Shown piece after piece: positions 1-64,000 of a stretch of DNA of 64,000 nucleotides (position 1 is the stretch's first letter; every line of letters begins with the position of its first letter). The position numbers and the translations under genes are program-made. Source of the stretch: Gammaproteobacteria bacterium. GTDB taxonomy: Bacteria; Pseudomonadota; Gammaproteobacteria; Ga0077554; Ga007554. Where the stretch lies: positions 1,682,188-1,746,187 of the forward strand of contig JAMPIW010000007.1 in the NCBI GenBank assembly GCA_040183005.1. Direction: 5' to 3'. Under the pieces are notes generated by a model, which saw nothing but the letters and a program-made list of their open reading frames with translations, was not told the origin of the DNA and did not search any database.

Positions 1-115
1 CCACACTTTCGGGAACCTGGCCCTGCACCAGGCCGAGCGTGGCCGCGCGGGCCGCCGCCGCTGCGCAGGCGCCGGTGGTAAAACCGGTGCGTGTCCCTTT
101 GGGTTTTTTCTCCAT
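1..115 (-). CDS. cbiD: Cobalt-precorrin-5B C1-methyltransferase, N-terminal fragment
   Basis: Only the first 38 codons lie in the window; the gene runs off the left edge. The peptide begins MEKKPKGTRTGFTTGACAAA, the conserved glycine/alanine-rich start of the CbiD family. CbiD methylates C1 of the corrin ring during anaerobic-type cobalamin synthesis using S-adenosylmethionine. It is the tenth gene visible in the B12 operon and follows cobH after 22 bp. The start is ATG at 115; a GTG directly before it (118) is also possible. Called from the N-terminal motif and the gene context. Confidence 0.85.
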   Translation of the reverse strand, partial: MEKKPKGTRTGFTTGACAAAAARAATLGLVQGQVPESV

Positions 116-137
116 CACGGCGGCGCGGCTCTCTGGA

Positions 138-821
138 TTATCCCTGTGGCGACGATGAGGACTGTTGCGCCTCAGCCAGCGCCAGCAGTGCATGGATCGC
201 GGCGACCACCAGCGTCGAGCCACCCTTGCGGCCATGGGTGATGATCCAGGGGGTCTCTTGCAGTTCGCTGACGATCTCCTTCGATTCGGCGGCAGAGACA
301 AACCCCACCGGCATGCCGATGATCAGCGCCGGACGCGTCTGCTCTTCATTGATCAGACGCACAACCTCCAGCAGCGCAGTAGGCGCATTACCGATGGCGA
401 CGATGGCGCCGTCGAGCAGCCCCTGCCGCTGCGCCTTGCGCATCGCCTGCACGGCACGGGTGCTGTTGACGGCGCGCGCCTCTTCGATCACATCCTGGTC
501 GCTGATGAATTGATGCAGCTCAACACCAAAATGGGCAAGGCGAGGCCGCGATACGCCAACGCAGATCATCTCGACATCGGCGATGATCGGTTTGCCGTTG
601 AGGATGGCGGCGACGCCCGCTTCTATGGCGTCTGGGTGAAACCGCGTCAGGCCGTTGAACTCGAAGTCCGCCGTGGCGTGAATCATGCGCCGCACGAGGG
701 GCCACTGGTCGAGGCTGTAGCTGTGGGCACCGACCTCTTGGTCAACGATGGCGAAGGAGTCGTGTTCGATCTGTTGCCCCGCCTGGGTCAGCTGCTCGGT
801 AATCGTATTGATATTGCCCAT
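138..821 (-). CDS. cobH: Precorrin-8X methylmutase
   Basis: A 227-residue protein of the CobH/CbiC family, which moves a methyl group from C11 to C12 of precorrin-8X to give hydrogenobyrinate or its cobalt form. Family signatures seen are the histidine in RRMIHATADFEF (His48, the expected catalytic residue), IADVEMICVGVS, and the C-terminal block GMPVGFVSAAESK. Length is normal for the family. The start is preceded by a weak AAGAGA ribosome site. A 175-bp gap holding a palindromic repeat separates it from cbiX upstream, so it may be partly uncoupled from the rest of the operon. CbiC would be the name in the cobalt-early pathway, which the neighbouring cbiD and cbiX favour. Confidence 0.93.
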   Translation of the reverse strand: MGNINTITEQLTQAGQQIEHDSFAIVDQEVGAHSYSLDQWPLVRRMIHATADFEFNGLTRFHPDAIEAGVAAILNGKPIIADVEMICVGVSRPRLAHFGVELHQFISDQDVIEEARAVNSTRAVQAMRKAQRQGLLDGAIVAIGNAPTALLEVVRLINEEQTRPALIIGMPVGFVSAAESKEIVSELQETPWIITHGRKGGSTLVVAAIHALLALAEAQQSSSSPQG

Positions 822-893
822 TTGTCTCTTATCTCAATCTTATGGTCAATGCTATTAACTTCAACGATGCGCTATCAAATGTAGACCTATCAA

Positions 894-996
894 ATGTAGG
901 GTGGACACGCTTTTGTGCCCACCAAGCGTGCGCAGTTTTTTAAAGGAGTGCCTAACAGCACAGCTGGTGGGCACAAACAACGTGCCCACCCTACAT
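894..996. repeat. REP-like imperfect inverted repeat between cbiX and cobH
   Basis: Two arms of about 31 bp (894-924 and 965-996) are near-perfect reverse complements, sharing ATGTAGGGTGG.CACG and TTTGTGCCCACCA, around a 40-bp loop. The left arm is preceded by a short direct repeat, TATCAAATGTAG, present twice at about 873-900. The right arm ends next to the cbiX stop codon. It resembles palindromic REP-type elements scattered in proteobacterial genomes. As RNA it would form a strong hairpin and may reduce read-through into cobH. Confidence 0.65.
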
Positions 997-1923
997 CTAT
1001 TTATGGCTGTGATCATGATCATGATCATGGTGGCAGTGCTCATGCTCATCATGATGGTGTTCGCCATGGTCATCGTGATCGTGATGATGGTGATGCCCAT
1101 GATCACTCTCTTCGGCGAGGAGGCGATATTGACAGCCATCACACTCCATCATGGTCTTTTCACAGTGAGTCGTTTCGCCACGCGCGTCACGCACACGGCT
1201 GTTGAGTGTCTCGTAGATCTCTTTTTCAAAACCGAAGTAGTCGCCGTGGGCGATGGCCAGCTGTGGATACTGCTCCTGCAAGCGCGCCACCTGCCGTTTG
1301 ATGCGCTCGATCAGGGTGCCGGTAAAGAGGTAGTAGGGGAGCACGGCGATCTGGGTCATGCCCAGTTTGGCATGACGTTGCACCACGCCCTCAAGGCGTG
1401 GGTGGGTGATGCCGGTAAAGGCGATATCGACCAGTTCGTGGTCGCTCTCTTCGAAGAGCCAGCGCGCCATCTTGGCCACTTCGCCATTGGCGATCCGGTC
1501 GGATGAGCCGCGCCCCAGCAGGATGACGCCGGTCGTTTTGGGGTCGGGCATATCCAACTTGGCCAGCACCTTGCGCAGGTTGCGCTTAAGGATGGTGAGT
1601 ATCTGATCGGTCGCACCGATGTGGCGGGCGTAGATGAATTCAATTTCGGGATGACGTTGGCGCGCCTTGTCGATGTGGTGCGGAATCTCCATCTTGACGT
1701 GGCCCGCTGCATTCAAGATCAGCGGAATAACGATGACCTGTGCTGAATCGTTGGCAGCGGTGTCGAGCCCCTGGTCGAGCAGCACATCGGCAAATTCGAT
1801 GAAGCAGGTTTCGATACGCCACTGCGGATTTTTCTTGGCCCACTGCGCCGCGAACTGATCGATCTCGACATTGCCGGGTGTGTGGCGTGAGCCGTGGCCC
1901 ACTAACAGGATGGTGCTCTTCAT
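997..1923 (-). CDS. cbiX: Sirohydrochlorin cobaltochelatase with histidine-rich tail
   Basis: A 308-residue long-form CbiX, which inserts Co2+ into sirohydrochlorin at the start of the cobalt-early B12 pathway. Two chelatase repeats are visible: the N-terminal LLVGHGSRHTPGN with the metal-binding His10, and a second half near residues 130-240 (VILLGRGSSD, AVLPYYLFTG). After a CDGC motif (about residue 262) the protein ends in a tail of roughly 35 residues that is mostly His, Asp and Glu, likely a metal store or delivery arm as in other long CbiX proteins. ATG start overlaps the cobM stop by 4 bp, indicating translational coupling. A siroheme ferrochelatase role is less likely given the operon. 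Confidence 0.93.
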   Translation of the reverse strand: MKSTILLVGHGSRHTPGNVEIDQFAAQWAKKNPQWRIETCFIEFADVLLDQGLDTAANDSAQVIVIPLILNAAGHVKMEIPHHIDKARQRHPEIEFIYARHIGATDQILTILKRNLRKVLAKLDMPDPKTTGVILLGRGSSDRIANGEVAKMARWLFEESDHELVDIAFTGITHPRLEGVVQRHAKLGMTQIAVLPYYLFTGTLIERIKRQVARLQEQYPQLAIAHGDYFGFEKEIYETLNSRVRDARGETTHCEKTMMECDGCQYRLLAEESDHGHHHHHDHDDHGEHHHDEHEHCHHDHDHDHSHK

Positions 1924-2714
1924 TGCTCGTTACCTGCCGGTTTTTCCGCTTTACGAAAGCGATGGGTAAATGTTTTGTCGTAGAGTTTTGACTTCTTCAA
2001 CTCTGGCCAGTGGCGTGCGCCCAGCGCCGGGCTGACGATAATCATCGCCTGACTGGTGATCTTCTCGGCGATGCACCTGTCGCGGATATCGCTCAGGGTG
2101 CCGCGAACGATCTTCTCCTCATCGGGCCAGCTCGCCTTCTGTACTACCAGCACCGGCGCATCCTCGCTCCAGCCTGCCGCCAGCAGTTCGCCCTGCACCT
2201 TTTTTAACAGGGTGATCGAGAGGAAGATGCATAGCGTGGAGTGGTGTTGCGCCAGCGCTTGCAGCGATTCACCTTCCGGCATCGGGGTACGCCCCTCGAC
2301 ACGGGTGAGGATCACGGTCTGTGTCACCTCGGGCAGCGTCAGGCTCTCAACCGCCGTGGCGGCGGAGGCCATGGCGGATGAGACCCCAGGCACCACGCCG
2401 ACCTCGATGCCCGCCGCATCCAGCGGTTGCACCATCTCGATCAAGGCGCCATAAAGGCCGGGATCGCCTGTTTGCAGACGTATGACTGTCTCATGCGCTT
2501 GCGCCTTGGCGATGAGCCAGCCAGTGATCTCCTCCAACGCCATATCTTTCGAATCGGCGATCTCGCACCCTGCTGGCGCCCAGCGCATCGCCGCCTCTGA
2601 GACCAGAGAACCGGCGTAGATGATGGCGGAGGCAGCGGCGATCAGATCACGTCCCTTGACCGTAATCAGATCAGGATCACCCGGCCCGGCGCCGACAAAC
2701 CACACCTTGCCCAT
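1920..2714 (-). CDS. cobM: Precorrin-4 / cobalt-precorrin-4 C11-methyltransferase
   Basis: A SAM-dependent tetrapyrrole methylase of the CobM/CbiF family that methylates C11 of the ring. Seen: the N-terminal MGKVWFVGAGPGDPDLIT motif, YAGSLV, the loop LQTGDPGLYGA, and VVPGVSSAMASAAT, which together separate CobM from other methylases. The open frame extends 18 codons further upstream, but ATG at 2714 starts exactly at the conserved motif, lies 2 bp after the cbtA stop and has a GGTGGA site, giving 264 residues, normal for the family. Its 3' end overlaps cbiX by 4 bp. Confidence 0.93.
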   Translation of the reverse strand: MGKVWFVGAGPGDPDLITVKGRDLIAAASAIIYAGSLVSEAAMRWAPAGCEIADSKDMALEEITGWLIAKAQAHETVIRLQTGDPGLYGALIEMVQPLDAAGIEVGVVPGVSSAMASAATAVESLTLPEVTQTVILTRVEGRTPMPEGESLQALAQHHSTLCIFLSITLLKKVQGELLAAGWSEDAPVLVVQKASWPDEEKIVRGTLSDIRDRCIAEKITSQAMIIVSPALGARHWPELKKSKLYDKTFTHRFRKAEKPAGNEQ

Positions 2715-2716
2715 CG

Positions 2717-3439
2717 TCAATCCACCCACTTCTGAAAGAGACCATAAAGAGCACCCAAACTCAGCCAAAAGAGAGCGTTGGCGATCGCTGTGGCCACGAC
2801 AAAAGCGTGTACCAACTCCGCCGGGGCCGTGCTGACATGGATGTCGGGCTGTGGCGCGCCGATAAGATGGGGCGCAATGAGCACCACCACACCCAGGATT
2901 TTAAAGGCAGTACGGGGCGAAAAAACGATCAGCCAGAGAGCGCTCGCCGTGGCGATCACCGTCCCTCCCCACCAGAGCTGCCGCGCCATTAACGCCGCCG
3001 ACTCGGTACCAGGCAGTTCAGGCGGCAGACCGAGTGATGGCGCAACAAAAAATACTGCGTAACCACCCAGCCCCCACAGCAGACCTGAACGCCAGGTCAG
3101 CTTTGCATTACGCAGCGTTACCAAAGCCCCCAGCAAGAGGGTAAAACCAAACGCCACCACAATATTGGCCCCAGCCGTGAAGAGTGTGCGCTCCCACCCC
3201 TCTGCGGGCTGCCAGCCGCCATGTTCATGCCCGTGGTCAGCCGCAGCATGGTCGTGCTCTGCACTGAGCTGATGCCCAGCCGCCTGCTCATACTGCTCCG
3301 CCTCCAGCAGCTGCGGTATCACCTGGAATTGTTGCACCAGCGTTAATAACAGCCCCACCAGCAGCCCCACCAGCGCGGCTACGGCAATTCTGTTTTTAAA
3401 TGTGCCCAGACTCATCGTCGTTGCACGGCTTAATGACAT
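2717..3439 (-). CDS. cbtA: Cobalt transporter subunit CbtA
   Basis: A 240-residue membrane protein of the CbtA family, predicted from B12-riboswitch genomics to take up cobalt together with CbtB. It has about five to six hydrophobic segments and the family block GYAVFFVAPSLGLPPELPG. Between the first two segments lies a His/Asp-rich loop (HDHAAADHGHEHGG), a probable metal-binding site facing the periplasm. The start at 3439 overlaps the end of cbtB by 10 bp; an alternative ATG at 3415 avoids the overlap but has no better ribosome site. Function of the family is inferred from context, not well proven biochemically. Confidence 0.9.
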   Translation of the reverse strand: MSLSRATTMSLGTFKNRIAVAALVGLLVGLLLTLVQQFQVIPQLLEAEQYEQAAGHQLSAEHDHAAADHGHEHGGWQPAEGWERTLFTAGANIVVAFGFTLLLGALVTLRNAKLTWRSGLLWGLGGYAVFFVAPSLGLPPELPGTESAALMARQLWWGGTVIATASALWLIVFSPRTAFKILGVVVLIAPHLIGAPQPDIHVSTAPAELVHAFVVATAIANALFWLSLGALYGLFQKWVD

Positions 3440-3615
3440 GGAAATCCCGTTGCATGGCGCGTATCGTGCGCCGCACTGTGTACCATCTGGTTTTCAGCGA
3501 ACCCTGCAACAAAGACGAGCGCCAAACCAAAGAGCGCCGCCAGCACTGCCGGCAAGCGGCGACGGGCTGCACCTGACGTTGCGGCAGGGATCTCTAAACT
3601 ATGTTCAATGTGCAT
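3430..3615 (-). CDS. cbtB: Cobalt transporter subunit CbtB
   Basis: A 61-residue protein with one transmembrane helix (about residues 21-40) followed by the hallmark metal-binding tail HDTRHATGFPCH ending at the C-terminus. CbtB pairs with CbtA in predicted cobalt uptake. An AAGGAG site sits 6 bp before the ATG. It lies 13 bp after the cobB stop and overlaps cbtA, so the pair is co-translated within the B12 operon. Confidence 0.92.
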   Translation of the reverse strand: MHIEHSLEIPAATSGAARRRLPAVLAALFGLALVFVAGFAENQMVHSAAHDTRHATGFPCH

Positions 3616-3628
3616 GGTTTTCTCCTTT

Positions 3629-4948
3629 TTAGGTTAGTGATGTTAATAAGGGCGACGGTACGAAGAGGCGTGCCGTCGCTCTCGGGTTCGATGGAAAATA
3701 GAGGTGCAGATAGGAGGCGTTGGTTCGACCGGCACGATAGACTGCCTCGCCGCGTCGTCCCGCGCGCACGCCTTCGCTGACGGCGACAGGTGCCAGCGGA
3801 CTCTCCATCTGCGAGTAGTGAAACGTGTGGCCGCGCATCGACCCTTCAGGCAACGCTACGCTGTGCAGTCCGAGGTTGGCAAGCTTCTCCTGCATTTTTG
3901 CACTACCTGAAAGTAACCCAACCATCTCCGCTTTATGGCCGTGAAGATCGGTAAGCGACTCCAGCAGATACAACATGCCGCCACACTCGGCGACGATGGG
4001 CTTGCCCGCCGCGTGATGAGTACGCACGGATTCGATCATGCCATGGTTGGCGGCGAGTTGTACACTGTGCAATTCCGGGTAGCCGCCGGGCAGATACAGG
4101 CTGTCTGCTTGAGGAAGTGCGGCGTCACGCAGGGGTGAGAAAAAGACCAGCTCCGCCCCCAGCGCGGTGAGCAGGTCGAGATTGGCCTGATAAAGAAATG
4201 AAAACGCCGCGTCACGCGCCACCGCGATGCGCACACCTTCGAGCAACGGCGACAGCGGTGTAGTGTTCACAGGATCAAATGAAATGGTATCGGGAAGATC
4301 GGTAAAACCGTGTTTCATCCAGACATCCGCCAGGTGATCGAGACGTTTTTCGATGTCAATGATTTCCGCCGCTTGAACCAAGCCGAGATGCCGGTCAGGA
4401 AGCGCGATATCGGCATCTCGCGGCAGGCTCGCCCACAAGCGCAAGCCTTCTGGCAGGCTTTCAGCCAGCATGGCGGAGTGATGCTCCCCTGCAACCATAT
4501 TGGCCGCCACACCCGCGCAAACAAGATCCTCCCGGTAATGTGCCAGCCCATACGCGACAGCACCGAAGGTTTGGGCCATGGCGCCTGCGTCGATCACGGC
4601 AAGCACCGGCAGACCGAATTTGACAGCAAGATCCGCGCTTGAAGGTTGTCCATCAAAAAGACCCATCACGCCCTCAACCAGAATCAGGTCCGCGTCGACG
4701 ATCGCCTCCCACAATAATTGCCGGCAATGCGCCTCGCCGACCATCCACAGATCAAGCTGATACACTGGGTTTCCCGATGCGCGTTCAAGAATCATGGGAT
4801 CAAGAAAATCCGGCCCCGTCTTGAACACACGCACCCGCCGCCCTTGGTTGCGATGATAGCGCGCCAGCGCGGCCGTGGTGATGGTCTTGCCTTGGCCCGA
4901 TGCGGGGGCGGTGATGAGCAGCGCCGGGCAGTGGCGAGGCGCGCTCAC
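3629..4948 (-). CDS. cobB: Cobyrinic acid a,c-diamide synthase
   Basis: A 439-residue CobB/CbiA enzyme that amidates the a and c carboxylates of (hydrogeno)cobyrinate using glutamine and ATP. The N-terminal half has the P-loop APASGQGKT (residues 15-23) and VEGVMGLFDG; the C-terminal half is a class I glutamine amidotransferase with LYLPGGYPE, the nucleophile cysteine in VAECGGMLYL and SYLHLYF near the end. It starts at GTG 4948, overlapping the cobO stop by 4 bp. CbiA is the usual name in cobalt-early pathways, which cbiX and cbiD here suggest; the sequence alone does not settle it. Confidence 0.94.
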   Translation of the reverse strand: MSAPRHCPALLITAPASGQGKTITTAALARYHRNQGRRVRVFKTGPDFLDPMILERASGNPVYQLDLWMVGEAHCRQLLWEAIVDADLILVEGVMGLFDGQPSSADLAVKFGLPVLAVIDAGAMAQTFGAVAYGLAHYREDLVCAGVAANMVAGEHHSAMLAESLPEGLRLWASLPRDADIALPDRHLGLVQAAEIIDIEKRLDHLADVWMKHGFTDLPDTISFDPVNTTPLSPLLEGVRIAVARDAAFSFLYQANLDLLTALGAELVFFSPLRDAALPQADSLYLPGGYPELHSVQLAANHGMIESVRTHHAAGKPIVAECGGMLYLLESLTDLHGHKAEMVGLLSGSAKMQEKLANLGLHSVALPEGSMRGHTFHYSQMESPLAPVAVSEGVRAGRRGEAVYRAGRTNASYLHLYFPSNPRATARLFVPSPLLTSLT

Positions 4949-5577
4949 AATTCAACACCGTTTTGTGCGCGCATGCCCGCCTGGAAGGCGTGCTTGATGA
5001 GGGTCATTTCGGTAACGGTGTCCGCAGCCTCAATGAGCGCGGGAGGAGCGGCGCGGCCAGTGATCACCACATGCTGACGAGCGGGGCGCGCACCCACTGT
5101 ATCGAGTACATCATCCAGCGACAGATAGCCGTATTTGAGCGCGATATTGAGTTCGTCCAGCACCACCAGCGCCGTATCCGCATCACGCAGCAGCGTTGCC
5201 GCCACCGCCCAAGCCGCTTGTGCAGCCTGAATGTCACGACTACGATCTTGCGTCTCCCAGGTAAAGCCTTCGCCCATCACGTGATAGCTGATCTCCGGAA
5301 AGCGCCGAAAGAAAGCCTCTTCGCCGGTGGAAAAACTGCCTTTGATGAACTGCACCACACCCACCCGCATACCGTGGCCGAGTGCCCGCGCCACCATGCC
5401 GAAAGCCGCCGTGCTCTTGCCTTTGCCGTTACCGGTATTGACGATGAGCACGCCGCGTTCTTCCGTGGCCGACGCAATATGAGCGTCCACCACCGCCTTT
5501 TTGCGTTGCATGCGCAGCCGGTGACGCTCCTCTCTTGAGGTATCCGGCGCGCCCGGCACATCGGCCACGTCGCTCAT
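4945..5577 (-). CDS. cobO: Cob(I)yrinic acid a,c-diamide adenosyltransferase
   Basis: A 210-residue CobA/CobO/BtuR-type adenosyltransferase, which attaches 5'-deoxyadenosine from ATP to the reduced cobalt. The P-loop is VNTGNGKGKSTAAFG, followed by GVVQFIKG, ALVVLDELNIAL and VVITGRAAP, all family signatures. Length fits. The N-terminal 35 residues are charged and less conserved, as in the family. ATG overlaps the btuM stop and the 3' end overlaps cobB, both by 4 bp, so the step is coupled to corrinoid import and a,c-diamide formation. btuR/cobA are synonyms. Confidence 0.95.
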   Translation of the reverse strand: MSDVADVPGAPDTSREERHRLRMQRKKAVVDAHIASATEERGVLIVNTGNGKGKSTAAFGMVARALGHGMRVGVVQFIKGSFSTGEEAFFRRFPEISYHVMGEGFTWETQDRSRDIQAAQAAWAVAATLLRDADTALVVLDELNIALKYGYLSLDDVLDTVGARPARQHVVITGRAAPPALIEAADTVTEMTLIKHAFQAGMRAQNGVEL

Positions 5578-6155
5578 CTTGAGATAGTGCTCTCTACGTT
5601 GTGCTTGTTCACAGCAGAAAGTGCGGCGTGAATCACCGCTGCAATGCCAACATAGAATGCCAGCGATGACAGATCATGCGGAAAGTATTTCACCAGCCGC
5701 GCACCAAACTCCACTAGGCTAGTCTGCGCAAAGCGGCCTGAAAGAAAGTAAAAACCGCCACTGGAGAACAACTCACACAGCAGCGCGCCGACGAGCAGGC
5801 TGAGTGTAAGCCGCCCAATCATCCTTGTCATCGTGGCGTGGTGATATTGCGCATACCAACGGCCCGCGAGCCAAAGCGCACCATAGGCCGGCAGCAAAAA
5901 TGCGTAGGCCGGTGTGATGCAAAAAGTGCCGGCGCCGCCCCAGGTGACGGCAGAATAATCCAGAAGCGTCACCGTGGCGATCAACATGGGAAACACCCAA
6001 AGGGGGCGCAGATATACCCCGGCAAGAAAAAACACCGCCCAGGACGCGCCTGGCAGGTTGTTCAGCGTGGCGAAATGCTGGCCGCGCGTGGCGGCCATCA
6101 GTGCCACCAACACAGCGCCTATCATGAGCTGGTGACGTGGAGCAAGCGTTGACAT
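5574..6155 (-). CDS. btuM: BtuM-like solitary cobalamin transporter (ECF S-component type)
   Basis: A 193-residue integral membrane protein with about six hydrophobic segments. Conserved-looking stretches are LPGASWAVFFLAGVYLR, GTFCITPAYAFLLPAYG and FPHDLSSLAFYVG. From memory this pattern matches BtuM, a small S-component-like B12 transporter of Gram-negative bacteria in which one cysteine (about position 80) ligates the cobalt; here Cys79 sits in the equivalent motif. The gene lies 12 bp after btuB under the cobalamin riboswitch and just before cobO, the expected place for inner-membrane corrinoid import. No ATPase or T-component gene is in the window. Assignment rests on motif recall and context; a related B12-locus membrane protein of unknown role is the alternative. 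Confidence 0.7.
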   Translation of the reverse strand: MSTLAPRHQLMIGAVLVALMAATRGQHFATLNNLPGASWAVFFLAGVYLRPLWVFPMLIATVTLLDYSAVTWGGAGTFCITPAYAFLLPAYGALWLAGRWYAQYHHATMTRMIGRLTLSLLVGALLCELFSSGGFYFLSGRFAQTSLVEFGARLVKYFPHDLSSLAFYVGIAAVIHAALSAVNKHNVESTISR

Positions 6156-6167
6156 GTGCCTTACCTC

Positions 6168-8015
6168 TTATGTGGGTGACTTGCCGGGTTGGTAACGGAA
6201 CGTGATGAAGAAGTTGCGTCCCGCCTGATTGTAATACGACGCCGTTTCATAGCGCTTATCAAACAGGTTGGCAATGCGCGCCTGCACCAACCAGTTTTTG
6301 GCAAGTGCGCGCTCGACACGCAGATCAAGCGTAGTGTAGCCACCCATGGTGCGTGTATTAGCGAGGTCATCGAAACGCTTGCCTTCAGCAAAAAGCGTTG
6401 CACCAACACGGTAATGTCCGAAGCCACGATCCATATTTACCCGCAGTGTTTGTTCGGCACGGCGCGGCAGCACATTGCCATTGTAAGTGCCAGACGCACG
6501 GTTCTCGGGATCCAGCAGAGTGAGGCTGGTGTTCATGTGCCAGCCGGCGAGCTGTGTGGCAACGGCGCCTTCCACCCCGCGCAGGCGGGCAGAATCAATA
6601 TTGACAGGGGCGAACGTTGTTGGATCAAAGCCAATCAGATCATTAACTGCCGTCCGAAAAACATGGGCAGACCAACTGCCCCACGCCGGCGCACCTCGCA
6701 GACCAAGCTCGATGCTGCGTGATTGCTCCGATCTCAAGTTGGGGTTTCCATAACCAGGATAATAGAGCTCGTTAAAGGTAGGTGCCTTGAACGCCGTGCC
6801 GTAATTAGCGGTTACGCGCACTAGATTGTTGATCGCGTAGCCCCAGGCCAGCCCACCCGTGGTTTTCTCGCCAAATTGCTGATTTTTGTCGTGGCGTACA
6901 CTGGCCTGCACATCATGCGCACCGAACGCTCCCTGGTATTGAGTGAACAGCCCTTTATTATCGCGTGAAGCAACACTGTAAATGGCGGTACTGTCAACAC
7001 GGTCGTTCTGGTAGTCAAAACCTGCCGTCAACAGATGTTGAGCGGCGACGGAAATATCACCTTGCAGCGACACAGTGTCACGCTCGGAATTGAAGCGGCT
7101 GCTGAAAATGCCATCCTTGAAGTTGTCAGAGTCATCCTGGCTGCGCCCAGCGGCCAGAGACAAGCGTAGCGCGTCTACGGGATTAAGAAGCAAGCGGCCG
7201 CCATACACCTGCTGCGTTGATTTTGATTCGTTCTGGAAACTGCCGTCGTAGTGGACTCGGCCTTCAGTGCCCAGCCAATGCAGGTCCACCTCTCCGAGCT
7301 TGCCGAAACGATAGCCCCCACGCAATGTCCCCGATTTATTGCGGTAACCGTCCTTATCCGGCTCCACGGTAAAACAACCCGCGCCGCCGGGAAAAGGCTT
7401 ACCGTTGCAGGCGTTGAAACCGCTGCTATTCATACCGCTCACGCTTGCATTAAACCAACTATTCTCGCCGCCGCCCGAAACTCCGGCGGAAGCCTTGTAG
7501 GTATTGTAGGAACCCCCTCCCACGCTGAAGGAAGGTGTCAACGCCCCGCCGCCTTTGCGCGTGAAAATCTGGATCACGCCACCGATAGCCTCTGAACCAT
7601 ACAAGCTTGAGCGCGGCCCACGCACGATCTCAATACGCTCAATCTGGTCAATGGGGTAATCCTGAAACGCCGCCATGCCTGTTGTCGCCGAACCGACTTT
7701 GATGCCATCGATCAACACCAACACATGGTCAGATTCAGTACCCCGCAGGAAAAAAGAAGTCTGTTTTCCTGCCCCGCCATTATTGGCGATGGATAGCCCA
7801 GGCGTGCCGCGCAACACATCCTGCACAGACTGCGCCTGCTGGCGTTCAATGTCCTGGCGGGTGATGACAGTCACCGCCGCAAGGGATTCATCCACTGTCT
7901 GCGCTGTGCGGGTGGCGGTAACAATAACGGTATCAAGTGGTGCGACGTTGTTTGCAGCATAAACAGGATAAGGGCCGAGCAACAGCACGGCTGTCGGCAT
8001 AAGACGCAGTTTCAT
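6168..8015 (-). CDS. btuB: TonB-dependent cobalamin outer-membrane receptor
   Basis: A 615-residue TonB-dependent receptor. ATG 8015 gives a clean signal peptide (MKLRLMPTAVLLLGPYPVYA) and has a GAGAGGAA ribosome site; longer in-frame starts run into the riboswitch leader. A TonB box (DTVIVTATR) follows, then the plug (DVLRGTPGLSI, FFLRGTESDHVLVLIDG, IERIEIVRGPRSSLYGSEAI) and a long beta-barrel ending in FRYQPGKSPT. It is the first gene behind the cobalamin riboswitch, which with the BtuB-like plug argues for cobalamin rather than siderophore import. Confidence 0.93.
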   Translation of the reverse strand: MKLRLMPTAVLLLGPYPVYAANNVAPLDTVIVTATRTAQTVDESLAAVTVITRQDIERQQAQSVQDVLRGTPGLSIANNGGAGKQTSFFLRGTESDHVLVLIDGIKVGSATTGMAAFQDYPIDQIERIEIVRGPRSSLYGSEAIGGVIQIFTRKGGGALTPSFSVGGGSYNTYKASAGVSGGGENSWFNASVSGMNSSGFNACNGKPFPGGAGCFTVEPDKDGYRNKSGTLRGGYRFGKLGEVDLHWLGTEGRVHYDGSFQNESKSTQQVYGGRLLLNPVDALRLSLAAGRSQDDSDNFKDGIFSSRFNSERDTVSLQGDISVAAQHLLTAGFDYQNDRVDSTAIYSVASRDNKGLFTQYQGAFGAHDVQASVRHDKNQQFGEKTTGGLAWGYAINNLVRVTANYGTAFKAPTFNELYYPGYGNPNLRSEQSRSIELGLRGAPAWGSWSAHVFRTAVNDLIGFDPTTFAPVNIDSARLRGVEGAVATQLAGWHMNTSLTLLDPENRASGTYNGNVLPRRAEQTLRVNMDRGFGHYRVGATLFAEGKRFDDLANTRTMGGYTTLDLRVERALAKNWLVQARIANLFDKRYETASYYNQAGRNFFITFRYQPGKSPT

Positions 8016-8149
8016 TGAAAAATATTCCTCTCTCGCACAAGCGCGCGATGGTGGGTTGGAAATTAAGGCACGCGAGAGGAGAACAGCCAGGCAAAAACAG
8101 GGGATGAGACCTGAACGCCCGGACATCGCCCTCCGCAATGTCATCACAG

Positions 8150-8330
8150 CGCATCAGGCCGGTCTCCGGGCTTACGAGCGGGAAAATTCCCAAGAGCAGC
8201 GCCTTCCCATGCAATGCACAGTGGCGTGTTGCTACTCTTTGACTCGCATACCGTTGCGGGGGCAGCGCCGGCTTTGTTCTAACACCTTGAAAGGCAGAAC
8301 ACACCGGCTTCCCGTTTAAGCCCTTGGGCG
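8150..8330 (-). promoter_or_regulatory. Cobalamin riboswitch (AdoCbl-type leader)
   Basis: Read on the minus strand the leader shows the full set of B12-element landmarks in order: AAACGGGAAGCCGGTG (8303-8318), GCCGGCGCTGCCCCCGCAAC (about 8255-8276), a CCACTG...GGGAAGGC block, and the B12 box AGCCCGGAGACCGGCC (8157-8172). It lies about 140 bp upstream of the btuB ATG and downstream of a good promoter. A further stem, GACATTGC/GCGATGTC with a GGAGG loop (8122-8142), may belong to the expression platform. It should repress the whole B12 operon when adenosylcobalamin is plentiful. Confidence 0.93.
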
Positions 8331-8362
8331 AATGCCTTCGGGCCACCTGAAGCGAAGGGCGA

Positions 8363-8392
8363 ATTGTAGAGGTTGGCGGGGGGAAGCGTCAA
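8363..8392 (-). promoter_or_regulatory. Sigma70-type promoter of the B12 operon
   Basis: On the minus strand TTGACG (8387-8392) and TACAAT (8363-8368) are separated by 18 bp. Transcription would start near 8356, about 25 bp before the first conserved riboswitch block. It lies between the insertion sequence and the riboswitch, so the IS has not removed the native promoter. Confidence 0.65.
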
Positions 8393-8402
8393 GAACTAGC
8401 CT

Positions 8403-9793
8403 TGTCCAATGACACATGAGCCTGAACGAAGGGGTGTATTTCCACCGTGAGATGAGCCTGGCGGGGCGAAAGTTGGGATCATGGAGGCATGATCGTGACA
8501 TTGCATACCCAAAGATTACAAACGCTGGCACAGGTGCGCGCCTTTGTGTCGGGCAACGAGCCCATCTCGTTTACATTGACGGATCGCAACAAAGCCTACT
8601 GCTGGATGACCGACACGCTCCGGCTGTTTGGTTACACGCGCTGCAAGCGTGCCGACAAAGGCCTGCTGCGGCAGTACCTGCGCAAGGTGACGGGGTTTTC
8701 CCGTGCCCAGGTGGCGCGCTGTATTTCGCAGTTCACCGACGGCGGCTGCATCCAGGACCGGCGCCGTGCGCCCGCAGTACCGTTTGTGCGGCGCTATACG
8801 GCCGAGGATATTCGCCTGTTGGCGCAGATGGATGCCCTGCATGGTACCCTCGCCGGCACTACCACACGCAAGCTGTGTGAGCGGGCGTTTAAAGTGCATG
8901 GGGATACCCGTTACACGCGTCTGGCGGGCATTTCCAACGGCCATCTGTACAATCTGCGTCAACATAAAACCTATCTGTCGGTGCGCGGATCATTCGACAA
9001 GACCCGCCCGACCCGGGTCAACATTGGCGAACGACGCAAACCTGCACCTGGCGGTTGCCCCGGCTATCTGCGCGTGGACAGCGTGCATCAAGGCGATCTG
9101 GACGGGATCAAGGGCGTGTACCTCATCAATGCGGTGGACGAGGTCACCCAGTGCCAGGCGATCTGTGCCGTGGAGAAAATCAGCGAGGCGTTCCGCTGCC
9201 GGTGCTGGCAGCCATGATGGGGGCGTTTCCCTTTATAATTCGCGGGTTTCACAGCGATAACGGATCGGAGTACATCAATCACAAGGTGGCAGAACTGTTG
9301 GAGAAGCTGCGCATCGAGCAGACCAAATCACGCTCGCGCCAGACCAATGATAATGCGTTGGCAGAAAGCAAGAATGCGTCGACGGTACGCAAGCACCTGG
9401 GTTACAGCCATATCCCGCAGCACTTCGCCAGCCGGGTGAATGCGTTTACCGTCGAGGTGCTGTCGCCTTACCTGAACTTTCACCGTCCCTGTCACTTTCC
9501 AACAGAATGCACGGACAAAAAAGGACGGATACGCAAGCGCTACCGCTATCAGGATATGATGACGCCCTATGAGAAGCTGCGCTCACTGCCGAAGGTGGAA
9601 GAACATCTCGTCCCGGGAATCACTCTGGAAAAACTGGATGCAATGGCCACAGAATGCAGCGATAATGAGGCTGCCCAACGCCTCAATGAGGCGCGGACAA
9701 CGCTCTTTCAATTGATTAACAAAACCCAACACCGTGCCGCCTGAGCAATATCTCACCCATGCCCTCGCTCAGGCTCATGTCTGGATTGGAAAA
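8403..9793 (+). mobile_element. Insertion sequence with DDE integrase-core transposase
   Basis: A segment of about 1.39 kb bounded by imperfect inverted repeats: left ACATGAGCCTGAACGAAGGG (8414-8433), right complement ACATGAGCCTGAGCGAGGG (9762-9780). The similarity extends outward as TCCAAT at both ends, so true ends are near 8403 and 9793. A third partial copy (GATGAGCCTGGCGGGGCGAAAG) lies inside the left end at 8451-8472. No convincing target duplication was found. The only gene is a frameshifted transposase, so the copy is probably immobile. IS family not assigned; the transposase belongs to the rve integrase-core class. Confidence 0.75.
8489..9744 (+). pseudogene. IS transposase, integrase core, frameshifted
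   Basis: Two frames together make one transposase of about 418 residues. The first (from 8489) has an N-terminal helix-turn-helix region and the first catalytic Asp in LRVDSVHQGD, and stops at 9217. The second frame continues from about 9195 with the second Asp in HSDNGSEYIN and the catalytic Glu in NALAESKNAS. The break is at about 9191-9197 (TTCCGCTG), where one base appears missing. No slippery heptamer is seen there, so this looks like a mutation rather than programmed frameshifting. A C-terminal region of about 100 residues is intact. Confidence 0.8.
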
Positions 9794-9913
9794 TACTGAA
9801 CTGTGCGCAGGACTTGCCTGCGGATAAGCCGCAAAAAAAACCCGTACCGAAGAGAGCACCACAAATAAGGAATGCGATGACCTTCGATACGGGGCTACTC
9901 TCGATCCGTCACC

Positions 9914-10294
9914 TTATTTCATCATCTTCTGCAATTTGTCTTTTTCAGACCCGCTCGGGTGATGACTCATATCAAGGACGATACCCGCCATCTCCCGCAC
10001 CTCGGCAGGGGCGGAAGCATCGTTCATCACTTGTTTGAGCTTGGGCTTGTCGGCATCCGCCGCTGCGTGCTCAAAATTGGAAATTGCTGTGGCCAGCACG
10101 CGCTCTTGCGCCGTCGTGGCTTTGTTGTCGATGATGGCTTTCAGCGTGCCTTTTTCCGCGCCACTGGGGCGATGCTCCAGATGGGCTAGAATGCCCGCCA
10201 TATCACGAACCGCCTGTGTTGCGGCAAGCGCAAGCTGCGCTCCACAGATGAGGAATAGTATGGGTAGGGAAAATAAAAGTTTTCTGATGGTCAC
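9914..10294 (-). CDS. Small secreted protein built of three ~34-residue repeats
   Basis: A 126-residue protein of unknown function. The start is GTG 10294, placed 6 bp after a strong AGGAGGT site and directly before a signal peptide (TIRKLLFSLPILFLICGAQL); the longer open frame has no such signal. The mature part consists of three repeats (about residues 27-62, 63-96, 97-126). The first and third share VR(D/E)MAGI and (R/H)PSG(A/S)EK; the middle copy keeps only the helical pattern and KPKLKQVM. The protein is probably all-helical and periplasmic. It lies 206 bp downstream of the ybaL-type antiporter in the same direction, with no clear link in function. Confidence 0.75.
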   Translation of the reverse strand: MTIRKLLFSLPILFLICGAQLALAATQAVRDMAGILAHLEHRPSGAEKGTLKAIIDNKATTAQERVLATAISNFEHAAADADKPKLKQVMNDASAPAEVREMAGIVLDMSHHPSGSEKDKLQKMMK

Positions 10295-10500
10295 GGCGCA
10301 CCTCCTGGTTGTACGAGCGAATGGAGACCAACACTTCTTGCCTGTGGTCTGCACGTCAATATTAGTAGCATTGGCGTAGAAAGGGTAGATATTTGGCTTT
10401 TTCGACATGAGAAGGCTCTGACAGGAGAAACGAAGGGCGATTGCCCGTTGCGGTGCAGGGAAAAACTGCCTATCCCATGGGGAGTAGGCCACGCCGCAAG

Positions 10501-12228
10501 TCATGAGCGCTCACGCTGCCCGGAATGCGTTTCCTCGCGCATGCGGGCCAGAATATGCCTGGTCATGCCAGTCGCCAGTTCATGCTCGCCCATGAACACC
10601 TTCCCGATGCCTTCCTTTTGCAGCAGTTCGGCTTCTTCCTCGTTATGGGTCCGCAGCACGGTCTCAATCGCCGGATTGAGTGTTCGGGCGATCTCCACCA
10701 TTTTGCGCACATGAAAGGTGTCCGGGGTCGCGATGACCAGCATGCTGGCCCCCGCGATGTGCGCCTGAATCAGCACTGCGGGATCGGATGCGTCTCCATA
10801 TACCGCCGGGATGTTTCGTGCGCGCAGTTGTTCGACAAATTCGCGGTTCTGCTCGGTAACCACGTAGGGTATGTTCCTTTCACCAAGCGCCTGGGCGATC
10901 CGGCGTCCGACGCGTCCATAACCGACCAGAACAACCTGTCCAGCCAGGAACGATTGATCGACCGACATCGGAAGCTCAGCGAGCGGGTCATCTCTCTGCT
11001 CCAGTCGCCGCGCGAGGCGGGATCGTGTGCGTATCCATATTTGCGCCGGCTCGATGGCCGTGAAGACGAACGAATTGAGGGCGATAGAAATCAGTGCTCC
11101 GGCGAGAATCAGGCTTTGGCCCTCGATAGGCAGCAGACCTAGCGCGACACCCAATCCGGCCAGGATAAACGAGAACTCGCCGATCTGCGCCAAACTCGCC
11201 CCAACCGTGAGCGCGGTGTTGAGCGGGTAACGGAACGCCAGCACCAGGGCGATGGCGGCAAGGGTTTTGCCCACCATGATGATGGCCACCACCACCATCA
11301 CCTTGATGGGTTGCTCGATTAGCACCTGCGGATCAAACAGCATGCCGACCGACACGAAGAACAGCACTGAAAACGCGTCGCGCAATGGCAAGGATTCGGC
11401 GGCGGCACGGTGGCTGAACTCCGACTCGCGCATCATCATCCCGGCAAAGAACGCGCCTAGCGCGAACGATACGTCGAACAGTATCGCTGAGCTATAGGCC
11501 ACCCCAACGGCCACAGAAATCACGCACAACGTGAATAGCTCTCGTGAGCCGGTGCGCGCCACCAGCCAGAGCACGCGAGGGAATACGCGTCGCCCCACCA
11601 CCAGCATCAGCGCGATAAATGCAGCGACTTTGGCGAACGTGATCCCCAAGGTTATCCATAGACTCCCGCCGGAGGCGGCATGGGCCACGGCATCCGTCTT
11701 CCCGCCCAGCAGGCTCGCAAGCGGAGGCAACAGTACCAGCACCAAAACCATCACCAGATCTTCGACGACCAGCCAGCCTACGGCAATGCGGCCGTTGACC
11801 GAATCCAGCACGCCTCGGGCCTCCAGGGCACGTAATAGCACTACCGTGCTGGCAACCGACAAGGCGAGGCCGAAGACTAGCGCTGCGCCGATATCCCAAC
11901 CCCAAATCGTGGCAGCCACCATCCCCAGCACAGTGGCCACGACGATCTGCACTATGGCTCCCGGGACTGCGATGCGCCGGACAGCAAGCAGGTCATCTAG
12001 CGAGAAATGCAGCCCGACGCCGAACATCAGCAGCATCACCCCTATTTCGGCGAGCTGGCTGGTAAGTTCGACATCCGCGACAAAGCCTGGCGTAGCCGGA
12101 CCGATCACGATCCCCGCCAGGAGATAGCCAACCAACGGCGGCATTCTCAAACGCGACGTAATAAAACCCAGAACCATCGCCAATCCCAGCGCGGCGGCGA
12201 TGGTTGTTATCAGGCTGATATTGTGAGG
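10501..12228 (-). CDS. ybaL: CPA2 cation:proton antiporter with RCK domain (YbaL-type)
   Basis: A CPA2 antiporter of about 575 residues. The first ~400 residues form a dozen membrane helices with family motifs LVGYLLAGIVIGP, ELAEIGVMLLMFGVGLHFSL-like text and ASLAQIGEFSFILAGLG. The C-terminal part is a TrkA-N/RCK nucleotide-binding domain (VVLVGYGRVGRRIAQALGE). E. coli YbaL begins with the same LITTI segment, which favours the GTG at 12228 (MPHNISLITTI); a GTG 11 codons earlier (12261) is possible. Expected to exchange K+ or Na+ for H+ in the inner membrane under RCK control. KefB/KefC are more distant relatives. Confidence 0.88.
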   Translation of the reverse strand, partial: PHNISLITTIAAALGLAMVLGFITSRLRMPPLVGYLLAGIVIGPATPGFVADVELTSQLAEIGVMLLMFGVGLHFSLDDLLAVRRIAVPGAIVQIVVATVLGMVAATIWGWDIGAALVFGLALSVASTVVLLRALEARGVLDSVNGRIAVGWLVVEDLVMVLVLVLLPPLASLLGGKTDAVAHAASGGSLWITLGITFAKVAAFIALMLVVGRRVFPRVLWLVARTGSRELFTLCVISVAVGVAYSSAILFDVSFALGAFFAGMMMRESEFSHRAAAESLPLRDAFSVLFFVSVGMLFDPQVLIEQPIKVMVVVAIIMVGKTLAAIALVLAFRYPLNTALTVGASLAQIGEFSFILAGLGVALGLLPIEGQSLILAGALISIALNSFVFTAIEPAQIWIRTRSRLARRLEQRDDPLAELPMSVDQSFLAGQVVLVGYGRVGRRIAQALGERNIPYVVTEQNREFVEQLRARNIPAVYGDASDPAVLIQAHIAGASMLVIATPDTFHVRKMVEIARTLNPAIETVLRTHNEEEAELLQKEGIGKVFMGEHELATGMTRHILARMREETHSGQRERS

Positions 12229-12367
12229 CACTTGATTGACCCTGTAGTGTGGCGCAGACACATATTCATTGTTATCTCCAAGACCGGGGCGTCATCTACC
12301 AGCACTCATTTTCCCACAACAGCGTTTTTTTGCCTTTCACTGTTTCGGGCTTCATAATGACCCCATT

Positions 12368-12964
12368 ATGACACTCAAACCCTATTCAGAATCCTGCGAT
12401 CAAAACAAAGACCCGATTCTCGCCGTACTCCAAAAAGAGTTTGCGCATTCGCGCCGGGCACTGGAGATCGGTAGCGGCACGGGGCAGCACGCGGTCTATT
12501 TCGGGCGGCATCTCCCGCACCTGATGTGGCAGACCAGCGATGTGGCGATGCATCATGGTGGGATATGCGCCTGGCTGGATGAGGCCGCGCTGCCAAATGT
12601 GCTGCCACCGCTGGCGCTCGACGTGGATGACGATCCGTGGCCGAGGGCACAGGTAGACGCAGTCTTCAGCGCCAATACCACACACATCATGTCCTGGCCG
12701 CAAGTGAAGCGGATGTTTGCAGGTGTCGGGCACATTTTACAGGACAATGGGGTGTTTTGTTTGTATGGGCCATTCAATTATGGCGGCACGTATACCAGCC
12801 CCAGCAACGCTCGTTTCGACATATGCCTGAAAGCGCGCGACCCGTTAAGCGGCATCCGCGATTTTGAGTCGCTGGAGGAACTCGCGCGGACGGCGGGCAT
12901 GTCTTTACTACAGGATCATGCCATGCCTGCCAACAATCGCACTTTGGTGTGGCGCAAAGCATAA
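12368..12964 (+). CDS. DUF938 family SAM-dependent methyltransferase-like protein
   Basis: A 198-residue protein starting at ATG 12368 (MTLKPYSESCDQNKDPIL). The Rossmann-type SAM site ALEIGSGTGQHAVYFG is at about residues 30-45, followed by LPHLMWQTSD and a conserved C-terminal CLYGPFNYGGTYTSPSN. The SESC.QNKDPIL start and this block mark the DUF938 family. Substrate unknown. It starts about 140 bp from the divergent antiporter and is followed after 15 bp by a Nudix gene, so the two are probably co-transcribed. The upstream part of the open frame, before 12368, overlaps the intergenic region and is not conserved-looking. Confidence 0.85.
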   Translation: MTLKPYSESCDQNKDPILAVLQKEFAHSRRALEIGSGTGQHAVYFGRHLPHLMWQTSDVAMHHGGICAWLDEAALPNVLPPLALDVDDDPWPRAQVDAVFSANTTHIMSWPQVKRMFAGVGHILQDNGVFCLYGPFNYGGTYTSPSNARFDICLKARDPLSGIRDFESLEELARTAGMSLLQDHAMPANNRTLVWRKA

Positions 12965-12979
12965 CAAGGGCTAAAGATC

Positions 12980-13516
12980 ATGCACAGGAACCCATTACTG
13001 GAAAAACTTGACTCCTATACCGCGTTCGATCAGGCCGAAAAACGCATGGCGACGGTGATTGAGCGGTTTGTACATGCCCAGCCACGCTGCTTTGAACGCT
13101 CACTGGAAATCGGCCACATCACAGGTTCGGCATGGATTGTCGACAGGGAAAGAACTCATGTGTTGCTGACACATCACCGCAAGCTGGACCGGTGGTTACA
13201 GCTGGGCGGCCATGCCGACGGCGACCCCGACATTCTGAATGTCGCCTGGCGCGAGGCGCGTGAGGAATCTGGCCTTGAGGGGATCAAGCCAGTGTCGGAG
13301 GGCATCTATGACACCGACGTGCACCTCATCCCCGCCACACCCAAGGAACCCGCCCACCTTCACCATGACGTGCGTTTTCTGTTCGAGGCGGATCGTCATG
13401 CACCTCTAGTAATCAGCGCTGAATCGAAGGATCTTGCTTGGGTGCCGATTGCAAAAATAGGCGACTACAGCGTGGATGAATCAATAATGAGAATGGTCTA
13501 TAAGTTACGCCGATAA
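12980..13516 (+). CDS. Nudix hydrolase
   Basis: A 178-residue Nudix-fold protein. The Nudix box is LGGHADGDPDILNVAWREAR plus EESGLEG, with the REx2EE core that binds the metal; the first glutamate of the box is replaced by Asp, as in some subfamilies. It would hydrolyse a nucleoside diphosphate linked to some moiety, or act on a related substrate; the substrate cannot be read from the sequence. It follows the DUF938 gene by 15 bp in the same direction. Start ATG 12980, with AAGGG about 10 bp upstream. Confidence 0.88.
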   Translation: MHRNPLLEKLDSYTAFDQAEKRMATVIERFVHAQPRCFERSLEIGHITGSAWIVDRERTHVLLTHHRKLDRWLQLGGHADGDPDILNVAWREAREESGLEGIKPVSEGIYDTDVHLIPATPKEPAHLHHDVRFLFEADRHAPLVISAESKDLAWVPIAKIGDYSVDESIMRMVYKLRR

Positions 13517-13739
13517 CCGACGTTTTTACATTCGGCGACCGGAAGCATAGCAACAACGTAAGAATTTTCTCTTGCTGATTTTGTTCGAATCACGAACAGC
13601 TTTACGCACGCCCAACTGTCGATCGGGAATTCAGGGTGATTTACGTATTGATAAACACCGCCAGGAACCCAATCTTAATTATTGGTGGGATTGCGGCATT
13701 AATCCCGGGATCTTGCGAAAACCCAAGGGGAGGTATTTT

Positions 13740-13925
13740 ATGGAACCCAAACCTGCCACAAACCAGGAAGGCATACTGAGCTGCGAAGTCTGCCTGAAGG
13801 AGATTCCCGCATCGGCCGCCAAGAACTTTGAAGCCGAGGACTATGTCCACCATTTTTGCGGGGCGGATTGCTTTGATAAATGGCTGAATAAAGAGAAGAA
13901 TTCCGTAAAAACCGGCAAGGATTAA
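13740..13925 (+). CDS. DUF3330 small zinc-binding protein
   Basis: A 61-residue protein. ATG 13740 is preceded at 6 bp by GGGGAGG, a strong ribosome site, so the longer open frame upstream is rejected. Four cysteines in the order CEVC...HFCGADCFDKW suit one zinc site, and CEVCLKEIPASAA is the signature of DUF3330, a family also seen in mercury-transposon accessory regions. Function unknown. It converges on the PilZ gene with a 23-bp gap and no visible terminator. Confidence 0.8.
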   Translation: MEPKPATNQEGILSCEVCLKEIPASAAKNFEAEDYVHHFCGADCFDKWLNKEKNSVKTGKD

Positions 13926-13948
13926 CGGTTGGCGATGAAGCACGCGGC

Positions 13949-14287
13949 TCAATGCGGCATTTCAACACCGTCCTTCTCCTTGTGACGCATCACTTCCTGG
14001 AGGGAGCGGAACGCGGTTGCATCGAAATCACGGAACACGAGGCCCATTCCCTCTTCCGTTAAGCGCGCGACCTTTGCCCGAATTTTATGCTTGATACGCT
14101 GCTCGCCTGAGCCTAACATGAAAATCAGCTCAACCTGCGCCTCCTTTGGCAACAGCGGTTGGGCAGACTCAAGAAACACTCCGCCCAAACCAATATCTCG
14201 CGTCTTGCACACCGATATCTCTTGGCCATGAAAAAAAAGTCCGACATCAAGATATATGGGTGCCCGTGCTGTCCAGCGGCGCTCCAT
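13949..14287 (-). CDS. PilZ domain protein (c-di-GMP binding)
   Basis: A 112-residue single-domain PilZ protein. The c-di-GMP-binding elements are RRWTAR (RxxxR) at residues 3-8 and DIGLGGVFLE (D/NxSxxG type, Gly replacing Ser) about 25 residues later. ATG 14287 has GGAG 9 bp upstream; a TTG at 14302 would overlap that ribosome site. Proteins of this size act as c-di-GMP sensors for motility or surface behaviour, but no partner is encoded next to it. The altered Ser position may weaken binding. Confidence 0.88.
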   Translation of the reverse strand: MERRWTARAPIYLDVGLFFHGQEISVCKTRDIGLGGVFLESAQPLLPKEAQVELIFMLGSGEQRIKHKIRAKVARLTEEGMGLVFRDFDATAFRSLQEVMRHKEKDGVEMPH

Positions 14288-14509
14288 GACATTACTCTCC
14301 AAATTTCGCCCATGTGAAAATAAGATGAAGCAAAGACCCCCAAAAGGCCTCTCTACCCAGACACAACTGACATAAAAATAACACTGTTATTAAGCACGCA
14401 AAATACGATCCATAAAACGATGACAGGCGCAGCAACTAATTGTTATTAATTCACTAATAAAATAAAAGAAGAACACCACCCTAATCATAGAGTGATCAAA
14501 AATGATGCG

Positions 14510-14553
14510 AAGTGTAAAGTTTACCGACACTTATTCGTCAATACTTTACACTT
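14510..14553. promoter_or_regulatory. Perfect 11-bp inverted repeat in a 331-bp intergenic region
   Basis: AAGTGTAAAGT (14510-14520) and ACTTTACACTT (14543-14553) are perfect reverse complements with 22 bp between. They lie between the PilZ start and the epmA 3' end in an AT-rich stretch (14288-14618) with no gene. Half-site centres about three helical turns apart could suit a regulator of the PilZ gene; a simple transcript end for epmA is less likely because no T-tract follows. Nothing else recognisable lies in this gap. Confidence 0.4.
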
Positions 14554-14618
14554 GACTTGAAATGTCACCACTCCGGGCAACAAAAAGAATCGGAAAAGTG
14601 TTCCGCTTTTTTGCAAAA

Positions 14619-15605
14619 TCAAACACGACTAACAGGAAACGCCATTACCTCGTCTATCGTTTGAGCCTGCGCCGCAATCATAAGCAGCCGGTCCACCCCC
14701 AGCGCGACGCCGCAACAATCCGGCAGACCGTGTTGCAGAGCGGCAAGCAGACGTTCGTCCGGGAGAATATCGGGCAGACCGGCGGCATGGCGTTTTGCGC
14801 GATCCGCGTCAAAACGCCGCCGCTGCTCACCGGCATCACCCAGCTCGTGATAGCCGTTGGCCAGCTCGATGCCACTGATGTACAACTCAAAGCGTTCCGC
14901 CACCGCCGGATTGCCGGGCCGCACGCGCGCCAGAGCCGCCTGAGACGGGGGGTAGTCAAAGATGAAGGTAGGACGCCCTATACCAAGCTGAGGCTCGACC
15001 ACATGCGTCAACAGCAGGTCCAGCCAACCATCCCGGCCACTATCATCAAGCCCCGGTGGCTCACTTATGTTTTGGATCAAGGCGCAATGTTTAAGTTCCT
15101 CCACCGTTGCGGCATGGGGGTTGATGCCGACATGGCGGACAAAGGCATCGGCATAGCTGAGGCGCTCCGCCTGCGGCGCGCCGATCAGGAGACCTACCAG
15201 AGCCTCGACCTCGCTCATCAGCGCCGCAAGATCAAATTCCGGACGATACCATTCCAGGAGGGTAAATTCAGGATTATGCCGCCGCCCCGCCTCTTCGTTC
15301 CTGAACACCTTGCCCAACTGGTAGATCGGCCCACTCCCGGCGGCGAGCAGACGTTTCATGGCGAATTCCGGGGAGGTCTGCAGGCACAAGGTGCGGCCTT
15401 GAGGTGCGCCGGGGCCGGTATAACGGGTGGTAAAGCTGTGCAGATGGGGGTCGGTCACCGTCGTAGAGGACAGTGTTGGCGTTTCCACCTCCAGCACACC
15501 GCGTTCGGAGAAAAAGCTGCGAATGGCGGCCAGCACGCGGGCGCGCAGCCGCAGGTTTTCAAGGCTTGCGGTAGGCCGCCATTCGATGGGAAAATTATCT
15601 TGCAA
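14619..15605 (-). CDS. epmA: Elongation factor P lysine--lysine(beta) ligase EpmA
   Basis: A 328-residue class II lysyl-tRNA synthetase paralogue (GenX/PoxA/YjeA) lacking the anticodon-binding domain. Class II motif 2 is visible as YQLGKVFRNEEAGRRHNPEFT followed by LLEWY, and motif 3 as LGVDRLLM near the C-terminus. EpmA attaches (R)-beta-lysine to Lys34 of EF-P. It lies 37 bp downstream of efp in the same direction, and epmB, which makes the beta-lysine, is divergent on the other side of efp. Length is normal. Confidence 0.96.
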   Translation of the reverse strand: MQDNFPIEWRPTASLENLRLRARVLAAIRSFFSERGVLEVETPTLSSTTVTDPHLHSFTTRYTGPGAPQGRTLCLQTSPEFAMKRLLAAGSGPIYQLGKVFRNEEAGRRHNPEFTLLEWYRPEFDLAALMSEVEALVGLLIGAPQAERLSYADAFVRHVGINPHAATVEELKHCALIQNISEPPGLDDSGRDGWLDLLLTHVVEPQLGIGRPTFIFDYPPSQAALARVRPGNPAVAERFELYISGIELANGYHELGDAGEQRRRFDADRAKRHAAGLPDILPDERLLAALQHGLPDCCGVALGVDRLLMIAAQAQTIDEVMAFPVSRV

Positions 15606-15642
15606 GCTATGCTTTAATTGCGATTTTTTTCGCCACCAAAAC

Positions 15643-16212
15643 TTAAGCCTTGGCCCGCGACAGGTACTCCCCGGTACGCGTATTCACCTTGAGCAGATCG
15701 CCGATCTCGACAAACAGCGGCACACGCACCACGGCGCCTGTCTCTAGCGTAGCCGGTTTGGTGCCGCCACCCGAGGTGTCACCACGCAGACCAGGATCAG
15801 TATCCACCACCTTGAGCGTAACCGTATTCGGCGGCATCACGCTAAGCGGTACGCCATTCCACAGCGTAATCACGCAGACATCCTGTTCCTTGAGCCATTT
15901 GATGGCATCTTCCACGGCGGGGGCATCCGCAGCAATCTGCTCGAAGGTCTCCGGCACCATGAAATGCCAGTGCTGGCCATCGCTATACAGATACTGCATC
16001 TCGACATCGACGACATCGGCGGCCTCCACAGTGTCGCCGGATTTAAAGGTGCGCTCAATAACGCGCCCATTCTTGAGGTTGCGGAATTTAACACGGCTAA
16101 ACGCCTGCCCTTTACCGGGCTTGACGAACTCATTTTCCAAAATCGAACAGGGATCATTATCCATCATGATTTTGAGGCCAGACTTAAATTCATTGGTGCT
16201 ATATGTGGCCAT
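15643..16212 (-). CDS. efp: Translation elongation factor P
   Basis: EF-P of 189 residues, which relieves ribosome stalling at polyproline. ATG 16212 ([15 protein letters not shown]) has a GAGG site; the open frame extends upstream without conservation. The modification loop KPGKGQAF places Lys34 at the expected site for beta-lysylation by EpmA/EpmB. Three beta-domains with typical ends ([23 protein letters not shown]) are present. First gene of an efp-epmA unit, divergent from epmB. Confidence 0.97.
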
Positions 16213-16280
16213 GCCATCCTCGTTCAAAAATACAGCGGTTGCGTGATAATGCAGGATAATCAATCCCACACCCTGCCTTT

Positions 16281-16435
16281 AGAAACTGTTCACAACCTCG
16301 CTGAAGGGCGCATTGCGGCGTTACCCTTATATATCCGGGCGAACTCAAAATGCTCACATACTTCATGTATGCCCCACTTTTTCGCTCGATTTTGCCTTGC
16401 ACTGCATCCCTTGATCGAGATCGTGAACAGTTTCT
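16281..16435. repeat. 155-bp palindromic MITE-like element between efp and epmB
   Basis: Perfect 13-bp terminal repeats, AGAAACTGTTCAC (16281-16293) and GTGAACAGTTTCT (16423-16435), enclose a sequence that is itself an imperfect palindrome: the arms continue with CTCG, AAGGG and GCA.TGC at matching distances and meet near ACATACTTCATGTATG (16355-16370). No coding potential. It fills most of the divergent efp/epmB intergenic region and must sit close to their promoters. Similar palindromes occur dispersed in other proteobacterial genomes as I recall them. Confidence 0.65.
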
Positions 16436-16451
16436 TAGACTCCGGTAAACT

Positions 16452-17465
16452 ATGCCTATGTTACCGCGAATTTCACCATCTTGGCAGACCAGTTCCTGGC
16501 AAAAATTGCTTGCCCAGGCCATTAGTGATCCGCTTGAACTGCTGGCGATGCTCGATCTTGCGCCGGATGCGCTGTCTTTGGGATATGCTGCCCGGCGCCA
16601 ATTCGCCCTGCGCGTGCCGCGTAGCTATGTGGCGCGGATGCGCAAGAGCGACCCTAACGACCCGTTGCTGCGCCAGGTATTTCCGCTCAGCGACGAAGAA
16701 TTCCTTGCCACAGGTTTTAACACCGATCCGGTGGGCGACCTTGCCGCCATGCCCGCCCCCGGCGTGCTGCATAAGTATGAAGGGCGCGTGCTGCTGGTGA
16801 CCACCGGCGCGTGCGCCATCCATTGCCGCTATTGTTTTCGCCGCCACTTTCCTTACAGCGACGCCAATCCCGCCGCCCATGGTTGGGATGCGGCGCTGGA
16901 CTATATCGCCGCCGACACAACCGTAAGCGAGGTTCTTTTGAGCGGCGGCGATCCTTTGACGCTTACCGACCAACGCCTGGCTCCCCTGGCACAACGCTTA
17001 TCCGCCATCCCGCATCTTAAACGGCTGCGCATCCACACGCGCCTGCCGATCGTATTGCCGGAACGCGTGGATAACGCCCTGCTTGCCTGGCTGGACACAA
17101 GCCGCCTGAAACCGGTGATGGTGGTCCACGCCAACCATGCCAATGAGATTGATGGCTCAGTACGCGATGCGCTGTCGCGCCTTGCGCAGGCTGGGGTGGC
17201 TTTATTCAACCAGACCGTACTGCTGCGCGGCGTGAATGACTCCACCACAGCCCTGGCCGATCTTAGCGAGGCCCTGTTTGAAGCCGGGGTAACACCGTAT
17301 TACCTGCACCTGCTGGACAAAGTGCAAGGCGCCGCCCATTTTGAAACCGAGGAAGCACGCGCGCGTGAGCTCATGAAAGAACTGCGCAACCACCTGCCCG
17401 GCTATCTCGTCCCCCGCCTGGTGCATGAACAGGCCGGCGCTCCGAGCAAACTACCCCTGCTGTAA
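16452..17465 (+). CDS. epmB: EF-P beta-lysylation protein EpmB (lysine 2,3-aminomutase family)
   Basis: A 337-residue radical SAM enzyme (YjeK) converting L-lysine to (R)-beta-lysine for EF-P modification. The iron-sulfur motif is CAIHCRYCF (Cys121, Cys125, Cys128), followed by LLSGGDPLTL and, near the C-terminus, YYLHLLDKVQGAAHFE. The PLP lysine is expected in the C-terminal part, as in the family; EpmB lacks the long C-terminal extension of catabolic aminomutases, and this length agrees. Divergent from efp-epmA, completing the pathway in one locus. Confidence 0.95.
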   Translation: MPMLPRISPSWQTSSWQKLLAQAISDPLELLAMLDLAPDALSLGYAARRQFALRVPRSYVARMRKSDPNDPLLRQVFPLSDEEFLATGFNTDPVGDLAAMPAPGVLHKYEGRVLLVTTGACAIHCRYCFRRHFPYSDANPAAHGWDAALDYIAADTTVSEVLLSGGDPLTLTDQRLAPLAQRLSAIPHLKRLRIHTRLPIVLPERVDNALLAWLDTSRLKPVMVVHANHANEIDGSVRDALSRLAQAGVALFNQTVLLRGVNDSTTALADLSEALFEAGVTPYYLHLLDKVQGAAHFETEEARARELMKELRNHLPGYLVPRLVHEQAGAPSKLPLL

Positions 17466-17565
17466 ACCGAAAGCACCGCTTAGCACTAGATTTTCCAGCT
17501 CTAAAAAATCGGCTGGCCAAGCCGATACAGTGGCATGAACCAACTGATTGCTGGAAATATCCCCC

Positions 17566-19323
17566 ATGGAAAATAGCGGCATCATATTGCACTTCCCACA
17601 AAAAGACGAACCCCAGAATTTAGCCTGTCCACCCCATCCCCTGAAAATAAAGGAGTGGCTGGAGCGTCTTCCGCTAGACAACACCGGCGAAACAGCACGC
17701 TTGGTCTACCAGGAGCTGACCGCGCTGAACCGTACGACAATTGGCGCCCAGCACCGTTTCCAGATTCTCGAATCCTTCAGGCCATCGGTCCATCATGTCG
17801 CGAACGCGCTAAAAAAACATTACCTTTGCTCAACCTTGCCGCTATCCAACATCGCCATCAAAACCGCACAACTCACGCGGGAACTCTACCTGGAGATGGC
17901 AAACGGCTATAAGATCATCATCGACAACCTGCTGACCAATGAATCCACCGCAAGCATGACGCTGACGCACATGCACCGCGCCATGCGCTACCTGAGCGAA
18001 GCGCTGCTTACCTCTTATCAGATGTATGCGCCGTCCCCAACTACAGCATGGCATGACATGCACCAGATGTACCGCTACGCGGAACATAAAAAGCTGCACG
18101 AAAGCCCCGTGCTGGACAACCAGAATACTCTCAGTCCGCAGCGCAGCATCAACGACATCTACAAGCAGGCATTGCTACTGGCCTTGGCGAATCCCTACCA
18201 GCTATCACAGGATGGGATCACAGAGGTATATACAGCACTGGTCACATTGGCGCCTTATGGCCTGTTGAATACCGTATCGAATCCCGGCGACGCGGCTGGA
18301 TCGTTCATAATCAATTTAACGGGGGATGATCCACCCACATCGCTGGCAGTGAACAACAATTGTAGCGCTGAATCATGCCGGGCGTTAGACACCACGGATT
18401 TGATATATCGCCTCTATCAAATATTGGAAAACGAGGCTGGCTCACCTGAGCCAAACGCTACGCGCAACGACACCTCCGCGTCACCAATAGCTTCTGGATT
18501 GGCACGATGGCTAATCTCGGCATGGGGCATTGTCTCCAGGCGCAGCTTTGCACGCCTAAGAAAAACCGGACGGATCAATATCGCCATCGGGCTCGACGCC
18601 ATCCATCATTTCATCAGAAAAACATCCGTGGTGGATGCAACGCTTTCTTTCAGAAAGAAAGATATTCACCCCGCGCCTGCTTCGCCACCCAACCCACCCA
18701 GAGCAAATAACGACCCTATCGCCTTGTTCTCCCGCAGCCTGCAAAACACGGCACATAGAAACGTTGACACCTCTCGCGCCCACGCAACACACACGTGCAC
18801 AATAATCAATGAAAGCGCAGGCGGTTCCGGCTTGCTATGGAAAGTAGACGGTAATTCAACTCCGTTCAAAGCCGGAGAAATAATTGGCATTCAAACCGCC
18901 AATGGAATGAGTAACAATGAATGGGGAATCGCCGTCATTCGCTGGTTAAAGGATGTGACCAGCTCGGAGGTGGAATTCGGCATTGAGATGCTGGCGCCGA
19001 CCGCCGAGGCGGTGTTGATACGTACCCATGCCGCGGACAGATCCGGCGATGCTCCGCTGAATGGCCTGCTGTTGCCCGAACTCACAGCCACCAATCAATC
19101 CGCCACCTTGATAACACCCGCACACGCATTTCAGACCGGCAAGGAAATCATCCTCAGCACGAACAGCGGAACACGTCACGCACTACTCACGGAATCACTG
19201 GAGGACACTGGCGGCTTCATGCAATTTCTTTTCATGCCCGTTCAGGTTATGACCCCTGAAACCCTGGCTTCTGCCGTCCAGACACACGACAAGGATTTCG
19301 AGCTACTTTGGGCTTTTATATGA
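17566..19323 (+). CDS. Large PilZ-like protein, first of a tandem pair
   Basis: A protein of 585 residues, function unknown. ATG 17566 (MENSGIILHF) is chosen because the next gene begins the same way; a TTG six codons upstream is the alternative. The N-terminal ~230 residues are helical with HPLKIKEWLERLPLDNTGET, LNRTT and a YKQALLLALANPYQLSQ block. A low-complexity linker (about residues 365-410) leads to a C-terminal beta domain with NESAGGSGLLW, WGIAVIRWLKD and EFGIEMLAP, a pattern like a PilZ domain (N.S..G then W..V.W....EFG), but no RxxxR motif is seen. No signal peptide. Likely cytoplasmic, possibly a c-di-GMP-linked factor, by similarity of pattern only. Confidence 0.7.
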   Translation: MENSGIILHFPQKDEPQNLACPPHPLKIKEWLERLPLDNTGETARLVYQELTALNRTTIGAQHRFQILESFRPSVHHVANALKKHYLCSTLPLSNIAIKTAQLTRELYLEMANGYKIIIDNLLTNESTASMTLTHMHRAMRYLSEALLTSYQMYAPSPTTAWHDMHQMYRYAEHKKLHESPVLDNQNTLSPQRSINDIYKQALLLALANPYQLSQDGITEVYTALVTLAPYGLLNTVSNPGDAAGSFIINLTGDDPPTSLAVNNNCSAESCRALDTTDLIYRLYQILENEAGSPEPNATRNDTSASPIASGLARWLISAWGIVSRRSFARLRKTGRINIAIGLDAIHHFIRKTSVVDATLSFRKKDIHPAPASPPNPPRANNDPIALFSRSLQNTAHRNVDTSRAHATHTCTIINESAGGSGLLWKVDGNSTPFKAGEIIGIQTANGMSNNEWGIAVIRWLKDVTSSEVEFGIEMLAPTAEAVLIRTHAADRSGDAPLNGLLLPELTATNQSATLITPAHAFQTGKEIILSTNSGTRHALLTESLEDTGGFMQFLFMPVQVMTPETLASAVQTHDKDFELLWAFI

Positions 19324-19479
19324 TGGGAGGTGGATCCTCCCTCATATATGTATTTCGCCAGCACTCCACTCCATTCAACGGAAATTTTTCCGATTTTCCC
19401 TACCCTATTCTAAATATTTGAAAATCCTGGCCGATAGTAATAATACCCCCTGAAATATGTTCAAGGAGAATGGCCCGCC

Positions 19480-21273
19480 ATGGAAAATGCCACCCTCAAT
19501 TTACAAACGCCGTGCCTGGACAAAAGCCTGGGGATGGACTTTGATCCACATCCTGTCAAGATAAAAGGGTGGATCGAACATTTGCCTCTGGTTAATACCG
19601 GAGAAACCGCGCACGCGCTCTATTGCGCACTGACAAAGCTGAACCGTACCACCCTTCCGGTACAACACCGTTGCCAGATTCTGGCATTGTTCAGAACACC
19701 AACCCGCAGAGTAATAGCGGCACTAAAAAAACAGTATATCGGCGCAGCCTTTCCGTTATCGGAGTCAAACCTTAAAGATGCTCATCTGGCACGCGACCTT
19801 TATAGCGAAATGGCGAATGGCTATAAAGTTACCCTCAACAATCTGATCACACATCAATCCTCGGCATTCACCGCCGGCAAGGCCTTGCTGCTGCTGCATC
19901 ATGCCATGCAGCACCTGATTGACGCACTACTGACCTCCTATCAAATATATACACCCTGCCCAAACACAGTATGGCGGGACATTCATCAGCTCTATCATTA
20001 CGCCGAACAAAAGCATCTCCATGAAAGCGCCATCCTGGACACGGAAGACGCGCCTATTGCACGCCACAGCATCAGCGATCTCTACAAGCAGGCGTTGCTG
20101 CTGGCATTGGCCAATCCTTATCATTTATCTCAAAACGAAATAGGCAGCGTAGTTGGGATTCTTGGCCAATGGTCATCCCTCAGTCGACTGGGACCCGTTT
20201 CCGACGCCACCAATCTGGCAGAATCATTCATGATCGACCCGGAAAAAGACGAGCCCACTTCATCACCAACAACAAAAAAAAATTGCTTTTCCAAATCATG
20301 CCGGGTGCTGGATACCTCACCCCTGATTGATCATCTGCGTAATACTCTCAGTCAACAAGAAACCCAGGAATCACAAAAGTCATTGTTGCCTCACGAGCTT
20401 TTGGTCAGACTCATGTCATCATGGGGAACAATCCCGCAACGCAGTTTCTCCCGCATCAATAAAAACTCCGTACTTGTTGTGACAGTAGGCCTGGGCGCTA
20501 TTCATAACGCCATCAATGGAGCTTCAGCATCCCCCGCGAACGAAACACGTAAAGGCAAAGCCAGTTTCACAAGCCGCCCTGTAACCGGGCTGTATGGTGC
20601 GGAAGATAATTGGGATGCGCAGGAAGCGGAGAAGGATCAACAGGACGTATGGAATGTAATCAATCAAACTACGTACTTCGCAAAGCAACAGGAGAAACAG
20701 CCTGCACCACCCCCGGCCGCAACACTTCCCTTTGCAACGTATGAATGCGCCGTTGTCAACGAAAGTGCCAACGGCGCGTGCCTGGCATGGGAAGGAAACA
20801 AAAAATCGGTGAAATTCAAGATTGGTGAGTTGGTGGGCATCCGCATCACAACCCAGGGAAACCTTCAGGAATGGGGCGTAGCGGTCATACGTTGGATGAA
20901 AAACGTCAAAAATTCACGGATGGAGTTTGGCATTCAGATGATGGCCCCCATCGCTGAGTCAATAACACTAAGCCGTTATGGCATTGAAAAGAGCGCCACT
21001 GATCAGACGGCAGGGCTACTATTGCCAGAGATCAAGACTATCAATCAACCTGCCACCGTAATAGTGCCCGCCCATATCTTCAGCGCCGGACATAAAGTAG
21101 CCATAAAGACTCATGGCGGCAAAGGCGGAAGCATGCATGCCACGTTGCTCGCCGATCCTTTGCAAAACACTGGCCTCTTCGTACAATTCCGTTTCGCGCC
21201 GGAACATGACGTCAACGATAGCACGCTTGCATCCGGCGCGCAGATGGGAGACAAAGGATTTGAATGGATGTGA
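19480..21273 (+). CDS. Large PilZ-like protein, second of a tandem pair
   Basis: A 597-residue paralogue of the preceding gene. Matching blocks are HPVKIKGWIEHLPLVNTGET, LNRTT, LTSYQIYTPCPNTVW, LYKQALLLALANPYHLSQ, NESANGACLAW, WGVAVIRWMKN and EFGIQMMAP. The linker differs in length and content and is charged and Gln-rich (about residues 365-410). An AAGGAG lies 11 bp before ATG 19480. The two genes are 156 bp apart and probably arose by duplication. It converges on the GNAT gene. Function unknown; role in surface or c-di-GMP signalling is a guess from the PilZ-like end. Confidence 0.7.
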   Translation: MENATLNLQTPCLDKSLGMDFDPHPVKIKGWIEHLPLVNTGETAHALYCALTKLNRTTLPVQHRCQILALFRTPTRRVIAALKKQYIGAAFPLSESNLKDAHLARDLYSEMANGYKVTLNNLITHQSSAFTAGKALLLLHHAMQHLIDALLTSYQIYTPCPNTVWRDIHQLYHYAEQKHLHESAILDTEDAPIARHSISDLYKQALLLALANPYHLSQNEIGSVVGILGQWSSLSRLGPVSDATNLAESFMIDPEKDEPTSSPTTKKNCFSKSCRVLDTSPLIDHLRNTLSQQETQESQKSLLPHELLVRLMSSWGTIPQRSFSRINKNSVLVVTVGLGAIHNAINGASASPANETRKGKASFTSRPVTGLYGAEDNWDAQEAEKDQQDVWNVINQTTYFAKQQEKQPAPPPAATLPFATYECAVVNESANGACLAWEGNKKSVKFKIGELVGIRITTQGNLQEWGVAVIRWMKNVKNSRMEFGIQMMAPIAESITLSRYGIEKSATDQTAGLLLPEIKTINQPATVIVPAHIFSAGHKVAIKTHGGKGGSMHATLLADPLQNTGLFVQFRFAPEHDVNDSTLASGAQMGDKGFEWM

Positions 21274-21341
21274 AATACCGCCAAAAAGCTTCTGAACTCG
21301 CCAGCTTCGTGACGGCATATTTTCTCCGGACTTTTATCCGG

Positions 21342-21884
21342 TTACTGTACTGTTTGCCGAAAGAACTCAGTAAGCACCACAGGATAGCGAAGCGTTCCAC
21401 CACCGCTTAATGCACCTTTTGCCAGCTCTATAGCCTGCACAGACTCTTCAGGCACAGGCAAAAGGCACCGGATATCCCATTTGGAGGCCTTTTCAAGGCC
21501 GAACCGCACATAAAACTCGGGATGCCCCACTACCACAATAGCCTTGTGCCCAAGACTCGCCGCCTTGGTGATTGCGGCCCGCACCAGGGCAGAGCCTATG
21601 CCACGATGCGACTGCGAGGGTACCACCGCCATCGGCGCTAGCGCCAGCACATCGAACTCGCCTCCTGGACGGCCAAGATAGGCTCGCGACAGCAGGATAT
21701 GCCCCACGATACGGTTATCTATTTCAGCAACGAGAGATAATTCGGGAATGAAATGCTCGGACTGTCGTAACACGGTGACCAGAATCGCCTCCGCTTCGCC
21801 TTCGAAAGCGCTAAGATTAACAACATCAATCGCGCGCACGTCAGCCGCTGTTTCCTGCCGGACGGTAATATCTGTCATGGTCAT
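21342..21884 (-). CDS. GNAT family N-acetyltransferase (YhbS-like)
   Basis: A protein of 180 residues. ATG 21884 (MTMTDITVRQETAAD) follows AAGGAG by 9 bp; the upstream part of the frame is non-coding. Acetyl-CoA-binding motif A is MAVVPSQSHRGIGSALVRAA (Q/RxxGxG/A type), preceded by VLALAP, and followed by GHKAIVVVGHPEFYVRFGLE, typical of the YhbS group. Substrate unknown. It stands alone between the PilZ-like pair and htpX. Confidence 0.85.
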   Translation of the reverse strand: MTMTDITVRQETAADVRAIDVVNLSAFEGEAEAILVTVLRQSEHFIPELSLVAEIDNRIVGHILLSRAYLGRPGGEFDVLALAPMAVVPSQSHRGIGSALVRAAITKAASLGHKAIVVVGHPEFYVRFGLEKASKWDIRCLLPVPEESVQAIELAKGALSGGGTLRYPVVLTEFFRQTVQ

Positions 21885-21990
21885 TTTATTGTTCTCCTTG
21901 CTTGGATACAGCTTTGTTTGGATACAGCCTACATCGGCGGGGAATCCATTTTCTTTAATAGCAGCCTGCCCCAGCAGCCTGCCCCAAATG

Positions 21991-22019
21991 ACAGAGGCGC
22001 CCTTCAAGGGCGCCTCTGT
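21991..22019 (-). terminator. Perfect 14-bp hairpin downstream of htpX
   Basis: ACAGAGGCGCCCTT and its exact complement AAGGGCGCCTCTGT flank a single base (22005). It lies 8 bp beyond the htpX stop. The T-tract is poor on the minus strand (TCATTTGG) and short on the plus strand (TTTACC), so it may stabilise the htpX 3' end as much as terminate. Confidence 0.65.
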
Positions 22020-22027
22020 TTACCTTA

Positions 22028-22915
22028 TTAGCTACGCTGGGAACGTAGCGTGGCAATGCGTTCTTCCAGCGGAGGATGGCTCATAAACAGGCGTTTCAGC
22101 CCGTGACCGATCCCACCCGAAATGCCAAACGCAGCCATCTGGTCCGGAAGATGAGCCTGGTTAGCCCCCATTTTCAAACGCTCCAGAGCAGCAATCATCT
22201 TTTCCCGCCCGGCCAGGCTCGCGCCACCGGCATCGGCGCGAAATTCGCGGCGACGGCTGAACCACATGACGATGGCGCTGGCCAATACGCCCAGCACCAG
22301 CTCAGCGACTATGGAAGTTACCCAGAAAGCCGGGCCATGGCCGCGCTCGGTCTTGAACACCAGCCGGTCTACCAAATGGCCAACTACCCGCGACAGCACA
22401 ATCACAAAGGTGTTCACCACACCTTGAATCAGCGCCAGGGTTATCATGTCACCATTGGCGACGTGGCTGACCTCATGCGCCAGCACGGCCTCAGCCTCAT
22501 CCTGACTCATGGAACGCAACAGGCCGGTGCTCACCGCCACCAGGGCGTTGTTACGCCACATGCCAGTGGCGAAGGCATTCACGTCGGGCGAGTCATAGAT
22601 CGCCACTTCCGGCATTCCGATACCGGCCTTTTGTGCCTGGCGCTTCACGGTATCCACCAACCATGCCTCGGTGGCATTTGCCGGGCGCTCGATCACGCGC
22701 GCCCCGGTCATATTCTTTGCGCTCCATTTGGAGATCGCCAACGAGATGAACGAGCCACTCATGCCGATGATGCCGGCATAGATGAGCAGCGAAGTCATAT
22801 TCAAATCGACTCCCTGCTGGTCGAGAATACCTTCAATCCCTAACAGACGCATCGAAACGCTGAGTACAACCAGCACAGCGATGTTGGTAAGCAGGAACAG
22901 AAAAATGCGTTTCAT
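22028..22915 (-). CDS. htpX: Membrane zinc metalloprotease HtpX
   Basis: A 295-residue M48 family protease for quality control of inner-membrane proteins. Two N-terminal helices (about 4-26 and 40-60) precede the zinc site HEVSH (residues 147-151), with [11 protein letters not shown] supplying the third ligand region; two more hydrophobic segments lie between. Sequence and length match E. coli HtpX closely ([17 protein letters not shown]). Stands alone, followed by a strong hairpin. In relatives it is induced by envelope stress; no such site was identified here. Confidence 0.96.
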
Positions 22916-23050
22916 TCAAAACCTCGTAAGTTATAAACACAAGTCATTAGATAGGGGCAGATCATGAAAAGTTCAAGTCTTCCGTAGCCGGAGAATCCCA
23001 GAAGTGAAAGGGGATTTTATCATAATTACAATAAGTTATAAATAAGCCTC

Positions 23051-23518
23051 CTATAACCCGCTATTGGCCCGCCAGGCCTCCAGCTTGCTGTGCATGCGCC
23101 GCACATGACTGCCCTCCCAATAGACCTTACCGCACTGCGGGCAATAATTAAGGTGGCGAACCATCGCGCGCGAACGATGCGGCACCTCACACCACAGCTC
23201 GGGCGGGGCCTCGATCAACGGCGTGTTGCACACCAGACAGCGCGTGAATGGCCGGAACGTCCAGTCGATCCCGATCTGCCCGGTCAGCTCCTGGATGCAA
23301 TCCTGCACCGTGTTGGAACGCAGCAGGATCACCACACCCGGCGCATCACGGAATTCCGTGAGTTTGCGGTCGCGCGTGATCAACAGCCGCCCTTCCCGCA
23401 CCGCACGCTGGATCAGATCGCGGTCGCGGACTCCGTCTCCCTCGATCACCGTGTCATACCCCGCCGCGCGCAGCCAGCGCCCCAGGCGCTTGAGCATCTC
23501 GTCACACAGGAACTTCAT
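23051..23518 (-). CDS. Mut7-C RNase domain protein with zinc ribbon
   Basis: A 155-residue protein. The N-terminal ~85 residues are a PIN-like Mut7-C domain (FLCDEMLKRLGRWLRAAGYD; LLITRDRKL) with the acidic residues expected of a metal-dependent nuclease. The C-terminal part is a zinc ribbon with CLVC and CPQCGKVYWEGSH. Whether it cuts RNA in vivo is not known for the family. ATG overlaps the stop of the upstream deacetylase by 4 bp, so the two are translated together. Confidence 0.85.
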   Translation of the reverse strand: MKFLCDEMLKRLGRWLRAAGYDTVIEGDGVRDRDLIQRAVREGRLLITRDRKLTEFRDAPGVVILLRSNTVQDCIQELTGQIGIDWTFRPFTRCLVCNTPLIEAPPELWCEVPHRSRAMVRHLNYCPQCGKVYWEGSHVRRMHSKLEAWRANSGL

Positions 23519-24477
23519 GGCGTTTCGATGAACGCCCGCACCACTGCTGTCCAGGCACGGGCCAGATTGTCCAGGTTATAGCCACCTCCACCCAAGGCCA
23601 GGATGCGCCCCTCACAGCATTCCTCAGCGATTTCGCACAACCGGGTCGCCGCATAGGCGTGGGTGGCGGGCGAATACGTCAGGTTTGCCAAGGGGTCGCC
23701 TGCCAGACTATCGGCACCGCATTGCAGAATGATGAATTCAGGACGGGCATGGCGCACAAATGCCTCGATACGCGGCCAGACTTGTAAAAAGGCCGTATCT
23801 CCGGCACCCGGCGACAAGGGGATGTTGAGCTTGCTGCCTGCCGCCGCGCCACGCCCAATCTCGTGCGCCGCGCCGGTGCCGGGAAAGAGATAACGGCCAT
23901 TTTCATGGACATCGACGATGTATATCTGCGGATCGGTCTCATAAGCATAAAACACCCCATCACCGTGATGGACATCAATATCCACATAAGCGATGCGCTG
24001 CACACCATAACCACTGCGCAAGATCTCAATCGCCACGCCGATATCGTTGAAAATGCAAAAACCCGTCGCGGCATCGCGTGCCGCATGGTGCAACCCGGCG
24101 ATGGGGACGAAAGCACGGCGGCAGCTACGCTCCATGATGCACTTCACGGCATCGACGGTGGAACCCACCACATATGCCGCCGCTTCATAGACACCTGCAA
24201 AGGCAGGGGTATCGCCAGCGTCGAAATCCCCCCAGCCCCGCGCCGACATCGCCTTGATGCGCGCCACGTGAGCATGTGTATGGAAGCGCTCGATCACCTC
24301 CTGCGCCGCCATTACCGGCGCGCGGACGGTTACGCCGCCATCCAGGCCGTTGCGGATCATTTCATCCCAAAAGGCCTCCATCCGCCCGGCCCCGAAGGGA
24401 TGGCCACCGGGGAAAGCGTAGCGGGCGAGGCCTTCGCCGAGGTAGACACACACGCGGTTATCGTTTGCAATTGGCAT
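23515..24477 (-). CDS. Histone deacetylase family protein (AcuC-like)
   Basis: A 320-residue arginase/deacetylase-fold zinc enzyme. Diagnostic motifs: PVMAAQEVIERFHTHAHVAR, AGLHHAARDAATGFCIFND with the catalytic His pair, YVDIDVHHGDGVFYAYE with zinc-binding Asp/His, and LALGGGGYN at the end. ATG 24477 (MPIANDNRV) follows a tiny membrane-protein gene by 4 bp; the frame extends 8 codons more. Substrate may be an acetylated protein, polyamine or small molecule. It overlaps the Mut7-C gene by 4 bp. Confidence 0.88.
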   Translation of the reverse strand: MPIANDNRVCVYLGEGLARYAFPGGHPFGAGRMEAFWDEMIRNGLDGGVTVRAPVMAAQEVIERFHTHAHVARIKAMSARGWGDFDAGDTPAFAGVYEAAAYVVGSTVDAVKCIMERSCRRAFVPIAGLHHAARDAATGFCIFNDIGVAIEILRSGYGVQRIAYVDIDVHHGDGVFYAYETDPQIYIVDVHENGRYLFPGTGAAHEIGRGAAAGSKLNIPLSPGAGDTAFLQVWPRIEAFVRHARPEFIILQCGADSLAGDPLANLTYSPATHAYAATRLCEIAEECCEGRILALGGGGYNLDNLARAWTAVVRAFIETP

Positions 24478-24481
24478 CGGC

Positions 24482-24610
24482 TTATGGCCTCTGGCCGCCA
24501 TGCAAAACGATCAACGCCAACACGACGAGCGCAACCCCCACAACCAAAATCGCCGCCAATTGCCGGTCGATCTGATTCACCGCCTGCACCAATTTCACCA
24601 AAGTGTCCAT
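24482..24610 (-). CDS. 42-residue single-span membrane protein
   Basis: A short open frame not related to any family I recognise: MDTLVKLVQAVNQIDRQLAA followed by a hydrophobic helix rich in Val, Leu and Ala, ending in a HGGQRP tail. It fits between a GGGGGTG ribosome-like site and the deacetylase start 4 bp downstream, so it reads as the first gene of the deacetylase/Mut7-C operon. Composition (amphipathic start, one helix, short polar end) resembles real small membrane proteins, but chance cannot be ruled out. Confidence 0.5.
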   Translation of the reverse strand: MDTLVKLVQAVNQIDRQLAAILVVGVALVVLALIVLHGGQRP

Positions 24611-24718
24611 CCTGCACCCCCAAAAACCATAGCCATAAAGATGAGGTTACAGCCGGCGCATCATCATCGTAAAGGACCAAATAATGCTGATTTCCAGCGT
24701 TTTTTCGTCCTTTACAAA

Positions 24719-24748
24719 ACAGAAAGCCCGCAGTTGCGGGCTTTCTGT
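24719..24748 (-). terminator. Rho-independent terminator of the yajC-secD-secF operon
   Basis: A 14-bp perfect stem (ACAGAAAGCCCGCA / TGCGGGCTTTCTGT) with a 2-bp centre, 20 bp after the secF stop, followed on the minus strand by TTTTG. Confidence 0.85.
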
Positions 24749-24767
24749 ACTCAACTAACGAGAAACC

Positions 24768-25703
24768 TTACGGACGGGCGTCAACACCCTCACCCTCTTT
24801 CTTGACGGGCATCAGATTACTTCTGTCGACACCCAACCACATCACGATAGGACTGGCCACCAGCACCGAGGAATAGATGCCGAACACAATACCAATGGTG
24901 AGCGCCAACGCGAAATAGAACAGCGACTCGCCGCCGAAAAACAGCATGGACAGCACCACCAATTCCGTCATCGTGTGGGTGATAACGGTGCGTGACATAG
25001 TGCGGGTAATAGCGTTGTCGATGACTTCCGGAACGGATGCTTTGCGCATCTTGCGGAAGTTTTCGCGAATCCTGTCAAACACCACCACCGACTCATTCAC
25101 CGAGTAGCCAAGAATGGCGAGCACACCCGCCAGCACTGTCAAGGAGAACTCCCACTGAAAGAAAGCAAAGAAACCCAGGATGATAACGACATCGTGCATA
25201 TTGGCGACGATCGCGGCAATCGAGAAACGCCATTCGAAACGTATCGCGAGATAGGCCATAATTCCGGCGCACACCAACAGGAGCGCCAGCCCGCCACCCT
25301 CATACAATTCCTGGCCGACCTGCGGACCAACGAACTCCACTCGCCGCCGCTCCACGCTGGCATCCAGCGTCTTGAGCGCGTGCATAATCTCATCGCTGAG
25401 CGTCGCCGAGGACATGTTCTGCTTTGCGGGCAGACGGATGAGCACATCCTGGGTGGTGCCGAAGTTTTGTACTGTCACATCGTGATAGCCTGCCCCTAGA
25501 AGCCCGGTACGAATATGCTCCACGTCTACTGCGTGCGGGTAATGAACCTCAACTACCGTACCACCGGTGAACTCGATGCTCAGATTCAGCCCGCGCATGA
25601 AAAGGGCCCCGACCGCCAGGGCAAACATCACGGCCGAGATTACCGTTGTAATGCGCGCGTAGCGCATGAACGGAATATCGTGCTTGATGCGGAAAAATTC
25701 CAT
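24768..25703 (-). CDS. secF: Protein translocase subunit SecF
   Basis: A 311-residue six-helix membrane protein that, with SecD, uses the proton gradient to pull secreted proteins through SecYEG. The N-terminal helix is followed by the periplasmic domain (FTGGTVVEVHY, VEFVGPQVGQEL), then the RND-type helices with GYSVNESVVVFDRIRENFRK and the C-terminal GIYSSVLVASPIVMWLG, all conserved in SecF. It lies 16 bp after secD, in the usual order yajC-secD-secF. Confidence 0.97.
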   Translation of the reverse strand: MEFFRIKHDIPFMRYARITTVISAVMFALAVGALFMRGLNLSIEFTGGTVVEVHYPHAVDVEHIRTGLLGAGYHDVTVQNFGTTQDVLIRLPAKQNMSSATLSDEIMHALKTLDASVERRRVEFVGPQVGQELYEGGGLALLLVCAGIMAYLAIRFEWRFSIAAIVANMHDVVIILGFFAFFQWEFSLTVLAGVLAILGYSVNESVVVFDRIRENFRKMRKASVPEVIDNAITRTMSRTVITHTMTELVVLSMLFFGGESLFYFALALTIGIVFGIYSSVLVASPIVMWLGVDRSNLMPVKKEGEGVDARP

Positions 25704-25719
25704 CTAACTATCCTCGAAA

Positions 25720-27579
25720 TTAAATCGGCAGTTTGGAGAGCTTGCGCCCACCGTAAATCAAATTAACCATGGCGCGCGACACCATCACTGCGCTGAACAT
25801 GGATGTCAGGATGCCGATGCACAACACCACTGCGAAGCCGCGCACTGGACCGGAACCCAGCAGGAACAGCGCGAAACCGGCAATCAACGTCGTAATGTTC
25901 GAATCCAGAATAGTACCCCAGGCGCGTTCATAACCGGCATGAATCGCCGCCTGGGGCGTATTGCCATTGCGCAGCTCCTCGCGGATACGCTCGAAAATGA
26001 GGACGTTGGCATCGATCGCCATACCAATCGTGAGCGCGATACCTGCAATGCCCGGCAGGGTAAGTGTTGCTTGCAACACGGACAACACCGACATCAGCAA
26101 CACCATGTTCATAAACAGCGAAACACTCGCGATAACACCAAAGACCCGATAATAGACGCTCATGAAAATGGCGATAGCGGCGAAACCGATGAGCGTGGAG
26201 TTGAACCCTTTGGCGATGTTCTCTGCGCCCAGACTCGGGCCCACAGTGCGCTCTTCGACGATATCCATCGGTGCGGCCAGCGCACCCGCACGCAACAGCA
26301 AGGCAAGATCGCGTGCTTCGTTGGAGCCGTCCAATCCGGTGATCTGGAAGCGTTTGCTGAGCGCCTCGCGGATGGTTGCGATATTGATGACCTCTTCGAC
26401 CGTTTTCTTGGTCTTGACGGCTTTGCCGTCGACCATACGCGTCTCGGTCTTGTTCTCGATGAACACCACGGCCATCGGCTTGCCGACATTGTCCTTGGTG
26501 ATGTTATACATCATCTTGGAACCCTTGCCGTCCAGCGAAATAAACACTGCTGAACTGCCATCGCGCTGATCAAGACCCGATGAGGCATCAGTGATATCCT
26601 GCCCGGTAATGATCACGCGCTTCTGGAGTAATACAGGGGCGCCCTTGCGCTCTTTATAGAGCTTAGAGCCAAGCGGCACGCGTCCGGCCACGGCATCCTG
26701 GACATTGTGCTCCGTATCCACCAGCCGGAATTCCAGGGTGGCGGTAGCGCCCAGAATATCCTTGGCGCGCGCAGTATCCTGCACACCAGCCAGTTGCACG
26801 ACAATGCGGTCCGCACCCTGCTGCAGAATCACCGGCTCAGAGACGCCCAGTTCGTTGACGCGGTTGCGCAGGGCGGTGATGTTCTGCTGCACAGCGAATT
26901 TGCTTATCTCAAGCTTCTCTTTTTCGCTGATCGAAGCCAGCAGATAGTATTCGCCGCCGCGATCCTCATCTTTGATAACTAAACTCGGGTACTCCTTCTT
27001 GATTGTATTGAGGGCCTGGTCACGCTCCCCCGCATCACGGAATTTGACTTCCAGGCTGCCGGTATTTTGCCGCGCCACGGTCAAGTACCGCAATTTTTTG
27101 TCGCGCAGCAAAGTGCGCACCTCACCAACATAGCGCTCTTCCGCCTGAGCCAGTGCAGCCACGGTATCCACCTGCATCTGGAAGTGCACGCCGCCGCGCA
27201 AATCCAGCCCGAGGTACATCGGCGCGGCGGCCAGGGAGGTCAGCCAGCCGGGGGTGGCAGGCGCAAGGTTCAGAGCCGTTATATAGTCATCGCCCAGCGC
27301 TGCGGCAACTGCGTCCTTGGCCTTGAGCTGGTCATCGGTGTTGGAAAAGCGCACCAGCAGACTGCTCGCTACTGCCTCAATCGGCTGCGAGGTGATTCCG
27401 GCCTGCCTGAGGGTATCCTGTACTTTGGTGCGCGTGGACATATCGATGGGAGTACCACGGCTCGATGATATCTGCAGCGCAGGATCCTCACCATAGAGAT
27501 TGGGCAATGCATACAACGCACCGACGGCGAGCACCGCCAGAATCAGCAGGTATTTCCACAGGGGATACTGATTAATCAT
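25720..27579 (-). CDS. secD: Protein translocase subunit SecD
   Basis: A 619-residue SecD. Seen: the first helix (KYLLILAVLAVGALYALPNL), LGLDLRGGVHFQM, the P1 periplasmic domain, and the C-terminal RND helices with GMAIDANVLIFERIREELRN and VRGFAVVLCIGILTSMFSAV. GGAAGGATG stands before the ATG. Length matches E. coli SecD. Partner of SecF and YajC encoded on either side. Confidence 0.97.
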   Translation of the reverse strand: MINQYPLWKYLLILAVLAVGALYALPNLYGEDPALQISSSRGTPIDMSTRTKVQDTLRQAGITSQPIEAVASSLLVRFSNTDDQLKAKDAVAAALGDDYITALNLAPATPGWLTSLAAAPMYLGLDLRGGVHFQMQVDTVAALAQAEERYVGEVRTLLRDKKLRYLTVARQNTGSLEVKFRDAGERDQALNTIKKEYPSLVIKDEDRGGEYYLLASISEKEKLEISKFAVQQNITALRNRVNELGVSEPVILQQGADRIVVQLAGVQDTARAKDILGATATLEFRLVDTEHNVQDAVAGRVPLGSKLYKERKGAPVLLQKRVIITGQDITDASSGLDQRDGSSAVFISLDGKGSKMMYNITKDNVGKPMAVVFIENKTETRMVDGKAVKTKKTVEEVINIATIREALSKRFQITGLDGSNEARDLALLLRAGALAAPMDIVEERTVGPSLGAENIAKGFNSTLIGFAAIAIFMSVYYRVFGVIASVSLFMNMVLLMSVLSVLQATLTLPGIAGIALTIGMAIDANVLIFERIREELRNGNTPQAAIHAGYERAWGTILDSNITTLIAGFALFLLGSGPVRGFAVVLCIGILTSMFSAVMVSRAMVNLIYGGRKLSKLPI

Positions 27580-27647
27580 GAATCATCCTTCCGGCCAGCA
27601 ACACTCAAAATAACGGGATAGCAAAACAAGGCAGGCGGTTTCACACC

Positions 27648-27974
27648 TTATGATTTATAGGTTCCCTTGGGCATCAAGGCAGTGATGGCGCTACGCTGCA
27701 CCTTGATTTCGACGCCATCGGCGATTTCCAAGGTAACAAAGCTCTCATCAATACGGGCGATCTTCCCCAGCAGGCCGCCAGTGGTGACCACTTCGTCATT
27801 CTTCGCCAGCGCCTCGGTCATTTTTTTATGTTCCTTGGCACGCTTCATCTGCGGGCGAATCAGCAGGAAATAAAACACCACAAAAATCAGCAGCAGGGGG
27901 ACAAATTCCATAATGCTGGGTGCGGCGGAGGCAGGGGCGGCTTCGGCCCAGGCATCGGAGATAAAAAAGCTCAT
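27648..27974 (-). CDS. yajC: Sec translocon accessory subunit YajC
   Basis: A 108-residue protein with one N-terminal membrane helix (about residues 22-42, FVPLLLIFVVFYFLLIRPQ) and a cytoplasmic tail with KNDEVVTTGGLLGKI, the family signature. It binds SecDF and SecYEG. It is 68 bp upstream of secD and 78 bp downstream of tgt, in the classical tgt-yajC-secD-secF order. Confidence 0.96.
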   Translation of the reverse strand: MSFFISDAWAEAAPASAAPSIMEFVPLLLIFVVFYFLLIRPQMKRAKEHKKMTEALAKNDEVVTTGGLLGKIARIDESFVTLEIADGVEIKVQRSAITALMPKGTYKS

Positions 27975-28052
27975 ACGGTTTCCTTCTTTTCTTAAAGTTT
28001 TGGCTTGCGGGCTTCGGGTTGTTCGCTATGACCCGAAACCCATAACTGGCTA

Positions 28053-29177
<1,125 letters not shown>

Positions 29178-29210
29178 TTATAGCCGGATTTTTGATAGAG
29201 TTCCTTTTTT

Positions 29211-29373
29211 AACCCGAATGTTTCATAAATTCGCGTGATGATCGCGCAGGATTTTGATTGATAGGGGAATTTTGTGAGGAAGCGCCGTAGTTATTCATAC
29301 GGCCGACTGAACAAAATTCCCATATCGATCAAAAGACCAGCGAGGACGCGCGAATTTATGAAACATTCGGGTT
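29211..29373. repeat. 163-bp palindromic element with perfect 25-bp ends
   Basis: Positions 29211-29235 and 29349-29373 are exact reverse complements (25 bp, starting AACCCGAATGTTTCATAAAT). The interior continues the palindrome imperfectly (GGGAATTTTGT against ACAAAATTCCC) and closes on the hairpin GCCGTA/TACGGC (29284-29289, 29298-29303). No open frame. It fills the divergent region between tgt and xseB. It looks like a MITE-type or long-hairpin repeat. Confidence 0.7.
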
Positions 29374-29444
29374 AGCTCATGCAGAAACGCTCTGACGCAA
29401 AGACAGAATTACTTGCAAGTCAATTCATATGGAGTTTTTCAGAC

Positions 29445-29687
29445 TTGACCAAAAAAAAGACAACGACCCCGCCCAATTTTGAATCAGCTCTCAAAGAATT
29501 GGAAACTCTGGTGGGCCGCATGGAGCAAGGCGATATCTCGCTCGAAGAGTCACTCGCCTGCTTCGAGCGCGGCATCAACCTGACACGCACTTGCCAGCAA
29601 TCTCTCAAAGAAGCGGAGCAAAAAATTCAGGTGTTAATCGAAAAAGACGGGCAGCCGGAACTGCAACCGTTCGCTAATGAAAACTAA
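29445..29687 (+). CDS. xseB: Exodeoxyribonuclease VII small subunit
   Basis: An 80-residue XseB, small subunit of exonuclease VII, which degrades single-stranded DNA with XseA. Core motif: FESALKELETLVGRMEQGD and LEESLACFERGI. The start is taken as TTG 29445 (MTKKKTTTPPNF) because GGAG lies 10 bp upstream and the result has the usual 80 residues; an ATG at 29379 would add 22 residues without conservation. It overlaps ispA by 11 bp, the usual xseB-ispA pairing. xseA is not in the window. Confidence 0.93.
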   Translation: MTKKKTTTPPNFESALKELETLVGRMEQGDISLEESLACFERGINLTRTCQQSLKEAEQKIQVLIEKDGQPELQPFANEN

Positions 29688-30576
29688 CGACTTCAAGGGC
29701 TGGCTTGCAGCCTGCCAGGAACGTGTCGAGAAAAACCTCGACCACTGGCTGCCGGCGGCCACGATTCATCCCGCGCATTTACATGAAGCAATGCGCTATG
29801 CCGTGCTGGGCGGCGGCAAGCGCATTCGCCCATTGCTAGTGTATGCAGCTGGCGGCGCGCTAGGCGTGGAGAACGCCGCACTCGACGGACCAGCCTGCGC
29901 CGTGGAGCTGATTCACGTCTACTCACTGGTGCATGATGACCTGCCCGCCATGGATGACGACGATCTGCGGCGCGGCAAGCCCACCTGCCACAAGGCGTTT
30001 GACGAACCCACCGCAATACTCGCCGGCGATGCCCTGCAAACACTGGCCTTTTATGTCCTCGCCCACGACCCCGCCATCCAGGCGAACGCCACCGCACGGC
30101 TGAAGATGATTGAGACTCTGGCGCTGGCCTCCGGCTCGCGTGGCATGGCGGGCGGACAGGCCATCGACCTGGCCGCCGTAGGACGTACGCTGACGTTCGG
30201 GGAGCTGGAAGACATGCACATCCACAAGACCGGCGCCCTAATCCGCGCCAGCGTGACACTCGGCGCACTTGGCAAACCGGACATTGACCTCGATGTCTTC
30301 AACCGCCTCGATCGCTACGCCAAGTGTATCGGCTTGGCATTCCAGATTCGCGACGACATCCTTGACATCGAAAGCGACACCGTAACCCTCGGCAAAACCC
30401 AGGGCGCGGACATCGCCCGCGACAAACCCACCTACCCCGCCCTGCTCGGCATGGCAGAGGCCAAACAGCGCGCCAGGGACCTGCACCAGGAAGCGCTGAA
30501 TTGCCTCGGCACACTTGACGAGCGCGCCGATCCATTGCGGTGGATCGCGGAGTATGTAGTAGAACGGATCAGCTAA
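29677..30576 (+). CDS. ispA: Farnesyl diphosphate synthase / short-chain polyprenyl synthase
   Basis: A 299-residue trans-prenyltransferase. The first aspartate-rich motif is VHDDLPAMDDDDLRRGKPT and the second is FQIRDDILDIESD; GGGKRIRPLLV near residue 45 binds isopentenyl diphosphate. These fit bacterial IspA, making farnesyl diphosphate from IPP and DMAPP. It overlaps xseB. In many gammaproteobacteria dxs follows; here a phosphate-starvation unit follows instead. Confidence 0.95.
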   Translation: MKTNDFKGWLAACQERVEKNLDHWLPAATIHPAHLHEAMRYAVLGGGKRIRPLLVYAAGGALGVENAALDGPACAVELIHVYSLVHDDLPAMDDDDLRRGKPTCHKAFDEPTAILAGDALQTLAFYVLAHDPAIQANATARLKMIETLALASGSRGMAGGQAIDLAAVGRTLTFGELEDMHIHKTGALIRASVTLGALGKPDIDLDVFNRLDRYAKCIGLAFQIRDDILDIESDTVTLGKTQGADIARDKPTYPALLGMAEAKQRARDLHQEALNCLGTLDERADPLRWIAEYVVERIS

Positions 30577-30619
30577 CCCAATCCTGCACTTGCACCAGCC
30601 GGTGCCGCGTCTCTTCGTC

Positions 30620-30670
30620 TTGTCATCAAATTGTCATAATTTCGTCACAATACTGTCACGTATTTGACAT
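30620..30670 (+). promoter_or_regulatory. Pho box array (five PhoB half-sites)
   Basis: Five 7-bp half-sites, TTGTCAT, TTGTCAT, TCGTCAC, CTGTCAC and TTGACAT, begin at 30620, 30631, 30642, 30653 and 30664, an exact 11-bp period with AT-rich 4-bp spacers. This matches the PhoB tandem-repeat rule. The last repeat contains TTGACA, which can act as -35 for TTAACA (30688-30693, 18-bp spacer). It precedes a phosphate-type porin and pstS. Further downstream TTAACATTTTC is repeated twice in tandem (30688-30709). Confidence 0.88.
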
Positions 30671-30766
30671 TAAAATTTCCTCCGTTGTTAACATTTTCTT
30701 AACATTTTCATAGAAGGGAAACCTGCCGTACGGCAAGGCGACACCATAACTGGAGGAAAGATAACG

Positions 30767-32248
30767 GTGAATACAACCAAGATGTCCTATAAAGAGCGGC
30801 GTAACAATCCATCCAGGCACCGCGCAGGCATAGCGCTGTCCGTCGGCCTGCTGTGTGCCGCGATGCAGGTGCCTGCGCACGCGAATGAGGCCGTTTCCGA
30901 GCTAGTAAAGACCTTGAAGGAAAAAGGGGTACTAAGCAATGAAGAGTACGGCCAGATCAAGGACACCCTTCGGGAGATCAAGCAAAGCGAAGCCGAAGCC
31001 AAGCGCGGCGAATTAAAGCCGGTATTCAAGGATGGCATTGCCATCGAATCTGCCAGTAAGGATTTCAGCCTTTCTCTCACCGGTCGCGTGCATGCCGATT
31101 ATCGCAATTACCTGGGCAATGACGGCATGACTGCCGACACCTTCGAGATGCGTCGCGCCCGTGTTGGTGCCAAAGCCAAATTCTATGACCGCTACGAAGT
31201 GCAAGTGATTGGCGAATTCGGAGCGGGTGGCGCGGCGCTCGACATCGCCCATCTGGATGCCCTGTGGTGGCCGAAACTGGGCTTGCGTTTTGGACAGTTC
31301 AAAATGCCGATGGGGCTTGAGCAGCTTACCAGCTCCAATTTCATTGACTTCCAGGAACGTTCCCTCGCCGATCAACTGGTGCCCGGCAAGGAAATCGGCG
31401 CAATGGCATTCGGCGAGATCACCAAGGGCGTCAATTATGGCCTGGCGCTATCGAACGGGCGCGGCATCAACCGGGCAGAGCTTTCGAACATCGATACCAC
31501 GACCAGTCAGAACAACGCCAAGGCGGACAAGATGGATGTGATTGGCCGCATCACCGCCAATTTCGCTGAGATTCTTAAGCAGAAGGATGCCGTCTATCAC
31601 GCAGGCCTAGCCTTCTCCAAGGGCGAACAAGCGCCCGGCGACGGCGTATTGAGCGCCCGCTCTCAGGCCAGGGGCGCCAGTTTCTTCCAGACTGCGACTT
31701 TCGATGGCGAGAATTTTGATCGCACACGCTATGGCTTCGAAGGTGCGGCCGCGCGCGGCCCCGTCAAGTTACAGGGCGAATACTTGACGGCCAACTATCA
31801 GGGCAACAGCAAAGCTGGCGTCAACTTTGACCGGGACATCAGCGCCTGGTATGCCTCGATCAACTGGATGATCACTGGCGAGAAATATGCGGACAATTAC
31901 AAAGCTGGCGCGTTTGGCCGCATCCGTCCCAACACCAACTTCCAGCCCGGATCGCTGGCTGAAGGCTGGGGTGCCTGGGAGGTGGGGCTACGCTTCGCCG
32001 AGTACGATGCCTCCGACTTTAGTGCTGCCAATGCTGCCGGAACCGGACGCCTCGCCGCCTCCTCAGCAACAACCGCCTACACCAATAAGGCAGGCGCATG
32101 GACCGCAGGTGTAAAATGGATCGTCAACCCCAATACGCGCTTTATGTTGAACTATGTACAAACTGACTTTGACACCCCGGTCACTGTCAATGGCGTCACC
32201 AGCAAGAGCGAAAAAGCCGCCACACTGCGCGCCCAGTTTGATTTCTAA
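30767..32248 (+). CDS. Phosphate-selective porin (OprO/OprP family)
   Basis: A 493-residue outer-membrane porin. GTG 30767 with GGAGG 10 bp upstream is used; ATG at 30782 is an alternative. A signal peptide (about residues 15-40, ending QVPAHA) precedes a coiled-coil-like stretch (AVSELVKTLKEKGVLSNEEY) as in OprO/P proteins, then the barrel with GRVHADYRNY, FEMRRARVGAKAKFYDRYEV, LRFGQFKMPMGLEQLTSS and a C-terminal LRAQFDF. Expected to pass phosphate or polyphosphate into the periplasm. Its Pho-box promoter and the following pstS support induction under phosphate limitation. Confidence 0.92.
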   Translation: MNTTKMSYKERRNNPSRHRAGIALSVGLLCAAMQVPAHANEAVSELVKTLKEKGVLSNEEYGQIKDTLREIKQSEAEAKRGELKPVFKDGIAIESASKDFSLSLTGRVHADYRNYLGNDGMTADTFEMRRARVGAKAKFYDRYEVQVIGEFGAGGAALDIAHLDALWWPKLGLRFGQFKMPMGLEQLTSSNFIDFQERSLADQLVPGKEIGAMAFGEITKGVNYGLALSNGRGINRAELSNIDTTTSQNNAKADKMDVIGRITANFAEILKQKDAVYHAGLAFSKGEQAPGDGVLSARSQARGASFFQTATFDGENFDRTRYGFEGAAARGPVKLQGEYLTANYQGNSKAGVNFDRDISAWYASINWMITGEKYADNYKAGAFGRIRPNTNFQPGSLAEGWGAWEVGLRFAEYDASDFSAANAAGTGRLAASSATTAYTNKAGAWTAGVKWIVNPNTRFMLNYVQTDFDTPVTVNGVTSKSEKAATLRAQFDF

Positions 32249-32281
32249 GTCAAACCTACCCTAACCATTGAGGCAACACGC

Positions 32282-33292
32282 ATGTTAAATAGATCCATCA
32301 GAAAATCGATAGCCATGACCGCCGTTCTGGGCGGTCTGTCGAGCTTGTCAATGACGGCTATCGCTGTACCCACTATCAAGGCCGACGGCTCCAGCACCGT
32401 TTTCCCCATCACCGAAGCGGTCGCCGAAGAGTTTCAGAAAGCCAAGAAAGGGACAGTCCGCGTCACTGTGGGCATCTCCGGCACAGGCGGCGGGTTCAAG
32501 AAATTCTGCCGTGGCGAAACCGATATTCAGGATGCCTCGCGCCCGATTCTGGCGGGTGAAATGGAATCATGCAAAGCGGCCGGCATCCAATACATGGAAC
32601 TGCCCGTAGCCTATGACGCCCTCACTGTAGTGGTCAACTCCGAAAATAGCTGGGTAAAGAGCCTGACCGTGGCCCAACTCAAGAAGATGTGGGAGCCAAG
32701 CGCGCAAGGCAAAATCAGCAAATGGAACCAGATCGACCCCTCCTGGCCCGACGCACCCATCCGCTTGTTCGGCGCGGGCTCTGACTCCGGCACCTTCGAT
32801 TACTTCACCGAAGCTGTCGTAGGCAAGGCCAAATCCAGCCGTGGCGATTATACCGCCAGCGAGGATGATAACGTGCTGGTACAGGGCGTCATACGCGACA
32901 AGAACGCACTGGGTTACTTCGGCTACGCCTATTACGCCGAAAACGCCAGCAAGCTGAAGGCGGTGCCCATCTCGGTGCGGGACGGAAAAGCCGCCGTCGC
33001 ACCTGGCCCTACCGCGGTAATAAATGGCAGTTACCAGCCACTATCGCGCCCGATCTTCATTTATGTCAACGCGAAATCCATCCAGAAACCTGAAGTCAAG
33101 GAGTTCGTTGAGTTCTATCTGAAGAACGCATCCAATCTGGTCAAGCAGGTAAGCTACATCCCCCTGTCCGCCACCGATTATAATCTGGTGCTGGAAAACG
33201 CCAACAAGCGCAAGCTGGGCAGCCTTTTCGGCGGCGTACCCGAAGTGGGCGTAACCATTGATGAACTGATGCGGCGCGAAGGAAAGCTGTAA
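32282..33292 (+). CDS. pstS: Phosphate ABC transporter substrate-binding protein
   Basis: A 336-residue periplasmic phosphate-binding protein. A signal peptide ends near residue 28. Phosphate-binding segments are [31 protein letters not shown] and [16 protein letters not shown] lies 8 bp before the ATG and the gene follows the porin by 33 bp, so it shares the Pho-box promoter. pstC, pstA, pstB and phoU are not in the window, so this may be a second PstS separate from the transporter operon. A terminator follows. Confidence 0.95.
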
Positions 33293-33319
33293 CCGGTTTT
33301 ATTTCTAATTGCCTGTTCA

Positions 33320-33349
33320 CCCTCTCTCTGCACGGAGAGAGGGTTTTTT
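33320..33349 (+). terminator. Rho-independent terminator after pstS
   Basis: Stem CCCTCTCTC (33320-33328) and GAGAGAGGG (33335-33343) with a 6-bp loop, followed by six T (33344-33349). Ends the porin-pstS unit. Confidence 0.92.
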
Positions 33350-33407
33350 GTTACCTGAATTTGGGCCGTCCAATGCTCATCTTCGACCATCAAATGATAC
33401 CGCCCCA

Positions 33408-34247
33408 TCATTTGACATTTTCAATACCCAACTGCATTGTGCGCTTTGAAAAAGATTCATCGGTAAGGCCAACATTCACTTTGATGTCGGTGATAGTCAA
33501 CAGGGTCTTATTGCCCGTTTGAACATTCACACCCACCACCTCCTCCCACGCCCAGACATCATTAATCTTTTTCCATTTTGTGAATTGCTGTTTTTGTAAT
33601 TTATTACGCTCATCATAATAATCAATGCGCAGCGGCAAGAAATTGTCCTTTGATATCCATCGCACAACCCTCCCATAGGGATAAATTTCCGCGCCGCCTT
33701 TTTTGGGAGCACTCTCTACGACATGGCAAGCAACACCATCCATGGCTTCGGACGGTAATAATTGGTGCGTGTCATCATCGGGATTTCGTGGCACAAGATC
33801 GAATTGCCGCAACTCCGACTTTGAAAACTCCTCCTCCTTAGCATGCTTCGGCCCGGTATGGCTCAATCTTCTAACCATTCGCAATTCGGGCAGGTATATC
33901 CACTCATCGTCGTTTTTATTAAGTTCTGGCTTATAAAAAATCCCTAAATAAGAGACGCCTTTGGCATCGGGAGGAAAGTCACGGAACATTATGACCTTTG
34001 TGTCGGCATCGCCTGCTCCCTGGAATTTTTTCCACGCCATGGAGTACACCAGCTTTTTTTCCGGCTCTCCTTTTTCCTGAAAAATAAAGGTGATTTTCGA
34101 CAGGGAATCATCCCCGCCATAGACCTGAAAGGATTTTCTCATGACGGCATCTGCGGAAAGTTCATCCGCATTGACAACGACTGGAACACACGTGAGAAAA
34201 ATAAGAACCACACCTAACCACTCAATCCTAATTCTCCTATATCCCAT
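33408..34247 (-). CDS. LolA-like outer membrane lipoprotein-sorting family protein
   Basis: A 279-residue secreted protein with a signal peptide (about 1-27, ending VVVNA). The body has the pattern of the LolA-like (Pfam LolA_like) family: DTKVIMFRDFPPDAKGVSYL, DEWIYLPELRMVRRLS, HVVESAPKK, RWISKDNFLPLRIDYYDERN and KTLLTITDIKVNVGLTDESF. Such proteins are found with MMPL/RND exporters and are thought to carry lipids or lipoproteins across the periplasm. It is a distant paralogue of the protein at 47.5-48.3 kb, near the exporter cluster. It follows the VIT1-type gene by 15 bp. Confidence 0.8.
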   Translation of the reverse strand: MGYRRIRIEWLGVVLIFLTCVPVVVNADELSADAVMRKSFQVYGGDDSLSKITFIFQEKGEPEKKLVYSMAWKKFQGAGDADTKVIMFRDFPPDAKGVSYLGIFYKPELNKNDDEWIYLPELRMVRRLSHTGPKHAKEEEFSKSELRQFDLVPRNPDDDTHQLLPSEAMDGVACHVVESAPKKGGAEIYPYGRVVRWISKDNFLPLRIDYYDERNKLQKQQFTKWKKINDVWAWEEVVGVNVQTGNKTLLTITDIKVNVGLTDESFSKRTMQLGIENVK

Positions 34248-34262
34248 AAAAACCTCCGTGAT

Positions 34263-35291
34263 TTAACTCAGACTCACTCCGATTACACTGCCAATAAGGT
34301 AGGTCACTATGCCTGCCCCACCTCCGATCAGAACCATGCGCAATCCGCCGTACCAGGCACTCTTGCCAGTAAAAAGACTCAACAACGCGCCTACCGCAAA
34401 TAAGGAAGCACCCGCCAGTGCAGCCGCCGCAAGGACAGCATCTTGGGCCGCACCCAGCAGAAACGGCAACAATGGCACTACGCCGCCAACAGCGAATGCC
34501 AAGAAGGAGGACAGCGCCGCACCCCATGGAGAACCCAGATCATGCGGGTTCAATCCCAGCTCTTCACGCGCCAGGGTATTCAATGCATGTTCCGGATCAC
34601 GCATTAAATCCCGCGCCACATGGCGCGCCTCTTCCAGAGGCAAGCCGCGCGCGTTATAGATCAGCGCAAGCTCCTCTGCCTCTTCCTCGGGATATTCCGC
34701 CAGCTCCTCACGTTCCAGCCCGATCTGATATTCAAACAACTCACGCTGCGAACGCATGGAAACATATTCTCCTGCCGCCATAGAGAACGCACCTGCCAGC
34801 AACCCGGCCACGCCAGACAATAAGATAATATTGGCATCGCTGGACGCACCAGCAACACCCATAATCAGGCTAGTGTTCGACACCAAGCCATCATTCACAC
34901 CGAATACTGCAGCACGAAGATTACCACCGGAGCCTCTCTTATGACGCCGCTCCATTTCCGCCACAGAGGTAGGCATTGGATGACCTGTGACGCCGGCACC
35001 ATACACGGACACACCACGCACCTTCATCGCCGCCAGTACCGGGCGCACGGTACGCGGGCCGAGTTTTTGAATTAACCATCTGACTAAACGTGCGCGTAGC
35101 GAGGGATGAAACACAGGGACTGCATCGCCCTTCTCACGGATACGCCGCTCCCACAGCAGCGCCTGCGATTCCGCGGCATCCGCCAAAGTGGTAAACAGCT
35201 TGTTCTTTTGTGCATCCTGCTCGGCTTGGGCCACCGCGCGGTACAACCAGGCCGATTGTTTTTCTTCAAACCAACTTTCGATGATGGACAT
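34263..35291 (-). CDS. VIT1/CCC1 family transporter with N-terminal ferritin-like domain
   Basis: A 342-residue protein. The N-terminal ~100 residues look like a rubrerythrin/ferritin-like helical bundle (FEEKQSAWLYRAVAQAEQDA); the rest has about five helices with the VIT1/CCC1 signatures FGVNDGLVSNTSLIMGVAGA, GAFSMAAGEYVSM and a C-terminal GGAGIVTYLIGSVIGV. The family moves Fe2+ or Mn2+; the ferritin-like part probably binds the metal first. Substrate here not determinable. It is 17 bp downstream of tsaD. Confidence 0.87.
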   Translation of the reverse strand: MSIIESWFEEKQSAWLYRAVAQAEQDAQKNKLFTTLADAAESQALLWERRIREKGDAVPVFHPSLRARLVRWLIQKLGPRTVRPVLAAMKVRGVSVYGAGVTGHPMPTSVAEMERRHKRGSGGNLRAAVFGVNDGLVSNTSLIMGVAGASSDANIILLSGVAGLLAGAFSMAAGEYVSMRSQRELFEYQIGLEREELAEYPEEEAEELALIYNARGLPLEEARHVARDLMRDPEHALNTLAREELGLNPHDLGSPWGAALSSFLAFAVGGVVPLLPFLLGAAQDAVLAAAALAGASLFAVGALLSLFTGKSAWYGGLRMVLIGGGAGIVTYLIGSVIGVSLS

Positions 35292-35308
35292 GCTTGAAAC
35301 CTCGATGT

Positions 35309-36322
35309 TTACGGTGGCGTCAACACATCCAGCGGCCAGCGCGGCGTGGCGGAGAATGCCAGCGGCTCGGCCTGCCCTGCCTGGATACGTCGGCAGCCGG
35401 CATAAGCAATCATCGCACCGTTATCAGTGCAAAACTCCAGGCGCGGATAAAAAACCTGCGCGCCCTCCTCACCCGCAATAATATCCAAACGTTCGCGCAA
35501 TGCAGTGTTGGCGCTCACACCGCCGGAGACCACCAAACGCACCAGGCCAGTCTGCTGGAGTGCGCGCCGGCACTTGATGGCCAACGTATCCACCACGGCA
35601 TCTTGGAAGGCGCGCGCTATATCAGCACGGGTCTGATCATCGCCACCCTGCGTCCGCAGGCTGTTTACAGCAAAGGTCTTGAGGCCACTGAAGCTGAAAT
35701 CCAGGCCAGGTCGATTAGTCATCGGGCGAGGGAAGTGAAAGCGTTCGGGATCACCCGACTGCGCCAGATGCGCCAGGGCCGGACCGCCCGGATACCCCAG
35801 CCCCAGCATCTTGGCGGTCTTATCAAAAGCCTCGCCAGCGGCGTCATCCAGCGACTCGCCCAGTATGGCGTAACGTCCCACGCCATCCACGCGCACCAGT
35901 TGGGTATGGCCGCCCGACACCAGCAGTGCAACAAACGGGAACTCGGGGGGATTATCCTCCAGCATTGGGGCGAGCAAATGTCCCTCCATGTGATGCACAG
36001 CCACCGCAGGCACCCCCCAGGCCCAGGCCAGACTGCGTCCCACCGCCGCTCCCACCAGTAGCGCGCCGACCAGGCCAGGACCCGCGGTATAGGCAACGCC
36101 ACCGACATCGTCTGGGCAAGTGTCCGACTGGGCCATTACCTGCCGCAACAAGGGCAACACCTTACGCACATGATCGCGCGAGGCCAGCTCCGGCACCACA
36201 CCGCCGTATTCCGCATGAAGCGCAATCTGGCTGTGTAGCGCATGCGCCAGGAGGCCACGCGCTGAATCGTATATAGCAACACCAGTTTCGTCGCACGAGG
36301 TTTCAATACCGACAACACGCAT
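35309..36322 (-). CDS. tsaD: tRNA N6-threonylcarbamoyladenosine transferase TsaD
   Basis: A 337-residue TsaD (YgjD/Gcp), which with TsaB and TsaE attaches threonylcarbamoyl to A37 of ANN-decoding tRNAs. The ASKHA metal site is [10 protein letters not shown] (His111, His115); [17 protein letters not shown] at the start and [14 protein letters not shown] are further signatures. Length is standard. Essential in most bacteria. Its promoter lies in the 156-bp gap facing the ABC ATPase gene. Confidence 0.97.
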
Positions 36323-36478
36323 CCGTTTTTCCTATTACACCCACTTATTCCACCCAACGATCACGCAAATCTTTCGCAATCATCCATCAAGATCATATAT
36401 ACTTTTCAGGTTTAAGGGGCTGAAAATACCAGAGAAACATCCTGGCCAGCCCTCTCTCGGAACCATGAAGAACCTCCT

Positions 36479-38113
36479 ATGATACAGGCAAGCGGTTTAA
36501 CCAAGATATTCCCTTCCGGCACCAAGGCCGTGGATGGACTGGATCTCCACGTAAAAGAAGGGGAGATCTTCGCCTTGCTCGGTCCGAATGGCGCGGGGAA
36601 AACCACCACCATACGCATCTGCTCAACGCTCTCCGGCTTTGACGCCGGAAACGTGCAGGTAGCGGGCTATGACGTCGACAAAGACCCTGAAAAGGTCCGC
36701 GAATCCATCGGCGTCGTCGCGCAGCAGACCGGTATCGACTACTTTCTCACCGGGCGTGAGAACCTTGTCCTGCAGGGCCATCTCTATCGGATGAAAAAAG
36801 CTGACATCCAGAAACGGGTCGAAGAGCTTGCCGCCTATTTCGAGCTAAAAGACAGCCTGGACCAATTGGTCGCCACCTATTCCGGGGGCATGCGCAGAAA
36901 GCTGGATATCGCCACAGCGCTGATCCATCGCCCCAAAATCGTATTCCTTGACGAGCCGACACTAGGGCTGGACATAAAGAGCCGCAAAAACCTGTGGGCC
37001 TACATTGAAAAATTGAACCGCGAACTGGGACTCACCATTTTATTGACCACCCACTACCTGGAAGAGGCGGACAAACTTTCCCATCAGGTTGCCATTATCA
37101 ATGCAGGCAAGATACGCATCACCGGCACGCCGGAGGAACTGAAAACCGGCATCCACGGCGATTCTGTGCAGTTGACCTTCGAGCAGAATGACGCACAAGT
37201 GGGCGCCTTTGCCCACACCTTGAAAAACCAGCCAGAAATCAAGGATACCGTCTGGCAAGGCAACAAACTGCACATATATGTTGAAAACGGCGCGGCAAGC
37301 GTGCCTCGTATCGCCCTTATCGCATCACAGCAAGGCGTCAATATCAAGACCTTGTCCCTCTCCCGCCCGACACTGGACGATGTATTCCTGAAATACACCG
37401 GCAGCAGCCTGGAAGAAGTCAAGGAAGATACCGGACAAGAATGGTGGATGCAGTGGGCCGGCAAAGGCGGGGGCGGCAACTGGCAGAAGAAATGGGGCAG
37501 CGGGCAAGAAGACGCCAGCGATGAAAGCTCCGATCCCAAGGATACTGAAACACCAGAAACCGCATCTTCGTCCCCAGCGCAAGCATGGACCAAAGAAGAG
37601 ATGGCGGAATGGTGGAAAAACAAGGGCCAATCCAGCGGCGTCTCCGATACCGCTCCAGGCGATGCCGGGCAAGGCGGCGAGGAACCCATCCGCCCCCCCG
37701 CGCGCCCCATGAATCCAGCACAGACATGGACCAAGGAAGAAATGGAAGGATGGTGGAAGAGTCAAGGTCAATCCAGCGGTGCCCCTGGCACCCCTCCACC
37801 CCGTCAGGCAGTCACGCCACCCGCCGGACAACCCATGAATCCGGCACAAACCTGGACAAAAGAAGAAATGGAAGGATGGTGGCAGAACCAGGGTGACCCT
37901 GGCTCCGCTGACAACGCCCCTCCAGCGAGTCCGGAAGCCACTCCACCCTCTGTACAACCCATGAATCCAGCACAAACCTGGACAAAAGAAGAAATGGAGG
38001 AATGGTGGCGCAACAAGGGTCAAACTCCATGGCCTGCTGATAATAGCAATCAGCGAGGCAGCACACCATCGAATGAAACCAGTGAAAACCAAGACTCCGG
38101 CAAAAAAAGCTAA
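36479..38113 (+). CDS. DrrA-type ABC transporter ATPase with tryptophan-rich repeat tail
   Basis: A 544-residue protein. Residues 1-310 form an ABC-2 ATPase of the DrrA class: Walker A GPNGAGKTTT, signature YSGGMRRKLDIA, Walker B KIVFLDEPTLGLD, and the C-terminal DrrA-like extension (LSLSRPTLDDVFLKYTG). Residues ~311-544 are an unusual added tail: a segment rich in Trp, Gly, Gln and Lys, then four copies of AQ.WTKEEM..WW...GQ joined by Pro/Ser/Gly linkers, ending KKS. DrrA-type proteins usually stop near 310-330 residues. It precedes the permease gene by 59 bp. Exported substrate unknown; a lipid or drug-like molecule is usual for the class. Confidence 0.88.
   Translation: MIQASGLTKIFPSGTKAVDGLDLHVKEGEIFALLGPNGAGKTTTIRICSTLSGFDAGNVQVAGYDVDKDPEKVRESIGVVAQQTGIDYFLTGRENLVLQGHLYRMKKADIQKRVEELAAYFELKDSLDQLVATYSGGMRRKLDIATALIHRPKIVFLDEPTLGLDIKSRKNLWAYIEKLNRELGLTILLTTHYLEEADKLSHQVAIINAGKIRITGTPEELKTGIHGDSVQLTFEQNDAQVGAFAHTLKNQPEIKDTVWQGNKLHIYVENGAASVPRIALIASQQGVNIKTLSLSRPTLDDVFLKYTGSSLEEVKEDTGQEWWMQWAGKGGGGNWQKKWGSGQEDASDESSDPKDTETPETASSSPAQAWTKEEMAEWWKNKGQSSGVSDTAPGDAGQGGEEPIRPPARPMNPAQTWTKEEMEGWWKSQGQSSGAPGTPPPRQAVTPPAGQPMNPAQTWTKEEMEGWWQNQGDPGSADNAPPASPEATPPSVQPMNPAQTWTKEEMEEWWRNKGQTPWPADNSNQRGSTPSNETSENQDSGKKS
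37568..38017 (+). repeat. Four in-frame coding repeats, three with an exact 126-bp period
   Basis: Repeat starts are at 37568, 37709, 37835 and 37961. The last three are spaced by exactly 126 bp (42 codons); the first is 141 bp from the second. The conserved core is the DNA for PAQTWTKEEMEGWW; the proline-rich linkers vary more. Encodes the tail of the ABC ATPase. Tandem DNA identity suggests recent copy-number change is possible. Confidence 0.88.
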
Positions 38114-38172
38114 CAACCTTATTTGCCCTTTACGCTATATCCATCCCATCATCACACATCAGGGTAAACATC

Positions 38173-38934
38173 GTGCTCGCGGATACATGGTACTTATTTG
38201 GTAAATACATGAAGATCACCCTCAGGATGCCCTGGTGGTCGCTCTTCACCCTTATTCAACCGCTGATCTGGCTGGTAATCTTCGGCCAACTTTTCAAAAA
38301 CATCTCCCAGCTCCCCGGCTTTCCAGCCAACAGCTACGTCGATTTCTTTGTCCCTGGCGTACTCATCATGACTGTCCTGTTCGGATCGTCCTGGTCTGGG
38401 GTTAGTCTTTTAAGAGAGATCACGGCAGGCACTATCGACAAAATGCTCGTCGCGCCGGTATCGCGCACCGCCATTGTCCTCAGCCGGGTGCTGCACTCCG
38501 CTGTCCAGGTGCTCGCCCAAACCCTGATCATCCTCGCCGTATCCCTGGCGATAGGCGCGGCCACCAGTATCAACCCACTGTATATCAGCATGGCCATGCT
38601 GATCATCTTTCTGCTGGGGGTAGGCTTCGCCGCCCTGTCCAACGGCTTCGCCATCATGCTGCAACGCGAAGAACCGCTGGTCATGATAGGCAACCTGATG
38701 ACCCTGCCACTGATGTTCTTCTCGACCGCGCTCATGCCGGAAAACTTCATGCCCGACTGGATCGGCTATGTTGCTGCCATCAACCCCATCAATTATGCCG
38801 TAGAAGCGGTGAGAGCGGTATTGATCGGAACACCCGACTTCGGCGTATATGGGAAGGGCCTACTGGTACTGCTGGTGTTTGCGGGAGGCACGTTAGCCTG
38901 GGCAGTGAGCGCGTTTAATTCTTTGCGGGAGTGA
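38173..38934 (+). CDS. ABC-2 type transporter permease (DrrB-like)
   Basis: A 253-residue membrane protein with about six helices. Start GTG 38173 with AGGG 9 bp upstream. The ABC-2 pattern is clear: SLFTLIQPLIWLVIFGQLF, FFVPGVLIMTVLFGSSWSGV, REITAGTIDKMLVAPVSRT, and AAINPINYAVEAVRAVLIG. Forms the membrane half of the exporter with the ATPase just upstream. Its end converges on the TPR protein gene with 7 bp between. Confidence 0.92.
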   Translation: MLADTWYLFGKYMKITLRMPWWSLFTLIQPLIWLVIFGQLFKNISQLPGFPANSYVDFFVPGVLIMTVLFGSSWSGVSLLREITAGTIDKMLVAPVSRTAIVLSRVLHSAVQVLAQTLIILAVSLAIGAATSINPLYISMAMLIIFLLGVGFAALSNGFAIMLQREEPLVMIGNLMTLPLMFFSTALMPENFMPDWIGYVAAINPINYAVEAVRAVLIGTPDFGVYGKGLLVLLVFAGGTLAWAVSAFNSLRE

Positions 38935-38941
38935 GAGTCCA

Positions 38942-41671
38942 CTAAAAAAACAAGGTCATCCCAACTGTAAGGAGAGATTTGGAGTAATCTCCCAAGGCCC
39001 TACTTTGCACGCCTATGATATCTGTCGCATTCAGGATAAGACCTACAGGAAGATTCGAGTTGTTATTCTGGAAAGAATAACTGGCGAAGGCCCTCAGCTT
39101 ATCGTTGACTTCATAGTTCAAACCCAAGGAGAGGGAATTAAACACATTGGTTCGACGCTGCTGGAAATTGGAAACCGAGTCGGGATTCGTGTAATTATTT
39201 AAAGCAAAACTATACGCTACGTTAGCCGACATTTTTTCCGACAATGACTTGTCAAATCGCACTGTACCGGTATGACCATGATATGCATAGTCATGCCCTT
39301 CAGGCCGCGTATTACGATTGGCGGCAAAATCATAGCTCAGCAGAATCGACCGCCCAAGCCCCAACCCCTGATTGAACGTCAATCCTGTTGAGTACGTCAC
39401 AGAATCAAAAAAGCTGCTCGAAGTACTCGTAAAATCCCTATACGATAAATTGAATCTCATTATTGTCGGCGCGCTTTTTCTTTCCCCCGGCGCTGCAAAC
39501 CTCCCGAACACAGAGGGCATTTCAAAGCGCCATAATGTGTCGGCATAGACATTATTACCCACACTGACTCTTTGTTCATTGAGCAGGCCTGAGATATCGG
39601 TACGCGTCCCACCCAGCGTCACACTCCTGTTACTGGGACCCCAAGTAACAAACGGGCCAACATCTATTCTTGTAAAATCTGCCTGTGAAAAATGGTACAT
39701 CATATAAGCAGGGCTGACCGTCAAGCCACTTCTAACATTCCTGCTCAACTTATAGCGGTAGGTCATATTCAGAGAAAGATTTGATATATATTCATAAAAT
39801 GGCGCAATGTTGCTCAGATTGGTATTATTATCATAAGTCAACGAATAACCCATGTTATAGGTAAATCCGTTGATTTTGCGTTCAAGCGCCGGGATTTTTT
39901 TCTCAGCCGCCACCACCACCGGGCTTGCCCTCCCATTCTGCACTATAAACCTGTATTCCTTGAGCGCATCTTCTTCACGATTCGAGTTTTCATAGAGCAA
40001 GGCAAGGTTGCCGCGCGCGCTAAAATTATCGGGGTTCAGGCCAACAATCTGTTGATAGGTACGCTCCGCCTCACCTAGCTCACCTTTTCGTGACTGAATC
40101 AGCGCCGTGTAAAACAAGGCAATGATGTCGTTTGGATTCTTCTGAAGAATATCGTCAAAATGCCCTTTTGCAAGATCCAACTTATCTTTCGCGTACAAAT
40201 CCCTTGCCACGGCAAGTTGTAATTTATTTCTAATCCGCTCCGCCTCCGCAGGTTCTTTTTCCAGCGCAGCAGCCTTGTTATAGGCATCGACCGCCTTCTC
40301 GTACAATCCCTGGTCATCCTGAATCAGCCCAATATAGAAATGGGCCTTGGCATAATCAGGATTAATACGAATCACAGCTTCAAATTCACGGAGCGCCTCA
40401 TCCCGCAACGACTGCCTAGCATAGAGTGTTCCCAGATTAAAATGCGCCACCAAGTCATCAGGTTTGACCGCCAGAGTCTTTTTATACCCCTCCATTTCAT
40501 CCGCCAGTTTGCGCGCCTCAGCCAGTTTTTCACCAAACGTCTCCTGCATATTGCGAAGAATGGCGGCAGCCTGCTGTCCAGGCGGCGTGTTGGCACCAAT
40601 GGAAACCACCGCCTCCAACTCTCTGGAACTCTCTACGAATTTATTTACCTCCATATACATCACGCCAAGCCGTAATCGCGCCTCCAAATGGCGCGGCTCA
40701 ATCTCCAGCAATTTCTTGAACGTAGCCACCGCTTCATCCGGTTGCTTTAATTCACGATAAATCGTTCCAATATTGAAAAGGGCCATCAGCTCATTAGGAT
40801 CAATGGTCAAGACTCCTTGAAACTCTTTTAACCCCCCCTGGAGATCTTTCTTTTCGAGTAACTGAACCCCTTTTATGAGCCCAAGCCTGACCGTGGCCCT
40901 GCGTCCGATATCACTTCCCGGCTCGAGTGTAATGGCCCGTTTTAACTGTTCTACAGCAAGCGGAATTTTGCCGCTTCTTTCATAGATCCTGGCAAGATAG
41001 AAATGGGGCGTTGCACTACCGGGCACAAGCTGCATCACTTGCTTAAAAACACCCTCGGCATCATCCAGGCGATTAAAGTTAAAAAACGCCAGCCCCACGG
41101 CATGCAGAACACGCGAATCATTGGGATAATCCCTACGCAGCACGGACGCCAGGGCCAAAGCCGCATCGAAATCGCCGGCCTCCGCATATTGCCGGATCTG
41201 GAGCAGATAAAGGGCTTTCTCTGCATTCCTGGCCTCGTCCGTTCCTGGCGACTTGGACATGATGAATTTATACTCCTTCATCGCATCATCCAACCTGTTC
41301 AATTGCTCGTAAACAAGAGCCAGAGAGGCACGCACTTTCAAATTTCCAGGCGCAAGTATTGAACTTTTCTTTATATATTCCAAACCCTCATTCGGCTGGT
41401 TCTTGCGCATGTAAATAACACCGATGTAATAAATAGCCTCGGCATTTTCGGGGACAATCTTGAGTGCAGAATTGAAACTACCCAACGCGCCATCCAGATC
41501 ATCCTTATCCATCTGGGCTTTACCACTCGCCACAGCCTGTTCAAGTCCGAGTGATTCGGAAGGTGTTTTTTTGATGTCAGGAACCGATGATTGCTCCGCA
41601 GCAAAGACGAAACTCGCCTCATGAAGCAATAAGAGATTAAACACGAAAAACAACAACAGCCTTTTCTTCAC
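38942..41671 (-). CDS. TPR-repeat protein with C-terminal outer-membrane beta-barrel
   Basis: A 909-residue secreted protein. Signal peptide 1-24 (ending FVFA). Residues ~45-600 are a long run of tetratricopeptide repeats (for example AIYYIGVIYMRKNQPNEGLE, AHFYIGLIQDDQGLYEKAVD). The last ~300 residues alternate aromatic strands and end ALGDYSKSLLTVGMTLFF, the terminal-Phe signal of an outer-membrane barrel. The layout recalls exopolysaccharide or cellulose export porins, where periplasmic TPRs guide a polymer to the barrel, but no polymer synthase lies nearby. First of a minus-strand cluster ending here; it may be the outer-membrane exit for the exporters beside it. Confidence 0.82.
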   Translation of the reverse strand: MKKRLLLFFVFNLLLLHEASFVFAAEQSSVPDIKKTPSESLGLEQAVASGKAQMDKDDLDGALGSFNSALKIVPENAEAIYYIGVIYMRKNQPNEGLEYIKKSSILAPGNLKVRASLALVYEQLNRLDDAMKEYKFIMSKSPGTDEARNAEKALYLLQIRQYAEAGDFDAALALASVLRRDYPNDSRVLHAVGLAFFNFNRLDDAEGVFKQVMQLVPGSATPHFYLARIYERSGKIPLAVEQLKRAITLEPGSDIGRRATVRLGLIKGVQLLEKKDLQGGLKEFQGVLTIDPNELMALFNIGTIYRELKQPDEAVATFKKLLEIEPRHLEARLRLGVMYMEVNKFVESSRELEAVVSIGANTPPGQQAAAILRNMQETFGEKLAEARKLADEMEGYKKTLAVKPDDLVAHFNLGTLYARQSLRDEALREFEAVIRINPDYAKAHFYIGLIQDDQGLYEKAVDAYNKAAALEKEPAEAERIRNKLQLAVARDLYAKDKLDLAKGHFDDILQKNPNDIIALFYTALIQSRKGELGEAERTYQQIVGLNPDNFSARGNLALLYENSNREEDALKEYRFIVQNGRASPVVVAAEKKIPALERKINGFTYNMGYSLTYDNNTNLSNIAPFYEYISNLSLNMTYRYKLSRNVRSGLTVSPAYMMYHFSQADFTRIDVGPFVTWGPSNRSVTLGGTRTDISGLLNEQRVSVGNNVYADTLWRFEMPSVFGRFAAPGERKSAPTIMRFNLSYRDFTSTSSSFFDSVTYSTGLTFNQGLGLGRSILLSYDFAANRNTRPEGHDYAYHGHTGTVRFDKSLSEKMSANVAYSFALNNYTNPDSVSNFQQRRTNVFNSLSLGLNYEVNDKLRAFASYSFQNNNSNLPVGLILNATDIIGVQSRALGDYSKSLLTVGMTLFF

Positions 41672-41752
41672 GTATCGATTACCTTGGCTGTACGTTCTTA
41701 CCGGAACTCTTGCATGACAAAACCATTAACTTGCCTCTGTTATTTTCCACCG

Positions 41753-42673
41753 CTAATAATAAATATTTATCTTGAACAATGCCTTCCATCCATCAAAGGA
41801 TAGTCTAAGTTTTTTATAGCCCGACCCATCTGCCGCCTGATATTCAAGATTGCCGTCTTCAGGGTCGGAAACACCGCTTTCCGAAGGATTGGGTCGAACA
41901 GGGGTATTCATAAATATGCCATCAGTGGGCAAAAAATCTCTGTTGATATTATTATTTCTAAACGTAAACTTCCTGAGGCCATAGCTATAACTTGTCTCAA
42001 ACCCAAGCGATAACCATTTTTTTAAAAAAACCTCCCCACCAACCCCCGGCTGCAACATGAGAATTCCCGTAGCTTTCGATTCAATAACAAAGATCTTTTT
42101 GAAAGTTGCCGCCGGACCATCCAGATACAGGAATACCCAGTCTTCCCGATAGCCGATATCAAAAATTTCATGCAGTGACAAACGGAAATACAGATTGTAT
42201 TTATCAGGCTGGCTTATCGCAGTATGTTTCCAGCCCAGAAAAAACTCGTTATAAGAAAGCGTGGCCCTTCTGTCGTTTGTAACATTCGCCTCAAATCCCT
42301 GGACAGGAAACCTTCCATTGACAGTCGATGCCGATGAGCCTTCCCATGTACTTCCTCCAATCAAGAGTGCATTTTTTTTATCGGGCTTCCATTGAAACTC
42401 AATACCTGCCAGAGGGGCATAGTTAATACCAGGCAGAGGGTTGCTGAACACTTGACCTATAATTCTAGTGGGCGTATCTGCCGTAAGTATATCGGCCTCA
42501 TACTTGAGTGGCGCCCTGAACACACCTTCATTCAGCACTTTAAGATTAGGGGCGTGAATCCCAAGTATGGGTGAAAAACTCCATTGATACTCATCCTGTT
42601 TGGCATAGGCAACATTGCAAAACGTCGAAATACCTGCCAGGGCTGGGATGAATAGCAGAAAAACCCTGTGCAT
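41753..42673 (-). CDS. Secreted outer-membrane-type protein of unknown function
   Basis: A protein of 306 residues. ATG 42673 (MHRVFLLFIPALAG) gives a signal peptide ending NVAYA and begins 8 bp after the MMPL stop; the longer frame would overlap MMPL by 53 bp. The mature part is rich in Phe, Tyr and Gly with alternating strand patterns (FNPLP..., FFLGWKHTA, FRLSLHEIFDIGYRE) and ends ALFKINIYY, which fits a small beta-barrel. No family recognised. Gene order puts it between the exporter and the TPR barrel. Confidence 0.7.
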   Translation of the reverse strand: MHRVFLLFIPALAGISTFCNVAYAKQDEYQWSFSPILGIHAPNLKVLNEGVFRAPLKYEADILTADTPTRIIGQVFSNPLPGINYAPLAGIEFQWKPDKKNALLIGGSTWEGSSASTVNGRFPVQGFEANVTNDRRATLSYNEFFLGWKHTAISQPDKYNLYFRLSLHEIFDIGYREDWVFLYLDGPAATFKKIFVIESKATGILMLQPGVGGEVFLKKWLSLGFETSYSYGLRKFTFRNNNINRDFLPTDGIFMNTPVRPNPSESGVSDPEDGNLEYQAADGSGYKKLRLSFDGWKALFKINIYY

Positions 42674-42680
42674 CAGATCT

Positions 42681-45164
42681 CTACACAACACCTTGATGCT
42701 TTCCTTGAGAAAGGCGCGGCTTGAAGTAGGCAAACACCACGGGCAGCGCCATCAACGCCGCCAAACAACTCACCACCATGTATGCGGCGACAAAATACCC
42801 CAGCTTCTGGTTGGGAGGGAATTGGGAAAAGAACAACACCAAAAATCCCACCGTAACAATCATCGCATTAAACACAATGGTCTTTCCGACACTACGCAAC
42901 GTACCCAGCGTAGCGATCCGGTGATCATCAGTTTTTTGCCGCTCACGGCGATAACGGAAAATATAATGTATCGCGTAATCCACACCCACACCGATAGCGA
43001 CGCCCGTTGCCAGCGTCGTGGAAACGTCAATGGGAATACCGATAAAACCAGCACAACCTGCAATCAGCACGGTCGCTAGCGTTACGGGAATGATGGTCAC
43101 CAGCCCCATGGAAAAAGACCGGAACAACAGCGCCGCAAGCAGGAATATGCCCAGCTTTGACAGTACAATGGCCATGCCCTGCCCCTTGATCAGCAGCTCT
43201 GCCCATATATAGGAATTATTTGCAGAACCCGCCAAATTTACCTCAACATCCAATCCGGACATTTCCTTCTTCACAAAATCATTGACCCCATCAATGATCA
43301 CCTTGAGATCGCCGGTATGGTCCGTCTTGATGAAAAAGGTTACGTTGGCCTGCCGGTAATCATAATCTATTACCTCATTCAGCAGCTCGGGCTGGCCAGA
43401 TATGGAAAATAAAAAGAGGTCTTCAGCAACTTCCGCTTGAGATGCCGGCAATACATTGTACTGAGGTGCATCCGCATGAAGCGTTTTGTTCATGCTCTTC
43501 AAATAATCAACCACGGACAGCGAATCGCCCACATAAGGCAGGCCCTCAATCTTGTTCTGCAGCGCCTCGATCTTCTTCAATATCGCCAGCGACTTGAGAG
43601 CATCTTTTTGCTTGCCTTCGACAACCACATTCAGGAAAATCGTTCCGTCGAACTTCTTGTTCAGCATGTCATTGGAAAGCGCCACCTCGCTGTCTTTTTT
43701 GAAGTCACTCATCCAACTTGAATCCACATGCAGCAATGTCGCACCATAGACACCCACCACGGTCATCACAATCAGCGCAAGGCTCATGCTTTTTTTATTT
43801 TTGAGGGCGACCTCGCCCCAGCCCACCAAAGTCCGGGTAATCCGGTCTTGCTCCGCATGAACACGCATCGCACGCCGCTTTGCCAGATAACCACCAACCT
43901 TCGGCTTCAATTGACACAATGCGGCGGGGAGAAAGGTCACAGACAACAGCCAGCAATACACGATGCCGAGCACCGTGAACAAACCAAAGGTCTTGAACGG
44001 TGGCATTTCCGAAAACAACAGGGAAAGAAAACCTATCGCCGTCGTAAGCGACGTCGTGATCAAGGGCGGCCCGAGCTCCTCCAGCACCTGCCCAACAATC
44101 ACCTTTCCTTCCCGATAAGGGTCGCTTAAGACATTGTCGTAATAATTGGTTAACAGATGAACGGCATTACCTATCGCCACAGCCACCAGTATCACCGGCA
44201 GCATGGTGGAAATGGTATACAACGGTACATTCAGCGCCGCCATCGTCCCCATAGTCCAAATAATGCCAGCCGCCATTATCAGCAAGGGCAAAACCACGCC
44301 ACGCAATGTTTTAAACACAATAAAGAGAACAGCCATGATCGCCACTATCAGCAGCGGTATCATGACCTTCATGTCCTGCATGGCATAAAATCCCGAGCTA
44401 ACCTCGATGACCGGTCGGCCTGCCATGTAAAACACATCCGCATCCTTGTCAGCGGCCATATCGCTCTTTGCGGATGACTTGGCCTGTTGCTGCCACTGAC
44501 CCTGCCCGCCGCCTTGCGGCCATTTACCCTGCTGCCAATTGCCGCCACCAGCTCCGGGCTGGCCACCCCACGATCCGCCCCCTTGCTCCGCCGCGAGTAT
44601 CCCCTTGATCTGCCAATAGGTCTGATACCGGTTCGCTATCCCCTCCTTGAGCTTGGCTCGGATCATGGCCCCCGTGCCATCCTTGGAAACAATATTACCT
44701 ACAAACAAATCGCTATTGCCGTAAACGACACTCTTGAGCCGCTCGATGCCCACCTGATCGGTGGGCACGGTTTCCATGAGCCGCTGCGTGCTCAACTCCG
44801 ATTCAGTTCCAGTGAACACAGTGGCGGTGGACAATGAGGCCACATCTATCGTCCGATTGGCAATTACCCCCGGCAGCGCCGAAATTTTTTCCGTGATACG
44901 CGCAATGCGCGCCAACGTCTTGGGGTTAAAAATACCCTCTTTCTCGTTGACAATACCGATGATGACGGCATCCTTGACGCCAAACACCTCATCGACCCTT
45001 TCATCATAGAGAATCGCGGCATGTCCTTTAGGAAGGAAAACACGGGCGTCCGTCTCCCAGTGTAGCTTGGGCAACTGAAAGGCAAAAAATACCGTAATTC
45101 CAGCGATGACGAGCATCACGCTCTTGGGGAAATTCGTAACTAGGGCGTATAACCTGTTGAGCAT
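42681..45164 (-). CDS. MMPL/RND superfamily exporter
   Basis: An 827-residue inner-membrane protein with two MMPL halves, each one helix, a large periplasmic loop and a five-helix bundle: first half around MIPLLIVAIMAVLFIVFKTL and AVAIGNAVHLLTNYYDN; second half around GMAIVLSKLGIFLLAALLF and VGVDYAIHYIFRYRRERQ. Acidic residues in the helices suit proton-driven export. Residues ~190-232 of the first loop are an insertion rich in Gly, Gln and Trp (GGGNWQQGKWPQGGGQ). Relatives export lipids or hydrophobic compounds (for example HpnN, MmpL). DUF1302-type and LolA-like genes upstream suggest a trans-envelope route. Confidence 0.88.
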   Translation of the reverse strand: MLNRLYALVTNFPKSVMLVIAGITVFFAFQLPKLHWETDARVFLPKGHAAILYDERVDEVFGVKDAVIIGIVNEKEGIFNPKTLARIARITEKISALPGVIANRTIDVASLSTATVFTGTESELSTQRLMETVPTDQVGIERLKSVVYGNSDLFVGNIVSKDGTGAMIRAKLKEGIANRYQTYWQIKGILAAEQGGGSWGGQPGAGGGNWQQGKWPQGGGQGQWQQQAKSSAKSDMAADKDADVFYMAGRPVIEVSSGFYAMQDMKVMIPLLIVAIMAVLFIVFKTLRGVVLPLLIMAAGIIWTMGTMAALNVPLYTISTMLPVILVAVAIGNAVHLLTNYYDNVLSDPYREGKVIVGQVLEELGPPLITTSLTTAIGFLSLLFSEMPPFKTFGLFTVLGIVYCWLLSVTFLPAALCQLKPKVGGYLAKRRAMRVHAEQDRITRTLVGWGEVALKNKKSMSLALIVMTVVGVYGATLLHVDSSWMSDFKKDSEVALSNDMLNKKFDGTIFLNVVVEGKQKDALKSLAILKKIEALQNKIEGLPYVGDSLSVVDYLKSMNKTLHADAPQYNVLPASQAEVAEDLFLFSISGQPELLNEVIDYDYRQANVTFFIKTDHTGDLKVIIDGVNDFVKKEMSGLDVEVNLAGSANNSYIWAELLIKGQGMAIVLSKLGIFLLAALLFRSFSMGLVTIIPVTLATVLIAGCAGFIGIPIDVSTTLATGVAIGVGVDYAIHYIFRYRRERQKTDDHRIATLGTLRSVGKTIVFNAMIVTVGFLVLFFSQFPPNQKLGYFVAAYMVVSCLAALMALPVVFAYFKPRLSQGKHQGVV

Positions 45165-45345
45165 GGCGGTAGCGGCATCCTTATATATAAACGGGCAGGT
45201 GTATATAAACCCACCCGCCTGCGAACTTTATCCTGCGCTGATTTCACATAACAGAAAACCCAAAAAAAGGGTTTTGTGAAAAAACTTCCGCATTAAACAA
45301 CGCCGTTAGAACGAATACTTAAAATCCATAAAAATACGGTCGTTA

Positions 45346-46812
45346 TTATGGAAAATATCCAAGGAATTGCGGCCTTTGCTGCGTAGCGGCAACGATGGGC
45401 GAAATGCCCCCGCCGGGATCGCCAAAGAAGCCCTTTTTTCCCCAAAAAAGATCCATGCCAACCCCTACTTGGAACTTGTCGGTCACCTGAAAGGTAACCT
45501 TAGGCTTCAGGTATGATTCCTTCATATTGATCAGATATATCCATAGAAACTGAGCCGTCGCGGAGTGTTGAGGAAACTCTTTTCTGCCAAAAAGATTGAA
45601 AGAACTGTCATTCCGCGCCTGAATCAATTCCGGGTCATGATTCAAAATTATCCACTGGGTAACCCCTGGCGACAGATCCAGGCCTTTTATATTGAAGTCC
45701 AGCCCCATCCCCCAGCGGATATGATCCCGCTTAAGTTCTCCATTATTATCAAGATAACCGTCGCCATTCCTATCCACTGTATTTTTCAACCCAAAATACT
45801 TACCCGTCACATAGGCTGCCTCGCCCTTTAGAATAACCGGACCGAGCTGCTTGACTGCGGTTCCACCGTACATCGCTATCCTGTTATAGGTTGGATACAA
45901 GACCGGATCTTCCTGCTTATCGAGCCTGATCGTGCGAAAAACCGTGGGGAAAAAATCCCATGTATATAAATAGCTCAGCGACACCTCAGTATCGAAAATA
46001 TTGGTAGTCGCCTTGAGCCCTACCTCGGAGTTCTCCAGCTTGAATGATTGAGGTTTCTTGGTTAATACAGTTCCAAAATTATCTCGAATCTCCTGAAGAA
46101 GCTCCCATTCAGAACCACGCGGCGCCGATTTGTGAAACTGGATATCGGGTATCACCAGGAATTGGTACGTAGTATCGCCGCGATAATGATCCATCTTCAG
46201 CGTCCACTGAGATATCCTATAATCCAGCAAATCTGGCAGGATCAGCTCCCTGAAGTCGACAGGATTTACTTCGTCTACGATTCTGACACCTTCCAGCACA
46301 CCCCACACAACATACTGCTTACCCAGGCGAATATCGAGATTTTTGAGGAACACATCAAAATAAAGCTCCCGGGTTGCTGCCACTGGGGAGTCTTTCTCAT
46401 GTTCAAGATTTTCAACAAAAACCAGAGGCTGCTGGGCATCTCGCTGTGGCCTGGCCGCAATCGTGCGGTAATCAAACAAATCATAGGCTAGGTCATAATA
46501 GGCCCAGCCAGTATAATTAAATTTAACATTTGAACTAAAAGGGTATTGCGCGTTCACATAGAGAATGTTCCGTATCTTGGTGATCGATCGTGGCTCACGG
46601 ATTCGGTACGCAGTTTCATTCTTCAAATAACCGCTCACACTCAGCTTGGACCAAAAGGAAGACTTCTCCTTTTGGACTTCACCCTCCCCAGCGGCCACCC
46701 CAAAATCAGCGCCTTGTATTTTTGCCTCATCGGCATATACGAATTGATGACTACCCATCAAAGCCGCCGCCCACAGGGCAACAGCACATCGCACTATCTT
46801 TCTTGCTTTCAA
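45346..46812 (-). CDS. DUF1302-type outer-membrane protein, C-terminus frameshifted
   Basis: A 488-residue secreted beta-barrel protein: signal peptide 1-27 (ending FVYA), then long alternating strands such as YLKNETAYRIREPRS, LDIRLGKQYVVWGVLEG and RIVDEVNPVDFRELILPD, the last typical of DUF1302/DUF1302-like proteins found with MMPL exporters. As read, the frame ends RPQFLGYFP at 45346. Skipping one base in the run of five C at 45407-45411 instead gives about 30 further residues ending NNDRIFMDFKYSF at a stop at 45306, a proper barrel C-terminus. Either a sequencing error, a mutation, or phase variation. It lies about 180 bp upstream of MMPL. Confidence 0.82.
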   Translation of the reverse strand: MKARKIVRCAVALWAAALMGSHQFVYADEAKIQGADFGVAAGEGEVQKEKSSFWSKLSVSGYLKNETAYRIREPRSITKIRNILYVNAQYPFSSNVKFNYTGWAYYDLAYDLFDYRTIAARPQRDAQQPLVFVENLEHEKDSPVAATRELYFDVFLKNLDIRLGKQYVVWGVLEGVRIVDEVNPVDFRELILPDLLDYRISQWTLKMDHYRGDTTYQFLVIPDIQFHKSAPRGSEWELLQEIRDNFGTVLTKKPQSFKLENSEVGLKATTNIFDTEVSLSYLYTWDFFPTVFRTIRLDKQEDPVLYPTYNRIAMYGGTAVKQLGPVILKGEAAYVTGKYFGLKNTVDRNGDGYLDNNGELKRDHIRWGMGLDFNIKGLDLSPGVTQWIILNHDPELIQARNDSSFNLFGRKEFPQHSATAQFLWIYLINMKESYLKPKVTFQVTDKFQVGVGMDLFWGKKGFFGDPGGGISPIVAATQQRPQFLGYFP

Positions 46813-47240
46813 ATCCGATCCTTACATTGATCACAAAGGATAACATGACCTTCGCCGGACAGCCCTAACCCCAAAGTAACCAACATTCCCGGTGCAAGCC
46901 GCCGTCCACAACCAGAACAATCCATTTGTCTATTCAACTTGATCTCTTCCCACCCCAAAACTGAAGGAAACCTGACCGGTTGAGATACCGTGCTTATCGG
47001 TGCTTGTGGACTCGGTGCCGCAACATTGCGCCCCGCGGTCTGCCCCCCAGCAAACGCCTCTTCAAGGATCGTGCGTATCAGGATGGAAACAGGCACGCCC
47101 AGATCACTCGCTCTTTGCATCACCCGATCCCGCAACACCTTAGGCACCCTGGCCCCTAAAAATTCTTCCTTACGCTTCATTGCAACAGACATTGCCTTAT
47201 CTCGCATAGCCTGTGCTTGTGTTATCGGCCTCTCACGCAT
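46809..47240 (-). CDS. Ribbon-helix-helix-like protein with C-terminal zinc ribbon
   Basis: A 143-residue protein. Residues ~26-65 (FLGARVPKVLRDRVMQRASD, SILIRTILEEAF) look like a ribbon-helix-helix DNA-binding fold. A Pro/Gln-rich linker follows, then a zinc ribbon with CSGCGRRLAPG and CDQCKDRI. It is the first gene of the minus-strand cluster; its stop overlaps the DUF1302 start by 4 bp. A perfect inverted repeat spans its promoter and ribosome site, so autoregulation is likely. Family not recognised by name. Confidence 0.75.
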   Translation of the reverse strand: MRERPITQAQAMRDKAMSVAMKRKEEFLGARVPKVLRDRVMQRASDLGVPVSILIRTILEEAFAGGQTAGRNVAAPSPQAPISTVSQPVRFPSVLGWEEIKLNRQMDCSGCGRRLAPGMLVTLGLGLSGEGHVILCDQCKDRI

Positions 47241-47243
47241 AAA

Positions 47244-47307
47244 CTCGCCCTCGATTAATGTATAACAATGAGAAACAAATGTTATACATTAATCGAGGGC
47301 GAGTCAA
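47244..47307 (-). promoter_or_regulatory. Perfect 24-bp inverted repeat over the promoter and ribosome site
   Basis: CTCGCCCTCGATTAATG... (47244-47267) and its exact complement (47280-47303) are separated by 12 bp. On the minus strand TTGACT (47302-47307) and TAACAT (47279-47284) form a promoter with a 17-bp spacer, so one arm covers the core promoter. The other arm contains GAGGG, the ribosome site 7 bp before ATG 47240. As transcription would start inside the loop, the repeat is more likely a two-site DNA operator than an RNA hairpin. The ribbon-helix-helix protein just downstream is the obvious candidate to bind it. Confidence 0.72.
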
Positions 47308-47482
47308 CAATCCAAAAGAAAGTCATGCCGCCAGGAACAGCAAGAGGAAAAATAGTAAAGGCAGCTCACACACACAGACACAAACTCGCCCCCCACTCTA
47401 GCTCACATGAAGAGGGGGGAGAAAATTTAATAATTGAGCATTCCCTCGCGGCCACCCGCCATAGAACATTCAGCGGGGTGAC

Positions 47483-48334
47483 CTATTTGCTATACCCTTT
47501 CTCCAAAGTCCTTTCAGCAAAAAGGCTATCCTGCAGACCAACATTGATCTCGACGTTGGTAACCTCAAACAGAGAAGAGTGCAGGGTTTGTACATTTTGA
47601 ACAACAACCTTATCCCACACCCATGCCGGCCCCACTTTTTGCCAGCGCAAATTTTGCCTTTTCAGCAAATCGCCCCTTTTGTCGTAATAATCAACTCGCG
47701 CCTTGATGCAACCATCCCAAGTAGGTGTCTTCAAGAACCAGGATAGTCGCTTGCTATACAGCGGGCTTTTTTCCTTCGGTGTACTCTCCACCACGTAAAA
47801 GTCATTATTGTTGGCGGTTTCGATTCGGATCAACTTGTGCTCATCCTCATCCCATGCCCTGCCACTGATATCGGCATACGTCAAATCCGACCCCAAAAAA
47901 CTATCACCCGGATCCCTGATCGAAACCCGCCGTATCTTTCTCAATGCCGGCAGATAAATCCACTGATCGGCATTCTTGTCCGACTCACGGGTAAATGCCC
48001 AACGCATAAAGGCCGCACCCTGGGCATCCGGTGGATATTCCGTGAAGAGAATCATTTTATCGGCGACACCCTCGGCCCCCTTATAATCCTTCCACAAACG
48101 GAGGTAGACATTTTTTCTCTCGCTCCCCGAGCTGTCCTTGAGAATAATCGCCAACTTTGAGCGCTGATCATTACCGGGGTTTTTGAAATCACAGTTTTTC
48201 ACGACATCTTCACCCGTCACACTCCCTGCCCCGTCTTGAGCCGCGTGAACCTGGGGTGTAACGACCACACCGGACAACAACAATGAAAGCGCCATCAGAT
48301 AACGCTTAATACTGAAACCCATCAATGGACCCAT
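47483..48334 (-). CDS. LolA-like outer membrane lipoprotein-sorting family protein
   Basis: A protein of 283 residues. ATG 48334 (MGPLMGFSIKRYLM) follows AGGAG by 6 bp; the longer frame is rejected. Signal peptide ends near TPQVHA. Conserved LolA-like blocks: DKMILFTEYPPDAQGAAFMR, DQWIYLPALRKIRRVSIRD, FYVVESTPKE, RVDYYDKRGDLLKRQ and SLFEVTNVEINVGLQDSLF. Same order of blocks as the protein at 33.4-34.2 kb. Placed upstream of the ribbon-helix-helix gene and the DUF1302/MMPL genes, it likely serves as periplasmic carrier for that exporter. Confidence 0.82.
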   Translation of the reverse strand: MGPLMGFSIKRYLMALSLLLSGVVVTPQVHAAQDGAGSVTGEDVVKNCDFKNPGNDQRSKLAIILKDSSGSERKNVYLRLWKDYKGAEGVADKMILFTEYPPDAQGAAFMRWAFTRESDKNADQWIYLPALRKIRRVSIRDPGDSFLGSDLTYADISGRAWDEDEHKLIRIETANNNDFYVVESTPKEKSPLYSKRLSWFLKTPTWDGCIKARVDYYDKRGDLLKRQNLRWQKVGPAWVWDKVVVQNVQTLHSSLFEVTNVEINVGLQDSLFAERTLEKGYSK

Positions 48335-48660
48335 GGTGACTCCTGTTTTGTTTTGATACGGCTTCATCCCGGTGACCAAGGTAAACGGGCTCGGTTCCGC
48401 CAATAGCCTGAAGCTCAGGTTACGGAACCCAACCTCTTCTCTAGATCACTCTTTTCTTTGAAATGCCTGTAGGTGGAATTGATCTGCATTACCGCCATAG
48501 GATCGAGACCATTAGATTGATTATTGTACACATTCACTGAAGGCCCTTTTTTCAGACCGTGTATGGAGGCTAGGAAGTTACCCTGACTGGTCAAATCTTG
48601 TCAAACATTTTTGGCTGTTATGCAAGGCATCAAGGAGATATCGACCCAGGAGTACTAACG

Positions 48661-48732
48661 ATGGCAGATAACGATAAAGCGCTGAAAGACCCCGCAGTCT
48701 CGCGCCAAATGAAAGAAACCTGGCCACGCTAA
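48661..48732 (+). CDS. 23-residue open frame with strong ribosome site and terminator
   Basis: MADNDKALKDPAVSRQMKET then WPR, preceded by AGGAG 8 bp before the ATG and followed after 27 bp by a strong terminator. It lies alone in the 480-bp gap between two divergent-to-convergent genes, on the opposite strand to both. Highly charged, no membrane segment. No family recognised. Either a small protein or the coding part of a small regulatory RNA. Confidence 0.5.
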   Translation: MADNDKALKDPAVSRQMKETWPR

Positions 48733-48758
48733 ATCGAACTTAGCAACGATCACACATA

Positions 48759-48789
48759 AAAAAAGAGGGGCCTAGACCCCTCTTTTTTC
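48759..48789. terminator. Bidirectional rho-independent terminator
   Basis: AAAAAAGAGGGG (48759-48770) and CCCCTCTTTTTT (48777-48788) enclose CCTAGA; A- and T-tracts flank both sides. It ends the 23-codon unit on the plus strand and the secreted-protein gene (48816-49781) on the minus strand. Confidence 0.9.
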
Positions 48790-48815
48790 TTTACACCAAC
48801 CGGATTTCCCAGCTA

Positions 48816-49781
48816 TCAGAACGTGGGCACAGGGCCAAAGATGGCTGTTTTCCAGGTGGGGTTAGGGGCCGTGTCAAACAGCGGCTTAGCGGTCAAGCTG
48901 AAGTAGTTGATATTAGCAGTCGAATTACCGCTAACAGGATCAACCTTATCATAGGCCTGGAAGCCGAATACCTGTTGTGCGGAACCGGTACCGGTGCCGG
49001 CAAGGGTCACCTGCTGACCAATCAAGGTTGCCCTCACATTTTCACCCGCAGCAAAGGCGAGCGTCTGGGTACCGCCGGTAGAGGTTGGCAAGGGTGGCAA
49101 TGAGAATGCGCCGCCCGCAGCGACTGCAGTACCCCCCGCCTCGCGCATGCGGAAGACCTGGGTATCCGCAGTAGGTCCAGCCCCTGCCAGCCCGACGACC
49201 TGGTCCATACTCATGACCTTACTAATGACGGGACTACCGGAGGCATTCGCTTCTTGCGCCATGTCAAAATTTGAAACGAAAATGCTTGCAGTATCGGTCA
49301 GACTCTGATGCAGGGTAATTTTCGAATTGCCGCTCGCCAAAGCCCAACCCGTATCCACCGCACTGGTAGTAACAAAATCAATGGTGCTCGGCACCGGTAG
49401 TAATGAACCGAGCTGACTGACCGACTGCATGTCCGAAATACCGTTCACAGCGCCTATTTTGACAAAGTTCGAGTCAAAGAAGCTAAGAGGGGTCGTGCTG
49501 GTGGGATTACCGGTAGCACCTTTATCTGTGACGATGGTTTGATAGTAGCTGGTACCCACGGGTTCAGCTGCGCCGTTGCCTGCCGTAAGCTGGCGCTGCA
49601 GGAAGCCATCGCCCGTCATCAAAATCACACAGCTATAATTTGTTGGGCAGGCCCCAGCGGCAATCGTGCCACCCGCCACACTCCAGTTGGTCAGGCTGTC
49701 TGGGCCGGCCGCCATCGCCACCCCCGATAAAATCATCGCCACTGAACCGGCGGAAGCCATAAACATTATCTTGTTACGCAT
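48816..49781 (-). CDS. Secreted protein of unknown function
   Basis: A protein of 321 residues, starting at ATG 49781 with GGGGAG 7 bp upstream. Signal peptide MRNKIMFMASAGSVAMILSG followed by VAMAAG. The mature protein is rich in Ser, Thr, Gly and Ala with few charged residues (CPTNYSCVILMTGDGFLQRQ is one of its few distinctive stretches, with two cysteines that could pair). No lipobox, no sorting tag recognised. A consensus CRP-type site lies about 165 bp upstream. Possibly an extracellular or surface protein; no family recognised. Confidence 0.75.
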   Translation of the reverse strand: MRNKIMFMASAGSVAMILSGVAMAAGPDSLTNWSVAGGTIAAGACPTNYSCVILMTGDGFLQRQLTAGNGAAEPVGTSYYQTIVTDKGATGNPTSTTPLSFFDSNFVKIGAVNGISDMQSVSQLGSLLPVPSTIDFVTTSAVDTGWALASGNSKITLHQSLTDTASIFVSNFDMAQEANASGSPVISKVMSMDQVVGLAGAGPTADTQVFRMREAGGTAVAAGGAFSLPPLPTSTGGTQTLAFAAGENVRATLIGQQVTLAGTGTGSAQQVFGFQAYDKVDPVSGNSTANINYFSLTAKPLFDTAPNPTWKTAIFGPVPTF

Positions 49782-49942
49782 ATCATATCTCCCCAATCAT
49801 GACACCCAATTTAGAGGCAAACTTATCGCCCCGTCCAAAACACCTGAGTACATCTGTGGGGTTATTTTTAACATGGGCCAACATGTTTGTCAAGGCCATT
49901 AATATTTATCGGCTCATCCAGGGAAAATCTTTAGGCTAGAGA

Positions 49943-49958
49943 TGTGACAAACATCACA
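49943..49958 (-). promoter_or_regulatory. Perfect CRP/FNR-type palindrome
   Basis: TGTGACAAACATCACA: TGTGA and TCACA half-sites with 6 bp between, exactly the CRP consensus arrangement, 162 bp upstream of the secreted-protein start. No gene on the plus strand nearby would use it. Which Crp-family protein binds cannot be told. Confidence 0.6.
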
Positions 49959-49991
49959 AAACCCATATCCTATCCTAGCAGCCTGTCGGAT

Positions 49992-50225
49992 GTGTGTCAC
50001 GAACGCAAGCGAAAGCTTGCGGTGTTGTATTGAAGATGGGAGCAGGCCTCCCGAAGTCGGCTTGCAGGAGCCGGCTTCAAACCACCCAGTGCTGCTGCGA
50101 TCAAAAGGCGTGGTAGTGAGCGACTGAGGAAAAGGCATCGTAAAGATGTCAGGTACGTATTGAGAAGATGAACGAAAGTAAACCGTCCGATGACGCATCG
50201 TTCGTAAACGCTCCACAAACCCCAA
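49992..50225 (+). ncRNA. Probable 5' fragment of a group II intron
   Basis: The segment begins GTGTG, the group II intron 5' consensus, and is dense in RNA-like hairpins: GCAAGC-GAAA-GCTTGC with a GNRA tetraloop (50005-50020), then GAAGTCGGCT/AGCCGGCTTC around TGCAGG. The text GATGTCAGGTACGTATTGAGAAGATGAACG further on resembles domain I of bacterial introns as I remember them. No intron-encoded protein or domain V is present; the right end abuts the IS66 remnant, which probably replaced the rest. No open frame. The remainder of this 449-bp gap holds the CRP-type site. Confidence 0.42.
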
Positions 50226-50230
50226 CCTAT

Positions 50231-51119
50231 TCAGGTTGTCACTTCGCTGGTTAAATCCAGCGCATGCAAATTCCACGGCAACAGCGCTTCCATTTCTTCC
50301 ACCGTCCTGGCGGCGGGCAAGTCACGCATGACGCGGCGCAACCAGGCGTAGGGCTCCTGGCCATTAGCCTTGGCCGTCTGCAGCAGCGAGTAAATAATAG
50401 CGCTGGCGTTGGCACTGGCAGGCGTGTCGCTAAGCAGCCAGGCTTTGCGACCGATCACGAACGGGCGAATCGCATTTTCGCAGCGGTTGTTGTACCCCGG
50501 AGGGTAAGTTGCGCGCTCGATCGGCAGATCGCCGCGTTCCGTGTAGCGCGTCAGCATGCTCCAGTAGTCGCGCATATTAAGACAGTGCCGTACGGAGCGC
50601 ACTTTTGGGCGTGCCCCCCTGGCAGTGTTTTCCCCAGCCAGGCATGCAGTTCATCCAGTACCGGCAGACTGTGTTTCTGGCGCGCCTGAAAGCGCGCGTC
50701 ATCGGTGGACGCTTTGTGCTCACGCTCTATGCCGTACAGTCTGCCGATCAGGGCGACCGCCTCATCGGCACGGCCCTTCTTACCCTTGGGTTGCACGCGA
50801 GTAGCCTCGACAAAGCGCCGTCGTACATGCGCCCAGCACACCAGACGCTCAATACCCTCGGTTTTGGCCAACGGGTTGAGCCGTCATAGCCATCGGTCAT
50901 CAGATAGCCTTGATAGCCCTGCAGCAGGCGCAGCGGCACCTCGCTACTGCGACTCGGGTCGTAGTCATAGATCACCACCGGCTTGCCAGGCGGGCCGCCG
51001 GTTTGCACCCACATGTAACTGTTGGACGTAGGACTCTTGCCTTTTTCTTTGAGCACCTGCACCACGGTTTCGTCCATATCACCGTGAAGGTGACAATGTG
51101 CATGAACGGGCCCTCAAAC
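50231..51119 (-). pseudogene. IS66-family TnpC remnant (element A), C-terminal part
   Basis: Three frames on the minus strand together match the C-terminal part of an IS66 TnpC: DMDETVVQVLKEKG (first catalytic Asp) and LMTDGYDG from 51077; IERLVCWAHVRRRFVEA from 50871; and [19 protein letters not shown] (catalytic Glu) with [17 protein letters not shown] to 50231. Frame breaks lie near 50885 and 50605. The N-terminal half is cut off at 51120, where element B begins, and is not found beyond B. It is a different IS66 subgroup from B and C. Confidence 0.85.
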
Positions 51120-51149
51120 GTAAGCGTCCAGCCGCTCCACCTGTACAGC

Positions 51150-52472
51150 TCAGCCTGATGCCTGCACAGACCGCAACGGCAACAGCTCATCAATGCGGCT
51201 GTTAGGCCAGGTCGGCAGTTTCTCCAGCGTATCCTTCAGCCAGGCAGCCGGCTCGATGCCGTTGAGTTTCGCCGTTGCGAACAGGCTCTGGATGGCGGCG
51301 GCGCGGCGGCCCGCGCGTTCACTGCCGGTGAACAGCCAATTCTTTTTACCAAGCGCAATAGGACGGATAGCATTTTCCACCGGGTTGTTATCGATGGGGT
51401 AACGGCCATCCCCGAGGTAGCGCTTGATTGCATCCCAGCGTTTGAGGCTGTAGTCGATGGCCTTGGCGGTGCCGCTACCCGTGGCGGTGGTGAGCCGTGT
51501 GCGCTGGAGCCAGGCATGGAATTCGTCCAGCTTCGGCTTGGCGTGTTGCTGGCGTAATCATCGACCATAAGGGCACCCTTCCAGCCTTGCAGGAAGTTCC
51601 TGGCATGTTTGCCGCGCCGGTCGGCCTGGTAGTCGAAGAGGACGAGGGGGTCTCCCTGTTCGAGATCACAACTTCGGTAGGCCCAGAGGAAGGCGCGTAG
51701 CGTTTTTCCCCGTCCGGGGTCGAGTTGCTGCACCGGGGTCTCGTCGGCGTGCAAGACGGTGCGCTGGCGAAGTATCTCAGCCAGCCGGTCGGCCAGCGGC
51801 TGGAGTGCCACGCCAATGCGACCTACCCATTCGGCCAAGGTGGAGCGTGACAGGGTAACCCCACTGCGGGCCGCGATCTGCTCCAGCCGGTAGAGAGGCA
51901 GGTGATCCATGAATTTGCTGACCATCACCCAGGTGAGCAAGCCCGGCGCCGCCATGCCGCCGTCGATGACCGCCGGCGGAATCGGCGCCGCACTGACGGC
52001 CTCACAAGCACGGCAAGCATACTGCGGACGAATGTGGCGATGCACGAAGAAGCGGGCGGGCTCGACATCCAGTTGCTCGCTGATGTCTTCGCCGATCTTG
52101 ACCAGATCCTTGCCGCACTGGCCGCAGGTGCAACCCTCAGGTTCGTGGCGATGCTCGATGCGCGGGAGATGATCCGGCAACGGCTGGCGACCGGCGCGTT
52201 CGCGCTTGGGTTGCCGGGTAGATGCCACCTGTTCCACTTCGGCTTCCAGCGCACTGGTGTCGGTATTCCAGCTTTCCTCGAACAACTCGCGCTGCTCCAA
52301 GGAGAATTGTTCGCTCTTGTTGGTAAAAGCGAATGCGCTTGTAGTAGGCGAGCTCGAAGGTCAGGGCTTGGATTTTGAGCGCATCTTTTTGGGTTCTTTC
52401 GAGCAGCTTGCCTATCCATTCCGCCAAGGCGGGATCGGGCTTGAATTGGGCGAGTTCGGCGGCTAAATCCAT
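51150..52472 (-). pseudogene. IS66 TnpC of element B, disrupted
   Basis: Reading from ATG 52472 (MDLAAELAQFKPDPALAEWI) the protein breaks at about 52325, where CGCTTTTACC has one extra T relative to the intact copy C, and again at about 51553, where 193 bp are missing (after LMVDDYA). It resumes as MENAIRPIALGKKNWLFTGS to 51150. From LKIQALTFELAYYK onward it is almost identical to the TnpC of element C, while the first ~35 residues are unrelated to it, so the gene is a mosaic. Confidence 0.88.
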
Positions 52473-52552
52473 GCCTGTATTTTACCACTGGCATGCTCCG
52501 CAAGCCAGTAACAGCAAGGGTTTTAGGCTGTTTATCCACTAAAATAACGCGC

Positions 52553-52894
52553 TTACACTTGCCACTGTGACGGCGGTGGCGCCGAGAGTCTTTGCCAGTC
52601 GACACCGGCGGTCAGCCAGTCCCATTGTGCTGGCGTGAGGGCGAAGGTGGTGGCGTCCGATGTCGGCCAGATAAAGTGACCACGATGCAGGCGACGCTGA
52701 CAGAGCCAGACGCCAGTACCGTCCCAGATCAGGAGCTTGAGGCGGTTCTGGCGCCGGTTGCGGAAGGCGTAGGCCGTGCCGTCGCAAGGGGAGCGGCCGA
52801 GCGTGTTCTGGATGCGCTGGGAGAGGCCATCAATGCCGGCACGCATATCGATCGGTTCGACCACCAGCCAGACTTGTGCGGGCGTGGGGATCAT
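52553..52894 (-). CDS. tnpB: IS66 Orf2/TnpB of element B
   Basis: A 113-residue IS66 TnpB: VWLVVEPIDMRAGIDGLSQR, PCDGTAYAFRNRRQNRLKLL, WDGTGVWLCQRRLHRGHF. ATG 52894 overlaps the tnpA stop by 4 bp. Open frame intact, but its element lacks a working tnpC. About 60 percent alike by eye to the TnpB of element C. TnpB is needed for IS66 transposition; its exact role is unclear. Confidence 0.9.
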   Translation of the reverse strand: MIPTPAQVWLVVEPIDMRAGIDGLSQRIQNTLGRSPCDGTAYAFRNRRQNRLKLLIWDGTGVWLCQRRLHRGHFIWPTSDATTFALTPAQWDWLTAGVDWQRLSAPPPSQWQV

Positions 52895-53115
52895 GGCAGT
52901 TGCCGCAACAGGTCGGCCAGCCACGGTGCGCCCTCTGTCGGCAGCTCGATTCTCCAGCCGCCCGGACTGTGGAGCCGTACGACGTTCCCCGTTACCGGTG
53001 CACCCACGCTGACCGGCACCAAGGTGAGGGATGACTTTGCCGATGCAACGGCTTCCCTCTCCTTGCGCCGCCAGCGATAAAACGCCTTCTCACCCAACCC
53101 TTGGTTCGCACAATA
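52891..53115 (-). pseudogene. tnpA: IS66 TnpA of element B, 3' part, split by element C
   Basis: C-terminal ~72 residues (ANQGLGEKAFYRWRRKEREA; GGWRIELPTEGAPWLADLLR). The N-terminal part lies at 55537-55622. Removing element C and one copy of the 8-bp duplication joins the two into a continuous 100-codon frame, showing that tnpA was intact before insertion. Confidence 0.88.
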
Positions 53116-53190
53116 GTAAGCGTCCAGCCGTCCCACCTGTTTTTATAGTTACCCTTGCGCCACCCTGTGGTTTTCACAGGAGAGCGGCAC

Positions 53191-53508
53191 ATGAATATGA
53201 AATCGTTGGAGGCAAGTCGCCACTACTGGCAGCAGCACGTCGCGGCCTGGCGGTGTAGTGGCCTGAAGCAGATTGATTATTGCAGGCAGCATGGACTGGT
53301 GCCGAAGCAGCTTCGCTACCGGATCGCCAAAGACCGTCGAAACGACGTTTGCGTGAGCGGCACGGATGCGGTCACGCTGGTGCCCGTGCAGATCGAGGAG
53401 GTCAACGGTGCTGGGTTGGTGTTGCAGAACGCGGGGGGGTGGCAGCTCACGCTGCCGTCCGGTGTTTCGGCAAGCTGGCTGGCAACCTTGCTGCGGGGCT
53501 TGTCATGA
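53191..53508 (+). CDS. tnpA: IS66 Orf1/TnpA of element C
   Basis: A 105-residue IS66 TnpA with an N-terminal helix-turn-helix-like region (HYWQQHVAAWRCSGLKQIDY, CRQHGLVPKQLRYRI) and the C-terminal LPSGVSASWLATLLRGL typical of the family. ATG 53191 has GGAGAG upstream; the frame is open earlier but not conserved. Overlaps tnpB by 4 bp. Confidence 0.9.
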   Translation: MNMKSLEASRHYWQQHVAAWRCSGLKQIDYCRQHGLVPKQLRYRIAKDRRNDVCVSGTDAVTLVPVQIEEVNGAGLVLQNAGGWQLTLPSGVSASWLATLLRGLS

Positions 53509-53846
53509 TTGCGCAGCCGCATACGATCTGGGTGGCGGTCGCGCCGATGGACATGCGGGTGGGCATCGATGGTCTGTCGCTGCGGGTGCAGCAGGCGCTG
53601 GGCAAGGCCCCCTGCGATGGCTCGGCCTATGTGTTTCGTAACCGTCGCGGTGATCGGCTCAAGGTGTTGCTGTGGGATGGCAATGGCGTGTGGTTGTGCC
53701 AGCGCCGGTTGCATCGGGGGCGCTTCGTCTGGCCGCAGGCGGACAGTCCGGTCTGGTCATTGGAACTTGCCCAATGGCAGTGGCTGATTGCTGGTGTCGA
53801 CTGGCAGCGGATGTCGGCCCAACCGGCGGCCGACTGGCGTTTGTGA
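53505..53846 (+). CDS. tnpB: IS66 Orf2/TnpB of element C
   Basis: A 113-residue TnpB: TIWVAVAPMDMRVGIDGLSL, PCDGSAYVFRNRRGDRLKVL, WDGNGVWLCQRRLHRGRFVW. ATG 53505 overlaps the tnpA stop (ATGA). Intact. Confidence 0.94.
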   Translation: MIAQPHTIWVAVAPMDMRVGIDGLSLRVQQALGKAPCDGSAYVFRNRRGDRLKVLLWDGNGVWLCQRRLHRGRFVWPQADSPVWSLELAQWQWLIAGVDWQRMSAQPAADWRL

Positions 53847-53928
53847 CGATTGAAGCCGCCATGAAAAATGGTGAATAAAAACCTGTATTTATGCGGCTTT
53901 CTGCGGTGTTTCATGGTATAATTTTGTC

Positions 53929-55506
53929 ATGAAAAACGTTGCCGAAGCAGCCCTGCAAGACGCTCCTGTCGCTCTCAAAAACTGGGCTGTGCTGGCGATG
54001 CAGCAGCTCGACGAAAAGAGTAACAAAGTACAACAGTTAAGCGATCAACTGTCACTGCGCGACCAGCAGCTCAAACACGCCGACCTCAAAATCCAGGCCC
54101 TGACCTTCGAACTCGCCTACTACAAGCGCATTCGCTTTACCAACAAGAGTGAACAATTCTCCTTGGAGCAGCGCGAGTTGTTCGAGGAAAGCTGGAATAC
54201 CGACACCAGTGCGCTGGAAGCCGAAGTGGAACAGGTGGCATCTACCCGGCAACCCAAGCGCGAACGCGCCGGTCGCCAGCCGTTGCCGAATCATCTCCCG
54301 CGTATCGAGCATCGCCATGAACCAGAATCGTGCACCTGCGGCCAGTGCGGCAAGGATCTGGTCAAGATCGGCGAAGACATCAGCGAGCAACTGGATGTCG
54401 AGCCCGCCCGCTTCTTCGTGCATCGCCACATTCGTCCGCAGTATGCTTGCCGTGCTTGTGAGACCGTCAGTGCGGCGCCGATTCCGCCGGCGGTCATCGA
54501 CGGCGGCATGGCGGCGCCGGGCTTGCTCACCTGGGTGATGGTCAGCAAATTCATGGATCACCTGCCTCTCTACCGGCTGGAGCAGATCGCGGCCCGCAGT
54601 GGGGTTACCCTGTCACGCTCCACCTTGGCCGAATGGGTAGGTCGCATTGGCGTGGCACTCCAGCCGCTGGCCGACCGGCTGGCCGAGAGACTCCGCCAGC
54701 GCACCGTCCTGCACGCCGACGAGACCCCGGTGCAGCAACTCGACCCCGGACGGGGAAAAACGCTACGCGCCTTCCTCTGGGCCTACCGAAGTTGCGATCT
54801 CGAACAGGGAGACCCCCTCGTCCTCTTCGACTACCAGGCCGACCGGCGCGGCAAACATGCCAGGAACTTCCTGCAAGGCTGGAAGGGTGCCCTTATGGTC
54901 GATGATTATGCCGGCTACAAAGGCCTGTTCGCCCACGCCGTGGTGGAACTGGCGTGCCTGGCCCATGCGCGGCGGAAATTCTACGATCTGCATGCCGCCC
55001 ATCAGAGCCCGATTGCGGCCGAGGCATTGAAGCGCATTGCCGGACTCTACGCCATCGAAGATCAGGGCAAGACCCTGGGCATCGAAGATCGTCATGCATT
55101 ACGCCAGCAACACGCCAAGCCGAAGCTGGACGAATTCCATGCCTGGCTCCAGCGCACACGGCTCACCACCGCCACGGGTAGCGGCACCGCCAAGGCCATC
55201 GACTACAGCCTCAAACGCTGGGATGCAATCAAGCGCTACCTCGGGGATGGCCGTTACCCCATCGATAACAACCCGGTGGAAAATGCTATCCGTCCTATTG
55301 CGCTTGGTAAAAAGAATTGGCTGTTCACCGGCAGTGAACGCGCGGGCCGCCGCGCCGCCGCCATCCAGAGCCTGTTCGCAACGGCGAAACTCAACGGCAT
55401 CGAGCCGGCTGCCTGGCTGAAGGATACGCTGGAGAAACTGCCGACCTGGCCTAACAGCCGCATTGATGATCTGCTGCCATTGCGGTCTGTACAGACATCA
55501 GGCTGA
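53929..55506 (+). CDS. tnpC: IS66 transposase TnpC of element C
   Basis: A 525-residue DDE transposase, full length for IS66. N-terminal leucine-rich coiled coil (residues ~15-60), zinc-finger cysteines CTCGQCGKDL and CRACE, catalytic core with Asp in LHADETPVQQLD, Asp in MVDDYAGYKG and Glu in NPVENAIRPIALGKKNW, then a C-terminal arm. No frame breaks. Starts 82 bp after tnpB. Confidence 0.96.
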   Translation: MKNVAEAALQDAPVALKNWAVLAMQQLDEKSNKVQQLSDQLSLRDQQLKHADLKIQALTFELAYYKRIRFTNKSEQFSLEQRELFEESWNTDTSALEAEVEQVASTRQPKRERAGRQPLPNHLPRIEHRHEPESCTCGQCGKDLVKIGEDISEQLDVEPARFFVHRHIRPQYACRACETVSAAPIPPAVIDGGMAAPGLLTWVMVSKFMDHLPLYRLEQIAARSGVTLSRSTLAEWVGRIGVALQPLADRLAERLRQRTVLHADETPVQQLDPGRGKTLRAFLWAYRSCDLEQGDPLVLFDYQADRRGKHARNFLQGWKGALMVDDYAGYKGLFAHAVVELACLAHARRKFYDLHAAHQSPIAAEALKRIAGLYAIEDQGKTLGIEDRHALRQQHAKPKLDEFHAWLQRTRLTTATGSGTAKAIDYSLKRWDAIKRYLGDGRYPIDNNPVENAIRPIALGKKNWLFTGSERAGRRAAAIQSLFATAKLNGIEPAAWLKDTLEKLPTWPNSRIDDLLPLRSVQTSG

Positions 55507-55536
55507 GTTGTATAGATGGGGCGGCTGGACGCTTAC

Positions 55537-55622
55537 GCACAATATTCCCTCTGCGTCAGATCACTTCGACGCCAGGCTTCAAGATGCTCTCGCCAGAATT
55601 CCTGCCCATGCCTCTTCGCCAT
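55537..55622 (-). pseudogene. tnpA: IS66 TnpA of element B, 5' part
   Basis: From ATG 55622: MAKRHGQEFWREHLEAWRRS, then DLTQREYC, where element C begins. A GGAGGG site lies 9 bp upstream of the ATG on the minus strand. Counterpart of the 3' part at 52891-53115. Confidence 0.85.
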
Positions 55623-55750
55623 CTGGAGTCCCTCCGAAAAAGCAGCAAGAGTGCACGGGCTTCGCGGAAAACTACAGGTGGGACGGCTGGCCGCTTACAA
55701 ATCAGGAGGCAAGCCTGGGGTTGGTCGAGCGCCACTCTCGCTATACATGC

Positions 55751-55776
55751 AAAAAAAAACCGGGCATCGCCCGGTT
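55751..55776 (-). terminator. Rho-independent terminator of the ribosomal operon
   Basis: Stem AACCGGGC (55758-55765) / GCCCGGTT (55769-55776) with ATC loop; on the minus strand it is followed by nine T. It lies 30 bp after the rplQ stop. On the plus strand TTTTCT gives weaker termination for transcripts leaving the IS region. Confidence 0.92.
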
Positions 55777-55806
55777 TTCTAAAATAATAAAGGTTAGTAA
55801 AACCAA

Positions 55807-56202
55807 CTATTCAGCACTAACGGGTTTGGTCTCCGTCCCAGACTGAGGGCGATCAACAAGCTCAACAATAGCCATTGGTGCTTTATCGCCTGGTCGAAAT
55901 CCACATTTAAGAATTCGCAGATAACCGCCGGGACGGGCTTTATAACGAGGACCAACTTCGTTGAACAACTTACTTACCATGTCACGATCACGTATCCGGG
56001 CAAACGCAAGTCGCCTTTTTGAAACATTATCGACTTTTGCCAAGGTAATAAGTGGCTCTGCCACACGACGAAGCTCCTTGGCTTTAGGTAGCGTGGTTTT
56101 TATGATCTCATGACGAATCAGAGATATCGTCATATTCCTGAGCATAGCCTTGCGATGACTACTATCCCGACTGAGTTGACGCCCAATATTGCGATGACGC
56201 AT
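55807..56202 (-). CDS. rplQ: 50S ribosomal protein L17
   Basis: 131 residues; L17 start [20 protein letters not shown] and [12 protein letters not shown]-like core ([20 protein letters not shown]). Slightly long C-terminal tail ([15 protein letters not shown]), common in gammaproteobacteria. Last gene of the alpha operon, followed by the terminator; 128 bp after rpoA. Confidence 0.97.
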
Positions 56203-56330
56203 TTTTTAAACTTCCTTAACCAATTGACCGGCCCCCTTTAAGGAGCAGGCGCTAAAAGTGTTTTGAAACTTCAGAAAACTGGAAACAGCAGGGGAAAGAC
56301 GAAATAAATATTTTTATCCCGCTACCAGAT

Positions 56331-57332
56331 TCAGGCTGATGCCTTTTCTTTTCTCTGGAGTCCCGCCGGGGGCCAATTCTCTAGGCACATACCCAAAGAC
56401 AGGCCATGAGAAGCCAAAACATCCTTAATTTCAGTCAAAGACTTCTTACCTAAATTAGGGGTTTTCAACAACTCAACCTCAGTACGCTGAATCAAATCAC
56501 CGATGTAATAGATGTTTTCAGCCTTCAAGCAATTCGCAGAACGGACCGTTAACTCAAGGTCATCGACAGGTCGAAGCAAGATCGGGTCGACCTCCATTTC
56601 TTTGATCGCCGTCTGCGCCTCTTCTTTGCCCTTCAACTCCACGAAAACAGAAAGTTGCTCCTGCAAGATAGTGGCTGCGCGACGAATAGCTTCCTCAGGA
56701 TCAATCGTACCGTTCGTTTCAATATCTATAACCAACTTATCCAAGTCGGTGCGCTGCTCAACGCGCGCGCTCTCTACCACATAAGAAACTCTGCGCACGG
56801 GGCTGAACGATGCATCCAACTGTAATCTGCCAATTGAATTACCGGCATCTTCAGTATTCAGACGGCTTAGCGCGGGCTGATATCCACGTCCCCGCGAGAT
56901 GCACAGGGTCATAGCCAATTCAGTGGGCTTAGTAAGATTCGCGATCACATGGTTAGGGTTCACTATTTCGATGTCATGAGGCAATTCAATATCTTTTGCC
57001 AACACAACGCCAGGACCTTTCTTTCTCAGATTGACCCACGCCTCATCGCGACCATGCATGCGTATAGCCAAACCCTTCAGGTTCAACAAAATATCAATAA
57101 TATCTTCCTGAACACCCTCGAGGCTGGTGTATTCGTGCAGAACGCCCTCAATCTCGGCCTCGACGACTGCACAACCGGGCATAGATGACAATAAAATACG
57201 GCGTAACGCATTCCCTAAAGTGTGACCAAACCCGCGCTCAAGCGGCTCCAATGTAACCTTGGCGTGCATCCCGCTGACCACATGCACATCAACCAGACGC
57301 GGCTTCAGAAATTCGAACACCGAACCCTGCAT
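56331..57332 (-). CDS. rpoA: RNA polymerase alpha subunit
   Basis: 333 residues. N-terminal assembly domain with [21 protein letters not shown]-terminal domain with [20 protein letters not shown] and [19 protein letters not shown], which contacts UP elements and activators. Canonical place between rpsD and rplQ. Length a few residues over E. coli RpoA. Confidence 0.98.
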
Positions 57333-57405
57333 GAAAAATCCTCTCTTACGTTAAGCGTGACGTACTTTTTGTACCCACAAGCCATCCAAAAATCACAAGA
57401 TTCGA

Positions 57406-58032
57406 TTACTTGGAATAAAGCTCCACAACAAGGTTTTCATTTATATCAGAAGGCAAATCGCTGCGCTCCGGAATTGCCTTGAAGATGCCCTGCATTTTCT
57501 CAACATCCACATCGACCCAGCCTGCGAAACCGCGCTGCTGAGCAAAAGTCATGGCAGCCTGCACACGCAACTGTTTTTTAGAGCCTTCAGTAACAGCCAC
57601 TAAATCATTTGGATTGATTAAATAGCTGGGGATATTTACCTTTCTTCCATTAACTGTAATCCCATTGTGACGCACCAGCTGTCTCGCTTCACTGCGAGAA
57701 GCCGCAAAGCCCATGCGATACACGACATTATCCAAGCGCCTTTCAAGAAGCTGCAACAAAAGCTCGCCAGTCGACCCCTTTCGTCGGTCAGCCTGCTTGT
57801 AACATCCACGGAATTGCCCCTCAAGGACACCATAAATACGGCGAAGTTTTTGCTTGGCACGAAGCTGCCCGGCATAATCGGTAAGGCGTGGCTTTTTCTG
57901 ACCATGCTGACCAGGAGGAGAATTACGCTTCTCAATCGCGCATTTCGCGGTATAACACTTCTCACCCTTCAGAAAGAGCTTTACACCCTCACGACGGCAC
58001 AAGCGGCATTTTGATCCTGTGTATTTAGCCAC
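57406..58032 (-). CDS. rpsD: 30S ribosomal protein S4
   Basis: 208 residues with the S4 RNA-binding domain ([37 protein letters not shown]). Zinc-binding cysteines at the N-terminus ([15 protein letters not shown]) are kept, so this is the zinc-containing C+ form. In relatives S4 represses this operon by binding its leader. Confidence 0.97.
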
Positions 58033-58047
58033 AGCTACTCTCCAATT

Positions 58048-58437
58048 TTAAACACGACGCTTCTTCGGCGGCCGGCAACCATTGTGCGGGATCGGAGTAA
58101 CGTCAGTAATACTATTTATTTTAAAACCTGCAGCATGCAGCGCACGTACCGCAGACTCCCGGCCAGGCCCAGGGCCTTTTACGAGAACGTCTAAGTTCTT
58201 CATTCCAAACTCTTGAACAATAGATCCCGCTTTCTCTGCAGCAACCTGAGCCGCAAAAGGTGTACTCTTACGAGAACCACGGAATCCCGAGCTACCTGAG
58301 GTCGCCCAAGACAAGGCGTTTCCCTGGCGGTCGGTAATAGTTATAATTGTGTTATTAAAAGAAGCGTAGACATGCGCTACGCCGTCGACCACATTCTTTT
58401 TTACACGCTTGCGCGTACGCGTGCTGACTTTTGCCAT
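58048..58437 (-). CDS. rpsK: 30S ribosomal protein S11
   Basis: 129 residues; [34 protein letters not shown] and the end [10 protein letters not shown] are S11 signatures. 15 bp before rpsD. Confidence 0.98.
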
Positions 58438-58460
58438 ATCCGGTTCCTAGCTCTGTTGAA

Positions 58461-58817
58461 TTATTTGCGTATCGCTTTGCGCGGACCCTTTCGAGTCCTC
58501 GCATTGGTACGAGTACGCTGACCACGGGCAGGCAGTCCACGGCGATGACGCAGCCCGCGATAGCTACCGAGATCCATCAAGCGCTTAATGCTCATGGAGA
58601 CTTCGCGACGAAGGTCGCCTTCAACTTTTAACTTGGAAACCTCTGAACGCAACGCTTCGATCTCGGCCTCGGAAAGCTCCTTGACTTTAGCGTTAGGCTT
58701 CACTCCCGCCGCGTCACAAATATAGCGCGCCCGAGTCGGGCCAACACCATAAATAGCTGTGAGCGCAATGACAGCGTGCTTCTGCACAGGTATATTTACA
58801 CCGGCAATACGGGCCAT
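58461..58817 (-). CDS. rpsM: 30S ribosomal protein S13
   Basis: 118 residues; [30 protein letters not shown] and the tail [18 protein letters not shown] match S13. First gene of the alpha part after rpmJ. Confidence 0.98.
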
Positions 58818-58922
58818 TCGTCCTCCTGCTAATACTACCCGGTAAAACGGATTATTATACTTATCTACGAACAGAAAATCAAGGATTGACTTCCCTCGCA
58901 GATCTCAAAAAACTTACTATAC

Positions 58923-59036
58923 TCAGCCTTGTCGCTGTTTGTGCCGTGTATCGGCGCAAATAATACGCACGACACCTTTGCGACGTACTACCTTACAGTT
59001 ACGGCACAACTTTTTTACGGAAGCACGAACCTTCAT
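58923..59036 (-). CDS. rpmJ: 50S ribosomal protein L36
   Basis: A 37-residue L36: [37 protein letters not shown]. Cysteines and the histidine form the zinc site (C+ form). It lies between secY and rpsM, the normal place. Gaps of about 105 and 150 bp on either side hold no other gene. Confidence 0.97.
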
Positions 59037-59187
59037 GACCATTCTCCACAAAACACACTAAAGTTACTGGATGCGTATCGATAAATAACCACTCTTTACG
59101 CATACCAAGTACCCGAAAAGCCTCAAAAAAAACACCTGTAATTATCTGACGAAAAATGTCAGGTAAAGTGAAGTCTTAAAAACTTTC

Positions 59188-60543
59188 TCAGCGTAATAGA
59201 CCCGACCCACCATACCCCTTTAGATTTGCTTTCTTCAGCAAGCCCTCATATTGATGAGACATTAAATGGGCTTGCAACTGGGTCATGAAATCCATAACCA
59301 CGACCACAATAATCAAAAGTGAGGTGCCTCCAAAGTAGAAGGGGACATTCCACGAAACAATCAGAAACTCAGGTAACAAGCAAATCACTGTTAGATACAG
59401 CGCCCCAGCAACCGCTAAGCGAGTCATCACCGTATCAATATAGCGCGCAGTCTGCTCCCCAGGGCGGACACCAGGAATAAAAGCTCCCGATTTTTTTAAA
59501 TTATCAGCCGTATCTTTGGGATTAAAAACCAACGCAGTGTAAAAAAAACAAAAGAAAATAATCGCGGCCGCATACAAGATAACGTAAATAGGCTGCCCCG
59601 GCGATAATACAGTCGACAAGTCACGTAACCAATCCATTCCTTCTCCTTGGCCAACCATACCCGCTATTGTGCCCGGGAAAAGGATGATGCTAGAAGCAAA
59701 AATTGGCGGTATAACACCGGCCATATTAACCTTCATTGGCAAATGACTCGTCTGGGCCGCGTAAACTTTACGGCCCTGTTGACGTTTAGCGTAATTTACC
59801 GTTATCCGACGCTGACCGCGCTCTATAAAAATGACAGCTGCGGTAACGACTATTGCCATAACAAAAAGAACTAACACTGTCAGAGCGTGCATTTCGCCCG
59901 TGCGGGCCAACTCCAGCGTGCCACCAATTGCGGCAGGCAAGCCAGCTGCAATACCGGCAAAGATTATCATGGAAATACCATTGCCAATACCACGCTCCGT
60001 GATTTGCTCGCCCAACCACATGAGAAAGAGTGTGCCTGCAACAAGCGTCAAAACCGCAATGAAAATAAAGCCGTATCCCGGCTCAATAACAACACTGATA
60101 CCACCGACCTGTTGCTTCTGCAACGCGATTGCAACCCCACCCGCCTGACCAGCAGCCAAAACAGCCGTGAGATAGCGGGTGTATTGAGTAATCTTGCGGC
60201 GCCCGGCCTCCCCCTCTTTTTTCAGCTGCTCAAGGGTAGGCCATACAACCGCCAGCAGCTGTAAAATAATGGACGCAGAGATATAAGGCATAATGCCCAG
60301 CGCGAACACAGTGAACCGCGAAAGTGCACCGCCAGAGAACATGTTAAACATGTCAATAATAGTTCCCCGCTGTTGTTCAAACAGCGTGGCGAGAGCATGC
60401 GGGTCTATCCCCGGCACAGGAATATATGCACCGACTCGGAACACTATTAACGCACCAACAAGAAAAAGCAGGCGCTGCTTTAATTCAGCAAACTTACCTG
60501 CGCCACCCATGCTGGCGGGCGATGTCATACGAGGAACTGCCAC
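59188..60543 (-). CDS. secY: Protein translocase subunit SecY
   Basis: 451 residues, ten membrane helices. Signatures: [42 protein letters not shown], and YKRRQQG-type text ([20 protein letters not shown]). GTG start at 60543 directly follows the rplO stop codon. Channel of the Sec translocon used with SecDF-YajC encoded elsewhere in the window. Confidence 0.98.
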
Positions 60544-60975
60544 TTAATCCTCGACCTTACCGCCAGCCGCCTCGATCGCCGCACGCGCACCTTTTGTCGC
60601 GGCAACGCCACGCAAGGTAACAGCTATCTCAATCGTTCCCGAGAGTATTACCTTGGCGCGATCCGCCGATTGATGCACAACGTTTGCACGCTTCAGCGCT
60701 TCAAGATCAACATTGCCGCCAATTTTAACCAACTCTGACAAAGTAACTTCAGCTGCCTTATCGGCATTCAAAGAGGCAAAACCGAATTTCGGCAGGCGGC
60801 GCTGAAGTGGCATCTGACCACCCTCAAACCCAACTTTATGATATCCACCGGCACGAGCAGATTGACCTTTGTGGCCACGACCGCAGGTCTTTCCCAACCC
60901 TGAACCAATGCCGCGCCCAACACGCTTTGCATCTTTTTTCTCGCCGACAGCGGGCTTAATAGTATTCAGCCGCAT
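60544..60975 (-). CDS. rplO: 50S ribosomal protein L15
   Basis: 143 residues; glycine-rich N-terminus ([20 protein letters not shown]) and [18 protein letters not shown] are L15 hallmarks. Overlaps rpmD by one base and abuts secY. Confidence 0.98.
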
Positions 60976-61169
60976 TATCCGATCTCCTCAGTCTTAACCA
61001 TGTAAGAGACTTTGTTAATCATACCTCGTACACACGCCGTATCTTCGAGCTCCACACTGTGCTGTATACGTCGAAGCCCCAAACCCAACAGGCAAGCTTT
61101 ATGGTTAGGTAATTTCCCATTGCTGCTACGCACCAGCGTTACTTTCAACTTTTTAGTTACTGTCGACAT
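60975..61169 (-). CDS. rpmD: 50S ribosomal protein L30
   Basis: 64 residues; [26 protein letters not shown] and [11 protein letters not shown] fit L30. Between rpsE (5 bp) and rplO. Confidence 0.97.
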
Positions 61170-61174
61170 GAGCT

Positions 61175-61681
61175 TTATCCCGTCACCTCATCTACCGTCT
61201 TGCCGCGCTTCGCAGCAACAGACTCGGCATCAGCCATCCCGGTGAGGCCACGTATCGTAGCGCGGACAACATTTATTGGATTACTCGACCCAATACACTT
61301 GGCCAGAACATTCTGCACGCCAAGCACTTCAAATACTGCGCGCATAGCCCCGCCGGCAATAATTCCGGTACCTTCCGACGCCGGTTGCATATGCACCTTT
61401 GACGCGCCAAAGCGAACGGTTACAGGATATTGCAAGGTATTCCCATTCAGACGTATGGTGCACATATTTCTACGTGCATCCTCCATTGCTTTCTGGATAG
61501 CGGCGGGCACTTCACGTGCCTTACCTCGGCCGAATCCAACCTTGCCCTGGCCATCACCGACAACCGTCAATGCCGAAAAACCAAACTGACGACCGCCTTT
61601 TACTACTTTGGCTACACGCCTAACAGCGATCAGTTTTTCCTGAAACCCATCACCATTCTGAGGCACATCATAATTCGCCAT
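61175..61681 (-). CDS. rpsE: 30S ribosomal protein S5
   Basis: 168 residues; [40 protein letters not shown] and [19 protein letters not shown] are S5 signatures. Contributes to decoding accuracy. Confidence 0.98.
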
Positions 61682-61692
61682 GACCTGATTCC

Positions 61693-62055
61693 TTAAAATT
61701 CGAGACCTTGCTCACGAGCGGCATCAGCCAACGCTTTGACGCGCCCATGATACCTAAACCCGGAGCGATCAAAAGCGATCTTCGTAACGCCAGCAGCCAA
61801 CGCTCGCTCTGCCACGGTCTTACCCACAATGCTCGCGGCCTCAACGTTGCCTGTACCTTTAACTGCATTTCGCACTTGCTCATCCAAAGTAGAGGCGCAA
61901 GCTACGACCTCGGACCCACTGGGTGCAATCACCTGCGCATATATGTGCCTAGGCGTACGATGAATGCACAACCGGTAAACACCCAACTCTCTTATTTTAG
62001 CGCGGGCTCGTTGAGCACGGCGCAGACGTGACAGCTTTTTATCCACGAAACTCAC
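61693..62055 (-). CDS. rplR: 50S ribosomal protein L18
   Basis: 120 residues; the L18 core [15 protein letters not shown] and the end [26 protein letters not shown] are clear. Binds 5S rRNA with L5. 11 bp before rpsE. Confidence 0.98.
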
Positions 62056-62057
62056 CT

Positions 62058-62591
62058 TTACTTCTTCTTGGCTTCTTTACGAACAATCACTTCGTCCGAG
62101 TACTTAACACCTTTACCCTTGTAAGGTTCCGGTGGACGGTAGGCACGAATTTTGGCTGCTATCAAACCAACCAGATTCTTGTCGATACCTTTAACCAGGA
62201 CCTCAGTCTGACTTGGGGTTTCAATCGTAATCCCAGCGGGCGCAGAAAAGCTGATCGGGTGCGAATATCCCAACGTCAAATTAAGCGCCGAACCCTGTAC
62301 CTGCGCACGATAACCTACTCCTACCAGCTCCAGCTTCTTCTGAAAACCGGTACTGACACCAATTACCATATTATTGATAAGCGCACGAGCAGTACCCGCC
62401 ATGGCATTGGAGAATGTATTCGTGTCGCGCGGGGCGAAAGTGAGAACATTACCCTCTTGACGAATTTCAACAACATCAGGCACATCAAACGACAACGAGC
62501 CTTTGCTGCCTTTTACAGTGACAGATTGACCGCTAAGGGTCACATCAACACCACCAGGAATAGTAACGGGTTTTTTTGCAACTCTCGACAT
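62058..62591 (-). CDS. rplF: 50S ribosomal protein L6
   Basis: 177 residues with the two L6 repeats; [20 protein letters not shown] at the start and [20 protein letters not shown] at the end are typical. Two bases before rplR. Confidence 0.98.
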
Positions 62592-62606
62592 TACTGCACA
62601 CCCACC

Positions 62607-63002
62607 TTATGAGATAACACAAAGGACTTCACCGCCATGCCCTGCAGCACGCGCTGCGCGATCCGTCATCACGCCCTTCGAAGTCGATACGATGCTAATA
62701 CCTAAACCACCCATAACCTTGGGAAGTTCATCCTTGCCACGATAAGCGCGCAAGCCGGGTCGGCTAATACGCCGTATCTGCTCGATCACCGGCCTGCCTT
62801 CATAATATTTCAGATCAATCACAAGCAGCGGTTTGCCATCCTGATCCTGAACAGAAAAGGCATTGATGTAACCTTCATCTTTTAGCACCTGGGCAATAGC
62901 CTGCTTCTGTTTCGACATGGGCATGCTTACAACCGCTTTGGAGGCTCCCAATGCGTTACGAATACGGGTCAGCATATCTGCTATAGGATCAGTCATACTC
63001 AT
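62607..63002 (-). CDS. rpsH: 30S ribosomal protein S8
   Basis: 131 residues; [18 protein letters not shown] start and [27 protein letters not shown] end are diagnostic. In E. coli S8 represses this operon near rplE; the corresponding RNA site was not sought in detail. Confidence 0.98.
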
Positions 63003-63053
63003 AATTCAATTCCACATTACAATTAAAATTCCGCATTCGCGAAATCGGGGCAT

Positions 63054-63359
63054 TTACCAACTGGCCTTAACCAACCCAGGAACATCCCCACGCATCGCAG
63101 CCTCGCGTAACTTATTCCGCGCCAAACCAAACTTACGGTAAAAACCGCGAGGGCGGCCGCTAATTTGACAGCGGTTACGGATACGACAAGGACTGGCATC
63201 GCGCGGCAAGGCGTGAAACTTACGCTGAGCCTCATCACGTTCCACAGGAGTAAGGTTCAAATCAACAATCATCGCTTTCAGCTGAAGCCGGTGTGCTGCA
63301 TATTTTTGAACAGTACGCGCGCGCTTAACTTCGCGATTAATCATGCACAATTTCGCCAT
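63054..63359 (-). CDS. rpsN: 30S ribosomal protein S14
   Basis: 101 residues, the long zinc-free form: [58 protein letters not shown]. Only two of the four zinc-ribbon cysteines are present. Confidence 0.98.
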
Positions 63360-63368
63360 AAATCTTCC

Positions 63369-63908
63369 TTACTTCCTGAAAGGGAAACTAAAGGCGGCCA
63401 ACAAGGCGCGGCCTTCGTCATCGTTCTTGGCTGTAGTCGTAATTATCACATCCAACCCGCGCAAGGCATCTATCTTATCGTATTCGATCTCAGGAAAAAT
63501 AATCTGCTCGCGCACACCCATGCTGTAGTTTCCGCGCCCATCGAAAGACTTTGGGCTAATTCCGCGAAAATCACGAATACGCGGCATGGCGATATTGATT
63601 AACCGATCAAGAAACTCATACATGCGATGGCGGCGCAGAGTAACCTTACAGCCAACAGGCCAGCCTTCACGGACTTTAAAGCCAGCAACCGACTTACGCG
63701 CAAGCGTAATCACGGGCTTTTGTCCGGCAATTTTCATCATGTCAGCGACTGCATTTTCAATGACTTTTTTATCGCCGACAGCCTCACCTACCCCCATATT
63801 CAGGGTGATTTTGGTAATCTGAGGCACCTCCATGACACTCTTATAGTTATACTGCTGCATAAGCTGCTTAACTACAGTGTCACGATAGTATTCTTGGAGT
63901 CTTGCCAT
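63369..63908 (-). CDS. rplE: 50S ribosomal protein L5
   Basis: 179 residues; [40 protein letters not shown] and [20 protein letters not shown] are L5 signatures. Binds 5S rRNA. Confidence 0.98.
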
Positions 63909-63923
63909 TCTATTTTTCCGAAC

Positions 63924-64000
63924 TTAGACGTCAACTATTTCATTGTTGGACTTAAAGTAACGCACTTTACGCCCATCTTCCAGCACTCTAAAACCAATCC
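63924..64000 (-). CDS. rplX: 50S ribosomal protein L24, C-terminal fragment
   Basis: The last 25 codons of L24 (IGFRVLEDGRKVRYFKSNNE, IVDV, stop at 63924-63926); the gene continues beyond the right edge. It sits 15 bp upstream of rplE as in the standard spc operon. Confidence 0.9.
   Translation of the reverse strand, partial: IGFRVLEDGRKVRYFKSNNEIVDV

Follow-up and report, generated by a model that had tools for sequence, protein, structure and literature searches.

A tryptophan-rich C-terminal tail is a trait of a subfamily of DrrA-type ABC ATPases found in at least nine gammaproteobacterial families; the WTKEEM array of the gene described here is a late, lineage-specific layer upon this conserved tail. 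The RND pump encoded nearby carries a Trp-rich insertion of its own, and the two pumps co-occur almost perfectly across genomes. The Trp segments putatively act as multivalent handles, either for an amphiphilic cargo that both pumps share or for the export assembly; this is the most likely reading of the sequence data.

The ATPase and its tryptophan-rich tail

The gene lies in a window (the whole stretch of DNA that was analysed) of 64,000 nucleotides from a member of the Gammaproteobacteria. The ORF at 36479-38113 (+ strand) has an ATG start and encodes a DrrA-type ABC ATPase of 544 amino acids. Its parts, with the basis for each, are:

36479..37408, + strand: DrrA-type ABC ATPase domain and DrrA C-terminal domain, residues 1-310 (TIGR01188, PF00005, PF13732)
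37409..38110, + strand: hydrophilic Trp-rich C-terminal tail, residues 311-544 (Trp content; no known domain)
37436..37495, + strand: conserved Trp box, residues 320-339, QEWWMQWAGKGGGGNWQKKW (invariance across orthologues)
37586..37615, + strand: WTKEEMAEWW, copy 1, residue 370 (motif scan)
37727..37756, + strand: WTKEEMEGWW, copy 2, residue 417 (motif scan)
37853..37882, + strand: WTKEEMEGWW, copy 3, residue 459 (motif scan)
37979..38008, + strand: WTKEEMEEWW, copy 4, residue 501 (motif scan)

The TIGR01188 (drrA) profile matches the ATPase with 333.1 bits (cut-off 312.45) and stops at residue 308; PF13732 (DrrA1-3_C) matches residues 216-307 with 36.7 bits (cut-off 27.4). About 234 residues are therefore extra, which bears out the tail of some 230 residues beyond the DrrA part that a preliminary description of the sequence had given. 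DrrA proteins usually stop soon after the PF13732 domain (there is no curated length criterion). This length is exceeded here and in every one of 28 orthologues, which measure 407-640 amino acids. Taken alone, and judged by its profile matches, the ATPase belongs to the DrrA family and carries an extension. An AlphaFold model of it, built from four near-identical sequences, reached a pLDDT of 34; its quality is too poor for use.

Tryptophan makes up about 7.6% of the tail, against 1.30% in sampled ORFs of the same genome. The tail has no match in NCBIfam, none above cut-off in Pfam and no sequence relative in the PDB; the Ish1 domain (PF10281) scores 17.9 bits, below its gathering cut-off of 26.6, and spans 16 of 37 positions. 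No described counterpart of the tail was found in the open-access literature, which agrees with the preliminary description.

The four WTKEEMxxWW copies are spaced 141, 126 and 126 bp apart, confirming the earlier account of four copies with three on an exact 126-bp period; TRF likewise reports a period of 126. At least one copy appeared in 0 of 20,000 shuffled tails, and motif searches match in the ATPase gene only. A comparison of repeat number among strains, which had been proposed, gave 3, 3 and 4 copies in three other genomes of the genus (all MAGs). An assembly artefact, raised earlier as a possible origin of the repeats, is ruled out because the 126-bp units are just 50-71% identical to one another and copies are present in these independent genomes. 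Trp-Trp distances in the tails are non-random, with 5 and 8 enriched and 2 and 4 avoided; the arrays contribute to this. An amphipathic helix was considered for the WTKEEM motif and dropped, as its hydrophobic moment equals that of its shuffles at best.

The most conserved part of the tail is the Trp box, which was absent from the preliminary description, as was the RND insertion. The box lies directly after the DrrA domain and has the pattern WWxxWAGK...WxxxW; W322, W323, W326, A327, G328, K329, W335 and W339 are identical in 28/28 orthologues, drawn from nine gammaproteobacterial families. A peptide search with the box is positive in 24 of 369 genomes of the class, which rules out the tail as the unique invention of one gene; roughly 6.5% of the sampled gammaproteobacterial genomes have the system. 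Outside the class, nothing convincing was found in a phylum sample of 398 genomes, where three matches are marginal (E 0.002-0.01) and two of these have an in-frame stop. Plasmid-borne relatives were also considered and dropped; only distant permeases of less than 38% identity were among the matches listed.

The orthologue tails are about 100 to 333 residues long and contain 7.4-11.8% Trp. Pooled, they have 9.0% Trp and just 0.1% each of Tyr and Phe. They are acidic (net charge -4 to -32) and nearly free of aliphatic residues. Outside the core box, the sequence varies strongly between families. All distant orthologues have a Trp-rich tail, and the exact WTKEEM-type motif is mostly absent from them; sister genera have one motif copy each, such as WSPEEMEAWW. 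The Trp units are lineage-specific: WTKEEM in this genus, WTPEEM/WTEEET in genome G087, WSKEEA in G058, WQGNEWV in G308 and WRNNEWNK...DWKKWA in G082.

Across four genomes of the genus, the ATPase domain has a pN/pS of 0.06; the values are 0.00 in the Trp box, 0.03 in the motif copies and 0.48 in the linkers. The Trp box has undergone zero nonsynonymous changes within the genus; its value of 0.00 is thinly supported because synonymous differences are few (6, summed over pairs). Motifs and core are under purifying selection and spacers drift; this is the pattern expected of a multivalent tail, unlike that of neutral filler.

The RND pump and its genomic surroundings

The following features surround the ATPase gene:

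38173..38934, + strand: ABC-2 type permease, 253 aa (PF01061, 103 bits)
38942..41671, - strand: TPR protein with a probable C-terminal beta-barrel, 909 aa (TPR families; conserved neighbour)
41753..42733, - strand: probable small outer-membrane protein of no known family, 326 aa (locus conservation)
42681..45164, - strand: MMPL/HAE3-like RND transporter, 827 aa (PF03176, 126 bits against a cut-off of 20.5)
44430..44585, - strand: Trp/Gly/Gln-rich insertion of the RND protein, residues 194-245, in the TM1-TM2 interval (orthologue comparison, TM positions)
45346..46812, - strand: DUF1302 outer-membrane protein, 488 aa (PF06980, 46.2 bits)
47483..48403, - strand: LolA-like/DUF1329 periplasmic protein (PF17131, 147.4 bits)
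33408..34247, - strand: second LolA-like/DUF1329 protein (PF17131, 138.5 bits)

The ATPase and permease genes point toward the opposite-strand set for the TPR/barrel, small outer-membrane, MMPL/RND, DUF1302 and LolA-like proteins. The permease passes the general ABC2_membrane family (PF01061) and scores 133 bits with the DrrB profile TIGR01247, under the cut-off of 223.05. The ABC pair is flanked by housekeeping genes such as TsaD; this conserved neighbour points to mainly vertical inheritance. The RND gene belongs to a fixed operon, DUF1302-RND-OMP-TPR/barrel, and the DUF1302 gene adjoins it in every compared locus whose sequence extends far enough. The small outer-membrane protein is conserved across 15 aligned loci, and its family has weak OMP_b-brl matches in 3 members only. 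Its AlphaFold model, also built from four near-identical sequences, reached a pLDDT of 28 and is likewise too poor for use.

Several other features lie nearby. Just upstream of the DUF1302 gene, an ORF of 143 aa (46809-47240) has relatives in six compared loci and contains a stretch resembling a small ribbon-helix-helix type DNA-binding protein; it is a possible regulator. Beside the LolA-like gene, positions 48816-49796 encode a secreted-looking protein of 326 aa that belongs to no Pfam family and has a relative of 39% identity in genome G003. A gene for a phosphate-selective porin (Porin_O_P) is followed by one for a PstS-like binding protein at 30767-33292. Two ORFs that overlap in different frames (51236-52605) resemble parts of an IS66-type transposase; the element is probably broken. 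Two genomes of family f75, G208 (locus L143) and G081 (locus L144), have two tandem DUF1302 genes before the RND gene and an extra copy of the small outer-membrane protein family on the same contigs.

The RND protein scores 226.6 bits with the HAE3 profile TIGR00921, under the cut-off of 351.9. Its Trp-rich insertion is present in 23/23 RND orthologues of the class sample, with a length of 41-146 residues and 4-12% Trp; W210 is present in all of them. The insertion is missing from all seven RND paralogues examined (about 32% identity). Pooled insertions contain 8.2% Trp, 0.4% Tyr and 1.7% Phe. In the RND family, the region between TM1 and TM2 is periplasmic. From its TM1-TM2 position and this usual topology, the insertion would belong to the first periplasmic domain, and it and the cytosolic ATPase tail would thus face opposite sides of the inner membrane. 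The two segments differ in Trp spacing, and they show no covariation across families, neither in motif style nor in length (p = 0.33).

Permease orthologues occur in exactly the 24 of 369 class genomes that have the tail box; the weakest has an E-value of 1.9e-94, with no match from there to the 1e-50 limit. RND orthologues (more than 50% identity) occur in 23 of these 24 genomes and in 0 of the 345 others, as raw genome counts that include shared descent. In the f75 genomes and some of family f36, the RND operon lies on another contig than the ABC pair, and both are retained; in G208, for example, they are apart on contigs C5 and C8. The one exception, G310 (91% complete), has the ATPase with its Trp-rich tail, the permease, the small outer-membrane protein and the TPR protein. 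An RND orthologue was not found at the usual place in this genome; the gene is either lost or within unassembled sequence. In its locus L161 (G310:C169, 8780-11482), which has the small outer-membrane and TPR genes, a PilT-like gene stands where the RND gene normally precedes them.

Such segments are rare in this genome. Among 456 ORFs in 464 kb of sampled stretches, a hydrophilic 50-residue stretch with at least 4 Trp is found only in the ATPase, the RND protein and one implausible ORF. In the compared neighbourhoods (274 ORFs), the ATPase and RND families alone contain one. A whole-genome search with the RND insertion gave no further convincing match.

Possible roles of the Trp segments

The ATPase may drive an ABC-2 exporter that shares one export line with the MMPL/RND pump and outer-membrane partners, a proposal given a little less than an even chance. 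Flexible Trp-only segments would act as multivalent handles of low affinity, keeping the same cargo, or an assembly presenting it, near the pump mouths. The cargo would be amphiphilic, probably a long lipid or glycolipid. The ATPase tail would gather it on the cytosolic side, the ABC pair would move it, and the RND insertion would hold it on the periplasmic side before it is passed to LolA-like carriers and outer-membrane barrels. In this genus, the WTKEEM repeats would raise the valency of the tail. The co-occurrence of the pumps, also where their loci are apart, and the rarity of such segments speak for this proposal; the placement of the segments on opposite membrane sides, their differing Trp spacing, their lack of covariation and the G310 exception speak against it. 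The multivalent binding tail of the preliminary description is favoured by selection on the motifs, by Trp as almost the only aromatic residue and by the non-random Trp spacing; what did not stand is its link to this one gene, the feature being common to the whole subfamily. The wider proposal is a tentative one: Gammaproteobacteria would possess a previously undescribed two-pump export line, with disordered Trp-only segments at each face of the inner membrane that hand a single amphiphilic cargo on from the ABC exporter to the MMPL/RND pump.

Two links to known metabolism were considered and dropped. Hopanoids are unlikely as cargo, since hopene cyclase is above the family cut-off in 0 of the 24 system-bearing genomes; a link to dsr sulfur oxidation was set aside with dsrA above cut-off in 0 of 24.

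The segments may instead be protein scaffolds, a possible but rather doubtful explanation. The cytosolic tail would dock a partner, such as a cargo-making enzyme, or cluster ABC transporters, and the RND insertion would do likewise, separately, in the periplasm. Short motifs that start like a capped helix (W-S/T-x-E-E), with drifting linkers between them, resemble linear protein-binding motifs; they occur in family f1 and in some genera of families f52 and f81. In mycobacteria, loops of the RND protein MmpL7 reportedly touch late biosynthetic enzymes (PMC11539658). However, the neighbours of the ABC pair are housekeeping genes such as TsaD and include no conserved gene for a cytosolic enzyme that would clearly belong to a cargo pathway, and the strong variation of the tail between families outside the core box also speaks against docking.

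Anchoring to the membrane is improbable. Trp prefers membrane interfaces and the core box comes immediately behind the DrrA domain, so Trp at the inner-leaflet interface could hold or regulate the ATPase, and Trp of the RND protein could touch the outer leaflet. In contrast, the tails are acidic and nearly without aliphatic residues, the motif, when read as a helix, does not exceed its shuffles in amphipathic character, and the RND insertion is within a periplasmic domain, far in sequence from TM1. That the tails are low-complexity filler of little function, grown by replication slippage, would suit the differing copy numbers and fast-evolving linkers, but it is very unlikely given a core invariant in nine families, a pN/pS close to 0 in both the core and the motifs, the cost of Trp as a residue and the near absence of such segments elsewhere in the sampled genome.

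Relation to known export systems

The nearest functional parallel, by analogy, would be export of PDIM in mycobacteria, which depends on DrrABC together with MmpL7, an RND protein, and LppX, a lipoprotein; the C-terminal domain of DrrA is required and is a proposed substrate binder (PMC11539658). Both systems combine a DrrA-type ATPase and ABC-2 permease with an MMPL/RND protein, and a LolA-like protein here would correspond to the lipoprotein there. In contrast to the present ATPase, the M. tuberculosis DrrA stops at residue 331, with no Trp-rich tail described (PMC11539658). There is also one permease gene here instead of two, and outer-membrane proteins are added.

AmeABCD of Castellaniella defragrans, a monoterpene efflux system, represents an RND + DUF1302 + DUF1329 set for apolar compounds; it shares with the present system an HAE3-type RND protein with DUF1302 outer-membrane and LolA/DUF1329 periplasmic proteins (PMC6394551). 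This set scores above cut-off here (PF06980, 46.2 bits; PF07044, 41.6 bits). No homologue of AmeC (COG4447) is among the neighbour genes scanned with Pfam. The AmeABCD paper mentions neither an ABC pair nor a Trp-rich insertion, whereas both are present here (PMC6394551). The system is filed under no known type because the DrrB and HAE3 cut-offs are not reached and the ABC pair is unlike Ame.

The Wzm/Wzt O-antigen transporter is also an ABC exporter whose ATPase has an added C-terminal part on the cytosolic side, through which Wzt contacts its polymer (PMC9445017). That part is a folded carbohydrate-binding domain, unlike the low-complexity tail here, which has no Pfam match above cut-off. 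The RND protein is distantly homologous to the hopanoid transporter HpnN (TIGR03480, 95.9 bits), but it is far below the cut-off of 751.85, and the hopene cyclase result also separates the two systems.

Disordered tails with Trp as the near-sole aromatic residue are unusual. That ABC and RND pumps work as one line has already been proposed for PDIM in mycobacteria; Trp segments in two near-perfectly co-occurring pumps are a testable sign of such a line in Gram-negative bacteria. The segments mark an uncharacterised export system, and their Trp residues offer a handle toward its cargo.

Follow-up and report, generated by a model that had tools for sequence, protein, structure and literature searches.

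Gene content of the locus

The window, a 64,000-nucleotide stretch of contig JAMPIW010000007.1 from a gammaproteobacterial genome, carries a minus-strand envelope cluster that starts with a small regulator gene. We propose that the regulator, DUF1302, MMPL transporter, OMP and TPR genes form one operon. The main features, in the direction of transcription, are as follows.

47483–48403, minus strand: LolA-like/DUF1329 gene, upstream of the regulator; candidate source of read-through RNA
47326–47342, minus strand: weak terminator-like hairpin, followed by a T-rich tail and located immediately before the promoter
47279–47307, minus strand: putative promoter TTGACT-17-TAACAT
47280–47304, minus strand: upstream palindrome arm, which takes up the promoter spacer and reaches into the −35 and −10 elements
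47281–47287, minus strand: upstream operator half-site GTATAAC (conserved, in phased pairs)
47268–47279, minus strand: 12-nt loop
47260–47266, minus strand: downstream operator half-site GTTATAC, 21 bp from the upstream one, start to start
47243–47267, minus strand: downstream arm of the palindrome, containing the Shine-Dalgarno sequence
47248–47252, minus strand: Shine-Dalgarno sequence GAGGG, inside the predicted stem in read-through RNA
46809–47240, minus strand: RHH-like/zinc-ribbon regulator gene, a 143-aa ORF with homologs in relatives (34-sequence alignment)
47052–47165, minus strand: RHH-like region of the regulator, residues 26–63, with AlphaFold2 helices at 34–47 and 51–62 and weak CopG, RHH_5 and Arc family matches
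46812–46952, minus strand: four-cysteine zinc-ribbon-like C-terminal domain, residues 97–143, with invariant cysteines and pLDDT block means of 81–93
45346–46812, minus strand: DUF1302 gene, whose TTG start overlaps the regulator stop codon
42681–45164, minus strand: MMPL/HAE3-type RND transporter gene
41753–42733, minus strand: conserved operon gene, 326 aa, without a Pfam match
38942–41671, minus strand: TPR protein, a conserved operon gene

Distribution and genomic context

Homologs of the regulator were found in nine of 56 near genomes and, at E≤1e-3, in 22 of the 369 genomes of the class, the weakest of which (G362, 5.4e-4) is doubtful; both counts include the window's own genome, as does the count for its own family (seven of eight genomes). 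In the family of G247 the regulator is present in 8 of 11 genomes. Thirty-three regulator loci came from a named collection, where the records are titled Gammaproteobacteria, Chromatiaceae, Chromatiales and Ectothiorhodospiraceae; those of loci L051 and L060 are titled Proteobacteria. Of these 33 loci, 32 have a same-strand DUF1302 gene downstream of the regulator (the contig of L058 ends first), at a distance of about 0.9 kb in L040 and L044, and an MMPL match then follows in 25. Upstream, a lolA-like gene ends within 0.45 kb of the regulator in 22 of the 33. Six loci (L036, L039, L041, L042, L047 and L057) show no MMPL match between the DUF1302 and OMP genes and keep the regulator together with the other operon genes.

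The region further upstream has features of its own. Window positions 48816–49796 encode a 326-aa protein with no Pfam match at E≤1 and no NCBIfam match at E≤0.1, a relative of which is encoded upstream in 18 of the 33 loci. Between such a relative and the lolA-like gene, L030 has about 1.4 kb (3496–4870) without an ORF of at least 180 aa, except for one antisense ORF that reaches into the start of the 48816–49796-type gene. Two IS66-family transposase regions in opposite orientation occupy window positions 50551–55506: a full-length 525-aa transposase ORF (53929–55506, plus strand) and a broken relative in pieces (50551 to 52300, minus strand), along with a TnpB_IS66 ORF at 52553–52924. Beyond them, upstream of the envelope cluster, the minus strand at 56331–63908 holds what we take, from the ORF translations, to be ribosomal-protein, RNA polymerase alpha and SecY genes.

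The regulator protein

The first-pass annotation had joined a ribbon-helix-helix (RHH)-like domain to a zinc ribbon in this protein, and the description is consistent with two RHH-like helices, recurrent weak RHH matches and an invariant CxxC...CxxC arrangement. In the AlphaFold2 model (overall pLDDT 73.5, pTM 0.37) the two helices are predicted and the strand is not formed in the monomer; the segment EEFLGARVP is likely the RHH strand. The CopG_antitoxin match of the window protein alone has an E-value of 0.0053, below the curated cut-off; a weak match to this family recurs in 33 of 34 family members, with RHH_5 matched in nine and Arc in six. Both CxxC knuckles (C108, C111, C136 and C139) are invariant in all 34 aligned sequences, and this conservation is the ground for our guess that the regulator may sense zinc or redox state. 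NCBIfam gave no match for the regulator at E≤0.1, solved structures searched by sequence gave no relative better than E 0.047, and a PDB fold search returned nothing at E≤1e-3. All fold matches have E≥0.095, and zinc domains rank among the best of them: an atypical C1 domain comes first at E 0.095, with PARP-type zinc fingers from E 0.15 upward. Literature searches on RHH plus zinc-ribbon proteins and on DUF1302, DUF1329, LolA and RND proteins gave, among the titles and opening abstract lines listed, none that concerned the regulator.

A conserved core and probable operator over the promoter

Duplicate loci were merged to 40, and upstream counts were made without L068, which showed no motif in its slice and probably repeats locus L043, and without L055 (41 nt of upstream sequence). 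Within 200 nt upstream of the regulator, half-sites of the form GTATAAC or GTTTAAC, scored as exact matches to GT[ATC]TAAC or its complement, occur in 38 of 39 nonredundant loci, 78 in all; L053 has none. Shuffling the upstream regions 200 times gave 3.0 half-sites on average and 10 at most, a large excess in the real regions that is descriptive, the motif having been picked after reading these same regions. The rest of the loci contain 89 half-sites in 370,589 bases, or 0.048 per 200 bp.

The spacing of the half-sites is phased. Among inverted pairs within 60 bp, ten lie 10–11 bp apart and eleven 19–22 bp apart, start to start, with four at other distances, and 10 of 14 direct pairs are again at 10–11 bp; the loci behind these counts are partly related and thus not independent. 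Half-sites repeated at helical-turn spacing at the regulator's own promoter are an arrangement that marks RHH repressors. Of 32 regulator genes, 23 have a phased pair upstream; of 153 regions upstream of the other six genes, 1 has such a pair, in an unmatched control where many regions are coding. The 326-aa gene has single half-sites in its upstream region in 4 of 18 loci, and the lolA-like gene in 5 of 22; both figures exceed the background expectation, and weak secondary operator sites are possible there.

As many promoter-like sites were found in shuffled DNA as in the scan of the real sequence, and the promoter assignment draws its support from recurrence in relatives. In 21 of 39 loci, of which two are doubtful, a TTGACA-like −35 element lies 16–18 bp from the second hexamer of the core (TAACAT or similar); the spacing is 17 bp in 16. 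Transcription is predicted to start near 47271–47273, about 7 nt after the −10 element, inside the loop and after the upstream arm of the palindrome. Because the conserved phased half-sites put the operator over the −10 region, the regulator very probably controls its own gene. The autoregulation asserted in the first-pass annotation thus gains good comparative support; the site that would be recognised is the core of 7–9 bp, and not the arm of 24–25 bp.

The palindrome at the regulator promoter

The inverted repeat 47243–47267/47280–47304 is perfect. Its arms are 25 bp long, not 24 bp as first annotated, and one lies in the promoter spacer and the other over the ribosome site of the regulator gene (GAGGG, 47252–47248), just as had been described. 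It is the longest perfect inverted repeat listed in the window. Searching the genome for the arm, a check proposed with the original annotation, turned up no further copy beyond this locus: DNA search of the own genome found no second palindrome and one 14-nt chance match, and exact GTATAAC-N0-20-GTTATAC pairs occur in that genome at this locus only. Across the 461,980 bases of the window and the 40 loci (own locus counted twice), perfect arms of at least 20 bp with a loop of at most 20 are confined to regulator-gene promoters, namely those of the window (L003), L029, L030, L046 and L054. An Rfam search of 46500–48900 returned a sub-threshold mir-70 match only (E 0.46), which falls on the palindrome hairpin and which we take as chance.

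Predicted folding of read-through RNA

The lolA-like gene upstream is co-directional with the regulator, and RNA reading through from it would contain both arms. In such RNA the Shine-Dalgarno sequence is predicted to lie in the stem, at −61.4 kcal/mol for 141 nt (z −8.28), whereas in RNA from the predicted own start the hairpin is not formed (z −0.75). The RNA hairpin that the first-pass annotation had set against its operator reading is therefore predicted for one transcript and not for the other. In the window, the putative promoter would occupy the 5' strand of the hairpin and the ribosome site the 3' strand; in L046 this holds only partly.

We compared the unpaired probability of the Shine-Dalgarno region in read-through and own-promoter RNA for 19 loci, omitting L039 and L052, whose promoter matches looked spurious, and using a six-base window picked by rule, which in L029 lies just 5' of the likely site. 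The values are 0.00/0.41 in the window, 0.00/0.70 in L029 and 0.00/0.47 in L030. For decayed or second-lineage palindromes they are 0.17/0.49 (L031), 0.15/0.34 (L054) and 0.35/0.59 (L046), the contrast being weaker in L046, where the stem takes in just a portion of the Shine-Dalgarno sequence. On these predictions burial of the Shine-Dalgarno sequence is not unique to palindrome loci, because a few loci without a palindrome show the same contrast: L020 (0.01/0.30), L015 (0.12/0.42), L045 (0.17/0.62) and L037 (0.16/0.37).

From the lolA-like gene to the promoter the window has a G+C-rich hairpin without a clear T-run, and the predicted fold of this segment is barely more stable than that of shuffled sequence (z −1.23). 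The four congeneric species keep a weak hairpin upstream of the −35 element (−3.7 to −7.2 kcal/mol), at 47326–47342 in the window, which may be a weak terminator or another signal; since they keep it, read-through may already be reduced, and in the window's genus it is plausible, though perhaps only partial. Corresponding hairpins in L033, L048 and L020, relatives without the extension, reach −22.0, −23.3 and −13.1 kcal/mol, and L046 and L054 have no such element just upstream of −35. Strong terminators were counted in 0 of 6 palindrome loci versus 11 of 33 others (one-sided P 0.12), by hand, among related loci and with a cut-off set after seeing the data, the terminator row of L055 being an artefact of its short flank; 22 of the 33 non-palindrome loci have neither palindrome nor strong terminator. 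The association is suggestive only and is weakened by the weak hairpin in the window's genus.

A proposed two-level lock

The palindrome, the conserved phased half-sites, the synteny, the paired changes in the arms and the predicted folds are observed features of these loci, and from them we infer binding, repression, start site, read-through and translational block. The core GTATAAC...GTTATAC would be the operator of the RHH/zinc-ribbon protein; stacked dimers of this protein, bound across the −10 element and the start, would repress, or at least tune, its own operon. The outer arms would act on RNA: read-through transcripts from the lolA-like gene would form a stable hairpin in which the ribosome site is masked, own-promoter RNA, without the upstream arm, would be translated, and the operon would thus be expressed mainly from the regulated promoter. 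For the hairpin part we would put the likelihood a little under even. A palindrome with both jobs, operator core and read-through lock, seems to us likewise not quite an even prospect, slightly lowered from our initial estimate because of the weak terminator-like hairpin.

Extension of the arms and alternative explanations

Nineteen loci have an inverted half-site pair, and beyond the 7-bp half-sites they show either 0–5 or 12–17 matching bases and nothing between, with at most five in 14 of the 19. The long extension is found in the window, L029 and L030, which belong to one genus, and in L046 and L054 of genus g206 in another family (placed via the matching loci L063 and L062, and L048 via L064). 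L031, of the window's genus, has a decayed palindrome, and L048, a congener of L046 and L054, has no extension. Because the outer-arm letters differ between species yet stay complementary, the outer arms do not appear to be a conserved protein site. Across the four congeners, 15 of the 25 stem pairs never vary, six have changed on both sides and four depart only by unpaired cells; 91% of the stem cells are paired versus 35–50% for slid versions. None of 500 shuffles attains this pairing or the covariation score, and 18 attain the number of doubly changed pairs, in a test of four sequences with the structure taken from one of them. L046 and L054 have other arm letters and another arm length, each perfect and again between the −35 element and the Shine-Dalgarno site.

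These paired changes could also arise if the polymerase switched templates from one arm of the core palindrome to the other and so kept rewriting one arm in the likeness of its partner. The core operator alone would then be functional, and the outer arms a by-product bounded by the −35 element and the Shine-Dalgarno site. Template switching is known to homogenise inverted-repeat arms, according to excerpts of PMC8604942, and it would fit the way the paired changes cluster, for example where both arms have ATT in place of TAA. The departures in the inner 20 pairs of L031 (two G-U and two C-A) have no bias to G-U pairs, match the expectation of neutral drift and count against selection on a hairpin. 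However, comparable cores have stayed unextended in L024, L034, L039 (12-bp arms, 4-nt loop) and L047 (9-bp arms), the loci as a whole contain few other perfect repeats of at least 15 bp (four, not counting the palindromes of regulator promoters), and in both lineages the extended arms stop at the Shine-Dalgarno site or close to it. We consider this origin possible, if somewhat doubtful.

A role for the entire palindrome in the DNA itself, whether as an extended operator or as a supercoiling-sensing cruciform, is unlikely. Perfect symmetry would suit such a role, particularly in L046, where arms of up to 24 bp surround one central base, but the four species differ in their outer letters despite having an almost identical RHH region, and 14 of the 19 inverted-pair loci do without a long extension. 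Transcription from a start upstream of the whole repeat, so that the hairpin always blocks or regulates translation, would exploit the very stable fold (z −8.28); the promoter layout recurring in relatives puts the start after the upstream arm, and we judge this arrangement improbable. A role of the regulator as the antitoxin in a type II toxin-antitoxin pair, which its weak CopG_antitoxin match might suggest, is extremely improbable given the DUF1302 gene downstream in 32 of 33 loci, LolA-like and DUF1302 genes rather than an adjacent toxin as window neighbours, and no plasmid homolog at E≤1e-3.

Returning to the two-level lock, its fullest form is an operator twice extended into a covarying hairpin, with repression of the promoter on DNA and translational silencing of outside transcripts, and a new RHH/zinc-ribbon family tied to the HAE3/DUF1302 operon; in this form we advance it only tentatively. 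If true, a bacterial chromosomal operon would have a two-level lock made from one palindrome, whose outer arms show paired differences between species, and a regulator family without an NCBIfam match would gain a predicted operator and a target operon. A general question then becomes testable, namely whether long promoter palindromes persist because selection acts on read-through RNA or are products of template switching.

Comparison with known systems

In the fold-back protection of IS10/Tn10, an inverted repeat around the promoter makes the ribosome site inaccessible in transcripts that come from outside; the window palindrome, by contrast, involves no transposon. The regulator resembles CopG/Arc-type RHH repressors in its RHH-like region and in the phased, partly inverted half-sites over its own promoter, and differs from them by its C-terminal four-cysteine domain.

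The gene neighbourhood has a counterpart in AmeABCD of Castellaniella defragrans, a monoterpene efflux system which, in excerpts of PMC6394551, combines DUF1302 and DUF1329/LolA-like proteins with an HAE3-family RND pump. These components are common to both systems, and compared with what those excerpts describe the window operon has TPR and OMP genes and the RHH-like regulator in addition.

The closest parallel for the palindrome comes from phage T4. For I-TevI and gene e (lysozyme), excerpts of PMC2988022 and PMC3014915 describe a promoter encoded in the 5' strand of a hairpin and a ribosome site in the 3' strand, so that read-through RNA is folded and own-promoter RNA is free; I-TevI is also a repressor of its own promoter, acting through an operator. 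As far as these excerpts go, the layout predicted in the window is the same, and by analogy its palindrome may work like the T4 cases; we do not claim common descent. Unlike them, the window presents a chromosomal operon of a bacterium, an RHH-type regulator and a symmetric operator at the centre of the hairpin, as read from sequence and predictions.
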